In this document: one piece after another, positions 1 through 64,000 of the stretch
Layout: each line of letters begins with the position of its first letter
Position numbering within the stretch: the first letter of the stretch is position 1
NCBI RefSeq assembly: GCF_963576615.1
Contig: NC_088711.1
Span: 9,542,869-9,606,868 of the forward strand
Reading direction: 5' to 3'
Origin: Watersipora subatra
Taxonomy: Eukaryota; Bryozoa; Gymnolaemata; Cheilostomatida; Watersiporidae
DNA length: 64,000 nucleotides
The notes under the pieces: generated by a model
Told to the model about the DNA's origin: nothing
The model's input: the letters and a program-made list of their open reading frames with translations, nothing else
Databases searched by the model: none
Position numbers and translations under genes: made by a program

Positions 1-22
1 ATAGTAAATAGCAGAAGCTTAC

Positions 23-3000
23 CAGAGCATCAAAGACCATGTTGTCATAGGTGCCAGACTCTGAGTTTTGCATGAGAATAGCGAAGAGAGCGTCTAAGGT
101 ATGCTGGAGAAACTTGACAATCTCTTCACCGTCAACCTTCATGAGGTTTCTGAGGTGAACTGGCAAGGCATCGGGCTTGGCTTTCCAGTTGAGGAGGCTG
201 AGCAGGTCGACTGCATAAGAGAGCAAATTAAGAGTAAAAACTTCCGGCAATGTCCTCAAAAACTTGGCATAAAACCATCAAGCATGAATGAAATGAGGGC
301 TAGCTCAACATAGCACATGAAAATGACACATTTGGCCTGCTACACACTACTAATAAAAAAACTCGACAGCTCGAAAAGTAATTTAAAATCAATAATACTT
401 TAAAATAATCAACTATTAAACAGTAGCATGTAAGTTCCGCTGACCAGAGGCAGCAGCAGTTCACAGCCTTGCCTGACAAGTAGACTTCCCGCTATCAGTG
501 CCTAGCAGAAGACACAGTTTAAAACAATTACTCACCATTATGAGTGAGTTTTGTCGAACAGGCAAGAGTGGTTATTTGAAATGAGTTATTTTTGGCCAAG
601 GTGTATGGCCCTTGACCAATCAGCTTAGAACTTTTATCTTTCTCGCCCCTATCCCGGTCTATCTCTGATACCATGGAAGGCAGACTGAGGTAAGCGAGGG
701 CATCACTAGATTTTTTGGTATCCATCTACAATAGAGAGATGACATAAGTAAAAATGTTCTAGCTCCGTATAACACGTTAGTTTAAAAAATCACAGAGAGA
801 ACATGCTTTAATGTATTTAGTCATTGCAAGTATACATGTGCAGATGATCAAATCTTTCTCTATATCAGGGGTTCTCAACCTGTGTTACGCGAAGCAATTT
901 CTTGTGGCCCGTAAGCCCCTCTTAAAATCCCAAGACAATTATTTTTGTTTGAAATGTCAAGCTAATATGGATATATCTGAGATCTGTATTGAACTTACAA
1001 CATTTGGTGCTTCAAACTACAGCCTGTGGGTGAGGACTCAATGCGAATTTTGGAAAGCACATGATTTGTATTCATTCCTTTACTGATTAGCGTATGCCCT
1101 TTAGAACGTTTTGTCAAAATTTATTTTGACTTATTTTGTAACATTGAAAGTCCTTTTTGTGATCATAGAAAATGACTCAAAGAAAGGCTAAACGCTGCAG
1201 AGAATTCCATAAAGAAGAGAGAACTGACGATTTTCCATTGAGAAAAACCAAAAGTAATGCTTGGTTTGCAATGCTACCAAGAACTCTCTAAAAAAACAAC
1301 ATTAAGCACCACTACCAAAAGATATTTGTGAACATCCGGTAGGCTCACAACTTCAGACATTCGAGATAATGAAAGCCTGTGATAAACTTGAATACTGCAG
1401 AAACATGTTCAGCAATGACAACAAATGATTGTGGAATCAAACACCAGCTTCATCCAAGCTCATTTTGTTGATAGCAAAAAAATGCAGAAGAGTGAGGAGA
1501 CACAAGATTATCAAACCAGCTTTGCAGACTGCAAACTTGTGCCGCACTAAAATAGGATTGGCCTGCTGACCATAGAAGGTGAGGGTGAAAAATGGTGTCA
1601 TACATGATTAGGAGTCTCAGGCTGTTAAGAGTTCAAAATGAACTCGTCGGCATTTCATATTAAGAGACATAAAGGTGCTGTCAGTACAGCAAGTATTGAG
1701 GATGTAATACAGAATGCACTGATCATTTTTTCTATTGCTTCCCCATCCGTTTAATTACAAATCAAATTTGTAAAAAATTGAACTAAAATATATTGTTTAA
1801 CATGTAAGCAATGTAAATTCAACACAGATCCATAAAACCAGTTCTACTGGTGACTTGATGACTCCAACGAGAAACATGGATCGCAGACTGGTGAGTAACA
1901 CAATTATATCAAAGGCCTTGCCTAGTGCTGCACAATAATTCCTGGCAAAGATGAACTTGCACACCTTTTTACTAGATTTTATTAGAAAGTATCAATATTT
2001 TTCCATCAATTGTGTTTGTTTTTAATGTTTGAAGTGATCTGACTGCCAGGTTGCTTGTATTTGTTTCAAAAGTAAAATTGTCAAAACTTGATCGTGGTTA
2101 AAACACTCGTAAGAAAAATATGTGCCAAATGATGTCACTAGTCGCTACTGTTGCTATAATTGATATTGCGTTCAAGTCGCAACATTACATGTCTCTATTC
2201 TGTCGGTCTCTTTGCAACTATAGACATCATTATCGCGATCAAGATTTGTCGATTTTAATCTTGAACCATCCTGGCAGGCAGAAAACCTCAAACATCAAAA
2301 ACAATCACAAATGATAGAAAAAGATAAAATCTACTACAATTTTGTGCAGTTCAACTTTAAGCATCATTTAGATATTATAAGAAATACAGTATCGCAGTAT
2401 TTTGATGCCTGTAGAGCATCCTGGGTAATTACCGAATAGACAAGAAGGTTGTGGTCTCCATCAGCTAGAGTGGTCTGGTCTGCACTGATGAATGATACAT
2501 GGGATATTGCAAAGGGCTTGCCATCTTTAGCTGTAACACACATACCATTATGCTGGTGCAAAATGGTCCACAATCATTGTAGACATATCGCTGTTATCAT
2601 TACATATACATATACATATATATATATATATATGTATATCTGAATGCACAGCATTGCACAGGTGAAAACAAATGTTTTTGCTCCGAAATTTTACTTTTAA
2701 TCAACGCATACTACATTTACCATTTTAACTTTTAAATGAAGGTGTTTGTTTATTTCTGTGTACTGTGTTTATAGCTGTGTAATTTATACTGTACCGGCTG
2801 CAGTGCCTGCTACAGCTCTATACTGATTGCAACAGTCTTGTTGGCCATACGAGCTTAAGCATTTTTTTTCACGTATGGGCACATGTTCTTCTTCGGGTTT
2901 GGCTTCACGCATAATGCAAGCTGAAATGTTAAGCCTGAAGCCATGAAAGGTTGGCATGTGTAATAAGTATGTGCACAATTTATTCCACAGTTTAGCCAGT

Positions 3001-3685
3001 TGGACAGCGTAGTGTATTGTATTGGATAAACGCTTACCTACAGAACTGGAGGTCCGATGTTCAAATCGAGTGCGCAATTGAACATGCGGACAGACAGACA
3101 AATACTGAGTAGTGACACAGTGAGTATCTTAACCAATGCAATGACTACTTGCCCAATTAATACATTTTTTCCATGTAGCTTAATGGTTAAGTTTGCTGCC
3201 TCTAGATCTGGAGGTGCCAAGAGGAAATCCAGTGCAGCGTGGATATTTCATTGTTAGATTTTAATTGCTATAACTGGACACACGGTTTAACAAAAGGACA
3301 AACATTGAGATTTATATAATGATATAAATCTACTATATACAGTATATATGTACAAATACAACGATTGTGAAAGATTATTGTTAAAAGAATTTATCCATAA
3401 ATAGATTGATATATATATATATATATATATTCAAATGTATCCTACTTGAAACTAAAATCAGAGTGCTCAACATAGGATGGAGCAGTATAAAATGGAAAGT
3501 CAAATAGTTTACTTATCTTTCAGCTACTGTCAGTTTCCTGCTGGCGCATTCTTCAGGCTGTAAGCTTCAACTGGGCAAGATGGTGACCTGGTGTCACCAT
3601 CTTGCCCAGTTGAAGCTTACAACCTGAAGAATGCGCCAGCAGGAAACTGACAGTAGCTGAAAGATAAGTAAACTATTTGACTTTC

Positions 3686-3739
<54 letters not shown>

Positions 3740-6700
3740 TAAAATGTATCTGAAAAGTCAAATTTTTCTTCACTACAAATCTGTTTCGCAGTGTCGCTCG
3801 TCAGGTGAAATTAATTATACAAACCTTATCAGACACAGTGAACTAGTGGGTTATCAAGACACTGATAAACAATGAGTAACACACAAAACTTCTTAGATAG
3901 AGTAATGGCTACCTTCGCTGCCGCTGATGTGCTTGAAGGTAAACTTGAGGTGACAATTGTAGAACTCCTCAATAGGTACTGCTATCTTGAATGTCTCGTA
4001 CCACCGAGGAGAGTCTTGATGCTTGTAGACAACTGACTTGTATACAGATTGGAGCTCCGCACCACCACCCATAGATATTACATTCTGTAACCAGGTGCAT
4101 GGACTGCCTTTGCGCATAGCAATGTTTTTACAACAATAATCGTTAGTCAGCAGAAAGAAATAAGTTGAATAAGAAAACTATTTGAATATTAAGACTAACC
4201 CGCTGACGCGCACCATTAAAGCAGCAATAATGTCAAGATTAATATAAGCAGCTCAAATTGGAAAAATATTAACAAACATAATTATATAGATTGGGTTATC
4301 TATGAACTGAACAATACCAAGGCAATTAATTTACATGTATGTTAAAGCAAACATAAAAAATCAAATGACAAAAAGACAACATTTCATGTCTGGCTACCTA
4401 GCTTTCTAATCAATGTCAGAATATCTCTGTACTCCAAGCATGCTATGCTTTGAGACTAATAAACATGGGAAGATAACACCTTGTTGATGTTAGCGAAAAG
4501 GAATAAACAGTCTCCCAAAAGCCGGCCATGCACAATTACAAAATATTTCCCTCTCAAAGAGATGAAGTAAAGATTCCTTTGAGCAAGGATCAATGGACCT
4601 GAGCCACAGCAAGCAGTATCTCTTGCCACCAGTAATACATTGCAGCTACTAAATTACTTTGCTAGCTTGACTCCATAATGACACCAAACTAAGTGTAAAC
4701 ATAACTTCTGGATACATTGTTACTAGTTGACATATATGAAACCAACAAAGTAAATTAATAGGGTAAACTGCATCACCTGTTACCCCCTCTGTCACCTGTT
4801 ACCCCCTCCGTCACCTGTTACCCCCCTCCGTCACCTGTTACCCACCTCAGTCACCTGTTACCCCCCTCCATCACCTATTACCCCCCTTCGTCACCTGTTA
4901 CCCCCTGTCACCTGTTACCCCCCTCCATCACCCGTTACCCCCCTTCGTCACCCGTTACCCCCCTTCGTCACCTGTTACTCCCTGTCACCTGTTACATCTA
5001 CTTTGTTTAATTATTATTTAAAGCAAGAAGGACACGCTGCTCAATTCTTGGCAATAAACCAATGATGCCGAGTGTGGTAGCATCTTGAGCTTTTTATGGT
5101 TTTAAATTAAATTGTTCATCTACACTAATATATGACATTCATAATCTTCTTTTTATTATTGAAGAATAACCATCTTACTTCCCTTCTACTTTTTTATACC
5201 TATAACCTGCTAGCATACACCAGTCTGTGTATGATTCATACTTGCAATAACATAATCATCAACATGCAGTGGATAACACGTGACTGTAAGGAAAAGTTTG
5301 GTGCAAGAAAACACTAGCTACGGTTAGCTAACAATAAACTATTGTTAATAATGCAAAAGCATAAACAAGATGTGAGATAATCAAAGTTATAAAAGACAAC
5401 ATTTAGAAAAAAAATGGCAGAAAATGTAAAACAGCGACAACCCGACCAAAGATCTGATAAAGATACCAGGGTGTATGAGAAGTTATCGTGTAGGTTAGTC
5501 ACGTGTCATGGTGAGAAAAAGATGCAGTGCTCACACTCCATACTTGCCTCATTTGAACAATTTAATAGCTATTACCTAAACTTTTTCAATTGATTAATTT
5601 AGAAAAAAACAACTTTTTGCATAGCAATAAACATTTGAACACTATTTGGCATGTATCTAGTAGTCAAGTACAAACTGAGGTAATTATGGTGCCTTTGCCG
5701 AGATGAGAGAACAACACCAACTGACTAAGCTTCACATTCCATTAAGTCTACGGATTGTCATTACTCGCTTCAGGTGACAAGTTAGTTGATCAACTAATTT
5801 GTCACCTGAAGCGAGTAATGGGTTTTTATTAGATTTAGAAAAGGAACTTTGCGTCAGTCTTCCTGGAATATTCCGGGACTGAATTATTGGCCTTATAGGC
5901 ATCTATCAACAGCGATACCATAATATGTTTTAGAGAAGGAAGGAGACGGCGAGTGTGAGCACTGTTGAAGAAAGGAAGTGCCTGGTGATGTTAGATATGC
6001 TTACCTCAGTTATTTCAGAGTCTTCAACAGACGTCTCAAACAGAGACTGTCTGCCGAAGTTGAGACTGTCTTTACGTATCTGGCGGTTGGAGAGAAGCAA
6101 ACATAAGGCAACTCTCAACTAACTTGACCAAAGCATAGATTTAACAAACACATGGCTAATTACTGTTCACACGATGACTCGCTACCAAACAGGTGAGGTG
6201 CTACATAGGATAAACCAACCAACATTATAAGCCGACTACAACCTTTTGCCCTACCCAGAATACACACTTTGCAAGCACACACGTGTGGTAATTCATGCAC
6301 AATATTATATAATAAAATATTCCGTTAAAAACTCTTATAACAGTGCACTGTGTGAAGAGATTCTCACCGCAAGAGGTTTGCCATCTCGGCTGCACACTTG
6401 CATTGATATCTGAACATTTCTATCAGCTAGTCGACCCTGTCCAAAATCTCCAAGGTTTATGGTAACATAGAAGTCATTGCGGACATCAGCTGAGGAATGA
6501 CAAAGACACCGCCATGACAGCATACGCAACGACAAGCAGCAAAGTTCTATGCAGGCTAAACAGACAAACACAGAAAGATGACATCGACAAAGTACAGATG
6601 ATAGTGAAGGGGGCATACGTTTACTTACACGGCATAATAACTTCAGGGAAGCCCATCTTCCTTGCAACAATAGTAGGTCCAACTATAAGATGCGGATAAG

Positions 6701-9700
6701 CTTCCCTAACCTGCTTTATGTCACCATCGAGGAGCCGCACCGATACCCATATACCTACCAAGAAGAACTACAATCAACTTGCATCACAAATAGACCAAAA
6801 TGCAGATCAGTGGTGTCCAAAAGGTAGCTAGCGAAAAGGCTGACCTTGAAATTCTGTGGCTTCCGAAAGTAAAAATTGCCAATGTCCTTAATGACCATTG
6901 TCCTGGTTTCAGATCACGAAATATATACAATGAAAAACTCAATCTAAAAACACTCTTATAAAGAGCTTGTATCGAGGACATTTGTAAACCTCGAGTAAAC
7001 ATAAGCCGACTACATTTAAACACGTTACTCAGCAGTAAGTCAGGGTTAGTTATGGCTGGTCGCCAGGAACTTGCCAAACTGTGCACCTGCAGCAAATATA
7101 CTATGTACACAGACATCCCTGATGTTTCCGTTGATATTTTTACCTAAGATCGCTGAGGCGGGACAACTCTAGCAACAAATATGATTTAAAATGTTCCTGA
7201 AAATAGAATACCTGTATAATGGCCTTTCAAATATATAGCTAGCAGTTTATGGTGATGGAGGTTATCTGTAAATAGCATTTCATAAACAATACTAAAATAT
7301 TATAATATTTTAGCAAGTAAATTACAAAATAAAAAAACCAATGTATATTAAACAATGGAGTAAATGGCAGACACGATGTAATTAGTGTAAAATATAACAT
7401 TCATCACCATTTCTACTTTAATAAGTCTTTAATAATGGTTAATTATGTCTTATTTTAAGTAAGCAACTAATTAATTCTTTAAAATCATTTTTCCTCCTAT
7501 TAATTCAGACTAACCATAAACAAAAATATGTTATTGTATAAAAAGCTACTTGCCAATTCTAAGAAAATTAATCTTTAAAATAGAAAATTGCTAGCGGTAA
7601 CATTGTCTGAGAACTGTTGTAGGTTCAATATATCTACCTTGACCTTTGTGTATCCTCTGCGTTATTTCTTCCGCTTTCACTGCTTCTTTAATCACCGTTT
7701 CCATAAAGTCATTCTTCCCTTGGCACCTGTTTAAAGAATACAAAAACGAACGATTGAGCAGACATCACAAACAGCTGTAAGGGATGTTGATGCTATCCAG
7801 AAGTCAATAAGAACTCACGGAACAATGGGGACAAAATGCTGTTTATCCTCATCGGGGCAAATATCCCCATTTAGTATGCTCGTCACATCAAGGGCAGCAA
7901 CACCGAATGGCCGCCGCAAGATGTTTTTCACTTTGACAGGTTTGCCTTCATTTTCAGGTGGTGCCATACCTCCGAGCCGCACGACTTGGCAGACGAGATA
8001 TACTTTTTCCCTGACTGAACTCAAATCCTTGCTGCCCAAGTCCTACAATTACAAAGTGGGGACTAAGCGCTTCACTGACACTCACAACAGTATACTAGCT
8101 ATTAATGCGGTGAAATATACTACTTAGTGCTGCGTTAAAAAACTCACAGAGAATAGAACCTTGAGGTTATTGAGCAGGTCCAAATCCTTAGGCATTCCTT
8201 TTTGACTCCAGCGTATGATGTAATTCTCACTGGAAATAAAAACATGAAATGTAGGATGAAATGTGCTTTTGTAAAACCATCAGTGAAGAAAAACAGCAGC
8301 ACCTCATTTGTTGTTTACCCTGTGCCACTGTTTATGGAAGACAACCTAAAAATTTTTAATCACATATGTGTTTTGTTCTATTCATGCAAAAAAGTATACA
8401 TACCTTGTGTTTTTACTATATGCACTCGTAAGCGATAACATAGAAAAAAGATCCATATTTTATGACGGTGTACATGAGCGAGAGAAATAATGAGCCTGGT
8501 ATGACTGAAGATGAACTCGCACGACACTTTAGTAGATCCTATTAGGAACCGATATTATTTTAACATTTGCGATTGTTCTGACATCCATAAGGTTTAATGA
8601 TTAAAATTGACTAAACTTGATCGCGGTTAAAACACTCAGAAGAAAAATACATGCAAAATGAGTTGCTGTAGTTGATATCGGCTATTGCGTTCAAGTTGCA
8701 GTATTTCGCGCCTCTATTTTGCCGGTCTCTTTGCAACTATAATAGATGTCATAATCGCACTTTCGCTCGATCTGAGTGTTTTAGCCATGATTAAATTTTG
8801 TTGAATTTAATCTTGAAACATCCTGGCAGTCAGATCACCTCAAACATCAAAAACATTCTCGAGTGATAGAAAAATACCGATACTTTCTGATAAAATCGAC
8901 TAAACGTGTGTGCAAGTTTATCTTTCAGCCTACTGGTATGATGTTCTACAGAAACGTATTTAGGCGACGCCTGTTACAAACAAACTATTGCTGTGATAGC
9001 AGAGATGTGTTGAAAATCGGAAGACAGAACCGCCAATAACACACCAACCTGAAGAACTTTGCCTGTTTTGGGTCATAGAGTGCCATAATAACATCAGCCT
9101 CATCACCAACACGACAGATAACATTGCAGATAGTAATGAAAAGGTTTAAACTGTGCTTCTGGGTTGCTCTGCTGTCAGGTTGCCGGCGCCGCTGGGCATT
9201 ACGTTTCACCGTTTCTCTGTGGTTGTTGAATAGTTCTATGACACCAATGTTTTCCGAGTTTATCACCCCGCCTTCAGCATCTCTTACTGTCAGGTCCAGA
9301 CCAAGAAGCCTGTGAATAGGTGAGATCTAGCTAGCAACATATTTAGAAGCGCACATCGCTGCTTGAATAAAAATGATCAGGAATCAGCAAAAACTCATCG
9401 ACTACCTCGACAGAAGCTGTCTGTTGCAAGACTAATCTTTCCTTGTTTCAAGTGGGATTAACGAAAAAACACTCAAATGTGATGCTTTGAAAACGATTAC
9501 ACACAGTGATATGGCCTCAGTTTTTCAGAAAAACCTACTCCAACTTACTAAACAAGTGCATTATTAGCAATGTCAGAAAATGCTTTCAAAGGGTTGCTAA
9601 TTCTGTCAGTTCCACAAATGCACCTTTGGGAAAAACTTTCAGAGCTTTTTAAGTTTCCGCAAGTGATGGTTTTTTACATATCTTTGATACAGCTACGTCA

Positions 9701-12700
9701 GCAAGACCTCTTTTGACTGATCTCTACTAGCTTATTGCAAGAAGTTGAGACTAAATAGTGCCCATGGCATACAGCGAGGGGGACACAACTACCGTGGATA
9801 GTCAGGGTAAATGAGTAAGTACCGTTGTAGCAAGACATAATAGAGGCAGATCGATGGCTGAGCCAATACTTAGGAGAAGCTTACAAAGGCACAAGTCACT
9901 AATAAATTTAAAGTGAGGTGTATGAGAAACATAGAATTATTACTATTTCAAATGACCTCTTTTCCTTACGAGTAATGCAAGATCTTCACTCTTACCGCTT
10001 TTTTGGCTACCAAAGATTTCCTCTTTTAATCATGTTTACACATGATAATAGCAGTCAATCATCAACATAGCCTTATAAACTGTACAGTCAATCATCAACA
10101 TAGCCTTATAAACTGTACAGTCGATCAGAAACACAGCCTTATAAACTGTACAGTCGATCAGAAACATAGCCTTATAAACTGTACAGTCGATCAGAAACAT
10201 AGCCTTATAAACTGTACAGTCGGTCATCAACATAGCCTTATAAACTGTACAGTCGATCATCAACATAGCCTTATAAACTGTACAGTCGATCATCAACATA
10301 GCCTTATAAACTGTACAGTCGATCATCAACATAGCCTTATAAACTGTACAGTCGATCATCAACATAGCCTTATAAACTGTACAGTCGATCATCAACATAG
10401 CCTTATAAACTGTACAGTCGATCATCAACATAGCCTTTTGAACTGTAGAAAAAGTGATGCACACCACTTCCCTTTTCCATACAGATTAGGCTAGTGGATG
10501 CCACTTGTTCAAGTATGAACTAAGGGCTCTAAGACCACTAAAGTTTCTCGTAACTAATCACCAAGGAGCTAGCAATCAAATGGCACTTTAGTCCCTCTCA
10601 TGCAATCTAGATGCTTCATACAGTAGTGTATGCTCCACACGATGGCATGTGTCAAAACTGAGTCATCTAATGAATAATTTATATATAAAAATTAGTGTGT
10701 ACAAATTATGTGGCTCAACTCAGGAATGATTTAATGGATGTTGAATGTAAAACTTGAAAATTAAACCAAATGGTGTTTGTAAAAACATGTCAAAGCTACA
10801 TGAGACATTTTCCATTGTTTACGAAATTAAAGCATTGACCTATTAACTATACTTAATAGGTCAACTATACTTAATAGTTAATAGGTCAACTATACTTAAT
10901 AGTTGATAGGTCTAGTATAGTTAATAGGTCTATGAATTAAAGCCACAATTGCATCACTTGTGTGTTATATAGAGACAGACAATACATGATATTGCAATAC
11001 TTGTGACTTCTGCTGAAAATTTGAGGTTTGCAAGTGATAAAGCGTGGTTTCAAAATTAGTTGCACAATCCCGGCAGCAATCTTAGGCAGCAGAAAAGCAT
11101 ATCTTCAGCAATGCAATACATTTTATTATAAAGGTTTTGTCTGCAACTTCTCATGACAGTCAAACAACTAAACTCGACAATGACCATCAGCATCCAACAC
11201 ATTAAGTCTGATTTCATAGCAATACTTTTGTGAGCTTGTCACGGCAGTGACAAGCTCACAAAGTGACAAGATATGGGAACCACGTTTAAACCCCTGTCTC
11301 CAAATAAGCAATATAATTACATACATGTTGCCATAATCTATCTTGGCCGTCGCTTCCAGCTGTTTCTGTCCAAAGTCATCCTGTCAACATTGTTTACAAC
11401 TGACATCAGCTCAATCTAGTGTTATAATTACAGTGTCACCTTAAGTTATAATGATCTAATATGAACATCTGACAGAGTGACAAATAGAGAGTGAAAAACA
11501 AACAAACAGATTTTGGTACACTGCGTGTGTACTTGTACACTTGTCCAGTTATGACAATGACTAACAAACACGCCAACTGTGAGCGATGTGTAGCACACCT
11601 TTGTAAGCTTTTTGGACATCAACTCTCTTCTCAGAGTCATCAGCTGCTTCATCATTTCCCTGATTAGTTTGTAATCTTTCTGCTTGTTGTTCTGTAAACA
11701 ACAATACTAACAAGGTTAAGTAATGTGCACCCTGAACAGTACAGTATAACATTCAGGGAAGGTAATTTCAACACTGAACAGTACAGTATAACATTCAGGG
11801 AAGGTAATTCCAACACTGAACAGTACAGTATAACATTCAGGGAAGGTAATTCCAACACTGAACAGTACAGTATAACATTCAGGGAAGGTAATTCCAACAC
11901 TGAACAGTACAGTATAACATTCAGGGAAGGTAATTCCAACACTGAACAGTACAGTATAACATTCAGGGAAGGTAATTCCAACACTGAACAGTACAGTATA
12001 ACATTCAGGGAAGGTAATTCCAACACTGAACAGTACAGTATAACATTCAGGGAAGGTAATTCCAACACTGAACAGTACAGTATAACATTCAGGGAAGGTA
12101 ATTCCAACACTGAACAGTACAGTATAACATTCAGGGAAGGTAATTTCAACACTGAACAGTACAGTATAACATTCAGGGAAGGTAATTCCAACACTGAACA
12201 GTACAGTATAACATTCAGGGAAGGTAATTTCAACACTGAACAGTACAGTATAACATTCAGGGAAGGTAATTTCAACACTGAACAGTACAGTATAACATTC
12301 AGGGAAGGTAATTTCAAAACTAAATAGTACAGTATAACATTTAGGGAAGGTAATTTCAACAGGGAAGGTAATTTCAACACTGAACAGTACAGTATAACAT
12401 TCAGGGAAGGTAATTTCAACACTGAACAGTACAGTATAACATTCAGGGAAGGTAATTTCAACACTGAACAGTACAGTATAACATTCAGGGAAGGTAATTT
12501 CAAAACTAAATAGTACAGTATAACATTTAGGGAAGGTAATTTCAACAGGGAAGGTAATTTCAACACTGACCAGTACAGTATAACATTCAGGGAAAGTAAT
12601 TTCAATAGGGAAGATAATTTCAACACTGAACAGTACAGTATAACATTCAGGGAAAGTAATTTCAACACTGAACAGAGTGTTATAGCTTCTAGAGAAAGTA

Positions 12701-15700
12701 TTTTCAATAATGAACAGTTATTACAGCTCAATAGCCCGTGCAGTATTGAAGTCTTATAATCGTTATTCCAATTACATCAACTGTAAAGTGGTAACCAAAG
12801 TGATCAACCCATACTCTGATACTGCAAGAGAAATGTCATAAATTCAAACTTCAACATACAGTGTTATGTAGCAGAGAGTGCGTCTTTAATATACACGTCT
12901 ATCAGAATCTTAACGTTAAATACAGAACTCTCTAGGAATATAACCGGCAGTGAGCATCTGATGTTAGATAGAACACATATTTGGTAATCAGAAGATATGT
13001 ACTGTATCCCCACTACTTTAGCTTACATGATATTCATCAAACTTCGCTGAATAAGGAAATTCCCACCCTTTTATGCCTATTAGTAAATTTTGCTTTCAAG
13101 CTTTTCAACAAAAAGACTTCGTAATTACCCTTTGCCCTTACAAGTTAAACCTAAACACAAAGACCGGAGAAAAGAAACGGGTGACTTGCACAAGAGCATT
13201 ATCCGCAGGGATGTTTTAAATCTCTCAAAGGAGCTATGCGTATTACAGTTCAAGTTGCTTCCTTGTTTTGAGGGAAGTCAAAAGGCTACAATAGACGACA
13301 AGAAACAGTAGACATGACAATAGATATAGGCTGCAGTAGCCAGGCCTGTCACTCAATCAATGAACTCTCCAATTGTTATGTTCTTGGGTCACACTTGTTT
13401 ACTTATTAAAATACTCACCAAAACTATATAAATGATTGAATCAAATATGGGAACTACAATAGCAAAGTCTAATTAGGCTTAGGGTCCCTTAGACTATCCC
13501 TAATCTAAGGGACCTTATATTAAGGAGCCTCACACTAAGGAGCCTTACACTAAGGAACCTCCCACTATGGTAATGGTACACAGTAATGCTACACACATTA
13601 ACTTTATACAGATAGTCACAGTAATGCAACACACACTAACTTCATACAGATAGTCACAGTAACGCTACACACACTAACTTCATACAGATAGTCACAGTAA
13701 TGCTATACACACTAACTTCATACAGATAGTCACAGTAATGCTACACAAACTAACTTCATACAGATAGTCACAGTAATGCTACACACACTAACTTCATACA
13801 GATAGTCACAGTAATGCTACACACACTAACTTCATACAGATAGTCACAGTAACGCTACACATACTAACTTCATACAGATAGTCACAGTAATGCTACACAC
13901 ATTAACTTTATACAGATAGTCACAGTAATGCTACACACACTAACTTTATATAGATAGTCACAGTAATGCTACACACACTAACTTCATACAGATAGTCACA
14001 GTAATGCTACACACATTAACTTCATATAGATAGTCACAGTAATGCTACACACATTAACTTCATACAGATAGTCACAGTAATGCTACACACATTAACTTCA
14101 TATAGATAGTCACAGTAATGCTACACACACTAACTTCATACAGATAGTCACAGTAATGCTACACACACTAACTTCATACAGATAGTCACAGTAATGCTAC
14201 ACACACTAACTTCATACAGATAGTCACAGTAATGCTACACACACTAACTTCATACAGATAGTCACAGTAATGCTACACACACTAACTTCATACAGATAGT
14301 CACAGTAATGCTACACACACTAACTTCATACAGATAGTCACAGTAATGCTACACACACTAACTTCATACAGATAGTCACAGTAATGCTACACACATTAAC
14401 TTCATACAGATAGTCACAGTAATGCTACACACATTAACTTCATACAGATAGTCACAGTAATGCTACACACATTAACTTCATACAGATAGTCACAGTAATG
14501 CTACACACACTAACTTCATACAGATAGTCACAGTAATGCTACACACACTAACTTCATACAGATAGTCACAGTAATGCTACACACACTAACTTCATACAGA
14601 TAGTCAAAGTAATGCTACACATACTAACTTCATAGATATTATTAAATTGTACTAAAGACTGGTTTTTATTTTCACTATTTAATTTGTTTATAATTTCAGT
14701 TATCTCAGATAAGCAGATTGTTTCATTTGTATAATTCGTTTCTTTAACTTCTTTTTTTAATTAAGGCTTTAATAAAAAAAAACTTGGCAAACTGAATTTG
14801 CAAGCAAATTGCAATCTGTTTGGCAATGCGCTCTGTAGAAACCCAATTGCATGATTTTTACATAGGCTGCTGAAAGGTTTGCCAAACATCAGCTCTCGAC
14901 AGATCACTAAATTATTAATTTCTTACACAGGCCTTCGCACGAATGAAAGACGGGAGTTGTCCATACATTTTGTAATAAAACTACTACCACCCTAAATACT
15001 GGAGGTTGTGAGTTTTGTGACTAACTTTTGTGAGCTAATAAAAGCTAAGGCAGTGCTACTATTTTCATAGTTTGTTACACACCACGTAACTTCCCCAATT
15101 ATGAAGTCTCAAAATGATTCAACTTGGTGACATTTTGTATAGAGTCTGACAGTAAAACATACGCCCAGTGTCATTCAAGTACATCTATTTAAAAAAAGTA
15201 TATTATTAGGTATACAAGTATATTTATTTAAAAAAGGGAATACATTTTTTTTTAGTTATATGAGACGCTTTGCACTGAGCTATTGACATTTTTGTTGCTC
15301 AAGGTTCCCGTACCTCCTCGCAACAAGGTTCCGTGCGGTGTTCTTTGCTACACTAATTTTCATTCATGATTATAAAATTGGTTAAAATTTTTAATTTTTT
15401 CAGACTTCACTTGACTGTCACAATTACAACAAATGTTGATTATGTATCCTAACGAAGGAATCATGTATTTACAGATGACCGAGTCTTTAGAGAATCATTT
15501 AATTTTTCAACGTTAAATGCAAACTTCTATCCTGCATTCAAATTGATTAAAATTTTAATGTTTTATGCCGAATTTAATAATAAAATTCTGTTGAGTGTAG
15601 GTAAGCATCCACAAACGAATACTAACTTTTTAGTAAAATAAATAGGTTTGTGCCGAGTTACTAAATTTTTTGGAACTTCATTTCATATCAGTAGAAATTT

Positions 15701-16877
15701 TGCTGTGAGCTTTCATCAAAGGTCGATGTATGACATTAGCAACAACATGAAATTTGTTGTATTTATCTTTTATTTTATCTTTCTTCTATATATATATATA
15801 TTTCTCAAAGTATGTTTTATGTATGTCGTATGTCTGTCTGCATTCCAGCTATAGCTATTATAAGAACAACCGTAGCTAGACAACAATGCTGACGCAATGT
15901 CATGGAGTAGGCCTACAGTAATTAGAAGCCTAGCAGTTTAATGGAATTTTCCATTGGCAATGTGCCAGGCTAATAGCTTGAAAGTTACAGCTGTTTGACA
16001 AAGTTTTAAAACCTTTACCGTTGTTTTTATTTTTCTCTCAATTTATTTTAAATACACAAAACGTTTCTCTCATGATATGTAGTTTGAAAGTTAGAATGGG
16101 AAATGTTGTTATATGTTAAATACAAATCAATTTTCTGTCCAGACCTTTTTATTACCCCGGCAACGCCGGGTAGCACAGCTAGTAACTAAATAAAATAACC
16201 AATTGGAGAGATATCTTCAGCTATTTATTTTTAGCAAAAAGATTACCACATAAACCAAAGACTAGTAGTGTTTAGTGTTCACCACTCGTTTGTTAGATCA
16301 GATGGAGCGGCCAACTAGTGGTATGCTAGAAGCTGGCTAGCTTATGGAGTACTCCGGCAATCAGTAGTACAAACCCTGTTACATGATCTAGGAAGAGCAT
16401 ACAGTATTAAACTGCTCCTGTACAGGGAAGACAACCCTAACAAAAAACCTGAGGCATGCAATGGGAAACCAACTGAGTGACTCTCAAGAAAACTTGTGGA
16501 ATGTCTAATCCACATAATTGAAGAATATCATAAAGGGAGCTGTCTACAGCAGACTATTCCAGACCAACCCTCCGTGTTGCACTCCAATCAGACTCACCCT
16601 GACAAATTCTTGTAACAATGGTATTATGTGGACAATGTTATAGCCTTACCACAAACAGCAACCGGACAAGCGCACCCCATTCTCTGAGAACTGCGGTTAT
16701 TTCTTGGACAATCAGAGGCTCTTGGGGAGACAGCGACTCATAGTTGCTGCAGGAACATCGTAAATAAATTTCAACTACAGAACATTTTTATTACAGAGAT
16801 AAATGGTTAATGTTTTTTTTCTACCAACATTCAAATCAACTAGCTGTCTTCTAAAATTACAAAAGTGATTAGTTAAG

Positions 16878-16910
<33 letters not shown>

Positions 16911-19863
16911 GGTTAAGCTATAAACCACTAAATTAAAGTGTTTCAGATTTGTTATCTAAAACGGGTTACAAAATCCCTCAAAGATACAAATATCAATAAT
17001 AATCATAGAATGAACAAAAGAGACTGCATAATTGCAAATAGACATAACTGCTTGTTTTGAAGCAAGAATGACCTACAGAGTACAGAGATTGCATAACTTT
17101 AATTATATGAGTAAATGATGTTGAAAAACTAAACATACAAAACAAAGATTTTATGAAAACTATGAATTTCACGGATTTCTACTCGAAATCTTGAAGCTAT
17201 CAATAAGCCCAGTCCTAGCCTAAAATATAGTTAAAACCTCAACACTCTCTGGCATAGCAGCAAGCCACAGCTTTGATATAGTTTCAAGTAAAGGCTCATT
17301 CTTCTTAACAAATTTCACTATCTGAGTTTGTGACTGGTTAACTTCCATCATACTTGCATGTTTGCACTAAATTATTGTCATTCAATGTGGTTATAAGGAA
17401 CAAAGAAAGAGCGTGCAACACATACCCAATTCTGATTGGAGTACTTTCTTTAATATGCACATACTTCTTGGGTACAATTCCTTTCACTTGTCTGTCATTT
17501 ATCAAGTAGCCTCGGTACCATTCTATAACAGTGAATACTGTACATCAGCCCCAGATATGCGATGAGTTTTTACTAAGTTTCCATATAGCGATATGGTAGC
17601 GACACACCCCCGTGTGGCGCTGCAATGCCATCATGGAAACAGCTGTATCGATCTCATTCTGTGGTGGCTCTGTGGCGAAAGCAAAACACCCATGTGATGC
17701 GCCATCTTTTTGCCATATGTCTTGTTTTTCTATTGCTTCATAGCTTCATTTGTCCTTGACTTCTCAAAGATACAACCCTGATGTAAAGCATCGTGCAACC
17801 ATCGCTCTACTTATAGCGTCCTATGGAAACATGCTCTGCTTTTTAGCCCAGCGTTGCGCTTTGACGTACCCAAGTCTCACTACTGTATGGAAACTTTGTA
17901 GTTGTAGCAGCCAACATTCAGCATTTTTAATAGCAAAATATGAGAGAGACGATTTGCACTAATGTTTTTTATGCTTCATAAAAAAGAATGCATTCATGAC
18001 ATTCAACTTCAACAAGCTATTTTCAAACTATCAAATTCATTTTTTACACTTGTGCAAGAATATCTTTCACGTCACTGTTTATACCCATGGCTAGACAAGA
18101 CCTCCGAAACATTATATAATACTCATTATAAGTACAGCATAGATTTCCGCTGAGATCAAACCACTGGCTTTACCGCAAATGTCCATAGACCAATAAAGTG
18201 AGACCTTCGTGACACTATCAGACATTCTCCCACAATTTGAGATGATTACGCAGAAAACCTAGGCATATATAATAATTGGAGTTGACAAATACATTTCAGT
18301 GCTATATCATAACTGTGAGATGAATCTAAGAGGCCATAGTTCGTTTATAACCCTAAGAGGTTAGAATGCCACAGGCTGTTTAATGACATAAACAGTTTAA
18401 TCTATAACAATTTCCATTTGATGGCAGCTTATGACATAAATATGGCAAATGGTTATGGGTATTTGTACAAAACGCCTAGTTTTTGTGGCGATTTTTAAAG
18501 ATTGACACAATACAAAGCTATTGCGAGCCGATTCAACTGGCAGGAGACCATTGTCTAACCATAATACGCGGCCTGTAAAGTCTTCAATAGCGGCTATAAC
18601 GATTTTGCAACCTGTAGCTTATTCATACGCTCTGGCATTGAAAGTCAGTCAACATTAGCATTGTGAGGCAGTCTCATTACCGATGATTGAGCCAGTATAT
18701 TGTACTCGGGCCTCCACTATTTATGGATCAGATTACGCTAGGCCTAGGGCCAGACACGGCTGCAAATCTGAAAAGCAAAATTTGATTTTACCAATATATT
18801 TTACATGACTTTGCTGCTAATTCCCACTAGCATCCGAGCATTCATGAATATTCACAGGCTTTAAAAGGAACAGCCAACAGTGCACTATGACTAATAAATA
18901 ATTACTGATACAATTTCATTAGAAGTAAAACTAGCAGGATTAACATAGGTGTTGTAAAGGGTAATCATTTTCTGAAATGTGAAACATTTTTGTGGTATTT
19001 TGAAAACATCTGAAATTTGTTACATCATGGCGATACAGAAAGAGTGCAAGGTCTCATGGAAACAAACAAAGTATGGCTGCAGGAATCTCACAACCTAGCA
19101 ACGTGGATCAAGTAGACAATGGGACAGGTCTGCTAGTACGCATTGTCTGTGTCACTGAGGCATGCACGGCTCATGAAAATCTATTTCCTACAGCGCTTAA
19201 TAATCAACCAACAATTTATACTCATTTCACGGACAAAGAATGACGGTATCAATGGTCACGATCGCTTGCTCGTGTTCACTAGAAGCATAGAGAGTCTTAC
19301 GCGCAAGGTTTTAATTTGTCCATTTCCACGCCTCATGTATTGATCACGATGAATTAACTGGGTTAATAATAAAAACAAACTTCCTTAACTGTTCCTATCT
19401 AAATACACCAAAATAACAAAAACATAGTGAGCAAAAAATAACATGCAAAATATTGAAAGTTTATCGACTATCAACTAGCATTATCAGAATTTAATCTTTA
19501 TTATAATCTTTACTATAATAAGGTACGTGTCCGTCCACCCGAAGCGACACTTAGGCCTACAGCATTAGGAAAAAGATTGCCTAACCCAGAAATCGAACTC
19601 AGCTATTCCATTTTGTAACCAGGCATGCTACTATCTGCACCATTCCATCACATTGCTATATTGAAGAATAATTGTGCACATAGTTATTACATCTGACAGT
19701 CTCTCATGGCGCATGAGACTGCCAGCATACTAGTAGTAAATAGTTTGTGGCTAATTATAGTAAGCAAACAAACCTCCATCTTCTTCTAACAGGTAGATAG
19801 TATCCCCCACACATACCGGCATGTGGTAAGTTTCTTTTTCACCGGGTCGGTAGTGACATACCG
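23..19863 (-). CDS. DOCK1-like: DOCK1/2/5-like dedicator of cytokinesis, 5' part (15 exons, incomplete at both ends)
   Basis: DOCK proteins work with ELMO as exchange factors for Rac. Exons in transcript order (plus coordinates): 19774-19863, 17426-17522, 16650-16746, 11599-11691, 11325-11380, 9049-9309, 8148-8229, 7819-8042, 7638-7726, 6629-6754, 6368-6489, 3913-4084, 2433-2530, 536-725, 23-210. Every junction keeps phase; about 661 codons are visible. The first two exons form the SH3 domain (GDTIYLLEEDG then EWYRGYL). Next come a helical linker (VLREWGALVRLLFV, AKIDYGN) and the conserved blocks SENYIIRW, REKVYLVCQVVR and RRPFGVA. The DHR-1/C2 lipid-binding domain begins with DVRNDFYVTINLGDFGQG in exon 6368-6489 and runs through YKSVVY, RWYETFKIAVPIEE and LKFTFKH. 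The last exons carry ACSTKLT and VDGEEIVKFLQ. Domain order matches vertebrate DOCK1. Exon 9049-9309 uses a weak donor (GTTGGT). The start-codon exon is missing, and DHR-2 lies beyond position 1. Some blocks (LLNWKAKPD) also resemble DOCK3/4, so the subfamily is less certain than the family. Confidence 0.93.
1972..2335. mobile_element. MITE family A, copy 1
   Basis: Ends form an imperfect inverted repeat of about 70-75 bp: the left arm runs from TAGATTTTATTAGAAAG to GATCTGACTGCCAGG, and the right arm from CCTGGCAGGCAG to GATAAAATCTACT. The central part (TTGATCGTGGTTAAAACACT, GGTCTCTTTGCAACTATA) recurs in the copy at 8529-8904. No coding capacity. Lies in a DOCK intron. Confidence 0.7.
2670..3107 (+). 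mobile_element. tRNA-related SINE-like repeat, copy 1
   Basis: Matches 60470-60958 along its length, with shared blocks TTTACCATTTTAACTTTT, TGGCTTCACG and GTTGGACAGCGTAG. Near its 3' end a tRNA-like stretch contains a B-box-like GATGTTCAAATCGAGTG. No ORF of interest. Dispersed repeat of SINE type by inference. Confidence 0.6.
3165..3300 (+). mobile_element. tRNA-related SINE-like repeat, short second unit
   Basis: A tRNA-like start (GTAGCTTAATGGTTAAGTTT, then GATCTGGAGG) is followed by a tail with TATAACTGGACACACGG and ACAAACATTGAG. The same tail occurs at about 60915-60958 after the other SINE copy, tying this unit to that family. Confidence 0.5.
3486..3694. repeat. Near-perfect inverted repeat, 102-bp arms, 5-bp spacer
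   Basis: Arms 3486-3587 and 3593-3694 are complementary with one mismatch seen (GGCTGTAAG versus GGTTGTAAG). The arms contain CTGTCAGTTTCCTGCTGGCG and GCTTCAACTGGGCAAGATGG. Followed by an (AT)n run to about 3736. Would form a long hairpin or cruciform. Confidence 0.95.
4771..4995. repeat. Minisatellite, about 19-20 bp unit
   Basis: About 12 imperfect copies of GTCACCTGTTACCCCCCTCC in a DOCK intron; strongly pyrimidine-rich on the plus strand. Confidence 0.9.
5759..5820. repeat. 62-bp palindrome
   Basis: 31-bp arms meeting without spacer (CATTACTCGCTTCAGGTGAC against its complement), one mismatch; the centre is TTAGTTGATCAACTAA. DOCK intron. Confidence 0.9.
8529..8904. mobile_element. MITE family A, copy 2
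   Basis: Same element as 1972-2335: shared core TTGATCGCGGTTAAAACACT, GGTCTCTTTGCAACTATA, CATCCTGGCAG and ACCTCAAACATCAAAAACA. Its ends also form an inverted repeat (TTAGTAGATCCTATTAGGAA against the right end). It is more diverged at the left arm than copy 1. In the DOCK intron between exons 8148-8229 and 9049-9309. Confidence 0.7.
10041..10449. repeat. Minisatellite, 33-bp unit, about 12 copies
   Basis: Unit contains ATCATCAACATAGCC and TTATAAACTGTACAGTC; three central units read GATCAGAAACA instead. Long open frames on both strands are a by-product of a unit length divisible by three. DOCK intron. Confidence 0.95.
10835..10935. repeat. Palindromic ACCTATTAACTATA-type repeat cluster
   Basis: Alternating direct and inverted copies of GACCTATTAACTATACTTAA; the same motif pair is at 25912-26060. 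Confidence 0.7.
11227..11262. repeat. Perfect 16-bp inverted repeat, 4-bp spacer
   Basis: TTTGTGAGCTTGTCAC, spacer GGCA, then its exact complement. About 60 bp downstream (minus strand) of DOCK exon 11325-11380. Confidence 0.85.
11725..12705. repeat. Minisatellite, 42-bp unit, about 22 copies
   Basis: Unit contains GAACAGTACAGTATAACATT and CAGGGAAGGTAATTCCAACA. A longer block near 12300-12560 is itself duplicated. It begins about 30 bp from the acceptor of DOCK exon 11599-11691. Confidence 0.95.
13480..13568. repeat. Short degenerate CTAAGG-type repeat
   Basis: Several copies of ACTAAGGAGCCT-like units with variations, plus an inverted match (AGGGTCCCTTAG/CTAAGGGACC). Borders the 38-bp array. 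Confidence 0.6.
13579..14632. repeat. Minisatellite, 38-bp unit, about 28 copies
   Basis: Unit contains CACAGTAATGCTACACACAC and TAACTTCATACAGATAGT, very uniform. Because 38 is not a multiple of three, no long ORF results. DOCK intron. Confidence 0.95.
15782..16182 (+). mobile_element. Non-autonomous Helitron (about 400 bp)
   Basis: The 3' end has the Helitron signature: hairpin CCCGGCAACGCCGGG, a few bases later CTAG, then T. The 5' end begins TCTTCTATATATAT, a TC start common in invertebrate Helitrons. There are no inverted ends or target duplication, as expected. No protein is encoded. It lies in a DOCK intron. The 3' boundary is firm; the 5' boundary is inferred. Confidence 0.75.
16879..16909 (+). 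repeat. Poly-G tract, 31 bases
   Basis: Uninterrupted run of 31 G in an AT-rich DOCK intron, about 130 bp upstream (on the minus strand) of exon 16650-16746. The DOCK transcript would carry it as poly-C. Confidence 0.9.
19515..19680 (-). mobile_element. tRNA-derived SINE, different family
   Basis: On the minus strand an A-box-like GGTGCAGATAGTAGC and a B-box-like GAGTTCGATTTC are about 27 bases apart, as in a tRNA head. A body (GTCGCTTCGGGTGGACGGAC) follows, then a TTATTATAG-type tail. It lies in the first visible DOCK intron. One copy only in this window. Confidence 0.5.
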
Positions 19864-21627
19864 CTGTAAATAGGTGATGGTGTGTTATATCCATTGAAAT
19901 GACTGACCACAAAGTGAGAATAATAAATACAGATACTAGCATGAAAAGGGGAACAGCTAGTTTAGTTTGTAACGACCTATGAAGTTGGCAGTTAAATTAT
20001 CTTGCTAGAAATGATTTATTAGCAAAGTGGGGTTAACTTTTCGCTGACTATCTAAAGTAAAAACAGCAGGAGTTTAGGTGTCTGCACACTCCATTGATTA
20101 GGTTAAACGAGCAAATTATTACTTCAGATGATTTGCGTATAAATGTAGACAGCGATTCAGATATTAGACTAATTGAGACCATCTTAAAAGCTACATGTAA
20201 GTATAAAATTGAGTTTTTGATAACATATTAATAATACCAATACTTTTAATACTAATAATTCTGGCATTTATCTGTTCAAACATATATTATTAACCTGTCC
20301 TATAATTAAAATGAGAATAGTGATGGGTAAAAAACTATTTTGATATTACTCGATGAAGTTATCTTGTGGGCAAGTTTCTGCATTTCTGAATAATTCTTTC
20401 TTTCGGTGGTACTACTGCATCCTTTTTACTTTTTCAATGAATCTAAAATTTTTGTTACATTTTGGTATAAGCCGGTTACTGATGCTTTATCTGACAGGTT
20501 TTAGAATACACCTATGAAGCCCAAAATGGTCACTGCGAACCTATATAGGGATTCAGTTTAGAATGTTAAAATGCCTTATATAAAGCCAACTTTAAAAACT
20601 AACCACTAACATTTCCTAAAAATATTGTGGAAACGATGTCGTCGGTAGGACTTACCGGGTTGTGACTAAAACATCCAGATGTGTTGTTTAATCAAGCATT
20701 TAAGATAACTTGTAATAAAAAACTTGTTTGTTTTCAAACATAACCACCATCATGTTTGCAGTTGACCAATCTTAAAGAATAACAAATAAGTACGTGCTGT
20801 TAGAGGTGAAAACCTGGTCTTTTTCTGTTGAGCAGCTAATAAAAACACGCAATCTTTTTATTACAATATGATACAAAAAAGAGGACAGAAACCATCAAAG
20901 CCACACCGAGCATTCGAGTAGTAGGCCAAAATAATTATAGGAAGCAACAAAAAACAACGTTCACAAATAGAAAAAAAACTTTCTGCTTTTACTTTTTATT
21001 CATAGAATATTTTGTGACTCTTTATAAATAAACTAAGATAGTTTTCAGTCAATAAATTATGAAACATCCACTCGTCGATGTAACTAAAGCAACCGAAGTT
21101 TTGAAGTCAGGATATCATCATACCAATTCCAAGCTGCTTGCATTCTCTCCACACAACCATTATCTAGGAAGTCTGCATCATTAACCCTACAACTTTTGAG
21201 AGAAAAACATGATCGCCGAAAAACCGATCATGCGGAGTATTTTAGTTGTTTAACTGATTATCAGACTATGCAGCGCAACAAATCGAGATCTTTTTAGTTC
21301 TATGTCCGGAAGCTCCTTTGGTGTCAAGGTAATAAAATAAAAACCTAAGATCCTATACTTTTGTTTAGTTTGCAATTGAGAGAGCGTCGCAATCTTGAGA
21401 CTAGATTAAGGTTATGGCACCCAAGGCAGTTCTTGTCTTTCGCGAAGCCGCGAAAGGTCCGGTGTCTTTTTGATTCTATAGCATTATGTATCTTTGCAAC
21501 AAGGAAGTAAAAGAAAAAATAATTAACTTTTTTCACGATTTGTGTTTCACAGACATTAATGAGTATTTTCATGTTTGAGACAGAATATTAATTGTGCTTC
21601 ATTTTCTCATTATATTTTTGCAGGAAG

Positions 21628-21657
21628 TACCCATCATGCTTTCAGGCATGATGGGTA
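21628..21657. repeat. 12-bp hairpin with 6-bp loop
   Basis: TACCCATCATGC, loop TTTCAG, GCATGATGGGTA. No gene nearby. Confidence 0.85.
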
Positions 21658-22103
21658 GTTTGTTGCAGAAATAGTAAAATTAGTTTTCTCTGTGAAACAT
21701 GCAAAAGTCTTTGTTCATCAAATACTCTTAACATGGCACTTATGCGTTGTATTTTAAAAAAGGCTTCTAGTAATTAATTTAGTAATTAATTACATGAGCT
21801 GCTGGAAGAGGCGATCCTCCTACTATATATGCAAGAACGTCTGTTTATCACAACAGCTTTTTACCAAAGACTGTTCGTGAAATTAAAAAACTGTACATCA
21901 CATCAACAATAAACAATTATTTGCTAATATGGCAATAAATTACAATATTATCTAGTGTTAACAACTGCTCAACATATGAGGCTTGCCGCAACCGGCTCTA
22001 GTACGTTCTATGAAAAAGATGTAAGATGTAGTAATTTTAGATACTATTGGAAAACAGGAAAGAAATGTTATAGCTAGTTCTAGAACACTCCTTTTGTTGC
22101 ACG

Positions 22104-22123
22104 GTGGTTAAGTACTTAACCAC
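22104..22123. repeat. Perfect 20-bp palindrome
   Basis: GTGGTTAAGTACTTAACCAC in otherwise unannotated AT-rich DNA. Confidence 0.85.
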
Positions 22124-23258
22124 TAGCTTTATGCGATTACTACTAATGTACTAGCTTAATCTAATCACTTCTAAAGTGCTAGCTTTACTACTTAAACTAT
22201 ACTAATATGCTAGCTTCATTATGCATTACTAGTACATAACTCAGCTGCTGTTCAGTTCGCCATTGTCACTGGTTTCATGAACTGCAAGCGCAATGCAAAC
22301 AACAAAAAAGCACACTGCATTTTTACCAAAAATAGTTTAAGATTTGTTTTCATTTCAGCAAGTAGTTTTGTATGTAATAGGTGGAGAACAATAAAGGAAT
22401 AAGAGGCCTCCCCTGAAAATGTTGCAAAAATATTTGTAGTGATTAAGCTAGAAGTTTTCAATCTAGTGTGACTGGAGGTGTAAAAAATGTTTGAATATTC
22501 TACCTTAAATATTTTTGGTTTGTTAAAGGTTTTTGTTCGAACTATTCTTAGGTGAACAACTCGCTAACACCATGCTGTTAAGCGCCATGTAAAAACACAA
22601 AATTTTAGGTTGTTTGAAACCTCAGTGTTTTAGTATTTGGCTAAAAAGTATATTTTCATATTTGGCCATGGCTTAAAAAACGGCTACAGTTTCTACTAAT
22701 GATTTGGTAGCATAGGAAGTGAATTGCTTATTATTGTTTGCACAATGCTAGTTAAAGTTCCTGAATGCTTCAACCAGTCACAGTCCATTTGAGAAGTAGA
22801 AACCTTTTGTTAACGCTATATGTAGAACATTGCTCAACAAAACCCTTGTGGAGCAATGCTTTGATTTGCTTCTATTGGCAAGGAAACTGCGCAGTTGTGA
22901 AGTTATAAAACAAGAGTTACTCATAAACAACCAGAGCAGACTATGTTTCAAATAATGGAGTGTTCTGAAGCACTCTGATTGATAAGATTAGAATGAGTAG
23001 GATCTAAAATGAATAGCTGAATTGTGCAGTTGATAATAATAATCTCCCAATAATAATATATAATAATAATAGTATATAATAATTTCCAAATAATCTGCAA
23101 ATCTGATATCAAGCGCTAAGTAATATTCATCTAAGTTCTGATTAGTTGAAGGATGAAACAGCTTTTTATAGCTAAATGCCTGTTAATTTTATTTAAGCGC
23201 ATGTAATACAATTAAGTCATTCCTCGTATTAGTAAAATAATACATATGTATTATTACA

Positions 23259-23343
23259 ATAAATAAAACAGTCTGTGATAGATTCAATCAGCTTTCTAAA
23301 TATTATTTTATTAACAGCCTTTGGTTTACTGATATAGTTTACA
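23259..23343 (+). repeat. 85-bp dispersed repeat, copy 1
   Basis: Identical by eye to 28203-28287: starts ATAAATAAAACAGTCTGTG and ends TTTACTGATATAGTTTACA. Confidence 0.9.
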
Positions 23344-24424
23344 AGGGAAGATAGCATGAAAAAGTATTTGTATACGCATAACATAGCATTTCACGATATA
23401 AAAGTCTCACAGGTCTGTAGATTTTTTGATGTGGCTGACAACTAAGTGTGAAAAGCAGAAATCACATTTTTTTAAATATATTGTGCTCGGCCGGTTTACC
23501 TCTTTGTTCTTCTTCTACTATTGTAGCGCTTAGATTTAAGATTAATAATGTATATTGGCTACTGTATATATATTGTATATCACCATGTTTAACATGTATG
23601 TTCAGTTCGGTGTCTACAAAGCTGTGAGTCTGCTGATTCTATTTAGACGAATTACTGGTGAATGTTTCAGCAACCTCATCATAGTTGTTAGTCTTATCCA
23701 TTGTAAAGTAATAGCGAATAGTACCAGCAAATATTGATTAAAATTTTTTACCAACTCAGTATAAATAGCTACTAATTCGGAGTCTTACTTAGTCAGATGT
23801 GATTATATATGCCTTGTCCTCATACAAGACAGTACCAGTAGTTTCTCACATTTAAATTCAAACTTCTGTGATGGATTGAACCTAGCATCACTAGCAATTA
23901 CCTAAGCGGGATTAAAAATATGTACATAGGTGTTTTTGCCTCATTGAAATTCATTAAAAAGATAACGATCTGAGGCGTTTAAGGCTAAAATGTGTGAAAA
24001 TTAATAAAAAAAGTAATTAAAGTGATTTCAAAAATGTTTTAGGGAACAAAAAGTGATGACCGGAAATGGTTATCATGCGCAACTTAACAATAAGGTTAAT
24101 AACATCATTTTATGTTAATGTACTGTGAGTTGAATTAACATTCAATGAGTTAGAATTCTAAAAATAAAACAAACAAAAACAGTAAAGATGAAAAGTAACA
24201 GTCTAAATTATTATAAAACCTATAATAAGAAGCATGTAACATGGGCAACCTAGTATGAAAGATGAAATATGTGAAGTCAACTAGGTGATGATATTTCATA
24301 AGTACATATCAAATTTAACTTTTCTAGTATATTAAGTCTGTAACTATGTTTAGAAACATTTCCTCAAATTGCTTGTTTTTCTGTTTATGGCTATGTTCAT
24401 CCATATTTGAACATTGAACCTTAA

Positions 24425-25483
24425 CCCTTTCGCGGGCGAATTTTCAAAACTAAATCAGACTCCCAGGGGCGAATTAATTTTCCAAAAAATCTATTTTTTT
24501 AAAAGGTTCATACACTTTTCTGTGTGCTATTATGTGCATACATCTATGTTTAAAGGTGCATATGTATACATGTATATGTCCATAGGCATATATATATTAT
24601 AAACAAATAAAAATGTATAACATAAAATATATGCTTTTCATAATAACTGTCTATTTACGAATGATATTTTCAAAAGCATTCTCCTTTACAAAGGCCCACA
24701 TCACAGTCTTTGCACCATGTACTTGTTTGTGTAACAAAGAGCTCCCACAAAAATGTACTTCCTGGATTGACAGGCTCAAAAAACCTTTCAAAATACTCTA
24801 CTGTTTGAGCATCTACTAGAGTAAATACTGGGCCTTTCACTGCTATAAACTGCTGAATTGTAGGAGATTTATTTCTGTTTATGTTGGTTATATTCTGCCA
24901 GGCACTGGCATCACTCCTACTCACATCCTCATCATTACTGCTACCAGCCTTTTTATCACTGTCACTTCCAGATTTAAAGTCATTACAATCACAATTCAAA
25001 CCTGATTCACTGTCATCTCTTGCTACTAAATCTAAAAAGTCACTGTCAGCTCTGAATCTCTTAGTAATTTCGGTACTAGTACTTGCTTTATTAGAATAAT
25101 CTCGGGAGGTTCTTTTAAAAGTCGCCATGACGGTAAACTAAAGTCAAACTCTCAAAAAATTCGGTAAATAAAAGCTAAAACCGAAGCAAGAAAAATAAAA
25201 GTGGATAAATTATTTAGAACAATTTTCTAATTTTTTTCGAAAGTTTATTTATTCATCACTGCTAAAAACGATCGTTTTTTTTCAACCTTGAAGTCAAATT
25301 TTGAGGCTAACCTAAACTACTATATCGTAGCTTGCTATTGGTAAAAAAAGTAAACAAAAAACGGCATTTAGCTAACCAGAAACGGCAATAATAAAATACG
25401 TTACCGAAACGACAAAAACGTCGCACTGCCCATTAGCAGCCGTATCGCAAAGCGACAAAAACGTCGCACTGCCCGCGAAAGGG
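24425..25483 (-). mobile_element. Internally deleted piggyBac-like element with TTAA target duplication
   Basis: Perfect 13-bp inverted ends CCCTTTCGCGGGC at 24425 and 25483, each flanked by TTAA (24421-24424 and 25484-25487), the target site and duplication of piggyBac transposons. Near the right end a 22-bp motif is repeated at 25410-25431 and 25453-25474, a likely transposase-binding site. The element is only 1,059 bp and encodes a 152-aa remnant of the transposase, so it must rely on a full-length copy elsewhere. The perfect ends and intact ORF indicate recent insertion. Confidence 0.93.
24670..25128 (-). CDS. piggyBac-derived 152-aa ORF: transposase N-terminus joined to C-terminal Cys-rich end
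   Basis: The protein starts MATFKRTSRDYSNKAS, has an acidic/serine-rich stretch (SGSDSDKKAGSSNDEDVSRS) and then the start of the piggyBac transposase domain (VEYFERFFEPVNP). It passes directly to WCKDCDVGLCKGECF, the C-terminal Cys-rich zinc-binding motif of the family. The whole catalytic DDD core is missing, consistent with one in-frame internal deletion. It ends in a natural TGA. It may be only a relic inside a non-autonomous element, or a small DNA-binding product; the sequence cannot decide. Confidence 0.75.
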   Translation of the reverse strand: MATFKRTSRDYSNKASTSTEITKRFRADSDFLDLVARDDSESGLNCDCNDFKSGSDSDKKAGSSNDEDVSRSDASAWQNITNINRNKSPTIQQFIAVKGPVFTLVDAQTVEYFERFFEPVNPGSTFLWELFVTQTSTWCKDCDVGLCKGECF

Positions 25484-25617
25484 TTAAAGGATTGATTTTA
25501 CTTTCAAATAGGGAATTTAGCTATCAGTGATATTATTAAAAGCTGACTTTTTTGTGAAGTTTATGGTGACAATGTTGCTGAAATACATTTTTGTAGCTAA
25601 TATCGTGTTTCAGAAAA

Positions 25618-28600
25618 ATGGCAGAGTTTACAGCTGCCCCGGAGACTGTTGGGGCCTCTTCTGATTGGTCAGGCAATGTTCTGGCACCTCTATCAGAGAA
25701 GGAACTTGAAAACCAGAAGTTTACATCTACTGACAGAATACAGTTTTACAGCGATCATGCGAAGAATTATGACCAAGACATGGCTAAATATTCTTTTACG
25801 TGAGTGCTCAATCGAGAAAGTTCTATCATTAATATTTTATTGTGCTTTCTTTAAATAAAACTAGCATGTCATCTTATGTGAGTAGGCTTATTTGGTGATA
25901 GGAAGAACCATAGACCTATTAACTATACTAACTATATAACTATATAGTTAATAGGTCTATGGGAAGAACCATCACATATACAGTTTTATTGTTAATTTGG
26001 CTTCATTTGAAGAACCATAGACCTATTAACTATACTAACTATATAGTTAATAGATCTATGGGAAGAACCATCCCATATACAGTTTTATTGTTAATTTGGC
26101 TTCATTTGTTTCTATTGGCAAGTTTGGTAGCAAAAATGTCTCTGGGCAAGGTTCAGATTGTAAATCATTTCTTCTGCATAATAAGTCTTTCTTTTTAATT
26201 TGTTACATATTCTTCATCTGCTATCACACACCTCGTGTTACATTTTAGTTGTTTGTAATCTGCTAAAACAATTTGAAAATTGAAGTTTGATTGATTTCCT
26301 TTTTATGACTCAAATTGAGATCTAAATGTTACAGTGGACCGGATGTTGCTGCCGATGCGCTGCACCAGGTACTCAATGGTGAATATGATGCCAAGATACT
26401 GGATGTTGGTTGCGGCACAGGACGAGTCGCTGAGTTGGTTAGTAAAGAAATACAGGGGTATACGAAATAAACTGGGCCCCTTTGTTGAAAAACTGAAATT
26501 CTCATTTACGGCATTGTTGTTCATTGTGAATTTAGTCAGTAGCCATAAATTATATATTAAATTAATCTACATTTTGTTCTGATTTCAAATATGTAGACTA
26601 TACCGCTGTAAAATTATGTATTTGAATGATTATGTAGGCTAAATTCTGAACAATTCATTTTTTTAGTGGTTGAAGATAACAATCTGCACAGATATGATCA
26701 CATACATTCATTTTTTATTTATTTATTTTTTTTTAGCCTACATCACTAGATTTTTGAAAAAAATAATTTATATGTATAAATTTTAGAAACAATTCATCTT
26801 GTGAAACTTGGTGATATGTAATCCAATCATTTTTATTACACGGGTTCAAGAAACTTTATCTAATCTGATTTGGGTGCATCCTACACATTATTTGATGGGA
26901 TATTCCGAATCTTGACAAGATTTTGGATCCAGTCGTATATAATTTGTTTTTTACTATAACAAAGATGGGAACTACAATTATAATTACGGGAACAAATTAT
27001 AAATAAGTTTAAGAAATTTGTTAGATAAACTAAGTGCGTCCAGTTTGTTGTACTATGTACTACTGCTGTTGCCTGTTCATTATATTGACCAGCCTAGATC
27101 TATGAAGTTACTGGTTCAAACAAAATATTTTTCTTTTGTTGAGTTGGAACGTCAATTGTATGCAGCTATTAGCGAACGCCATGCTAGTGTTTAGTGGGCT
27201 CAACATTATTTTTACTTGACGGGAGAGTGTGTATTATTCACAGTTATTAAAGTTGGGACCGTACAGCAATATAGATGGCTTGGAGGCTGCCGAGGGGATG
27301 CTTGAAGTCGCTCGACAAAAGGGTCTCTATAAAAACACAATGTGCCAGTATCTATGTTTAGGATCTGGACTTGAACAAGGTAACATTCAACACTATTGCT
27401 GTGTGATCCCTGGCTGATTGCACTTGATATTTTTGGAATCTTTACATTTGGGATAAACACAGTAGATAAAAAATAGAATCTTTTTTCCCGATATCAGGAT
27501 GCAGCTGTACGCCTACTCTTATATGCTAATACTTTTCAAGGCACTTCCTTCATTTAGATTTTCCTATGGCCAGCAATTGAAACCAGAATTGACTGACGTT
27601 TAGTCAGTTTTTATACTAAATATCCTACAATAAGTGTTTCTCATTTGAGGAAGTATGTGCTGCCATGATCTTTTGCCTCGAGCTGTTCTCGGTCATTGAT
27701 ACCTATTTACAATTTTACTGTGTGACCTTTGTATTCAAGGTCGCTTTGTCACCTCTTTGTATCTTGTGTGTATTTATAGCACTGCCGTGTTGTTTAATGG
27801 TGAAACAGTAGTTTCAGCTTATGCTTGTTCACCATTAGCTTAATTCACTGAAAGTATTCATTATCATAGAGCGGTTTGGCTGTCTACTCAAGGCTTCAGT
27901 AGTTCAATTTGGATAACTTGAGCTTTTATTTAAAATAAATTGGAGCTATTTTATTATGCATGATAGGTTTGATATTTGTATTGACCTATAAGAACACAAA
28001 ACAGGCTTAAAGGTTAACCAACAGCATTTTAAAATAACATCTATTTATGACAATATAATCATGATATTTCATTTTTTAGCATTGATTTTAATGTTAGAAC
28101 AACAAAAACCTTAACCATTGCGTGAACATGAGACAAACGCACTTCTTATGGGCATCATTTTTCTACATTCTCCTCCCCCCTCTCTTATCTAGTCGCCACA
28201 CTATAAATAAAACAGTCTGTGATAGATTCAATCAGCTTTCTAAATATTATTTTATTAACAGCCTTTGGTTTACTGATATAGTTTACAGTTAACAATTATT
28301 GTTAAACAATAACAATAATTGTTATTGTTACCCAACATGGCAAATGATTATAACGCAAGGTTGAATCAGATTCCACAAATACCGAAAACGTCGTCGCTGT
28401 ATTTATACATCCTGTATTAATTTATGAATGGCGGTTATGGAGTTGCACCAATCGGGTAGCGCGTATCATTTTGTGGAGTGTGCTAGCAAGAAGTTCTTCC
28501 TTTGCACAAATGGAAAAAATTTTTTAACTGTTCATAGAAATGAGCTATTCTCGAACGTCATTTGTTTAAAACCTATCAGCCCATGCGCTACTTTCAGGAG

Positions 28601-31450
28601 TTTGAATGGACAATTTTTAAATTATTTTATGCATCAAATAAACATTAAATGATAAAAAAACGGTTTTAATATAATTATGCAGTGTTTCTATGTAGTTATT
28701 TGCTATTCTATTTTTCTATATGCAGCCGTTTCTATTCGATATCTTGCAAATATCGCAAACTAAAAAATGTTAATAATACCCGGTATTTGGTCGAAATAAC
28801 ACAAAAATATTATTCACATATATAGCATTATCTAATACTGTTGATGCAATAATACTTTTTGCTGTCTGTTAACGTTTAGTTGTATCCTTTTACTTGTGTT
28901 TCTTTAGCCCAATCAGAGTCTTGTTTCTTATAAAATATTTTAATCAATTATGTTGTTGCTTTGCTTTCATTAAAGATTGAACCCTTTGTATTTTATCGTT
29001 GTATTTCATCCACAACTCATTGTAACATTGCCTAACTTCTCTTTTAGTCACCCTGATGATATTTAGATTGATTTCTTTTGTAACACTAGGTACATATGAT
29101 GCCATCGTATCTTCCGGTACATTCGTGGCAGGCCATATGAAATCCGACTGTCTGATAGAGCTGTGTAATGCCACGAAGTCAGGTACGCACTGTTCATTCT
29201 ACAAATGCTTGTTTACTTGGATGCAATAGTAGTCAACACGCTGGTCATATATGTCATTGCAGTTATATATTAACTTATGACAGGATTTGGCATAAATATA
29301 TAATATTCAAAGTGTAATGAATTCTGCAAGGTTTGAGTTAGAATCGGGATGAACCTAGTTAGCTCGCTCCTCTGCCACGGACTCGCGTTTCCTTTGTTGA
29401 CTCTGCGGACATTGTTCGTCATTGGTGTTATAGAACGGCTATGGCTAGATCTTTCATGTCTGATTTTTAGATTTAGCTTTTGGAATGTACTTTTTTCACA
29501 ACAAATCCTTATAAACTATGTTTTTTCATAGTTTTTTCATAGGCTTTAGAGGATTTACATGGAAAGTTATCACATGGTTTTTGCAATGACATCGATGGAA
29601 GCAAGAGGTGTAAAACGTTTAAGCTCGCTCAGCAGTTTGCTCACACTCCTTGCTAACACATCACCAATTCAACAGTAGTTTCAAGTAGTTTCGTTTCTTG
29701 TGAGGGAAATTTTGATTGACTTATGCGATGTCACTTTTCTGACTGATCTTGTTTTCTTGCTTAAACAATTCAACTCTCATGTTATAAACAAGCACAATAT
29801 CATTATTGAACAGTAGCAAGTGTCACTAATCAATGTAATAATGCCAACGAGGACATGCTTCATTGGTCACCTTAGGTACGACACTCCAAGTAACGGGCCA
29901 CGATATAGTTGTTTGGGACGTATTCCAAAAACTGAATCACAAGTTGGTGCAAAGACTTTTGCGCAATTATTTCAATCATACGGTTTGCCTCACGGGTACT
30001 GTACGCGGTTGTCGATGGTACTTGAAAACAAATCTTCATTTTGAGTTCGTTTTTAGTTGGCCAAATAAAGGTCAAGTTAGTATTTTCAAAGGGTATGAAA
30101 ATTCATGATGCTGACGATGAAAAGGTTAGCAAACACAACTGTGCTAGCTGCATCAGCATTTACCCAAATGACTTATGACCCAAATGACTTACTTATGACC
30201 CAAATTACTTACTTATGACCCAAATTACTTATGACCCAAACTACTTACTTATAACCCAAATGACTTACTTATGACCCAAATTACTTACTTATGACCCAAA
30301 TTACTTACTTATGACCCAAATTACATACTCATGACCAAAATGACTTGTGGCCAAAATGACTTATATTTAGAGCATGATTTTATGAAAAAATAGTTTGAAA
30401 TATACTCACGGGCCTCACATTGAACAGCATTTCTTCAGACTTGCAGGATGTACTTGCAAAAACAACTTACTGTGCCATTGATTCATCTTGTTACATGAAA
30501 CTTTTGTTTTTTTCCATGATTCAGTTAATCTGATTTTATATTCCTACTAGTTTTTACTGCCAGCATTAATCTCCTCTGCAACTTATCTTCTCTTATCACT
30601 TACAAAATTTCTTGCGGTTTGTTTGCATGTCGTTATGTTTTAACCTTCCTGGTTTATTGCACAAAAACATACTGCCACTCATTTCCTAGATATGACCCTT
30701 ATATACACGGCATGACTAAAGAAGCTTGCATGAGTTACAGAATATTTTGTTAGTAATAAAAAGCACATTTGTGCATAAGCTGGAAAGCTTTGCTAGAAAG
30801 CTATATCTGGCTTTTCCTTATCAGCTAGAAAACTGTAACAATTTTCAAAAGCATTAATTAAAAATTAACACTTTGTGACAGTGCTCTGTGCTTACACAGA
30901 TGACTCTGCTTTAAAATCAGTCAGTTTCAGTCCTTCGTGAATCATAAAATTTGCTATGGACCTTCAACAATTGTATCTGCTATTCTTGTAGCAGAGTAAG
31001 TATAAGATTTAGACAGGCTTTTATGTTTAGAATTATGTATAAGGTTTAGTCAATGGTATTTATGTTTAGAATTATGTATAAGATTTAGACATAGGCATTT
31101 GTGTTTAGAATTCTGTATAAGATTTAGACAATGGTATTTATGCTTAGAATGGGGCGAACATGATTTCTTAGCCTCTACATCTGTCATGGAGTTACACTTT
31201 GTTTAAACATGTATGCAAAGAAGTTGTCTACTCTCTTGTTGTATTACCAGGTGGATACATAGTTGTCACGATGAGACACGAGCATTTAGAAACGGTCGAT
31301 GAATACAAGCAGAATATGAGGCCTACCATTAACCAGCTTACTAGTGAAAACAAATGGAAAGTCGTTAAAGATCAACGCTTCCCGAATTGGTGTTATGGCA
31401 AGGATGGCCAGGGAATTGATGGACATCTCTTTGTTTTTCATAAAGACTAA
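25618..31450 (+). CDS. METTL27: METTL27-like SAM-dependent methyltransferase (complete, 5 exons)
   Basis: Class I methyltransferase of the METTL27 (Williams-Beuren region 27) group; its substrate is not known to me. Exons 25618-25799, 26335-26437, 27244-27379, 29090-29182 and 31251-31450 join in phase to 237 codons plus TAA, about the usual family length. Conserved parts: the N-terminal block FYSDHAKNYDQDMAKYSFTG; SAM motif I ILDVGCGTG at residues 82-90; the acidic-loop region IDGLEAAEGMLEVARQKGLY at about 105-124; motif IV-like TYDAIVSSGTFVAGHM from about 142; and the strand GGYIVVTMRHEHL near the start of the last exon. The C-terminus LFVFHKD is typical of the fold. The ATG at 25618 is chosen because it follows an AG acceptor by four bases and opens the family's N-terminal block, so an untranslated exon probably lies upstream. 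The piggyBac element ends 135 bp upstream. No transmembrane or signal segment is visible. Confidence 0.93.
25905..26110. repeat. Tandem pair of palindromic ATAGACCTATTAAC units
   Basis: Two units of about 100 bp, each with CATAGACCTATTAACTATAC and its complement TATAGTTAATAGGTCTATG followed by CAGTTTTATTGTTAATTTGG. In METTL27 intron 1. The palindrome also occurs at 10835-10935. Confidence 0.8.
28203..28287 (+). repeat. 85-bp dispersed repeat, copy 2
   Basis: Identical by eye to 23259-23343, about 4.9 kb away, in METTL27 intron 3. Followed by a palindromic AACAATTATTGTT block (28288-28330). Confidence 0.9.
30168..30363. repeat. Minisatellite, 20-bp unit
   Basis: About nine imperfect copies of ACTTACTTATGACCCAAATT in METTL27 intron 4; some copies lack four bases. 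Confidence 0.85.
31000..31150. repeat. Short tandem repeat, about 45-bp unit
   Basis: Three to four copies built on TTTAGAATTATGTATAAG and ATTTAGACAATGGTATTTAT, about 100 bp before the last METTL27 exon. Confidence 0.75.
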
Positions 31451-32149
31451 CAGTAGCCTACTTGAGTTTAGCCTACTTTAGGTATCCTTGGTACATATCC
31501 TTGTATGTATTAGTAATCTTTTAAAAAAGGTTATTTGCTTCTTTTTTTCAAATTGTTAGAATGATTGCCCAAATAGTTTTTTAATGGAAGCTTTTATATT
31601 TAGATTTGTAGCTTTTACTGCTGAATGGTGCCATTATCTTCATCTTGAAGGTGTCTGCTCAGAGCGTTTTTACTATGGTGCTGTAATCTCAACGCAAATT
31701 TCTATAAAAGTACACATATAAAAGTTACATAACTTTAGACTTATTATATCTACATGTAAGGGGAATAACATACGCTTTATTTGCTAGTTGCTATTAATTA
31801 TGTTATTAAAGTTGTATTTTATAAAGTATTGCAGCGTATTGTCTAGATCTAATGCGTTCTAGCATGGTTCCTCTTATTAATTAGATGTGCTTCTATTCAA
31901 AGTCCCTTAATACAATCGTTGAAGTACAAAACTACTGTTCTTTTAAATGGGTTGAAAGGTTGGGTCGGCTTTTGAAATAGTCACGAAGTCTCTGGTGAAC
32001 TCCATGTAATTTCATGTCATTTCATTTAACTCCATGTCAATTTCATTTAATGTCATTCGCTGTTTCAATAGAATGAAATTTGAACAATTGAAGAGCCCGG
32101 TGCTAAAAGCTCTTAAGTCACAAAATGGCCTACTGCAGAAAAGCAAAGT
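31451..32149. other. METTL27 3' untranslated region and intergenic sequence
   Basis: No open frame or repeat of note; an ATTAAA at about 31805 could serve as a polyadenylation signal. A few repeats of TTTCATTTAACTCCATGTCA type lie near 32000-32060. Confidence 0.4.
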
Positions 32150-34610
32150 TAAAGTTCTGAGCTCACTGCAAAATATCTAACATCATTTCTGCTTACCTTC
32201 TGAATTCCTGGATGGTTAATAAAACTAATATGTTAGATATTGTTTATCTCAAGTTATTCTCTAATTGATCAGCTCTAACAGTCAGTGAGTAATATATAAT
32301 TATAATGTAATAACTTACTTTTTGAATAGAGCTAGCAGAAGTCCAGTGAAAATCATCATTTGCTGACTTTAGCAGACTAACAGCAATGCTGCCAATCATG
32401 TGACTTCTCTCATTGATCATTAGGTTGTCTTCTTCAGGTAAATGCGTCCGTGTATGGGTCATAGATGATCGTAGGTATGAGAGATGGTTTGATTTTTATC
32501 TCTTCTAAATAGCCTGAGGCTACAGCACAGGAATGGTAGGAGTTGAGTGATGGAAAGCTAGCATATTGTGTGACAACATCTCTGACAGTCGGTGTAAACT
32601 CCTGAACCTGCAGGTTTAATTCCTACAAAGACTATGAGCGGTTTTGACACAGACTGTTAGATAATAACAAAGAATTTCCACTTTTAGAGTAGGTTACAGA
32701 AAGGGAAACGCTGTTCAATTTCGTAAGCTGTTTCGTTTTAACTCACAATAACTAACAAAGTGCAAGTAAATAGTTTCAAGAAACTGAATGAAGCACTAAC
32801 CAGTGTAAGTACTATCAACAGAAAAAAGTAAACTTACTGTTTCCAGCTACAAAAGACCAATATATATTTTTACCGATGAAATTTAAACTTTTGTGTTCAT
32901 GCGTTTATTTTTGGTTAATACTATTTAAACTGTGTTAAAAGGTAACACTGTTAAGTAGAAAACTGTATGTAACAGCGTGTTGTTTAATTTACAACTATAA
33001 TACAAAACTCACTAAAATCTTTCAAACTTTGGTATTCTTATCTTCCTTATCTAAATCTATTTGAATAAAATTTGGACTGATCTTTTTCTTATGCAAAAAC
33101 GTTAGAACAATTAAAATATAAAAGTTACATCAAGCATGGAAAAAGGTTTAACATAGAACATAGTTATTATATATTTAAAACTCTCAGAGATAGCGCTAAC
33201 TTTTCAGGAAAGACTGTCTTATATGTTTTTTAAACAAAAGTTATTATGAAAGTAGCCATATTTACTTACTGATTTGTTATCCAGACTGTCTTTAGTTGTA
33301 TCCATTTTAGGTTATGAAGTTCCTGTGGTTGTCTAATATTAATTGAGAAAACCTAAGCTTCTTACTTCTGCCTTTACCAAACAAATCCACTGATCTTTCC
33401 AGCAACTGTATTGTATATCACAACTAACTTGTTAATTATGGGAAATTATGTCATGTTCTCATTTAACTTCAACATCAAAGTTTTATCAATGGTAGACAAC
33501 TTCTAGAGTTGCTTTTGGTAAAGCTACTACATTCCTTTTATGGAAGATTTGAAAGCAGCTACTATTTTTCAAAGTGTTAGATATTGTTGTCATCTTTGGT
33601 TATGCTAAGTGTTAGATGTTGTTTATATCTTTTGTTATTCTATGTAATTCCTCCAGTTATCTTATTTGAAATAGATGATAATAATAATCACTAGATTATT
33701 ACTATAGAAATTGCATCTGGTATAGTATTATTAATTAGTATAACAATAGAATAAAAGAACTGATTGATCTTATGAGTTTCATCTCTTTAACTTTAATTCA
33801 ACTAGTTAGTTTAGTCTGAATCAAAGGGAATCTGAAAACCAAAACCATCAGGTCTCATTCAATAGTGTCAAACCATTGCTAATCAGGGCCTAAAGCCATA
33901 ACTAGCAAAGCTCCTGCATATGTGGGTCCTCGTTGCCTTTTATTTTTCTACTATTTCTCACTGTCATGTTTTCTTTTCAGTACAATAAAACAAACCATAA
34001 AATTCTGGTCTCATTAAAGCTATGAGGATCTCTGCAACTTGAGTAGCCATACTTTGGCTTTATTCTAATATTTTTAGAACTTTGTATTAATTTGTAGACT
34101 CACAGTCACACTACTAGTTCAAAATAATAAAAAAGCATTATGATTTATAGCAGTAGCAACTAGGCAAATGATTTACGCAAATTCATTAATCTGTCAGCTA
34201 AATTTCTACTGAGCAAAGAGCTAAAGACGTCCCATCGAGGCGAGTTTGAACCGATAGTGGACATTTTTGTCAGTTTTTATTGGCAGGGTCAGACAACTTT
34301 AGCTGATATAGTTTTACTCAAGCTTTGAATTTGTTTGGCTATTTTTTTTGAAGTTTTCTCTAGACGCTTCTAGCAAGTTTACCGATTACATGTATTTGCA
34401 CTGGCCAGTGTATCAGTAACAACAAATAACTATATGGAGAATGATGTTTCACTAACAACATCTGCTGTAACTATTACAGTAATGGTATCATTAATAAACA
34501 GAAACAGAAGAAAGAACAGGAACAGGCCTAAAGCACTAGGAAGTGTTTGGGTATCTACTGTCCTTGCTAACAGGGATTCTAGAGGAGCTTAGGGTTGCAT
34601 TGTTTCTGAT
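32150..34610 (-). repeat. Inverted partial copy of the homeobox unit (arm of a large palindrome)
   Basis: Read on the minus strand it follows unit 1 from the Harbinger head (35275-35665) to just after exon 2 (about 38520), lacking roughly 1 kb of the upstream flank. Together with unit 1 it forms an imperfect inverted repeat several kb long centred near 34.9 kb. Confidence 0.8.
32319..33305 (-). pseudogene. Inverted, truncated homeobox-gene copy (exons 1-2 only, frameshifted)
   Basis: On the minus strand, 33270-33305 is an exact counterpart of exon 1 (ATG through NKS, then gtaagt) and 32319-32622 is the counterpart of exon 2, with the same acceptor and donor. Exon 2 lacks one codon in the acidic patch (three Glu reduced to two). 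It also lacks 11 bases after DPYTD, which shifts the frame to TGA within four codons. Downstream homology continues to about 32150 and then stops; exons 3 and 4 with the homeodomain are absent. The exon starts ELNLQVQEF like copy 2, not KQNPQAQEF like copy 1, so copy 1 carries the derived state or conversion has occurred. It could still be transcribed toward METTL27, but it cannot make the homeodomain protein. Confidence 0.85.
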
Positions 34611-35235
34611 TTGTAGCCTCTATCTGGTGCCAGAGTGAGACAAACTTTTGAAAACTACTTTAGAGTGAATGAACATTGTTTCGAAGGATCACTTCCTTTT
34701 TTTATTTGATATGATACAGCGACACTGCAAGCAATCGTTTCACAGCAGAAACTAGCAGTGATCTTTCGATATCTAGCCACAGGTTGTAGCTACACAGAAC
34801 GATATTAACATTTTAGAATATCAGTTTTTCTGTAAAGCGATCTCATTCTTGAAACATGTTAAGCGCTCCACTGGTTTTTGAATATCTGAAAACTTTTTCA
34901 AGTGAGGAGAAAGAGAAAGCAATCAGTGATAAACTTTCTCACTTATGTACCGTCCCTGATGCTCTTAGAGCACTTGATAAAAAGCATATTGTGATGAACA
35001 AGCTGTGGCTATTGATGTGACATCCAACATGTTCCAGATGAACATGCTGAAAATTACAACCACAACTACAAAGGCACTAAAAGCATTGTACTGATGGCTG
35101 AATGCTATGCTGATTATCAGTAGGCATACATAAGTCTAATTAAAAGTAATAAATTGTTCAAATAAAAAGTTTCAAAAACTAACTTTATGTTATTTTCAAA
35201 AACAATGTTTTCCGGTAGTTATTACCATTTTAAGC
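34186..35235 (+). mobile_element. Decayed PIF/Harbinger element A
   Basis: Several frames of the plus strand encode pieces of a Harbinger transposase: RNRRKNRPKALGSVW and VLANRDSRGA near 34500-34590, AIVSQQKLAVIFRYLATG near 34730-34790, ALDKKHIVMNKLW near 34965-35010, and NYKGTKSIVLMAECYADYQ near 35065-35120. Stops and shifts separate them. The last two match the family's G-A-x-D-G-K-H and NYKG-hhSIVLhA blocks, with the catalytic region damaged. Confidence 0.8.
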
Positions 35236-35274
35236 ATATATAGAAAAAGCGAACCTAGAAGAAGAAAACAGTTT

Positions 35275-35665
35275 CAATATACCTCCACCATTACCTCTTC
35301 CAGCCAAACACTTTCTAGTGCTTTAGGCCTATTCTTTCTTCTGTTTCTGTTTATTAATGATACCATTACTTTAATAATTAAAACAGATGCTGCTAGTAAA
35401 ACATCATCCCCCATATAGTTATTCGTTATTACTGATAAACTGGCCAGTGCAAAATACATGTAATCGGTAAACATGCTGAAAGCATCTAGAGAAAACTTCA
35501 AAGAAAATAGCCAAACAAATTCAAAGCTTGAGTAAAATTATATCAGCAAAAGTTATCTGACCCTGCCAATAAAAACCGGCAAAAATGTCCACTATCGGTT
35601 CAAACTCGCCTCGATAGGACGTCTTTAGCTCTTTGCTCTGTAGAAATTTAGCTGACAGATTTATG
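35275..35665 (-). mobile_element. PIF/Harbinger fragment B (5' head, inverted relative to A)
   Basis: The reverse complement repeats the first about 390 bp of element A, including the end near TCTGTCAGCTAAATTT, the block GGCGAGTTTGAACCGATAG and the peptide RNRRKNRPKALESVW. It then ends abruptly in a sequence shared with 45440-45500. With A it makes head-to-head inverted arms about 660 bp apart. Confidence 0.75.
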
Positions 35666-37357
35666 AACTTATATATATATATATTTATTTATATATATTT
35701 ATATATAAATATGTATATATGTATATATATACATGTTTTTTCAAATTAGGCCATACAACAATAGTAAAACAAAACTTGTGTAAAACCTATGCCTAGTTGC
35801 TACTGCTATGAATCCTGATGCCTTTTTATTATCTTGAAGGCTAACCACTCTTACCTGTCTGTCCATAAGTTCAAAAAGTTGAGTCTACAACTCTGTTCTA
35901 TAACTGTTGCAAACTATAAGCACAGACATAGTTTGTTTTAATTTTCAATCTACAATTATAATTCTGTAACCCTAAGCTCTCCGTAGATGAAAGTGAAGCC
36001 AGTTTTTCACTGCTCGTGACACGCACTGATTCCTACACATCTTATTTCTCTAAAGAAGACTCTGTTTACTAAAGAAGAGTGAGAGTAACAATAACTAATA
36101 GTGTGACTGTGAGTCTACTGAAGTCAACAAGTGATGGTTCTGACTGGACTTTTACTAGTTCTACCTTAATAGTAAGTTTATAAAGCTGTCAGCAATCCCA
36201 CTAGTATAAAAGTTGGAAATTGATGAATGAAAACTTCCAAGAAACTCAATTGACAGACAAATTAGAGTAACTGAGTTATTTAACGGTCAATAAAATTTTT
36301 TAATATTCAATAAATTGAAAAGATACGTCATGAGCTATAGAACTAAAATTTAAATTTATTTTAACATCCGTCGAGTCAGCTTTACTAAATAATATCCGGG
36401 TTTGCTCTACCTTCGAATATCAGACAATGTCATTTTTCATTTATAGGCATAAAAAGAGGGGTAGAATTAGTGACTTCCTGAAAAAAAATTTGCATGAAGC
36501 ATCAATATATAAATTTGATTTAAAACATTACGTCTTCAGCTACAATGTTCTAGTATTGTTCGCAAAAAACATCATGTGGTTCTAAAATATAAGTATAAAG
36601 CCGAAATAGGGCTACTTAAGTTGCATAGATTCTCATAGCTTTAATTAGAACAGATGTTTATAGTTTGTTTGTTTTATTGTATTGAAAAGAAAACATGACA
36701 GTGAGAAAAAGTAGAAAAATAAAAGGCAACGAGGTACCACATGTGCAGTAGCATTGCTAGTTATAGCTTTGGGCCCTGACTAGCAATGGTTTGACACTAT
36801 TGAATGAGACCTGATGGTTTTGGTTTTCAGATTCCCTTTGATTCAGACTAAACTAACCAGTTGAATTAAAGTTAAAGAGATGAAACTCATAAGATCAATC
36901 AGTTCTTTTATTCTATTGTTATACTAATTAATAATACTATACTTGATATAATTTCTATAGTAATAATCTAGTGATTATTATTATCATATAATTTAAATAA
37001 GATAACTGGAGGAATTACATAGAATAACAAAAGATATAAACAACATCTAACGCTTAGCATAACCAAAGATGAGAACAATATCTAACACTTTGAGAAATGG
37101 GAGCTGCTTTTAAATCTTCCATAAAAGGAATCTAGTAGCTTTACCAAAAGCAACTCTAAAAGTTGTCTACCATTGATAAAACTTTGATGTTGAAGTTAAA
37201 TGAGAACATGAAATTATTATCCCATAATTACCAAGTTAGTTGTGATATAAAATATGGTTGCTGGAAAGATTGCTGCATTTGCTTGGTAAAAACAGGAGTG
37301 AGAAGTTGAGGCTATCTCAATTAATATTAGACCACCACGGGAACTCCATAACTTAAA

Positions 37358-40300
37358 ATGGATACAACTAAAGACAGTCTGGATAACAAATCAGTAAGTA
37401 AATATTGCTACTTTCGTAATAACTTTCGTTTAAAAAAACATATAAGACCAAGCTTTTCCTGAAAGGTTGACGCTATCTCTGAGAGTTTTAAATATATAAT
37501 AACTATGTTCTATGTTTAACCGTTTGCAGAACTTCACCTAATATCTAAATTTTAAAGATTGTAAAGTTTTCCATTAAAAAAGATCAGTCCGACTTTCACT
37601 CAAATAGATTTAGATAAGGAAGATAAGAATACTAATGTTTGATTGATTTTAGTGAGTTTTGTATTATAGTTGTAAATTAAACAACACACTGTTACATACA
37701 GTTTTCTACTTAACAGTGTTACCTTTTAGCACAGTTTATATAGTGTTAACCAAAGATAAACGCATGAACACAAAATTTAAAAATTCATCAGTAAAATATA
37801 TATTGGTCTTTTGTAAGCTGGCAACAATAAGTTTACTTTTTCCTGTTGATAACACTTGCACTGGTTAGAGCTTTAATAAGTTTCTTGATGAAACTATTTG
37901 CTTGCACTTTGTTAGTTATTGTGAGTTAAAGCGGATGAACGGCTCACGAAATTGAACAGGCTTTCCCTTTCTGTAACCAACTCTAAAAGTGGAAATTCTT
38001 TGCTATTTTCTAAAACTCTGTGTCAAAACTGATCATTGTCTTTGTAGAAACAAAACCCACAGGCTCAGGAGTTTACACCGACTGTCAGAGATGTTGTCAC
38101 ACAATACGCTAGCTTTCCATCTCCCATTTCCTACCATTCCTGTGCTGTCGCCTCGGGCTATTTAGAAGAAGAAATAAAAGTCAAACCATCTCTCATACCT
38201 ACGATCATTTATGATCCAAGCACAAACACATATGAGTCGCATTTACCTGAAGAAAACAACCTGACAATAAATAACAGAAATCACACGATTGGCAGCATTG
38301 CTGTTAATCTGCTGAAATCAGCAAATGATGATTTTCAATGGACTTCTGCTAGCTCTATTCAAAAAGTAAGTTATTGCATTATAATTATATATTACTCCCT
38401 GACTGTTAGAAGTGATCAATTAGAGAAAAACTTGAAATAAACAATATCTAACATATTAATTTTATTGAAAAACAAAGAATTCGAAAGGTAAGCAGAAGCG
38501 ATGTTAGATAATCTGCGGTGGGCTCTTGTATCTAATGACTAGTATTGAGACATTCTATAGACTCACTTTAACCTGACTGTGAATATCAGTTTGTACCATT
38601 ACTACAACTAGTATACTTACCACTCTCATGCAGTGTGAGAAATTGTTATGAGTAATCAGTACATGCATAATTATCCCTTGAATTGGTAAGGTGATGGAGA
38701 GATATGATGATAATGTGCAGCCTTTTGAATCTGATTCCCAGTTTAAATTTTCATGCGGGGACGATTTTTTTCCTAATGCCCTTCGCAAGGCTTCAGACAG
38801 ATGGACACCGCTCTTAGTATAGTAAAGACTTGACTTGCAACACTGCGTTACAATATTTGACACACCTGTGGAGTTTGTATATCTGTGTAGTTTGTATATA
38901 TGTGTAGTATGTATATCTGTGTAGTTTGCATATCTGCGTAGTTTGTATATCTGCGTAGTTTGTATATCTGTGTAGTTTGTATATCTGTGTAATTTGTATA
39001 TCTGTGTAGTTTGTATACCTGTGTAGTTTGTATATCTGTGTAGTTTATATATCTGTGTAGTTTGTATATCTGTGTTGTTTGTATATTTGTGTAGTTTGTA
39101 TATCTTTGTAGTTTGTATACCTGTGTAGTTTGTATATTTGTGTAGTTTATATATCTATGTAGTTTGTATATCTGTGTAGTTTGTATATTTGTGTAGTTTG
39201 TATATCTATGTAGTTGGTATATCCGTGTAGTTCGTATATCTGTGTAGTTTGTATATCTGTGTAAATTGTATATCTGTGTAGTTTGTATAGCAGTGTAGTT
39301 TGTATATCTGTGTAGTTTGTATATCTGTGTAGCTTGTTTATCTGTGTAGTTTGTATATCTGGGTAGTTTGTATATCTGTTTAGTTTGTATATCTGTGTAG
39401 TTTGTATATCTGTGTAGTTTGTATATCTGTGTAGTTTGTATAATTGTGTAGTTTGTATATTTGTGTAGTTTGTATGTCTATGTAGTTTGTATATCTGTGT
39501 AGTTTGTATATTTGTGTAGTTTGTATATTTATGTAGTTGGTATATCCGTGTAGTTTGTATATCTGTGTAGTTTGTATATCTGTGTAAACTGTATATCTGT
39601 GTAGCTTGTATACCAGTGTAGTTTGTATATCTGTGTAGTTTGCATATCTGTGTAGTTTGTATATCTGTGTAGTTTGTATAACTGTGTAGTTTGTATACCT
39701 GTGTAATTTGTATATCTGTGTGGTTTGTATACCTGTGTAGTTTGTATATCTGTGTAGTTTGTATATTTGTGTAGTTTGTATATCTGAGCAGTTTGTATAT
39801 CTGTGTTGTTTGTATATTTTTGTAGTTTGTATATCTGCGTAGTTTGTATATCTGTGTAGTTTGTATATCTGTGTAGCTTGTTTATCTGTGTAGTTTGTAT
39901 ATCTGTGTTGTTTGTATATCTGTGTAGTTTGCATATCTGTGTAGTTTGTATATCTGTGTAGTTTGTATATCTGTGTAGTTTGTATACCTGTGTAGTTTGT
40001 ATATCTGTGTAGTTTGTATACCTGTGTAATTTGTATATCTGTGTGGTTTGTATACCTGTGTAGTTTGTATATCTGTGTAGTTTGTATATCTGTGTTGTTT
40101 GTATATCTTTGTAGTTTGTATATTTGCGTAGTTTGTATATCTGTGTAGTTTGTATATCTGTGTAGTTTGTACACTTGTGTAGTTTGTATATCTGTGTAGT
40201 TTGTATACCTGTGTAATTTGTATATCTGTGTGGTTTGTATACCTGTGTAGTTTGTATATCAGTGTAGTTTGTATACCTGTGTAATTTGTATATCTGTGTG

Positions 40301-41290
40301 GTTTGTATACCTGTGTAGTTTGTATATCTGTGTAGTTTGTATACCTGTGTAGTTTGTATATCTGTGTAGTTTGTGTACCTGTGTAGTTTGTATATATGTG
40401 TACTTTGTATATATTTTTTGTTAATATGGTAGTATGCTATTTTTAGGCTGTTACAAATCTCAGAACTTTAGAAAAGGAAAACAACCCTGAAACTCAAGTT
40501 GTTCATGTAAGTGGTTTTTTCCCATTTTGACTTATTTGGTTCTTCTCATGACTGCTATCTTTAAAACTGTTTAAATACTTACATATATTTTATCAGAGTG
40601 AATCAGTGTTTGGATGAAGAGCTATTGATCTGGCTATTGGCACATTACCATCTCATAAGAAGGATTTTAGTTCAAACTTTCATTACATTTGTGTTAAAAT
40701 TGTATTCAGTTCAAACTGCCCTCGTGCTATGTCATAAGTATATAGTTACATTGTCACTCTCAACTCTAACTGTGATACAGCCATAATTGACATAGTAGCA
40801 GACTGCAACTGCATTGGCCACCTGAATGAGTACATTCAAGCATGTTATTAATAGATGATTACTAAACAATAGACATTTAATGAATTACAACTATCTCACC
40901 AGGAAGCAAGAAGTTGTAACTTTTAGGTTGCAAGTTTTAATAACTTCATGGCTAACTAGACTCCCTCATCAGTGAGTATGATCGCATCCTTTCTAGCTTC
41001 ATGTATATTTGCAGACATCAATAAAGTCTATCGAGTTGTCCACTCAAGCTGCTAGTGACAAGTCTGCTGCCATAGATATTTTAGAGAAATGGTATAGGGA
41101 GAATCATGCCACTCCATATCCGACATCTCAAGAATTATCTAACCTTGTCAAAGCTACTGGCTGGCCCGCTAAAAAAATCAGCAAATGGTTATGCAACAAA
41201 AGATTTCGTGATAAGAACACTCGTCACCTTGGCACTGTTGTGGCCTTAAGGCGACAACAAAAAGTCAAGGCTAAAGAACTTGCCGATTAA
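37358..41290 (+). CDS. Divergent TALE-class homeobox protein, tandem copy 1
   Basis: Exons 37358-37393, 38048-38365, 40447-40506 and 41015-41290 all join in phase 0, giving 229 aa and TAA. Residues about 150-212 are a homeodomain with the three-residue PYP loop that defines the TALE class (ENHATPYPTSQEL). The recognition helix reads KKISKWLCNKRFRDK: Trp48 and Asn51 are kept, Phe49 is Leu and residue 50 is Cys. The spacing from PYP to Trp48 (22 residues) equals that of PBX, and NKRxR is PBX-like. The 137 residues before it contain no domain I recognise; they are Ser/Thr/Asn-rich with an acidic patch (GYLEEEIK). Likely a nuclear DNA-binding regulator. Lophotrochozoans have fast-evolving, tandemly arranged TALE genes (the SPILE group); membership is a hypothesis. 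Intron 2 holds the 17-bp minisatellite. The start is the first ATG before a canonical donor and is conserved in all three copies. Confidence 0.85.
38866..40420 (+). repeat. 17-bp minisatellite in intron 2 of homeobox copy 1, about 91 units
   Basis: Unit GTTTGTATATCTGTGTA with point variants (TACCTG, TTTGTG). Higher-order blocks recur, e.g. the TGTGTGGTTTGTATACC segments near 39720, 40040 and 40220. Its minus-strand open frame is an artefact of three units making 51 bases. Confidence 0.95.
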
Positions 41291-44200
41291 TTATACGTAT
41301 AGACTGTCCTTCATTTCATATGTCTGTGACATTATGAACTACAAAAGTCTATTTAAATAATTCTATATTAATCTTTGGATCTATATATTAGTGTTATAAT
41401 AGTTTATACATGAGTTGTAATTTATATAAAAATTAATAACTTATATAGCTATTATACAATAACTAAACTTTTGATGGTATTATATAAGGTGTATTTCATG
41501 GCTATATGAGTTAAACAACTTGATAGTTAGTATTTTCTTTGCATAAATAAAATCTTTGAAACCTTTCAGCTTTTTAAAATAAGCCATTTTAAATAAATAA
41601 AGTTTATAATGATCTTTTACTGTAATAATGTCATCTTCTACTGATGGTGAGGAAATATACTCGTGTTATATTGATAATTTAACACTTTTTACTTGATTAG
41701 ACAACAGTATATTCATTTGGAAAATAGTTAATTTACTGGTACTCCATTGACAAAATATTGGATGACCATATAGGTTTTAGACCTAGTCTTTAACGCTCAC
41801 TAAATTATTTTGTCATTATAATTTGAACCAATAAACAACTTCAATTGGATATGGAGAGTTTTAGTTCAATTCAGGATTGTTAGTCACATTTTATGAACAT
41901 CAGCTCAATCACTTGAGTTTAAGGGAGCACTTTTGATTGTTGGTAAGTTTGAAAAGCAAAACGGTATCAACATTTTGTCACATTGTATATTAGAATTGTA
42001 TATTAGAATATTATATTGTATATTGTATATTTATGTTTATATCACTAGATTTACGCAAATATACAAAGTCCAATAAAAGTATTAGCAAATAATTGATAGA
42101 TTTGAGCAACAAATGTATATAAAACTTTTACCCAAACTCTAGACAACAAGAATAATCGCGTATATTACTTAACAAAAACAATCCATCAAAGAAAACACTA
42201 TTTATGATTTAAAAATTCTTTTATTTTAAATTGTCAATTAAAATATAAAGTAACACAGTAGACAAAAAACCTTTTAATGAAAAGCTTGAAGATTTACGTT
42301 TAAAGTTATTAACAATTTTCTCCCATAGTTTTTTCTGTTAAATTTAATTGGAAATTGAACCAAGGTTTATAAATTTGAACAGTATGAACAGTTGAAGTAC
42401 TTTAAAGATCAGCAAGTGTATTAAATATCAAATCTACAATAGGAGAGCTTAAGTTAGTGCTCACCTGTTACATACATGTAGATAACGATTAATTTAGAAT
42501 TTACCAGAATGAGAATTGAAAAAATAACAAAAAGTATAAAATAATAGCCTTCAGAAGAGAAGTTTGTGAATGTAAAAATATTTGTAACATTAGTTTCAAG
42601 GGCACCCGACCTGCATTGATCGGCAAGATACACAAATGCTAAGTATTTCATTACATAAATCAATGCAGCTAGTTGAGGAATCATCTTCTCTCTGCAATTA
42701 TTATTGTAAGACCTAATATTGAATAAGTAACTTCTCAAAGGAAACTAAAAAATAGGTATCTCATCTCCAGGATATAAAATCGACGCTGAATAGTTACACC
42801 CAATTATTTCATGCTGTAGTTTTATTTTCTATACATTTTTTCTATTTTTCAAACACATCGATAAGCTACGTACACACAGTAACAACAAGACATAAGGATA
42901 AAATTCTTTTTGACTCATAGAATTTGATGATTGAATTATTTTTTTTAAAAATCAGAACTTTTTCCGACTATCTAACGATGTATGTAAAGACGCCATATTG
43001 TTGGCATCTCTGGTGATCTGTGACATCAAGAGTTTGGTAGAATCAGCAGATGATTAATGACTATGTTTCGGATTTTTTTCAACGCTTCTGATGTGTCAAA
43101 GCGGACTAACCGAAATACAATATTTTAAAGTTATTTTGTAGTTGGAATAAACAAATACACATAAAATCAGTTTTAAAATCACAGCATGGATCATTAGAGA
43201 GAAATAGTTATTAACCAATAGGAGCTCTACGAGTAACAATCGTAAGAATGTGTAATGGTGCAATGGTGCTGGCTTCGTTCTGTTGGACTGGCTGGCTGCC
43301 AAAGATTTGAGGTGATGTTTCCTGCCAGTTTGAAATAAGAATAGTGACAAAAGTACAATGATCTTGTTTGTTTCTCATGTGTATGTAAAATGTAGACCAG
43401 CTAACTTTGAGTCAGTTTTAATACTTTGATAAGACTGTAGAGTAATTATATCCTAAGTGTGATTTTGTGAAATGTGATGATCTATTGATGGTTTAGTATA
43501 CATGACCAAACAAACTTGTATGTCAATTACCTTCATCAAAATGCATGCCTGACATATTCAAAGCAATCTCCAGCAAACTCTCAGCCGAACTGGCTTAAAT
43601 CAGTCAAAAATCTGACAGTTGTATTGTTGAGATGTTTGCAAGGAGGTAGATGGAAGTACAATAAACAGGGCTGACCATATTTCTCCCCATTACTTCCGAC
43701 TATAACAACAGCAGAGCCTGTATAACAAAATGGTTCACCGATTAGGTTACAATATCTATCACATAGGTAGTAATTTTGAGAACGAAGTTACAAAAAAACT
43801 AAACCAAAGGAAGATAATGCGAAAACAGAATTTTAGAGAGTTTAAATGTATTAGGTACAATTGCAAACAGAATTGCTTTTCATCAGTTATATTTTGGTAT
43901 TTAGCAAAGATTACTACCAAAAGCTATAAATATATAAAAGAAAAGATGAACAAGAGTAACCGCTTTCATGCAGAAATCAGATTAACATCTGAAGTGTTGT
44001 TAGTATATGCACAACGACTTATGATTTATTTTCTCCATTGTGTTGAGCTGATAACTCCAGACACCCAGAGCTGCAATAGATCTTTGGAACTATGATATTA
44101 CATTGTTTATTAGTATCATTTACTAAATAGAATGATGAAGAGATATTCTACAGTATTTCTCGATAGGAGAGATTTTAGTACCAAAGCTAGTGAAAAGAAT

Positions 44201-44303
44201 TGTTTTTAAGATTTATGTTTAATTATGAAAATAGCATCTTATATTATATTTTTATTGTCCTGGTTTTATTTTGTTTTATAATTTTTAAACACTGATGCTT
44301 TCA

Positions 44304-44770
44304 GGTTGTAGCTACTCAAAACTGTATTAAAATCTCAAACCTGTATCTGTTTCTCTGTTAAGTGACCTCAATACTGAAACATGGGAAGTGATCCACTAGG
44401 CTTTCGAATATATGATGACCCTTGTAAGTGAGGAGAAATAGAAAGTAATCATTGATAAGCTTTCTCACTCATGTAACGTCCCTAATGCTCTTAGAGCACT
44501 TGATAAAAAGCATATTGTAATTAACAAGCTGTGGCTATTGATGTGACTTCCAACATGTTCCAGATGAACATACTGAAAGTTACAACCACAGCTACAAAGG
44601 CTCTAAAAGCATTGTACTGATGGCTGAATGCTACGCTGATTATCGATAGGCATACGTAAATCTAATTAAAAGTGGTAAATTGTTCAAATAAAATGTTACA
44701 AAAACTAACTGTTTGTTATTTTTAAAGTCAATTATTTTCGGTAGCTATTACCATTTTAAGCGTAATTAAA
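44304..44770 (+). mobile_element. PIF/Harbinger fragment D at the duplication junction
   Basis: Starts at AGGTTGTAGCTAC, matching element A at about 34785, and continues parallel to A through AGAGCACTTGATAAAAAGCA and ATTGTACTGATGGCTGAATG. Immediately before it is the 3' flank of homeobox copy 1. This is the join between the two tandem units. Confidence 0.75.
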
Positions 44771-44869
44771 ATGCTAAAATCTTCCATTTAAATTATAACA
44801 ATCATTTTCAAATTGTTTTACCAAAGGTAATGTACTATTTGTTTTTCATTTTACTTATGTGAGTGTAGG

Positions 44870-46560
44870 AGCAAACGGTCGCGTACAGTGCCCTTTGTTA
44901 AAGTACCGTTGATACTCACTCTTGATTGACCTCATACTGTCAGGGGCCCATCTGGCAACATTGTTCAACTCTCCAATATCATGGTTAGGAGGTTATGCCA
45001 GTTCCATGGCTCATAGTCAGTGTGCGATGATTGTTGATACCTGGTGGTCTAATAGAAAACTTTGCAATGTACAAGCGACCATCGCTACTTTGTCTACTTT
45101 GCCCGGTTGTAATGCTATTTTGAGACTCGCCATGTTGCTGACATAATTCTAAAGGCATGTTCAGTGAGTTTCCGCATTTGAGGTAAATGGTAGTTAAATA
45201 TCTACAAAAAAAAAAAATGAAAAGGGAAGAAATGATACAACTTGAACAGCTAAGTGAATTCCTGCTAAACAAAGTGAGACCGAGCAATAAAATACTATAA
45301 ACTGGGACTATGTCATATTTTCCCTTTCGTCATGGTTGAGCTCTATCTGTTACTATGATTTTATAAGATATGATTTGAGAGAGAATACTTTATTTGTTTA
45401 GAGGAAGTGCAGCGAAACTATTTAGGTTGTTGGAACAAGAGATAGTGGAGGTATATTGAAAGTGTTTTCTTCTTCTAGGTTCGCTTTTTCTACATACGCT
45501 TAAAATGGTAGCAACTACCGGAAAAAATTGACTTTGAAAATAACAAAAAGTTAATTTTTGAAACTTTTTATTTGAACAATTTATTAATTTTAATTAGACC
45601 TATTTATGCCTACTGATAATCAGCATAGAATTCCGCCATCAGTACAATGCTTTTAGTGCCTTTGTAGTTGTGGTTGTAACATTCAGCATGTTCATCTGGA
45701 ACATGTTGGAAGTCACATCAATAGCCACAGCTTGTTCATCACAATGTGCTTTTTATCAAGTGCTCTAAGAGCGTTAGGAACATTATGTTTGTGAGAGAGT
45801 TTATCACTGATTACTTTCCATTTCTCCTCACTTGCAAGAGTCATCACATATTCGAAAGCCTAGTGGAGCGCTTAACATGTTTCAGGAATGAGATCGCTTT
45901 ACAGCAAAACTAATATTCTAAAATGTTAATATCATTCTGTGTAGCTACAACCTGTGGCTAGATATCGAAAGGTCACTGCTAGTTTCTGCTGTGAAACGAT
46001 TGCTTGCAGTGTCGCTGTATCATATCAAATAAAAAAAGGAAGTGATTCTTCGAAACAATGTTCATTCACTCTAAAGTAGTTTTCAAAAGTTTCTCTCACT
46101 CTTGTACCAGATAGAAGCTACAAATCAGAAACAATGCCACCCTAAGCTCCTCTAGAATCCCTGTTAGCAAGGACAGTAGATACCCAAACACTGCCTAGTG
46201 CTTTAGGCCTGTTCTTTCTTCTGTTTCTGTTGATTAATGATACTATTACTGTAATAATTAAAGCAAATGTTGTTGGTAAAATATCATCCTCCATATAGTT
46301 ATTCGTTATTACTGATACACTGGCCAGTGCAAATACATGTAATCGGTAAACTTGCTAGAAGCGTCTAGAGTAAACTTCAAAAAAAATAGCCAGAAAATTT
46401 CAAAGCTTGACTAAAGCTATATCAGCTAAAGTTGTCTGACCCTGACAATAAAACTGGCAAAAATTTCCACTATCGGTTCAAACTCGCCTCGATGAGACGT
46501 CTTTAGCTCTTTGCTTTGTAAAAATTTAGCTGACAGACTAATGAACTTGTGTAAAACATA
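44870..46560 (-). mobile_element. Decayed PIF/Harbinger element C (most complete copy)
   Basis: Minus-strand element that includes the head seen in fragment B (46200-46555), the middle blocks (RYLATG region near 45970, ALDKKHI region near 45760) and a C-terminal block ASLKIALQPGKVDKVAMVAC followed by TLQSFLLDH near 45045-45130, matching the LHNFL end of Harbinger transposases. Frames are broken throughout. Homeobox copy 2 follows its head end. Confidence 0.75.
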
Positions 46561-48078
46561 TGCTTAGTTACTACTGCTATAAATCCTAATGCCTTTTTAT
46601 TATCTTGAAGGCTAACCATTCTTGTCTCTTTTTCCATTAGTTTGAAGAGTTGAGTCTACAACTCTTCCATTTAAGAACAGACATAGCTTTCACCAATTTT
46701 CAGTCTACAATTATAATTCTGTAACCCTAAACTCTCCGTAGATGAAAGTGAAGCCAGTTTTACACTGCTCGTGATACACACACTGATTCTTACACATCTT
46801 ATTTCTCTAAAGAAGACTCTGTTTACTAAAGAAGAGTGAGAGTAACAATAACTAGTAGTGTGACTGTGAGTCTACTGAAGTCAGCAAGTGATGGTTCTGA
46901 TTGGACTTTTACTAGCTCTATCTTAATAGTAAGTTTATAAGGCTGTCAGCAAACCATTAGTATAAAAGTTGGAAATCAGTGAAAAAAAATTTGCAAAAAG
47001 TTAAATTATCAGACAAATTAGAGGAACTGAGTTATTTAACGGTCAATAAAATTTTTAAATATTCAATAAATTGAAAAGGTACGTCATGAGCTATAGAACT
47101 AAAATTTAAATTGATTTTAACATCCGTCGAGTCAGTTTTGCTAAATAATATCCGGGTTTGCTCTACCTTCAAATATCAGACAATGTCATTTCTCATTTAT
47201 AGGCATAAAAAGAGGGGTAGAATTAGTGATGTCCTAAAAAAAATTTGCAGGAAGCATCAATATATAAATTTGATTTAAAACATTACGTCTTCAGTTACAA
47301 TGTTCTAGTATTATTCGCTAAAAACATCCTGTGCTTCTAAAAATATAAGTATGAAGCCGAAATAGGGCTACTCAAGTTGCTTAGATTTTCATAGCTTTAA
47401 TTAGAACAGATGTTTATAGTTTGTTTGTTTTATTGTATTGAAAAGAAAACATGACAGTGAGAAAAAGTAGAAAAATAAAAGGCAACGAGGTACCACATAT
47501 GCAGTAGCATTGCTAGTTATAACTTTGGGCCCTGACTAGCAATGGTTTGACACTATTGAATGAGACCAGATGGTTTTGGTTTTCAGATTCCCTTTGATTC
47601 AGACTAAACTAACCAGTTGAATTAAAGTTAAAGAGATGAAACTCATAAGATCAATCAGTTCTTTTATTCTATTGTTATACTAATTAATAATACTATACTT
47701 GATGTAATTTCTATAGTAATAATCTAGTGATTATTATTATCATCTATTTCAAATAAGATAACTGGAGGAATTACATAGAATAACAAAAGATGAGAACAAC
47801 ATCTAACACTTTGAGAAATGGGAGCTGCTTTTAAATCTTCCATAAAAGGAATCTAGTCGCTTTACCAGAAGCAACTCTAAAAGTTGTCTACCATTGATAA
47901 AACTTTGATGTTGAAGTTAAATGAGAACATGAAATTATTATCCCATAATTACCAAGTTAGTTGTGATATAAAATATGGTTGCTGGAAAGATTTCTGCATT
48001 TGCTTGGTAAAGACAGGAGTGAGAAGTTGAGGCTATCTCAATTAATATTAGACAACCACGGGAACTCCATAACTTAAA

Positions 48079-51000
48079 ATGGATACAACTAAAGACAGTC
48101 TGGATAACAAATCTGTAAGTGAATATTGCTACTTGCATAATAACTTTTGTTCAAAAAACATATAAGACCAAGCTTTTCCTGAAAGGTTGACGCTATCTCT
48201 GACAGTTTTAAATATATAATAACTATGTTCTATGTTAAATAGTTTGCAGAACTTTACCTAATGTCTAAATTTTAAAGTTTGTAAAGCATTGCATTAAAAA
48301 AGATCAGTCCAAATTTCACTCAAATAGATTTAGATAAGGAAGATAAGAATACTAATGTTTGACAGATTTTAGTGAGTTTTGCATTATAGTTGTAAATTAA
48401 ACAACACGCTGTTACATACAGTTTTCTACTTAACAGTGTTACCTTTTAGCACAGTTTATATAGTATTAACCAAAGATAAACGCGTTAACACAAAATTTAA
48501 AAATTCATCAGTAAAATATATATTGGCCTTTTGTAAGCTGGCAACAATAAGTTTACTTTTTTCTGTTGATAATACTTACACTGGTTAGAGCTTCATTCAG
48601 ACTCTTGAAACTATTTGCTTGCACTTTGTTAGTTATTGTGAGTTAAAGCGAACGAACAGCTCACGAAATTTCACGAAACAGGGTTTCCCTTTCTGTAACC
48701 TACTCTAAAAGTGGAAACTCTTTGCTATTTTCTAAAACTCTGCACCAAAACTGATCATTGTCTTTGTAGGAACTAAACCTACAGGTTCAGGAGTTTACAC
48801 CGACTGTCAGAGATGTTGTCACACAATATGCTAGCTTTCCATCTCCCATTTCCTACCATTCCTGTGCTGTTGTCTCGGGCTATTTAGAAGAAGAAATAAA
48901 AGTCAAACCATCTCTCATACCAACGATCATTTATGATCCATGCACAGACACATATGAGTCGCATTTACCTGAAGAAAACAACCTGACAATAAATAACAGA
49001 AATCACACGATTGGCAGCATTGCTGTTAATCTGCTGAAATCAGCAAATGATGATTTTCAATGGACTTCTGCTAGCTCTATTCAAAAAGTAAGTTATTACA
49101 TTATAATTATATATTAATCCCTGACTGTTAGAAGTGATCAATTAAAGAATAATTTGAAATAAACAATATCTAACATATTAATTTTATTAAAAAGCAAAGA
49201 ATTCAAAAGGTAAGCAGAAGTGATGTTAGATAATCTGCAGTGAGCTCTGGTATCTAATGATTAGTATTGAGACGTCCTGTAGACTCACTTTAACTTGACT
49301 GAATATCAGTTTGTACCATTACTACAACTAGTACACTTACCACTCTCATGCAGTGTGAGAGATTGTTATGAGTAATCACTACATCCATAATTATCCCTTG
49401 AATTGGTAAGGAGATGGAGAGATATGATGATAGTGTGCAGCGTTTTGAATCTGATTCCCAGTTTAAATTTTCATGCGGGGACGATTTTTTTCCTAATGCC
49501 CTTCGCAAGGCTTCAGACAGATGAACACTACTCTTAGTATAGTAAAGACTTGACTTGCAACACTGCGTTACAATATTTGACACACCTGTGGAGTTTGTAT
49601 ATCTGTGTAGTTTGTATATCTGTGTAGTTTGTATACCTGTGTAGTTTGTATATCTGAGCAGTTTGTATATCTGTGTAGTTTGTATATCTGTGTAGTTTGT
49701 ATATCTGTGTAGTTTGTATATCTGTGTAGTTTGTATATTTGCGTAGTTTGTATATCTGTGTAGTTTGTATATCTGGGTAGCTTGTATATCTGTGTAGTTT
49801 GGATATCTGAGCAGTTTGTATATCTGTGTAGTTTGTATATCTGTGTAGTTTGTATATCTGTGTAGTTTGTATATCTGTGTAGTTTATATATTTGCGTAGT
49901 TTGTATATCTGTGTAGTTTGTATATCTGGGTAGCTTGTATATCTGTGTAGTTTGGATATCTGAGCAGTTTGTATATCTGTGTAGTTTGTATACCTGTGTA
50001 GTTTGTACATCTGTGTAGTTTGAATATCTGTGTAGTTGGTATATCTGCGTCATTTGTATATCTGCATAGTTTGTATACCTGTGTAGTTTGTATATCTGTG
50101 TAGTTTGTATATCTGCGTAGTTTGTATACCTGTGTAGTTTGTATATCTGTGTAGTTTGTATATCTGAGCAGTTTGTGTATCTGTGTAGTTTTTATTTCTG
50201 TGTAGTTTGTATATCTGTGTAATTTGTATACCTGTGTAGTTTGTATATCTGCGTCGTTTGTATATCCGCGCAGTTTGTGTACTTGTGTAGTTTGTATATA
50301 TGTGTACTTTGTATATATTTTTTGTTAATATGATAATATGCTATTTTTAGGCAGTTACAAATCTCAGAACTTTACAGACAGAAAATAACCCTGAAACTCA
50401 AGTTGTTCATGTAAGTGGTTTTTTCCCATTTTAGACTTATTTGGTTCTTCTCATGACTGCTATCTTTAAAACTGTTTAAATACTTACATATATTTTATCA
50501 GAGTGAATCAGTGTTTGGATGAAGGGCTATTGATCTAGCTATTCACACATTATCATCTCATAAGAAGGATTTTAGTTCAAACTTTCATGACATTTGTGTT
50601 AAAAATGTATTCAGTTCAAACTGCACTCGGGCTATGTCAGAAGTATATAGTTACATTGTCACTCTCAACTCTAACTGCGATACAGCCATAATTGACATGG
50701 TAACAGACCTCAACTGCGTTGGCCACCTGAATGCAAGCGTGTTATTAATAGATGATTACTAAACAGTAGACATTTAATGAATTACAACTATCTCACCAGG
50801 AAGCAAGAAATCGTAGATTTTAGGTTGCAAGTTTTAATAACTTCTTGGCTAACTAGACTCCCTCATCAGTGGGTATGATCGCATCCTTTCTAACTTCAGT
50901 ATATTTGCAGACATCAATAAAGTCTACCGAGTTGTCCACTCAAGCTGCTAGTGACAAGTCTGCTGCCATAGACATTTTAGAGAAGTGGTATAGGGAGAAT

Positions 51001-51186
51001 CATACCACTCCATATCCGACATCTCAAGAATTATCTAACCTTGTCAAAGCTACTGGCTGGCCCGCTAAAAAAATCAGCAAATGGTTATGCAACAAAAGAT
51101 TTCGTGATAAGAACACTCGTCACCTTGGCACTGTTGTGGCCATAAGGCGACAGCAAAAAGTCAAGGCTAAAGAACTTGTCGATTAA
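48079..51186 (+). CDS. Divergent TALE-class homeobox protein, tandem copy 2
   Basis: Same four-exon structure as the copy about 10 kb upstream: 48079-48114, 48770-49087, 50351-50410, 50911-51186, all phase 0, 229 aa. By hand count, 13 codons differ by amino acid and 9 are silent relative to copy 1. The homeodomain differs only at one residue (ENHTTPYP instead of ENHATPYP). Most replacements cluster at the start of exon 2 (ELNLQVQEF here, KQNPQAQEF in copy 1), at S-to-C and N-to-D in the middle of that exon, and in exon 3 (LQTENN versus LEKENN). Splice sites and introns are also closely similar, so the duplication is fairly recent. No frame-disrupting change is present, so both copies look functional. 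The intron 2 minisatellite is about half the length of that in copy 1. Confidence 0.85.
49583..50310 (+). repeat. 17-bp minisatellite in intron 2 of homeobox copy 2, about 43 units
   Basis: Same unit and same intronic position as the array in copy 1, so the array existed before the duplication. A block of about 0.15 kb ending GATATCTGAGCAG is repeated inside it (near 49740-49815 and 49880-49965). Confidence 0.95.
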
Positions 51187-54100
51187 TTATATAGACTGTC
51201 CTTCGTTTCATATGTCTGTGACATTATGAACTACAAAAGTCTATTTAAATAATTCTATATTAATCTTTGGATCTATATATTAGTGTTATAATAGTTTATA
51301 CATGAGTTGTAATCTATATAAATATTATATAAACTTTTGATGGTATTATATAAAGTTTATTTCATGACTATATGAGTTAAACAACTTGATAGTTAGTACT
51401 TTCTTTGCATAAATAAAATCTTTGAAACGTTTCAGCTTTTTAAAATAAGCCAATTTTAAATAAATAAAGTTTATAATGATCTTTTACTGTATTATTGTCA
51501 TCTTCTACTGATGATAAGGAAATATAGTCATCTTCATCTCATAACATATCATCTTGGGTAGCATCTGTTATATTGATAATTTAACACTTTTTATATGATT
51601 AGACAACAGTATTTAGATTTGGTAAATAGTTTTTTTACTGGTACTCCATTGACAAAATATTGAACGACCATATAGGTTTTAGACCTAGTCTCTAACGCTA
51701 ACTAAATTATTCTGGCATTATAATTTGAACCAATAAACGACTTCAATTGATATGGAGAGTTTTAGTTCAATTCAGGATTGTTAGTCACATCTTATGAACA
51801 TCAGCTCAATCACTTGAATTTAAGGGAACACTTTTGATTGTTGGTAAGTTTGAAAAGTAAAACGGTATCAACATTGTATCACATTGTATGTTAGAATTTA
51901 TATTTATATCACTAGATTCACGGAAATATACAAAGTCCAATACAAATATTAGCGAATAATTGATAGATTTTAGCAACAACTGCATGTAAAACTTTTACCC
52001 AAACTCTAGACAACATCCTACAGAATATATTTCTGTTATGGTTAATCTAAATTGATGCAAGAATATTTACGTAACTGCGTAGGTTGCTGAACAAGAACAA
52101 TCTGTCTGAGAAAGCATGCTATTTATGAGTTGAAGTTTTTTTTTTCAATATGTGAATTAAAATATAAAGAAACACACTAGACATAAAACCTTTTAATGAA
52201 AAGCTTCAAGATTTACGTTTAACATTATGAACAATATTCTCCCATATTCTTTTTCGTTAAACTTAATTGGAAATCGAACCAAGGTTTATAAATTTGAACA
52301 GTATGCACAGTTGAAGTACTTAAATGATCAGCAAGTGTATTAAATATCAAATCTACAATAGGAGAGCTTAAGTTAATGCTCACCTCTTACATACATGTAC
52401 GATAACGATTAATTTAGAATCAACAAGAATGAGAATTGAAAAAATAACACAAAGTATAAAATAATAGCCTTCAGAAGAGAAGTTTGTGAATGGAAAAATA
52501 TTTGTAACATTAGTTTCAAGGGCACCCGCCCTGCATTGATCGGCAAGATACACAAATGCTAAGTATTTCATTACATAAATCAATGCAATTAGTTGAGGAA
52601 TCATCTTCTCTCTGCAATTATTAACGTAAGACCTAATATTTAATAAGTAACTTCTCAAAGGAAACTAAAAAATAAGTATTTCATCTCTAGGATATAACAT
52701 GGACGCTAAATAGTTACACCCAATTATTTCATTCTGTAGTTTTATTTTCTATTTTTTCTATTTATCAAACACATAGATAAGCTATGTACACACAGTAACA
52801 ACAAGACATAATGATAATTTTCCTGTTGACCCATAAAATTTGATGATTGAATTATTTTTAAAAAAACTCAGAAATTTTTCTGACTATCTAACGATGTATG
52901 TAAAGTCACCATATTGTTGGTATCTCAGGTGATCTGTGACATCAAGAGTTTGGTAGAATCAGCCAATGATTAATGACTATGTTTAGGATTTTTTTTTCTA
53001 AGCTTTTGATATGTCAAAGCGCACTAACCGAAATACAACATTTAAAGTTATTTTGTAGTTGGAATAAACAAATACACATAAAATCAGTTTTAAAATCACA
53101 TCATAGATCATTAGAGAGAAATAGTTATTAACCAATAGGAGCTCTACGAGTAACAATCATAAGAATGTGTAATGGTGTAATGGTGCTGGCTTCGTTCTGT
53201 TGGACTGGCTGGCTGCCAAAGATTTGAGGTGATGTTTCCTGCCAGTTTGAAATAAGAATAGTGACAAAAGTACAATGATCTTGTTTGTTTCTCATGTGTA
53301 TGTAAAATGTAGACCAGCTAATTCTGAGTCAGTTTTAATACTTTGATGAGACTGTAGAGTAATGATATCACAGGTGTGATTTTGTGAAATGTGATAATCT
53401 ATTGATGGTTTAGTATATATGACCAAACAAACTTGTATGTCAATTACCTTCATCAAAATGCATGCCTGACATATTCAAAGCAATCTCCAGCAAACTCCCA
53501 GCCGAACTGGCTTAACTCAGTCTAAAATCTGACAGTTGTATTGTTGAGAAGTTCGTAAGGAGATAGATGGAAGTATAATAAGCAGGGCTGACCATATTTC
53601 TTCCTATCACTTCCTACTATGGCAACAGCAGAGCCTGTATAACAAACTGGTTCACCGATTAGCGTACAATATCTATCACATAGGTAGCAACATTGAGAAC
53701 AAAGTTACAAAAAACTAAACCAAAGGAGAATAATGCAAAAACAGAATTTAATTGCGTTTAAATGTATTAGGTACAATTGCAAACAGAATAGTTTTTCATC
53801 AATTACATTTTTCTAGTTAGCAAAGATTACTACCAAAGGCTATATATGATATAAAAGAAAAGATGAACAAGAGTAACTGCTTTCATGCTGAAACCAGTTT
53901 AACATCTGAAGTGTTGCTAGTATATGCACAACGACTTATGATTTATTTTCTCCATTATGTTGAGCTGATAACTCCATACACTCAGATCTGTGATATTGGA
54001 AGTAAGAGATACTATGATATTACATATCATAGTATCTCTTTATCATTCTATTTAGTAAATGATATTAATAAAAAATGTAATATCATAAGTCCAAATAACA

Positions 54101-55152
54101 AATAGCATCTTATACGGTAATATATTTTTATTGTCCAGGTTTTATATTGTTTTATAATTTTTAGACACTACTGCATTCTGGATATTCTGTAAATCTTACA
54201 AGTAATTTAAGGTACATAAAATATATTCATTTTTAATGAAAAGTAGAGTTTAATGATATACATTTTGATTTGTTAAGAAGACGCTAAATGCGACAATATC
54301 TGGTTTGCATGTTTCACGATTCTATGAAACAAAGGAAAATATCGACGAATTTATTACTTAGGATACTTCTAGTATTTTTTCTCTTAATGTATTTTTGCTT
54401 TAGACACTCAGCCTTTTATCACTGATACAGTTTTTAAACGGGCTGTTTTGAAGCTTTATTGGAAATTGCATTCAAATAAAAAACTAGTATTTCCATTTCA
54501 AAGTATTTCAATTAAAAAAACAAGTTTCTCCTAAAATTTAATAAGTTACCTTTACAGTAACAAAAAAGTGTAAGTTTAAATATTAAATAGAAGCAATTAG
54601 CGTAAATTCATGATATAAATTTAATGAAGTCGTTCATTCTTTGTTATAACAAATAGGATTATAGAAATATCTCTGCATTCATCAACTTGTATGCAACGAG
54701 TGGATAATACAGCAATTCCTTGAGTGAGTATTTAAAATTAGCTAAAGTCTTATTTGATCAAATTTGACTAAAGAAATAAAGATTATGGCAACGGGACTTG
54801 AAAAACTGCCACACGAATGATTAACATGATACTCTTATATACCTGCTAGCAAAACACTTTGTGAATTATTTACTTTCAGAGTAGAGGTAGTAATACTCTG
54901 GCTACCCTATGGCCAGCCTCTAGTAACAAGAATATTTTAGTTTTTACAAAATGATGGTTTGTAGAATTATACATGCGTGTTGTAATTTGTATGTTGTAGT
55001 TGCAACAAAGTATGAGTATATTATATATAAATAATGCAGCATCGTTTCCAAAACAAAAACACTTTCCTGCCCTTTTTTAGCCCTTATTTAGCACTTGAAG
55101 TTAGAAGTTCAGGAATAGCAGCTTCATCTACTTGCTCAGCTATTGTTGAGTG
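51187..55152. other. 3' flank of homeobox copy 2 and unannotated intergenic DNA
   Basis: To about 54170 this parallels 41291-44303 after copy 1. From there to the long-TIR MITE I see only AT-rich sequence without a gene. Confidence 0.5.
54004..54040. repeat. Perfect 17-bp hairpin, 3-bp loop
   Basis: AAGAGATACTATGATAT, loop TAC, then the exact complement. Present in duplication unit 2 but not in unit 1. Confidence 0.9.
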
Positions 55153-55162
55153 CTCTGAACAG

Positions 55163-55587
55163 GACGAGTATAACTGGAGTGGCTCAGAACCTGGTCACGT
55201 GCAAGGGAATTTTTTGTTTTTGTCTAATATTTAATATCTCATGCCAGATCTTACCAATTTTTTCAAGATTTATATATTTTTATACATTTCTCTATTTTTC
55301 TATACATTTTCCAAATACCTCTCTGTGTACAATAATCTTATGCAAGATTCTGCAACTATTTATGCACATTTTTGCATAATATCTTATCTTATATTTCTTA
55401 ACAGAATTGGGTTATTAGTGGTGGGTTACTGCAATATTGCTGTGATAGAATACAGCATTGTGGCCAGTGTCTAATATTAATCATGATACATGATTAAATG
55501 CAACTGGGCATGTGCAAGACATGTGACAAAAACAGAAAATTCCCCGTCAAGTGACCAGGTTCTGAGCCACTCCAGTTATACTCGGCC
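55163..55587. mobile_element. Long-TIR MITE with 10-bp direct flanks
   Basis: Inverted arms of about 60 bp (55163-55225 and 55525-55587) share CGAGTATAACTGGAGTGG and CAGAACCTGGTCAC. The element is flanked directly by CTCTGAACAG at 55153-55162 and 55588-55597. Long arms plus a 9-10 bp duplication suggest a Mutator-like origin, but no transposase is present to confirm this. About 425 bp, AT-rich inside. Confidence 0.8.
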
Positions 55588-55842
55588 CTCTGAACAGAGC
55601 CGTGTGATCGCATGACCCAATAGCCTCAATCTGATTGGCTGCTCGAGGACTTCAGTACTTTTAGTGCATCAGTATAGAAAATTTTTGTTTACTTTTGTAA
55701 TTAATACAGGACTTAAATACTTTTTCATGCTTATTTTTGTGTTGTTTGATTTAGGTTTATTATGCTTTAACATTCTACAGTGAAAACGGCAGTTGGCCAA
55801 AATTGGACACTAGCACTACTTTTGGTACTAAGCTCTTCAATT

Positions 55843-55847
55843 AAAAA
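55843..55847 (-). terminator. RNA polymerase III T-run terminator of the tRNA-Ala gene
   Basis: Five T residues on the minus strand start four bases after the tRNA discriminator base, the usual place for Pol III termination. Confidence 0.8.
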
Positions 55848-55851
55848 TCTT

Positions 55852-55924
55852 TGGAGGCGCCGGGTATCGATCCCGGTACCTCTCGCATGCTAAGCGAGCG
55901 CTCTACCATTTGAGCTACGCCCCC
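55852..55924 (-). tRNA. tRNA-Ala (anticodon AGC)
   Basis: The reverse complement folds as a 73-nt cloverleaf: acceptor GGGGGCG pairs with CGCCTCC (one G-T), D arm GCTC/GAGC, anticodon stem CTCGC/GCGAG around loop TTAGCAT, and T arm CCGGG/CCCGG with loop ATCGATA, then discriminator A. The anticodon at positions 34-36 is AGC (Ala). Internal A box (TAGCTCAAATGG) and B box (GGATCGATACC) are intact. No intron. The only RNA gene in the window. Confidence 0.97.
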
Positions 55925-56662
55925 ATGTCCGCTTCCAAAAATTTTAGCGTACTATATATCTATCTATCAGTTATATTAGCAAATAATTTATGGTAACGAG
56001 CACGCAAATTTTGTTTACTACAATACATCCCACCATCGGAAATCTTTTTCGACGTCTGTGATTTTAAACATGTTGCACGCATTCCCTGACTATTCCTTAT
56101 CAAATGTCGACGTATTTTTAAGCATTTTATTATAAAGCACTACAATTGATTAATAAGTTGGGACAATTGGCCAAAGCGAAAGGCAATTACTCCTTCAAAA
56201 GATGTATTATGGCGTGAACGGTCAGTCGCGATTCTTTATTTCAGTGTTAATAATTTATTGCAGTTTTAGCAGCAATAACATTTTCACTACCCAAGAGGTG
56301 GCAAAGAGTGTTCTACCTCATCTGAGGTGTTTTGTTTGTGACAGACCATAGCCTGCTAATATTTTAGCAGTATGATTAATAAGTCATTACAATGAAGTTA
56401 CTTTTTGCTCTAATGTTTTGCTCTTTTGTTACGGTTATGTCACTCTTTGAAGTATATATAGGAAATACGTTTGTTGAGCAGTTAGATTTAAAGTTTTTAA
56501 AGAGAATAAAATTTTGTCTACATGCGTTAGACCTCTTTTACTATATATCCTTCCTACCAGACTCGTACTGGCATACTGAACCCATCTTTTAGAATAGATC
56601 AATACAAATACACATTTGATAATAGAATGGTACCAAACATTTCACGTCCAGAGATTGCTACT

Positions 56663-56836
56663 CATACCTGCCAACTCTCACGCATTGGGCGTGAGACTCA
56701 CGCAATCACCCCAAAAAATGAAAATTCGTGAGATTTTTGCCCCAATTTCCACAATTTTATATATACTATCATTGATACATCAATTGCCCCAAAACCAAAT
56801 TTCACGCATTGCCCCACTCTTGGGTTGGCAGGTCTG
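56663..56836. mobile_element. hAT-type MITE with 8-bp target duplication
   Basis: The ends CATACCTGCCAAC and (reverse complement) CAGACCTGCCAAC are 13-bp near-perfect inverted repeats, flanked by TTGCTACT at 56655-56662 and 56837-56844. An 8-bp duplication and CA(G)-type ends fit the hAT superfamily. It is 174 bp, non-coding, with internal repeats of TCACGCATTG. It sits upstream of the transporter gene. Confidence 0.85.
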
Positions 56837-57282
56837 TTGCTACTACTTTTAACCTATAAGACAATATTAGTTACTCATTTTCAACGTTTTTAATTTTAGG
56901 TCTATGTAATCACTTTGGGCATATTGGAAAGATTTGAATACATATATAAAACAAAAAGTTGCACTTACTAGTGCGGCTTGAGCGACTACGTGATGGTGCT
57001 GCTCTTTATGACATCAAAAATTATATTCTAATAGTTGTTTTATCAATTTTGTTCAATTTATTTTATTAATGAGGGTGTTTAAATCAGTTTTTTCAAAAAC
57101 GCAAAGATATAGTTTTTTTTCCGCGCTTTCAGCAAGCTTCAGACAACTTATGTAGCTCTGCAAAGTACGATCTCATTGCTGCCTTTCCATTATGACCCAA
57201 TAAATTTTGTCAAAATTTTTTTATAGCAATGTGAAGTGTGAAAAATTCTCGCCTGTGATCTGAGCAGTGCGCAGAACAAAAG

Positions 57283-60200
57283 ATGATGGGGAGGGAACTT
57301 CCATATATCCTAAACCTCGCTAATAGCATAATGGGTGTTAGCCTTTTAGCAATGCCCTTCTGCTTTATGCGGGTAAGAAGTACTTGCTTTGCATGCTCTG
57401 TCAAAATGAAATGTTTTTGGATGCTCCTTGGTTGTGTTTTAAAAGAACAATCAGCTTTGGTCGAACTCAACCTTTTTATTTTAGTGTGGGATTTTACTGG
57501 GCACAGTATTACTGCTGATAAGCACAATGTTAACTACCATTACTTGCGGTCTACTAGTCAAGGCTGGTATTATGTCCAAGCGGAGATCGTACGAGTTTTT
57601 GGGTGAGCAGTCACTACAAAGTTCTGACTTGATTTCTCCATACAAAACTGCTAAGTTATTAATTTTAGTTATCCTTGATTCATTTTCATTTGTTTCTTCA
57701 TTGTAGCCTACGATTTATTTGGAGCTTCAGGTAAACTGGCAGTGGAGGTAGGGTGAGTAGAGTTTGGGCCCCACTTTCCTCAACTGTAATTATTATTGTT
57801 ACATTTTAGCTAAATGACTATGTAACATTTCTGTGCTGCAAAATACTCAACACCACAGTATTAAAGCAATAAAATGTGGGAATCATTTATAAGTTCTGGC
57901 TAGATTATTGAATAAGGTATCACATTTTCTACAACGGTCTATTCGGTATGATGACAACATTTTCAATAAGGTTGAAACATTTTTAGAGAAAACGATTAAT
58001 TGCAGACAATCAACATCTTTATTTTGACACCCAATTTTCCAAGTGATTGAATCGTATTTCAAACTGTTGGTAAATTTTATGGCGAAGAATTTATGGCCTC
58101 TATATTTTTTAGGATCGCTGGTGTGCAGTTAGGGATTTGCATAGCATTTCACGTGATTGTTGGAGACCTTGGGCCATCTTTATTCTCAAAATGGTCTGGC
58201 ATGGAGGTTTGTTTAAAGATGTCAGTGTTAATACATCTCATTTGCTTTCTTTACATTCACCTATTTGTACCGCTTTAACATATTTTTTACTCTCATTGAT
58301 CATTATGTGCTCCGTAAGTACGTCCCTTGATATTTTCAGAACACAGCAACGCTTCGAATGACTCTGATGGTTGTGTCAGCGCTGACTGTGTCGCTACCTT
58401 TGAGTCTGATGAGAAATATAGAGAGTATAACAAAGTTATCAGTGCTGTCTATATGTTTCTATTTTGTTGTGGTGCTAAGCGTAAGTACCAGGCATAATCA
58501 ATATTCCTTGAAATCATTTCAGAATACAATATCACATGTTGGTTATTCTGGCCTTTGTTTTAGTCTGAAGACTTTCTATCTACTGATCTACCATTTATTA
58601 TGTTTTATCTGTTATCCAAACCATGCTTTTATGTTTCATATCTGAATCATAACTATGTTTTACAAACTAAACCATTCTACGGTTTGTCGAGCTGAATGTG
58701 ATTTTTACTTGTAGTTAGCACATTCCTGAATGAAACAGTAGTGTAGATGGTTATTATTACCAGTCTCAATTGATTTTTATTCTCTTGCAGATTTTCTGCA
58801 CATCCTGGCACAATCTTAGGCGAGGTCGGTGGACGCAAGAAGTTGATTTCTGGAATACTAAAAATATATTTCAGTGTTTACCTATATTTGCAATGGCATT
58901 CGGCTGCCAAACGTATGTTATAGAATCATTTCTTACAGTCGCTATTCATAGTGGGCGACTCACTGAACTATAACCTATTTGGTAACTGATGAATAGTTAA
59001 AAATCTTAAGCCTTAGCTCTCTCGCTGCCTTTTTTATCAGCCATCAGTTTAAGGAAGCAGTCGTCCAACTGCTGTCTTTACACATATTCTGATTAGTCTA
59101 ACAACAATGGAGTTAGAGTGACTCGCTCTCATTCGTTTTATGACCGGTTGTCACCAATCGGTATCCTAGCATCTCACCTTAATCTCAACAAAAAACTGTG
59201 AAGACCGGATCATAGGGATGTCATGATAGCTAGTGATGTTGTTATCTTGTATCAAATGATTTTTTTCATCAGCAATGTCACATTGTGTGTACAAAATATG
59301 TGGCAAAGCATCTCATTAGTATTGTATAGTATTTTTTTAATCGCCGGAAGGTCATTATCTTCTCTTTAAGTATCATGTCCTGTGAGGATGTAGGCGATCA
59401 TGGTTCTCCCCACTTCTTATAACCATAACTTTTGGTAGGTTTCAACTGTTAAAACAATCTCCTCTGCCATATCTATCAGCTGTCAGTAGATTTAAAACTA
59501 TTAAGATCATGTACTGTTTTGCCGGTTGTGAGAGGTTCATTCCCATGTCATAATCATGATGAATTGTTCTGTGATGGTCTTTAGGTCTGCTGGGATGCTA
59601 TTTTCTGTTTCAGTCAGATGTTCATACTGTACGACGCACTTCCGGAACCATCCCAATCAGCTCTTAATTATATAACTAGAAATGGCGTGAACCTTTGCAT
59701 GATTGTATATCTAGTGGTAAGTTTGTCATGAGTGTCTATCTCGTGGTAAGTTTGTCATACTGCCATGTTTCAGCTATTATACATTTCTGATGAACTCTAG
59801 CTCTTGATAAAACAAATTTTAAAATAAAATGAAAGTTTCTTCTTTATTGTTTTTTTTGTTTAGCGCTATGTTACTACTTGATGTGTTTTTAAAAAAAAAA
59901 AAATATTTATACGAACTCCTGTTAATAAGGAATATTTATGCCAGATCGGCAGATTGTAATTATAATGCTAGCAACTGTGATGTACAAGAAACCTTTCTCT
60001 GAGGTCATAATTAAAGTCATATGCAAAAGTATGGAGTCGCCTACAATAATCCAGTATTTCTGAAATATAACCAGTTGTAATTTGTCTTAAAAAAGACAAA
60101 AATACAGAAATTGGTAAGTAAAAATATTTTTTTATTATATGCCAGTTTGAGACAGGAGTGCTTAAAATGTCCAAAATGACTGAATCGACACTGATGGGAA

Positions 60201-63200
60201 AGAAAAAATATTAACCATTTGAGAAAACTTGACACGATAGCTTGAAAGAAAGAATGACCACCTATTAACTTTTGCTTATGTTTCATTAATACAGAGCACA
60301 TCTTATCATGTAAAAGTATTATGTAATTAAGACGAATAAATTTTGACTCGCAAACAATAAAAATAACTTTACAAAAAAGTGCAAATTTTCAAGATTAAAA
60401 TATTATAGAACTCTGTTTTAGCTTACTACTACGTAGGTGAATGCCCGATTTTGCATGAATAATAAAAAGGTTTTTGCGCAGAAAATGTATTTTTAATCAA
60501 CATATACAACATTTACCATTTTAACTTTTTAATGATCGTGTTTTGTTTATTTTTGTATACTGTGTTTATTCATACTAACAGCGTGTTTATTTCTGAGTAA
60601 TTCATACTGTTTCAGCTGCAGTTCCTACTACACATCTATACTGATTTCGATAGTTTTGTTGGTCATGTGAGTTTAAGCATTGTTCTTCACCTATGGGCAC
60701 TAGTTTTTTTTTTCTGGTATGGCTTCACGTCTAACACTAGCTGAAATGTTGGTTGTGAAGCCATGAAAGATTGTCATGTGTAATAAGCATGTGCCTAATT
60801 TATTCCATAGTTGGACAGCGTAGAGTATTGTATAAATGCCTGTCTGTAGAACTAAAGGTTGGAAGTTCAAATTTAGCGCGCGGCGGATTTTTCATTTCAA
60901 AAATTTTGTTTCTGTAACTGGACACGCGGACAGACAAACAGACAGACAAACATTGAGTTTTGTATTTTTAGTTTACTATATTGTGTTTACAGTAACTGAT
61001 CCCTATAGTTCAACTGCATGAAAATTATTAGCTGGTCTTATGCTTTTGTACATGACTGTATAACTGAATGCTCAGTAATTCGTTTTGAAGTCGTGTTGAA
61101 GGCTGAGTGAAATGCTTTATTTGCTAAAAACAGGCACTCTGTGGTTTTGTGTGAATATGCTCTTTTGTTGTAGACTGGGTTCTTTGGCTACATCGCATTC
61201 TATGATAAAGAGATTGGAGGGGACATCCTATTAAGCTTTCCGCCATCATTTGGAGCAGACCTTCTTAAGTTTGGTTTTGTCATCTCTGTCGCTTTTAGTT
61301 TTCCTCTTATGGTCTTCCCATGTCGACAGAGCTTGAATACACTCCTCTTTTCTACGGTAGGTTTCCTCTCTTACTATCAGCTGTGAGCGAGATAGAAATT
61401 TTATGTCTGACAGATTTATGACTATAGTTCGATAAATGCCTCATTATTACCACTTAAATGTTAAATTTAAATGATAATAATTTAAATTTGTTAATCATTT
61501 AAACATTAAATTTAAATGATAATAATTTAAATTTGTTAACCATTTAAACATTAAATTTAAATGATAATAAAATCATTTAAATTTAATGTTAAAGTTGAAT
61601 GATTTCTAAATTACTATTTAAAGAATTTACTATTGTAAAGAATGATAGCCGAAGCATGTATGAGTACTGACTAGGTATGCTGCTCTGTATTAGTTTATTT
61701 GGGACCGTCATTATGTATTTCTTTATTATTAAACAGTAATTCCTCTTTTTTCATGCCTAATCGAATCTGGCAACACTTAATTGAATCTGGCAGCACTTAA
61801 TCGGATCCGGCAGCCTCGCAAAAAGTGAAAATACATGAAATAGAAACTGATGAACTTCTAACTAAATGTTATCAATTTCCTATCAATCCAAATCATATTT
61901 CTCTTTTTCGTTGGTTCATTAGACGATTTGAGAGTCGAGGGTGTTTAAGAGGCATGATGAAGGATGTCTCAAGGAATTTTACAAAACTGGGGACCACGAC
62001 GAGTGTTATAACGATAACGCTAGGAGAGGAATCTCACTGGGTCGGAGTATGCGAGAGAGAGAGGGTCGGAGTATGCGAGAGAGAGAGGGTCGGAGTATGC
62101 GAGAGAGAGAGGGTCGGAGTATGCGAGAGAGAGAGGGTCGGAGTATGCGAGAGAGAGAGGGTCGGAGTATGCGAGAGAGAGAGGGTCGGAGTATGCGAGA
62201 GAGAGAGGGTCGGAGTATGCGAGAGAGAGAGGGTCGGAGTATGCGAGAGAGAGAGGGTCGGAGTATGCGAGAGAGAGAGGGTCGGAGTATGCGAGAGAGA
62301 GAGGGTCGGAGTATGCGAGAGAGAGATTTATATATTTGATGTAGTTTGGTTTTTTATTTTCATTACTTTTCTCAATTTGGGAATTTTTTACCCCCGGAAT
62401 ACTGAAGTCACAAAAGGTAAACCATGAAGCAGCGAAGAATTATTGTATCTACCATAACCATACTCTTGTAGAGCTCATTGTCAATATCATAGCATGGCTT
62501 AAGCAGTGTTACAGTAGATGGGATACCTACTAATATATATATAACCTGTCTAATGTATGAATTGCTGTACTACATCAGTAACTAATGTTATCCCGTTGTA
62601 TCTGTCAGTTCACACCAGAAACTGATAACTTGATTCCATTAAACCGATATCAGCGTTCTCCGACAAGCTCAAAGGTACTCCAGCTTTCACCATTGCTCTC
62701 CTAACCGCTCAGGCTTTGGCTCGATTTAATTTTTCTCTAGTCAAAAATAAATGTAGTTAAGCAAGCCAGTTAACCTTCGGTTAACCTTCAGTGCGTCTTT
62801 TTCTAATTTGATCTACGCGCCTATAGCTTGCAGCACCGAGTGATGAGCTAATCCGTATATTAGAGCTATATACTAACATCTTTTGAAAACTTGTTATTTC
62901 GCTTAGTTGAAATAATGCTAAGTTGTTACGCTCACATGAATTTTGTAGCACGACTTGACTTGTCAGTGAACTGTCGACTGCTGAGAGTCGCATTAGTATC
63001 GAAAAACTTCGATACCATCTAGTCATTGATTGACCCTTTTTCAACCTTGAAGAAGTGTACCCATGTGTTCATATTTTTCTCGTTGCAGTTTAGATAGTAG
63101 GGTGGTCAGCAGGCTCTAGCTCAACTAGTCAGTTTACATGCATTCTAAGTACATGCTTTTGTTAACTTTTGTATTTCCTTCTGTGTGTCATCTTCTTATT

Positions 63201-63610
63201 TTCTATTGTTCTGGTGCAACTCTGCGGAGCTCATTGCATGTAGAATTCTTCGTACTCTGAACTCTTGCATCTTGTTTAAACAACCAACTATGCTGGTTTG
63301 AAGAGCATTTCATGGGGCTTAAAGAAACCTGTCTCACATTAAGTGTGTCATAATGCAGTGTTATTGCTGGGGTTGTCTATCTGGAAATTTGGGGCATTCA
63401 CCACCATTTACCACTTTCAGGAACACGTCAGCTCATCGGTAAGCATTTATGGATAGTTAATGAGTTAAACAGATGTTTACTTGCAGAATGAGTCATTGCA
63501 GAGGCATGCTGGGTTCACTGGTCAGGCTCCCATGTCTTCAAACAAGTTCAATAGTCTCACAGCTCTGATTATATTGGGTACTCTCTGCATTGGCATTAAT
63601 TTCCCTAATG
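57283..63610 (+). CDS. SLC38A10-like: SLC38A10-like amino-acid transporter, first 10 coding exons (3' end outside window)
   Basis: Multi-pass member of the amino acid/auxin permease (SLC38) family. Exons: 57283-57372, 57485-57602, 57707-57752, 58113-58206, 58340-58480, 58791-58912, 59614-59716, 61174-61356, 62609-62674, 63487-63610. All phases match, giving about 362 codons. The N-terminus LANSIMGVSLLAMPFCF is the family's TM1 signature. CGILLGTVLLLI and KRRSYEFLGAYDLFG follow, then LGICIAFHVIVGDLGPSLFS, SLPLSLMRNIESI, IFQCLPIFAMAFGCQ, the loop LYDALPEPS, GFFGYIAFYDKE, and FPLMVFPCRQSLNTLL. This order matches SLC38A10 through about nine membrane segments. The short exon 62609-62674 (NLIPLNRYQRSP) is a cytosolic loop. 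The last exon ends NFPN in phase 1, where the family continues with the next membrane segment. The long SLC38A10 C-terminal tail cannot be assessed. The start ATG follows no closer upstream in-frame ATG in the same exon. Confidence 0.92.
60470..60958 (+). mobile_element. tRNA-related SINE-like repeat, copy 3 (transporter intron)
   Basis: Homologous to 2670-3107 and, at its tail, to 3165-3300 (GTAACTGGACACGCGG and ACAAACATTGAG). It contains a duplicated CAGACAGACAAACA motif. It is in the intron between transporter exons 59614-59716 and 61174-61356. Confidence 0.6.
61440..61600. repeat. AT-rich tandem/inverted repeat
   Basis: Three copies of CATTAAATTTAAATGATAAT-type units with internal self-complementarity (ATTTAAATTTG/CAAATTTAAAT), in a transporter intron. 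Confidence 0.7.
62039..62327 (+). repeat. 24-bp purine-rich minisatellite, 12 copies
   Basis: Unit GGGTCGGAGTATGCGAGAGA plus GAGA, almost perfectly uniform, in the transporter intron before exon 62609-62674. Strong purine strand asymmetry. The 200-aa open frame across it is not a gene. Confidence 0.95.
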
Positions 63611-64000
63611 GTGAGTCTGTGTTGGTAATCCATTAACCTCTTCTCCATGATGGAAGCTTTTGATCAATCTTTCTGCAAGGAAATATATGCTGAAAGCAGG
63701 TACCTGATCCTTTTGGCCTACAGGAACTGATAACAGTGGGAGGGAACTCATGAATACTTTCGTTTTAATTAATATCTTGTCTACTCTGATGACAAGTTTG
63801 ATTAAATTTGTTAATTTTTCTCTTATTAAATTTATATATTATATATAATATTGGTTTATATATTTTTTATATATTTTGTATATTATAAAATATGTAATAT
63901 ATTGTCTAACATGTAAAATAGGTATATTATACATGTATATATGATATATATATAATATATTTTACATATTATATATAATATGGTAATTAATATATCATAT

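Follow-up and report, generated by a model that had tools for sequence, protein, structure and literature searches.

The bryozoan Watersipora subatra has a fast-changing homeobox gene of which one broken, inverted copy and two direct copies with open frames lie in one locus, with pieces of a decayed repeat between them. How did this locus arise? Transposon copies lying between homeobox duplicates are easily taken as the cause of the duplication through homologous recombination, and the preliminary description of this locus attributed the tandem pair to unequal recombination between Harbinger copies. The window, that is, the whole stretch of DNA analysed here, is 64 kb long, and the structure of the locus was read from its assembled sequence alone.

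Self-comparison of the window, in which matches longer than 150 bp among 305 self-matches were considered, gave an inverted segment, two direct units and repeat sequence at 34.1–35.8 and 44.3–46.6 kb. The inverted segment 32159–34080 is 88.7% identical to 36579–38525 in unit 1, and 32159–34079 is 87.4% identical to 47335–49247 in unit 2; the direct units share 88–92% identity. The gene copies and their parts are as follows.

32159–34080, minus strand: inverted truncated gene copy (self-comparison, alignment)
33305–33270, minus strand: exon 1 of the inverted copy (alignment)
35773–44305, plus strand: unit 1, direct copy (self-comparison)
36025–36162, plus strand: unit 1 counterpart of the older decayed exon-2 fragment of unit 2
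37358–37393, plus strand: exon 1 of unit 1, 12 codons, donor GTAAGT
38048–38365, plus strand: exon 2 of unit 1, 106 codons
38866–40412: 17-bp minisatellite, 91 copies, in intron 2 of unit 1
41015–41290, plus strand: exon 3 of unit 1, TALE-type homeodomain
46544–54181, plus strand: unit 2, direct copy (self-comparison)
46773–46937, plus strand: older decayed exon-2 fragment within unit 2
48079–48114, plus strand: exon 1 of unit 2
48770–49087, plus strand: exon 2 of unit 2
49586–50316: 17-bp minisatellite, 43 copies, in intron 2 of unit 2
50911–51186, plus strand: exon 3 of unit 2, TALE-type homeodomain

Each direct unit carries an open frame of 209 codons, divided among three phase-0 exons with GT/AG borders. 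In the inverted copy, which comprises exons 1 and 2, alignment revealed two deletions in exon 2, one of 3 bp and one of 11 bp that causes a frameshift; no exon 3 of this copy was found. The preliminary description of one frameshifted, truncated copy and two intact ones was accurate in this respect.

The gene is a divergent, probably functional homeobox gene of the TALE type. Exon 3 of both direct copies matches the Pfam family Homeobox_KN above its cut-off (E = 5.7e-10 and 6.5e-10), and both exon-3 frames place 51 residues on 48 positions of PF00046, giving the three extra loop residues of TALE homeodomains. Helix 3 reads WLCNKR in both genes and contains the W48, N51 and R53 of TALE proteins in homeodomain numbering. 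The Pfam companion domains PBC, MEIS and Iro gave no match in either 209-residue protein up to E = 1, and the gene does not appear to belong to the canonical TALE families that carry such domains (PBX, MEIS, IRX). A search of the genome (784 Mb, 239 contigs) yielded 17 Homeobox_KN matches, five of which are this gene family and twelve others. By eye, nine of the twelve resemble Tgif, Pknox or Meis, Pbx, Irx, Six and Cux, and two (L063 and L064) resemble other homeobox classes, with no placement found for L051. For homeodomain position 50, PMC5322547 names I, A or G as the residue of TALE genes; the window genes have C at this position.

Exon 2 forms a conserved block of 106–108 codons across five paralogues. 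The two direct genes differ by 7 silent and 11 replacement changes, the latter giving 11 residue differences between the proteins (dN/dS 0.43), and selection as judged from this pair alone is weakly shown. Compared over exons 2–3 with three open copies elsewhere, the window genes gave dN/dS values of 0.27–0.39, and the protein has therefore been under constraint. The direct genes may act as regulators. A candidate PAM2 motif where exons 1 and 2 meet was rejected, as it scored 17.6 bits in unit 1, below the cut-off of 20, and unit 2 was not among the matches listed; a 26-residue query from this border found TFIID subunit 10 as its sole match among PDB chains (E = 0.12 and 0.91).

Repeat sequence occupies 34118–35838, where it separates the inverted copy from unit 1, and 44302–46609, where it separates units 1 and 2.

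34118–35302, plus strand: decayed dispersed repeat, left palindrome arm, converging on the minus-strand arm
35304–35838, minus strand: repeat stub at the left of unit 1, probably left over after loss of the palindrome centre
44302–44884, plus strand: repeat fragment cut at the tandem junction (CAGG), plus-strand arm of the fold-back
44876–44891: fold-back junction CGGTCGCG/TACAGTGC, with a match at C4:40644391
44895–46609, minus strand: longest repeat copy in the window, minus-strand arm, its 3' part being the unpaired palindrome spacer

As expected of a PIF/Harbinger element, the repeat is dispersed and multi-copy: at least 33 of the 48 matches listed lie outside both gene regions, on ten contigs, a lower bound because 40 of 205 candidates were scored. 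The name Harbinger rests on a likeness of its pieces to transposase motifs of that kind, which the searches did not confirm: the fragments from the window and the dispersed copies, all decayed, matched no transposase family in Pfam and no transposase in a PDB sequence search. One Pfam match below the cut-off, to Abhydro_lipase (E = 0.089), was seen among the fragments. Translated pieces lie on the plus strand at 34.5–35.1 and 44.5–44.6 kb and on the minus strand at 46.2–45.6 kb, and the reading-frame fragments are therefore convergent, tail-to-tail. The order of the parts and the large palindrome proposed previously are correct, whereas the head-to-head orientation given to the repeats at its centre has to be reversed.

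Within the window, the two palindrome arms of the repeat share 91.7% identity across 1186 columns. Over a 527-bp part they are 94.7% identical, whereas five dispersed copies (of eleven fetched; three of them entered the tree described below) are 72–76% identical to them there, so that arms and gene were probably copied jointly. The head-on repeats at the palindrome centre are most likely one insertion duplicated with the gene, not independent insertions.

The junction between the direct units bears on the recombination model. This model draws on the presence of repeat at the inner junctions and on the left edge of unit 2, which, as reported earlier to within 2–6 bp, starts exactly in repeat (44302 is homologous to 34780). 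It also has a parallel in the Shx arrays of moths (PMC9977156), where homeobox genes and repeats were duplicated in tandem and the authors suggest that LINEs paired. However, the model requires that repeat flank the duplicated unit on either side and that the junction contain a complete chimeric copy. Of the boundaries claimed to carry repeat, the two inner ones do; at the outer edges, 32159 and 54181, none was found by relaxed blastn and tblastn (E < 1), and the nearest matches listed beyond them, of 22–29 bp near 30.75 kb and 19 bp near 57.67 kb, are attributable to chance. The homology at both ends that characterizes non-allelic homologous recombination is accordingly lacking, and the junction copy begins in the middle of the element.

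At 44301/44302 the right end of the unit breaks off abruptly and is followed by mid-repeat sequence. The 40 bp to the left match the right end of unit 2 at 35 of 40 positions and the repeat at 5 of 40; the 40 bp to the right match the repeat at 30 of 40 and the flank after unit 2 at 8 of 40. Microhomology at 44302–44305 comprises GG with certainty (2 bp), or CAGG (4 bp) if unit 2 changed one base (CAGG/CTGG), within the 0–6 bp at an otherwise non-homologous junction that are typical of microhomology-mediated break-induced replication (MMBIR) or end joining. The tandem junction is a non-homologous join with 2–4 bp of microhomology. The switch into mid-repeat and the failure to find repeat at 54181 are evidence against an exchange between two repeat copies; on the junction sequence we rejected this source of the tandem pair and accord unequal homologous recombination a very low probability. 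The repeat most likely gave breakpoints, not homology.

A second junction lies within the repeat itself. A dispersed copy on contig C2 (L042/L047) is collinear with window positions 46497–44895 on the minus strand, the "spacer" included, its collinearity being broken by gaps and one inserted array, and window positions 44422–44884 match the same copy on the plus strand. Two arms of one element therefore appear to meet near 44884, the minus-strand arm extending about 0.6 kb beyond the plus-strand arm. We dropped the idea of a spacer foreign to the repeat, the C2 copy being collinear through it.

The fold-back junction has a match 31 Mb away on the same chromosome, in a second cluster of the gene (about 9.57 versus 40.64 Mb). 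Position C4:40644391 carries CGGCCGCG/TACAGTGC, compared with CGGTCGCG/TACAGTGC at 44876 in the window, the common form being CGG(T/C)CGCG followed by TACAGTGC; by eye, a stretch at C4:40648331 runs on unfolded and resembles the C2 copy. The window and the 35.5 kb of the second locus each contain GCGTACAGTG once; of their 99486 8-mers taken together, 4 match CGGTCGCG at 7 or more of 8 positions. On its left side the match at the second locus spans only about 8 bp, where a deletion adjoins it. All 20 protein matches among those listed in the genome lie on C4. In the second cluster (matches of at least 60 bp were considered), the repeat adjoins an inverted gene whose exons 2 and 3 are open and whose exon 1 was not found, and a direct gene with exon 1 follows; more copies lie at 40.52 and 40.67 Mb. 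The plan of inverted gene, repeat and direct gene is therefore not unique to the window.

Do the two inverted pairs share one origin, or did they arise independently, with repeat fragments that are alike by chance? The two second-locus genes group together in the exon-3 tree (96%) and, weakly, in that of region S1b (61%). In S1b, the window inverted copy is nearer to units 1 and 2 (Kimura two-parameter distance, K2P, 0.10–0.12) than to the other inverted copy (0.16). Taken plainly, these trees and distances favour two separate inversions, and such grouping by locus means that a common palindrome requires later homogenisation within each locus. Repeat identity between the loci, at 76%, is also about as low as that to dispersed copies. 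Yet the fold-back junction is identical in position, to the same base, at both loci; the spacer is 84–89% identical between them versus 67.7% to the C2 copy; and the repeat tree joins both loci, with 100% support, against three dispersed copies. Independent inversion is, on balance, rather unlikely.

The repetition of the inverted and direct plan at a second locus also argues against an assembly artefact in which two haplotypes or haplotigs were joined at the repeat. A dispersed repeat is a typical contig breakpoint; the 64 kb, however, contain no N and lie on a 67-Mb contig with all family matches listed. Moreover, units 1 and 2 have differing internal deletions, minisatellites of 91 versus 43 copies and K2P distances, by region, of 0.045–0.107 (0.095 for the 5' and 0.084 for the 3' part). 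We regard an artefact as highly improbable.

Distances and site counts were taken with gap columns dropped. In region S1, the inverted copy lies at a K2P of 0.108 from unit 1 and 0.104 from unit 2, the units lie 0.045 apart, and distances to the second-locus direct gene are 0.14–0.15; region X1 is near-star (0.087–0.107). With the second-locus direct gene as outgroup, 55 sites unite units 1 and 2 versus 8 and 6 for the alternatives, and the tree supports this pair at 100%. Divergence between the units is uneven along their length (chi-square 133, 31 degrees of freedom; 32 of 34 windows with more than 120 comparable sites, taken outside the minisatellite and the unit's final 260 bp), as constraint or conversion would give.

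Among the repeat parts, A1 to A3, K2P is 0.097 for A1–A3, 0.159 for A1–A2 and 0.167 for A2–A3, so that A2, the fragment at the tandem junction, is more divergent than a simple history would predict, and it groups weakly with the second locus (73%). The inverted copy falls outside units 1 and 2 in the gene-region trees, not in the repeat-region trees. The A2–A3 distance may represent the old divergence of the arms, with A1 later homogenised with A3. Because the gene and the repeat parts give conflicting distances and trees, we abandoned a strict clock order of the tandem and inverted events. The palindrome appears to be older than the window cluster, although the exon-3 tree argues otherwise.

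We hypothesize, with moderate confidence, a birth-and-death cluster in which a fold-back palindrome was followed by a non-homologous tandem join. A single dispersed repeat copy on the minus strand would have lain upstream of the gene on the plus strand. A fold-back inverted duplication, with both breakpoints in that one repeat about 0.6 kb apart, would have produced a palindrome of inverted gene, plus-strand repeat, minus-strand repeat and plus-strand gene, and this palindrome or its precursor came to be present at two places on one chromosome, at about 9.57 and 40.64 Mb. At 9.57 Mb, the right half would then have been tandemly duplicated, the 3' flank of the unit being joined to the middle of the plus-strand repeat at the GG or CAGG microhomology, as in MMBIR or end joining. 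Finally, the palindrome centre may have been lost from unit 1 and the inverted copy truncated and frameshifted, while the direct genes stayed open. We infer the single palindrome origin, this order of events and a replication-based mechanism from the sequences compared here. The copies probably grew in number by fold-back and end joining with breaks inside the repeat, not by recombination between repeat copies.

Molluscs are already known to have tandem TALE arrays, and moths to have homeobox expansion linked to transposons. Among the papers listed in a literature search, none was, judged by title, on Harbinger elements together with homeobox duplication. SPILE (spiralian TALE) arrays of molluscs likewise have a divergent TALE homeodomain preceded by a conserved region, and their nearly identical, lineage-specific copies are arrayed in tandem or share a scaffold (PMC8524836, PMC6118893 and PMC5322547); in a limpet, for instance, near-identical A/C-clade TALE genes stand in tandem, and in a chiton such genes lie together on a scaffold (PMC8524836). 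Unlike these, the window locus has one inverted copy and junctions resolved to the base, and few other non-canonical TALE genes were found in this genome. SPILE membership is defined by a spiralian host, placement in the SPILE clade and a PADRE region of about 90 residues preceding the homeodomain, and gets no help from the short list of other TALE genes in the genome.

The Shx expansions of Lepidoptera show local LINE enrichment, with repeats duplicated along with the genes, and their authors suggest that LINEs promote duplication via nonhomologous pairing at meiosis (PMC9977156). Homeobox copies there, as here, stand in tandem and were duplicated along with transposon sequence, whereas at the window junction the ends were joined non-homologously and the repeat was a passenger. 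In the human Y palindrome P8 (VCY), tandem duplications lie at microhomologies of 2 or 6 bp and were interpreted as MMBIR; an arm deletion and a new palindrome, the latter at 5 bp, also occur there, and other variants arose by repeat recombination (PMC6790999). The likeness lies in palindrome sequence tandemly duplicated at short microhomology; the P8 variants span about 30–440 kb and segregate on the Y chromosome, whereas the window units are old and about 10 kb long. The fold-back duplications in PMC10164571, which cites Hermetz 2014, share with the window an inverted duplication with an unpaired spacer; here, unlike there, fold-back is deduced from the junction sequence.

What the window locus adds is junction-level evidence against repeat–repeat recombination. 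Read at single-base level, its junctions point to the element as passenger and breakpoint host. The second cluster, with its unfolded copy, and the window locus together would preserve a succession of steps: repeat, fold-back, copying, duplication in tandem and decay. A bolder reading, which we put forward as unlikely, is that one transposon insertion made the homeobox gene a self-amplifying palindrome centred in the element and carried whole to a second chromosomal place, where its centre kept breaking, with tandem duplication, centre deletion and arm conversion as results. If this were true, gene number in this family would have grown by palindrome instability, not by transposition or transposon recombination.

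Both direct units, each of which carries a three-exon divergent TALE homeobox gene, contain an older, decayed exon-2 fragment upstream of the gene and a 17-bp minisatellite in intron 2.

36025-36162, older decayed exon-2 fragment, upstream of the unit 1 gene
46773-46937, older decayed exon-2 fragment, upstream of the unit 2 gene
38866-40412, 17-bp minisatellite, intron 2 of unit 1, 91 copies
49586-50316, 17-bp minisatellite, intron 2 of unit 2, 43 copies

The decayed fragments of the two units are 95.7% identical to each other and share 63-65% identity with exon 2 of the two window genes. Matches to the minisatellite were also found in both genes of the second cluster, at 40.64 Mb. Near their right ends, unit 1 (44069-44145) and unit 2 (54033-54110) share a ~78-bp segment that is flipped in one relative to the other, with 86% identity once inverted; short inverted repeats are present at this segment in unit 2.

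At the exon 1/2 border, the Pfam search returned PAM2 below the cut-off and in unit 1 only (37393|38048). By eye, a PAM2-like stretch is seen at this border, reading SELNLQVQEFTP in unit 2 (48114|48770).

The window also contains a tRNA and flanking genes, two of which have Pfam matches just below the cut-off; the third was assigned by eye, and a Pfam search of its frame gave no match.

6338-6682, minus strand, flanking gene, DOCK C2 match
26309-26467, plus strand, flanking gene, methyltransferase match
55851-55925, minus strand, tRNA-Ala (AGC)
57259-57603, plus strand, flanking gene, amino-acid-transporter-like frame

Elsewhere in the genome, the coding part of a dispersed copy of the repeat (locus L042, about 2100-3000) includes an array of ~60-bp units. 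On the contig holding the window, the 3' half of exon 2 is repeated in tandem in about eight copies with a period of ~230 bp (C4:40667877-40669646, loci L011/L012), within another member of the homeobox family, which has a stop in exon 3.
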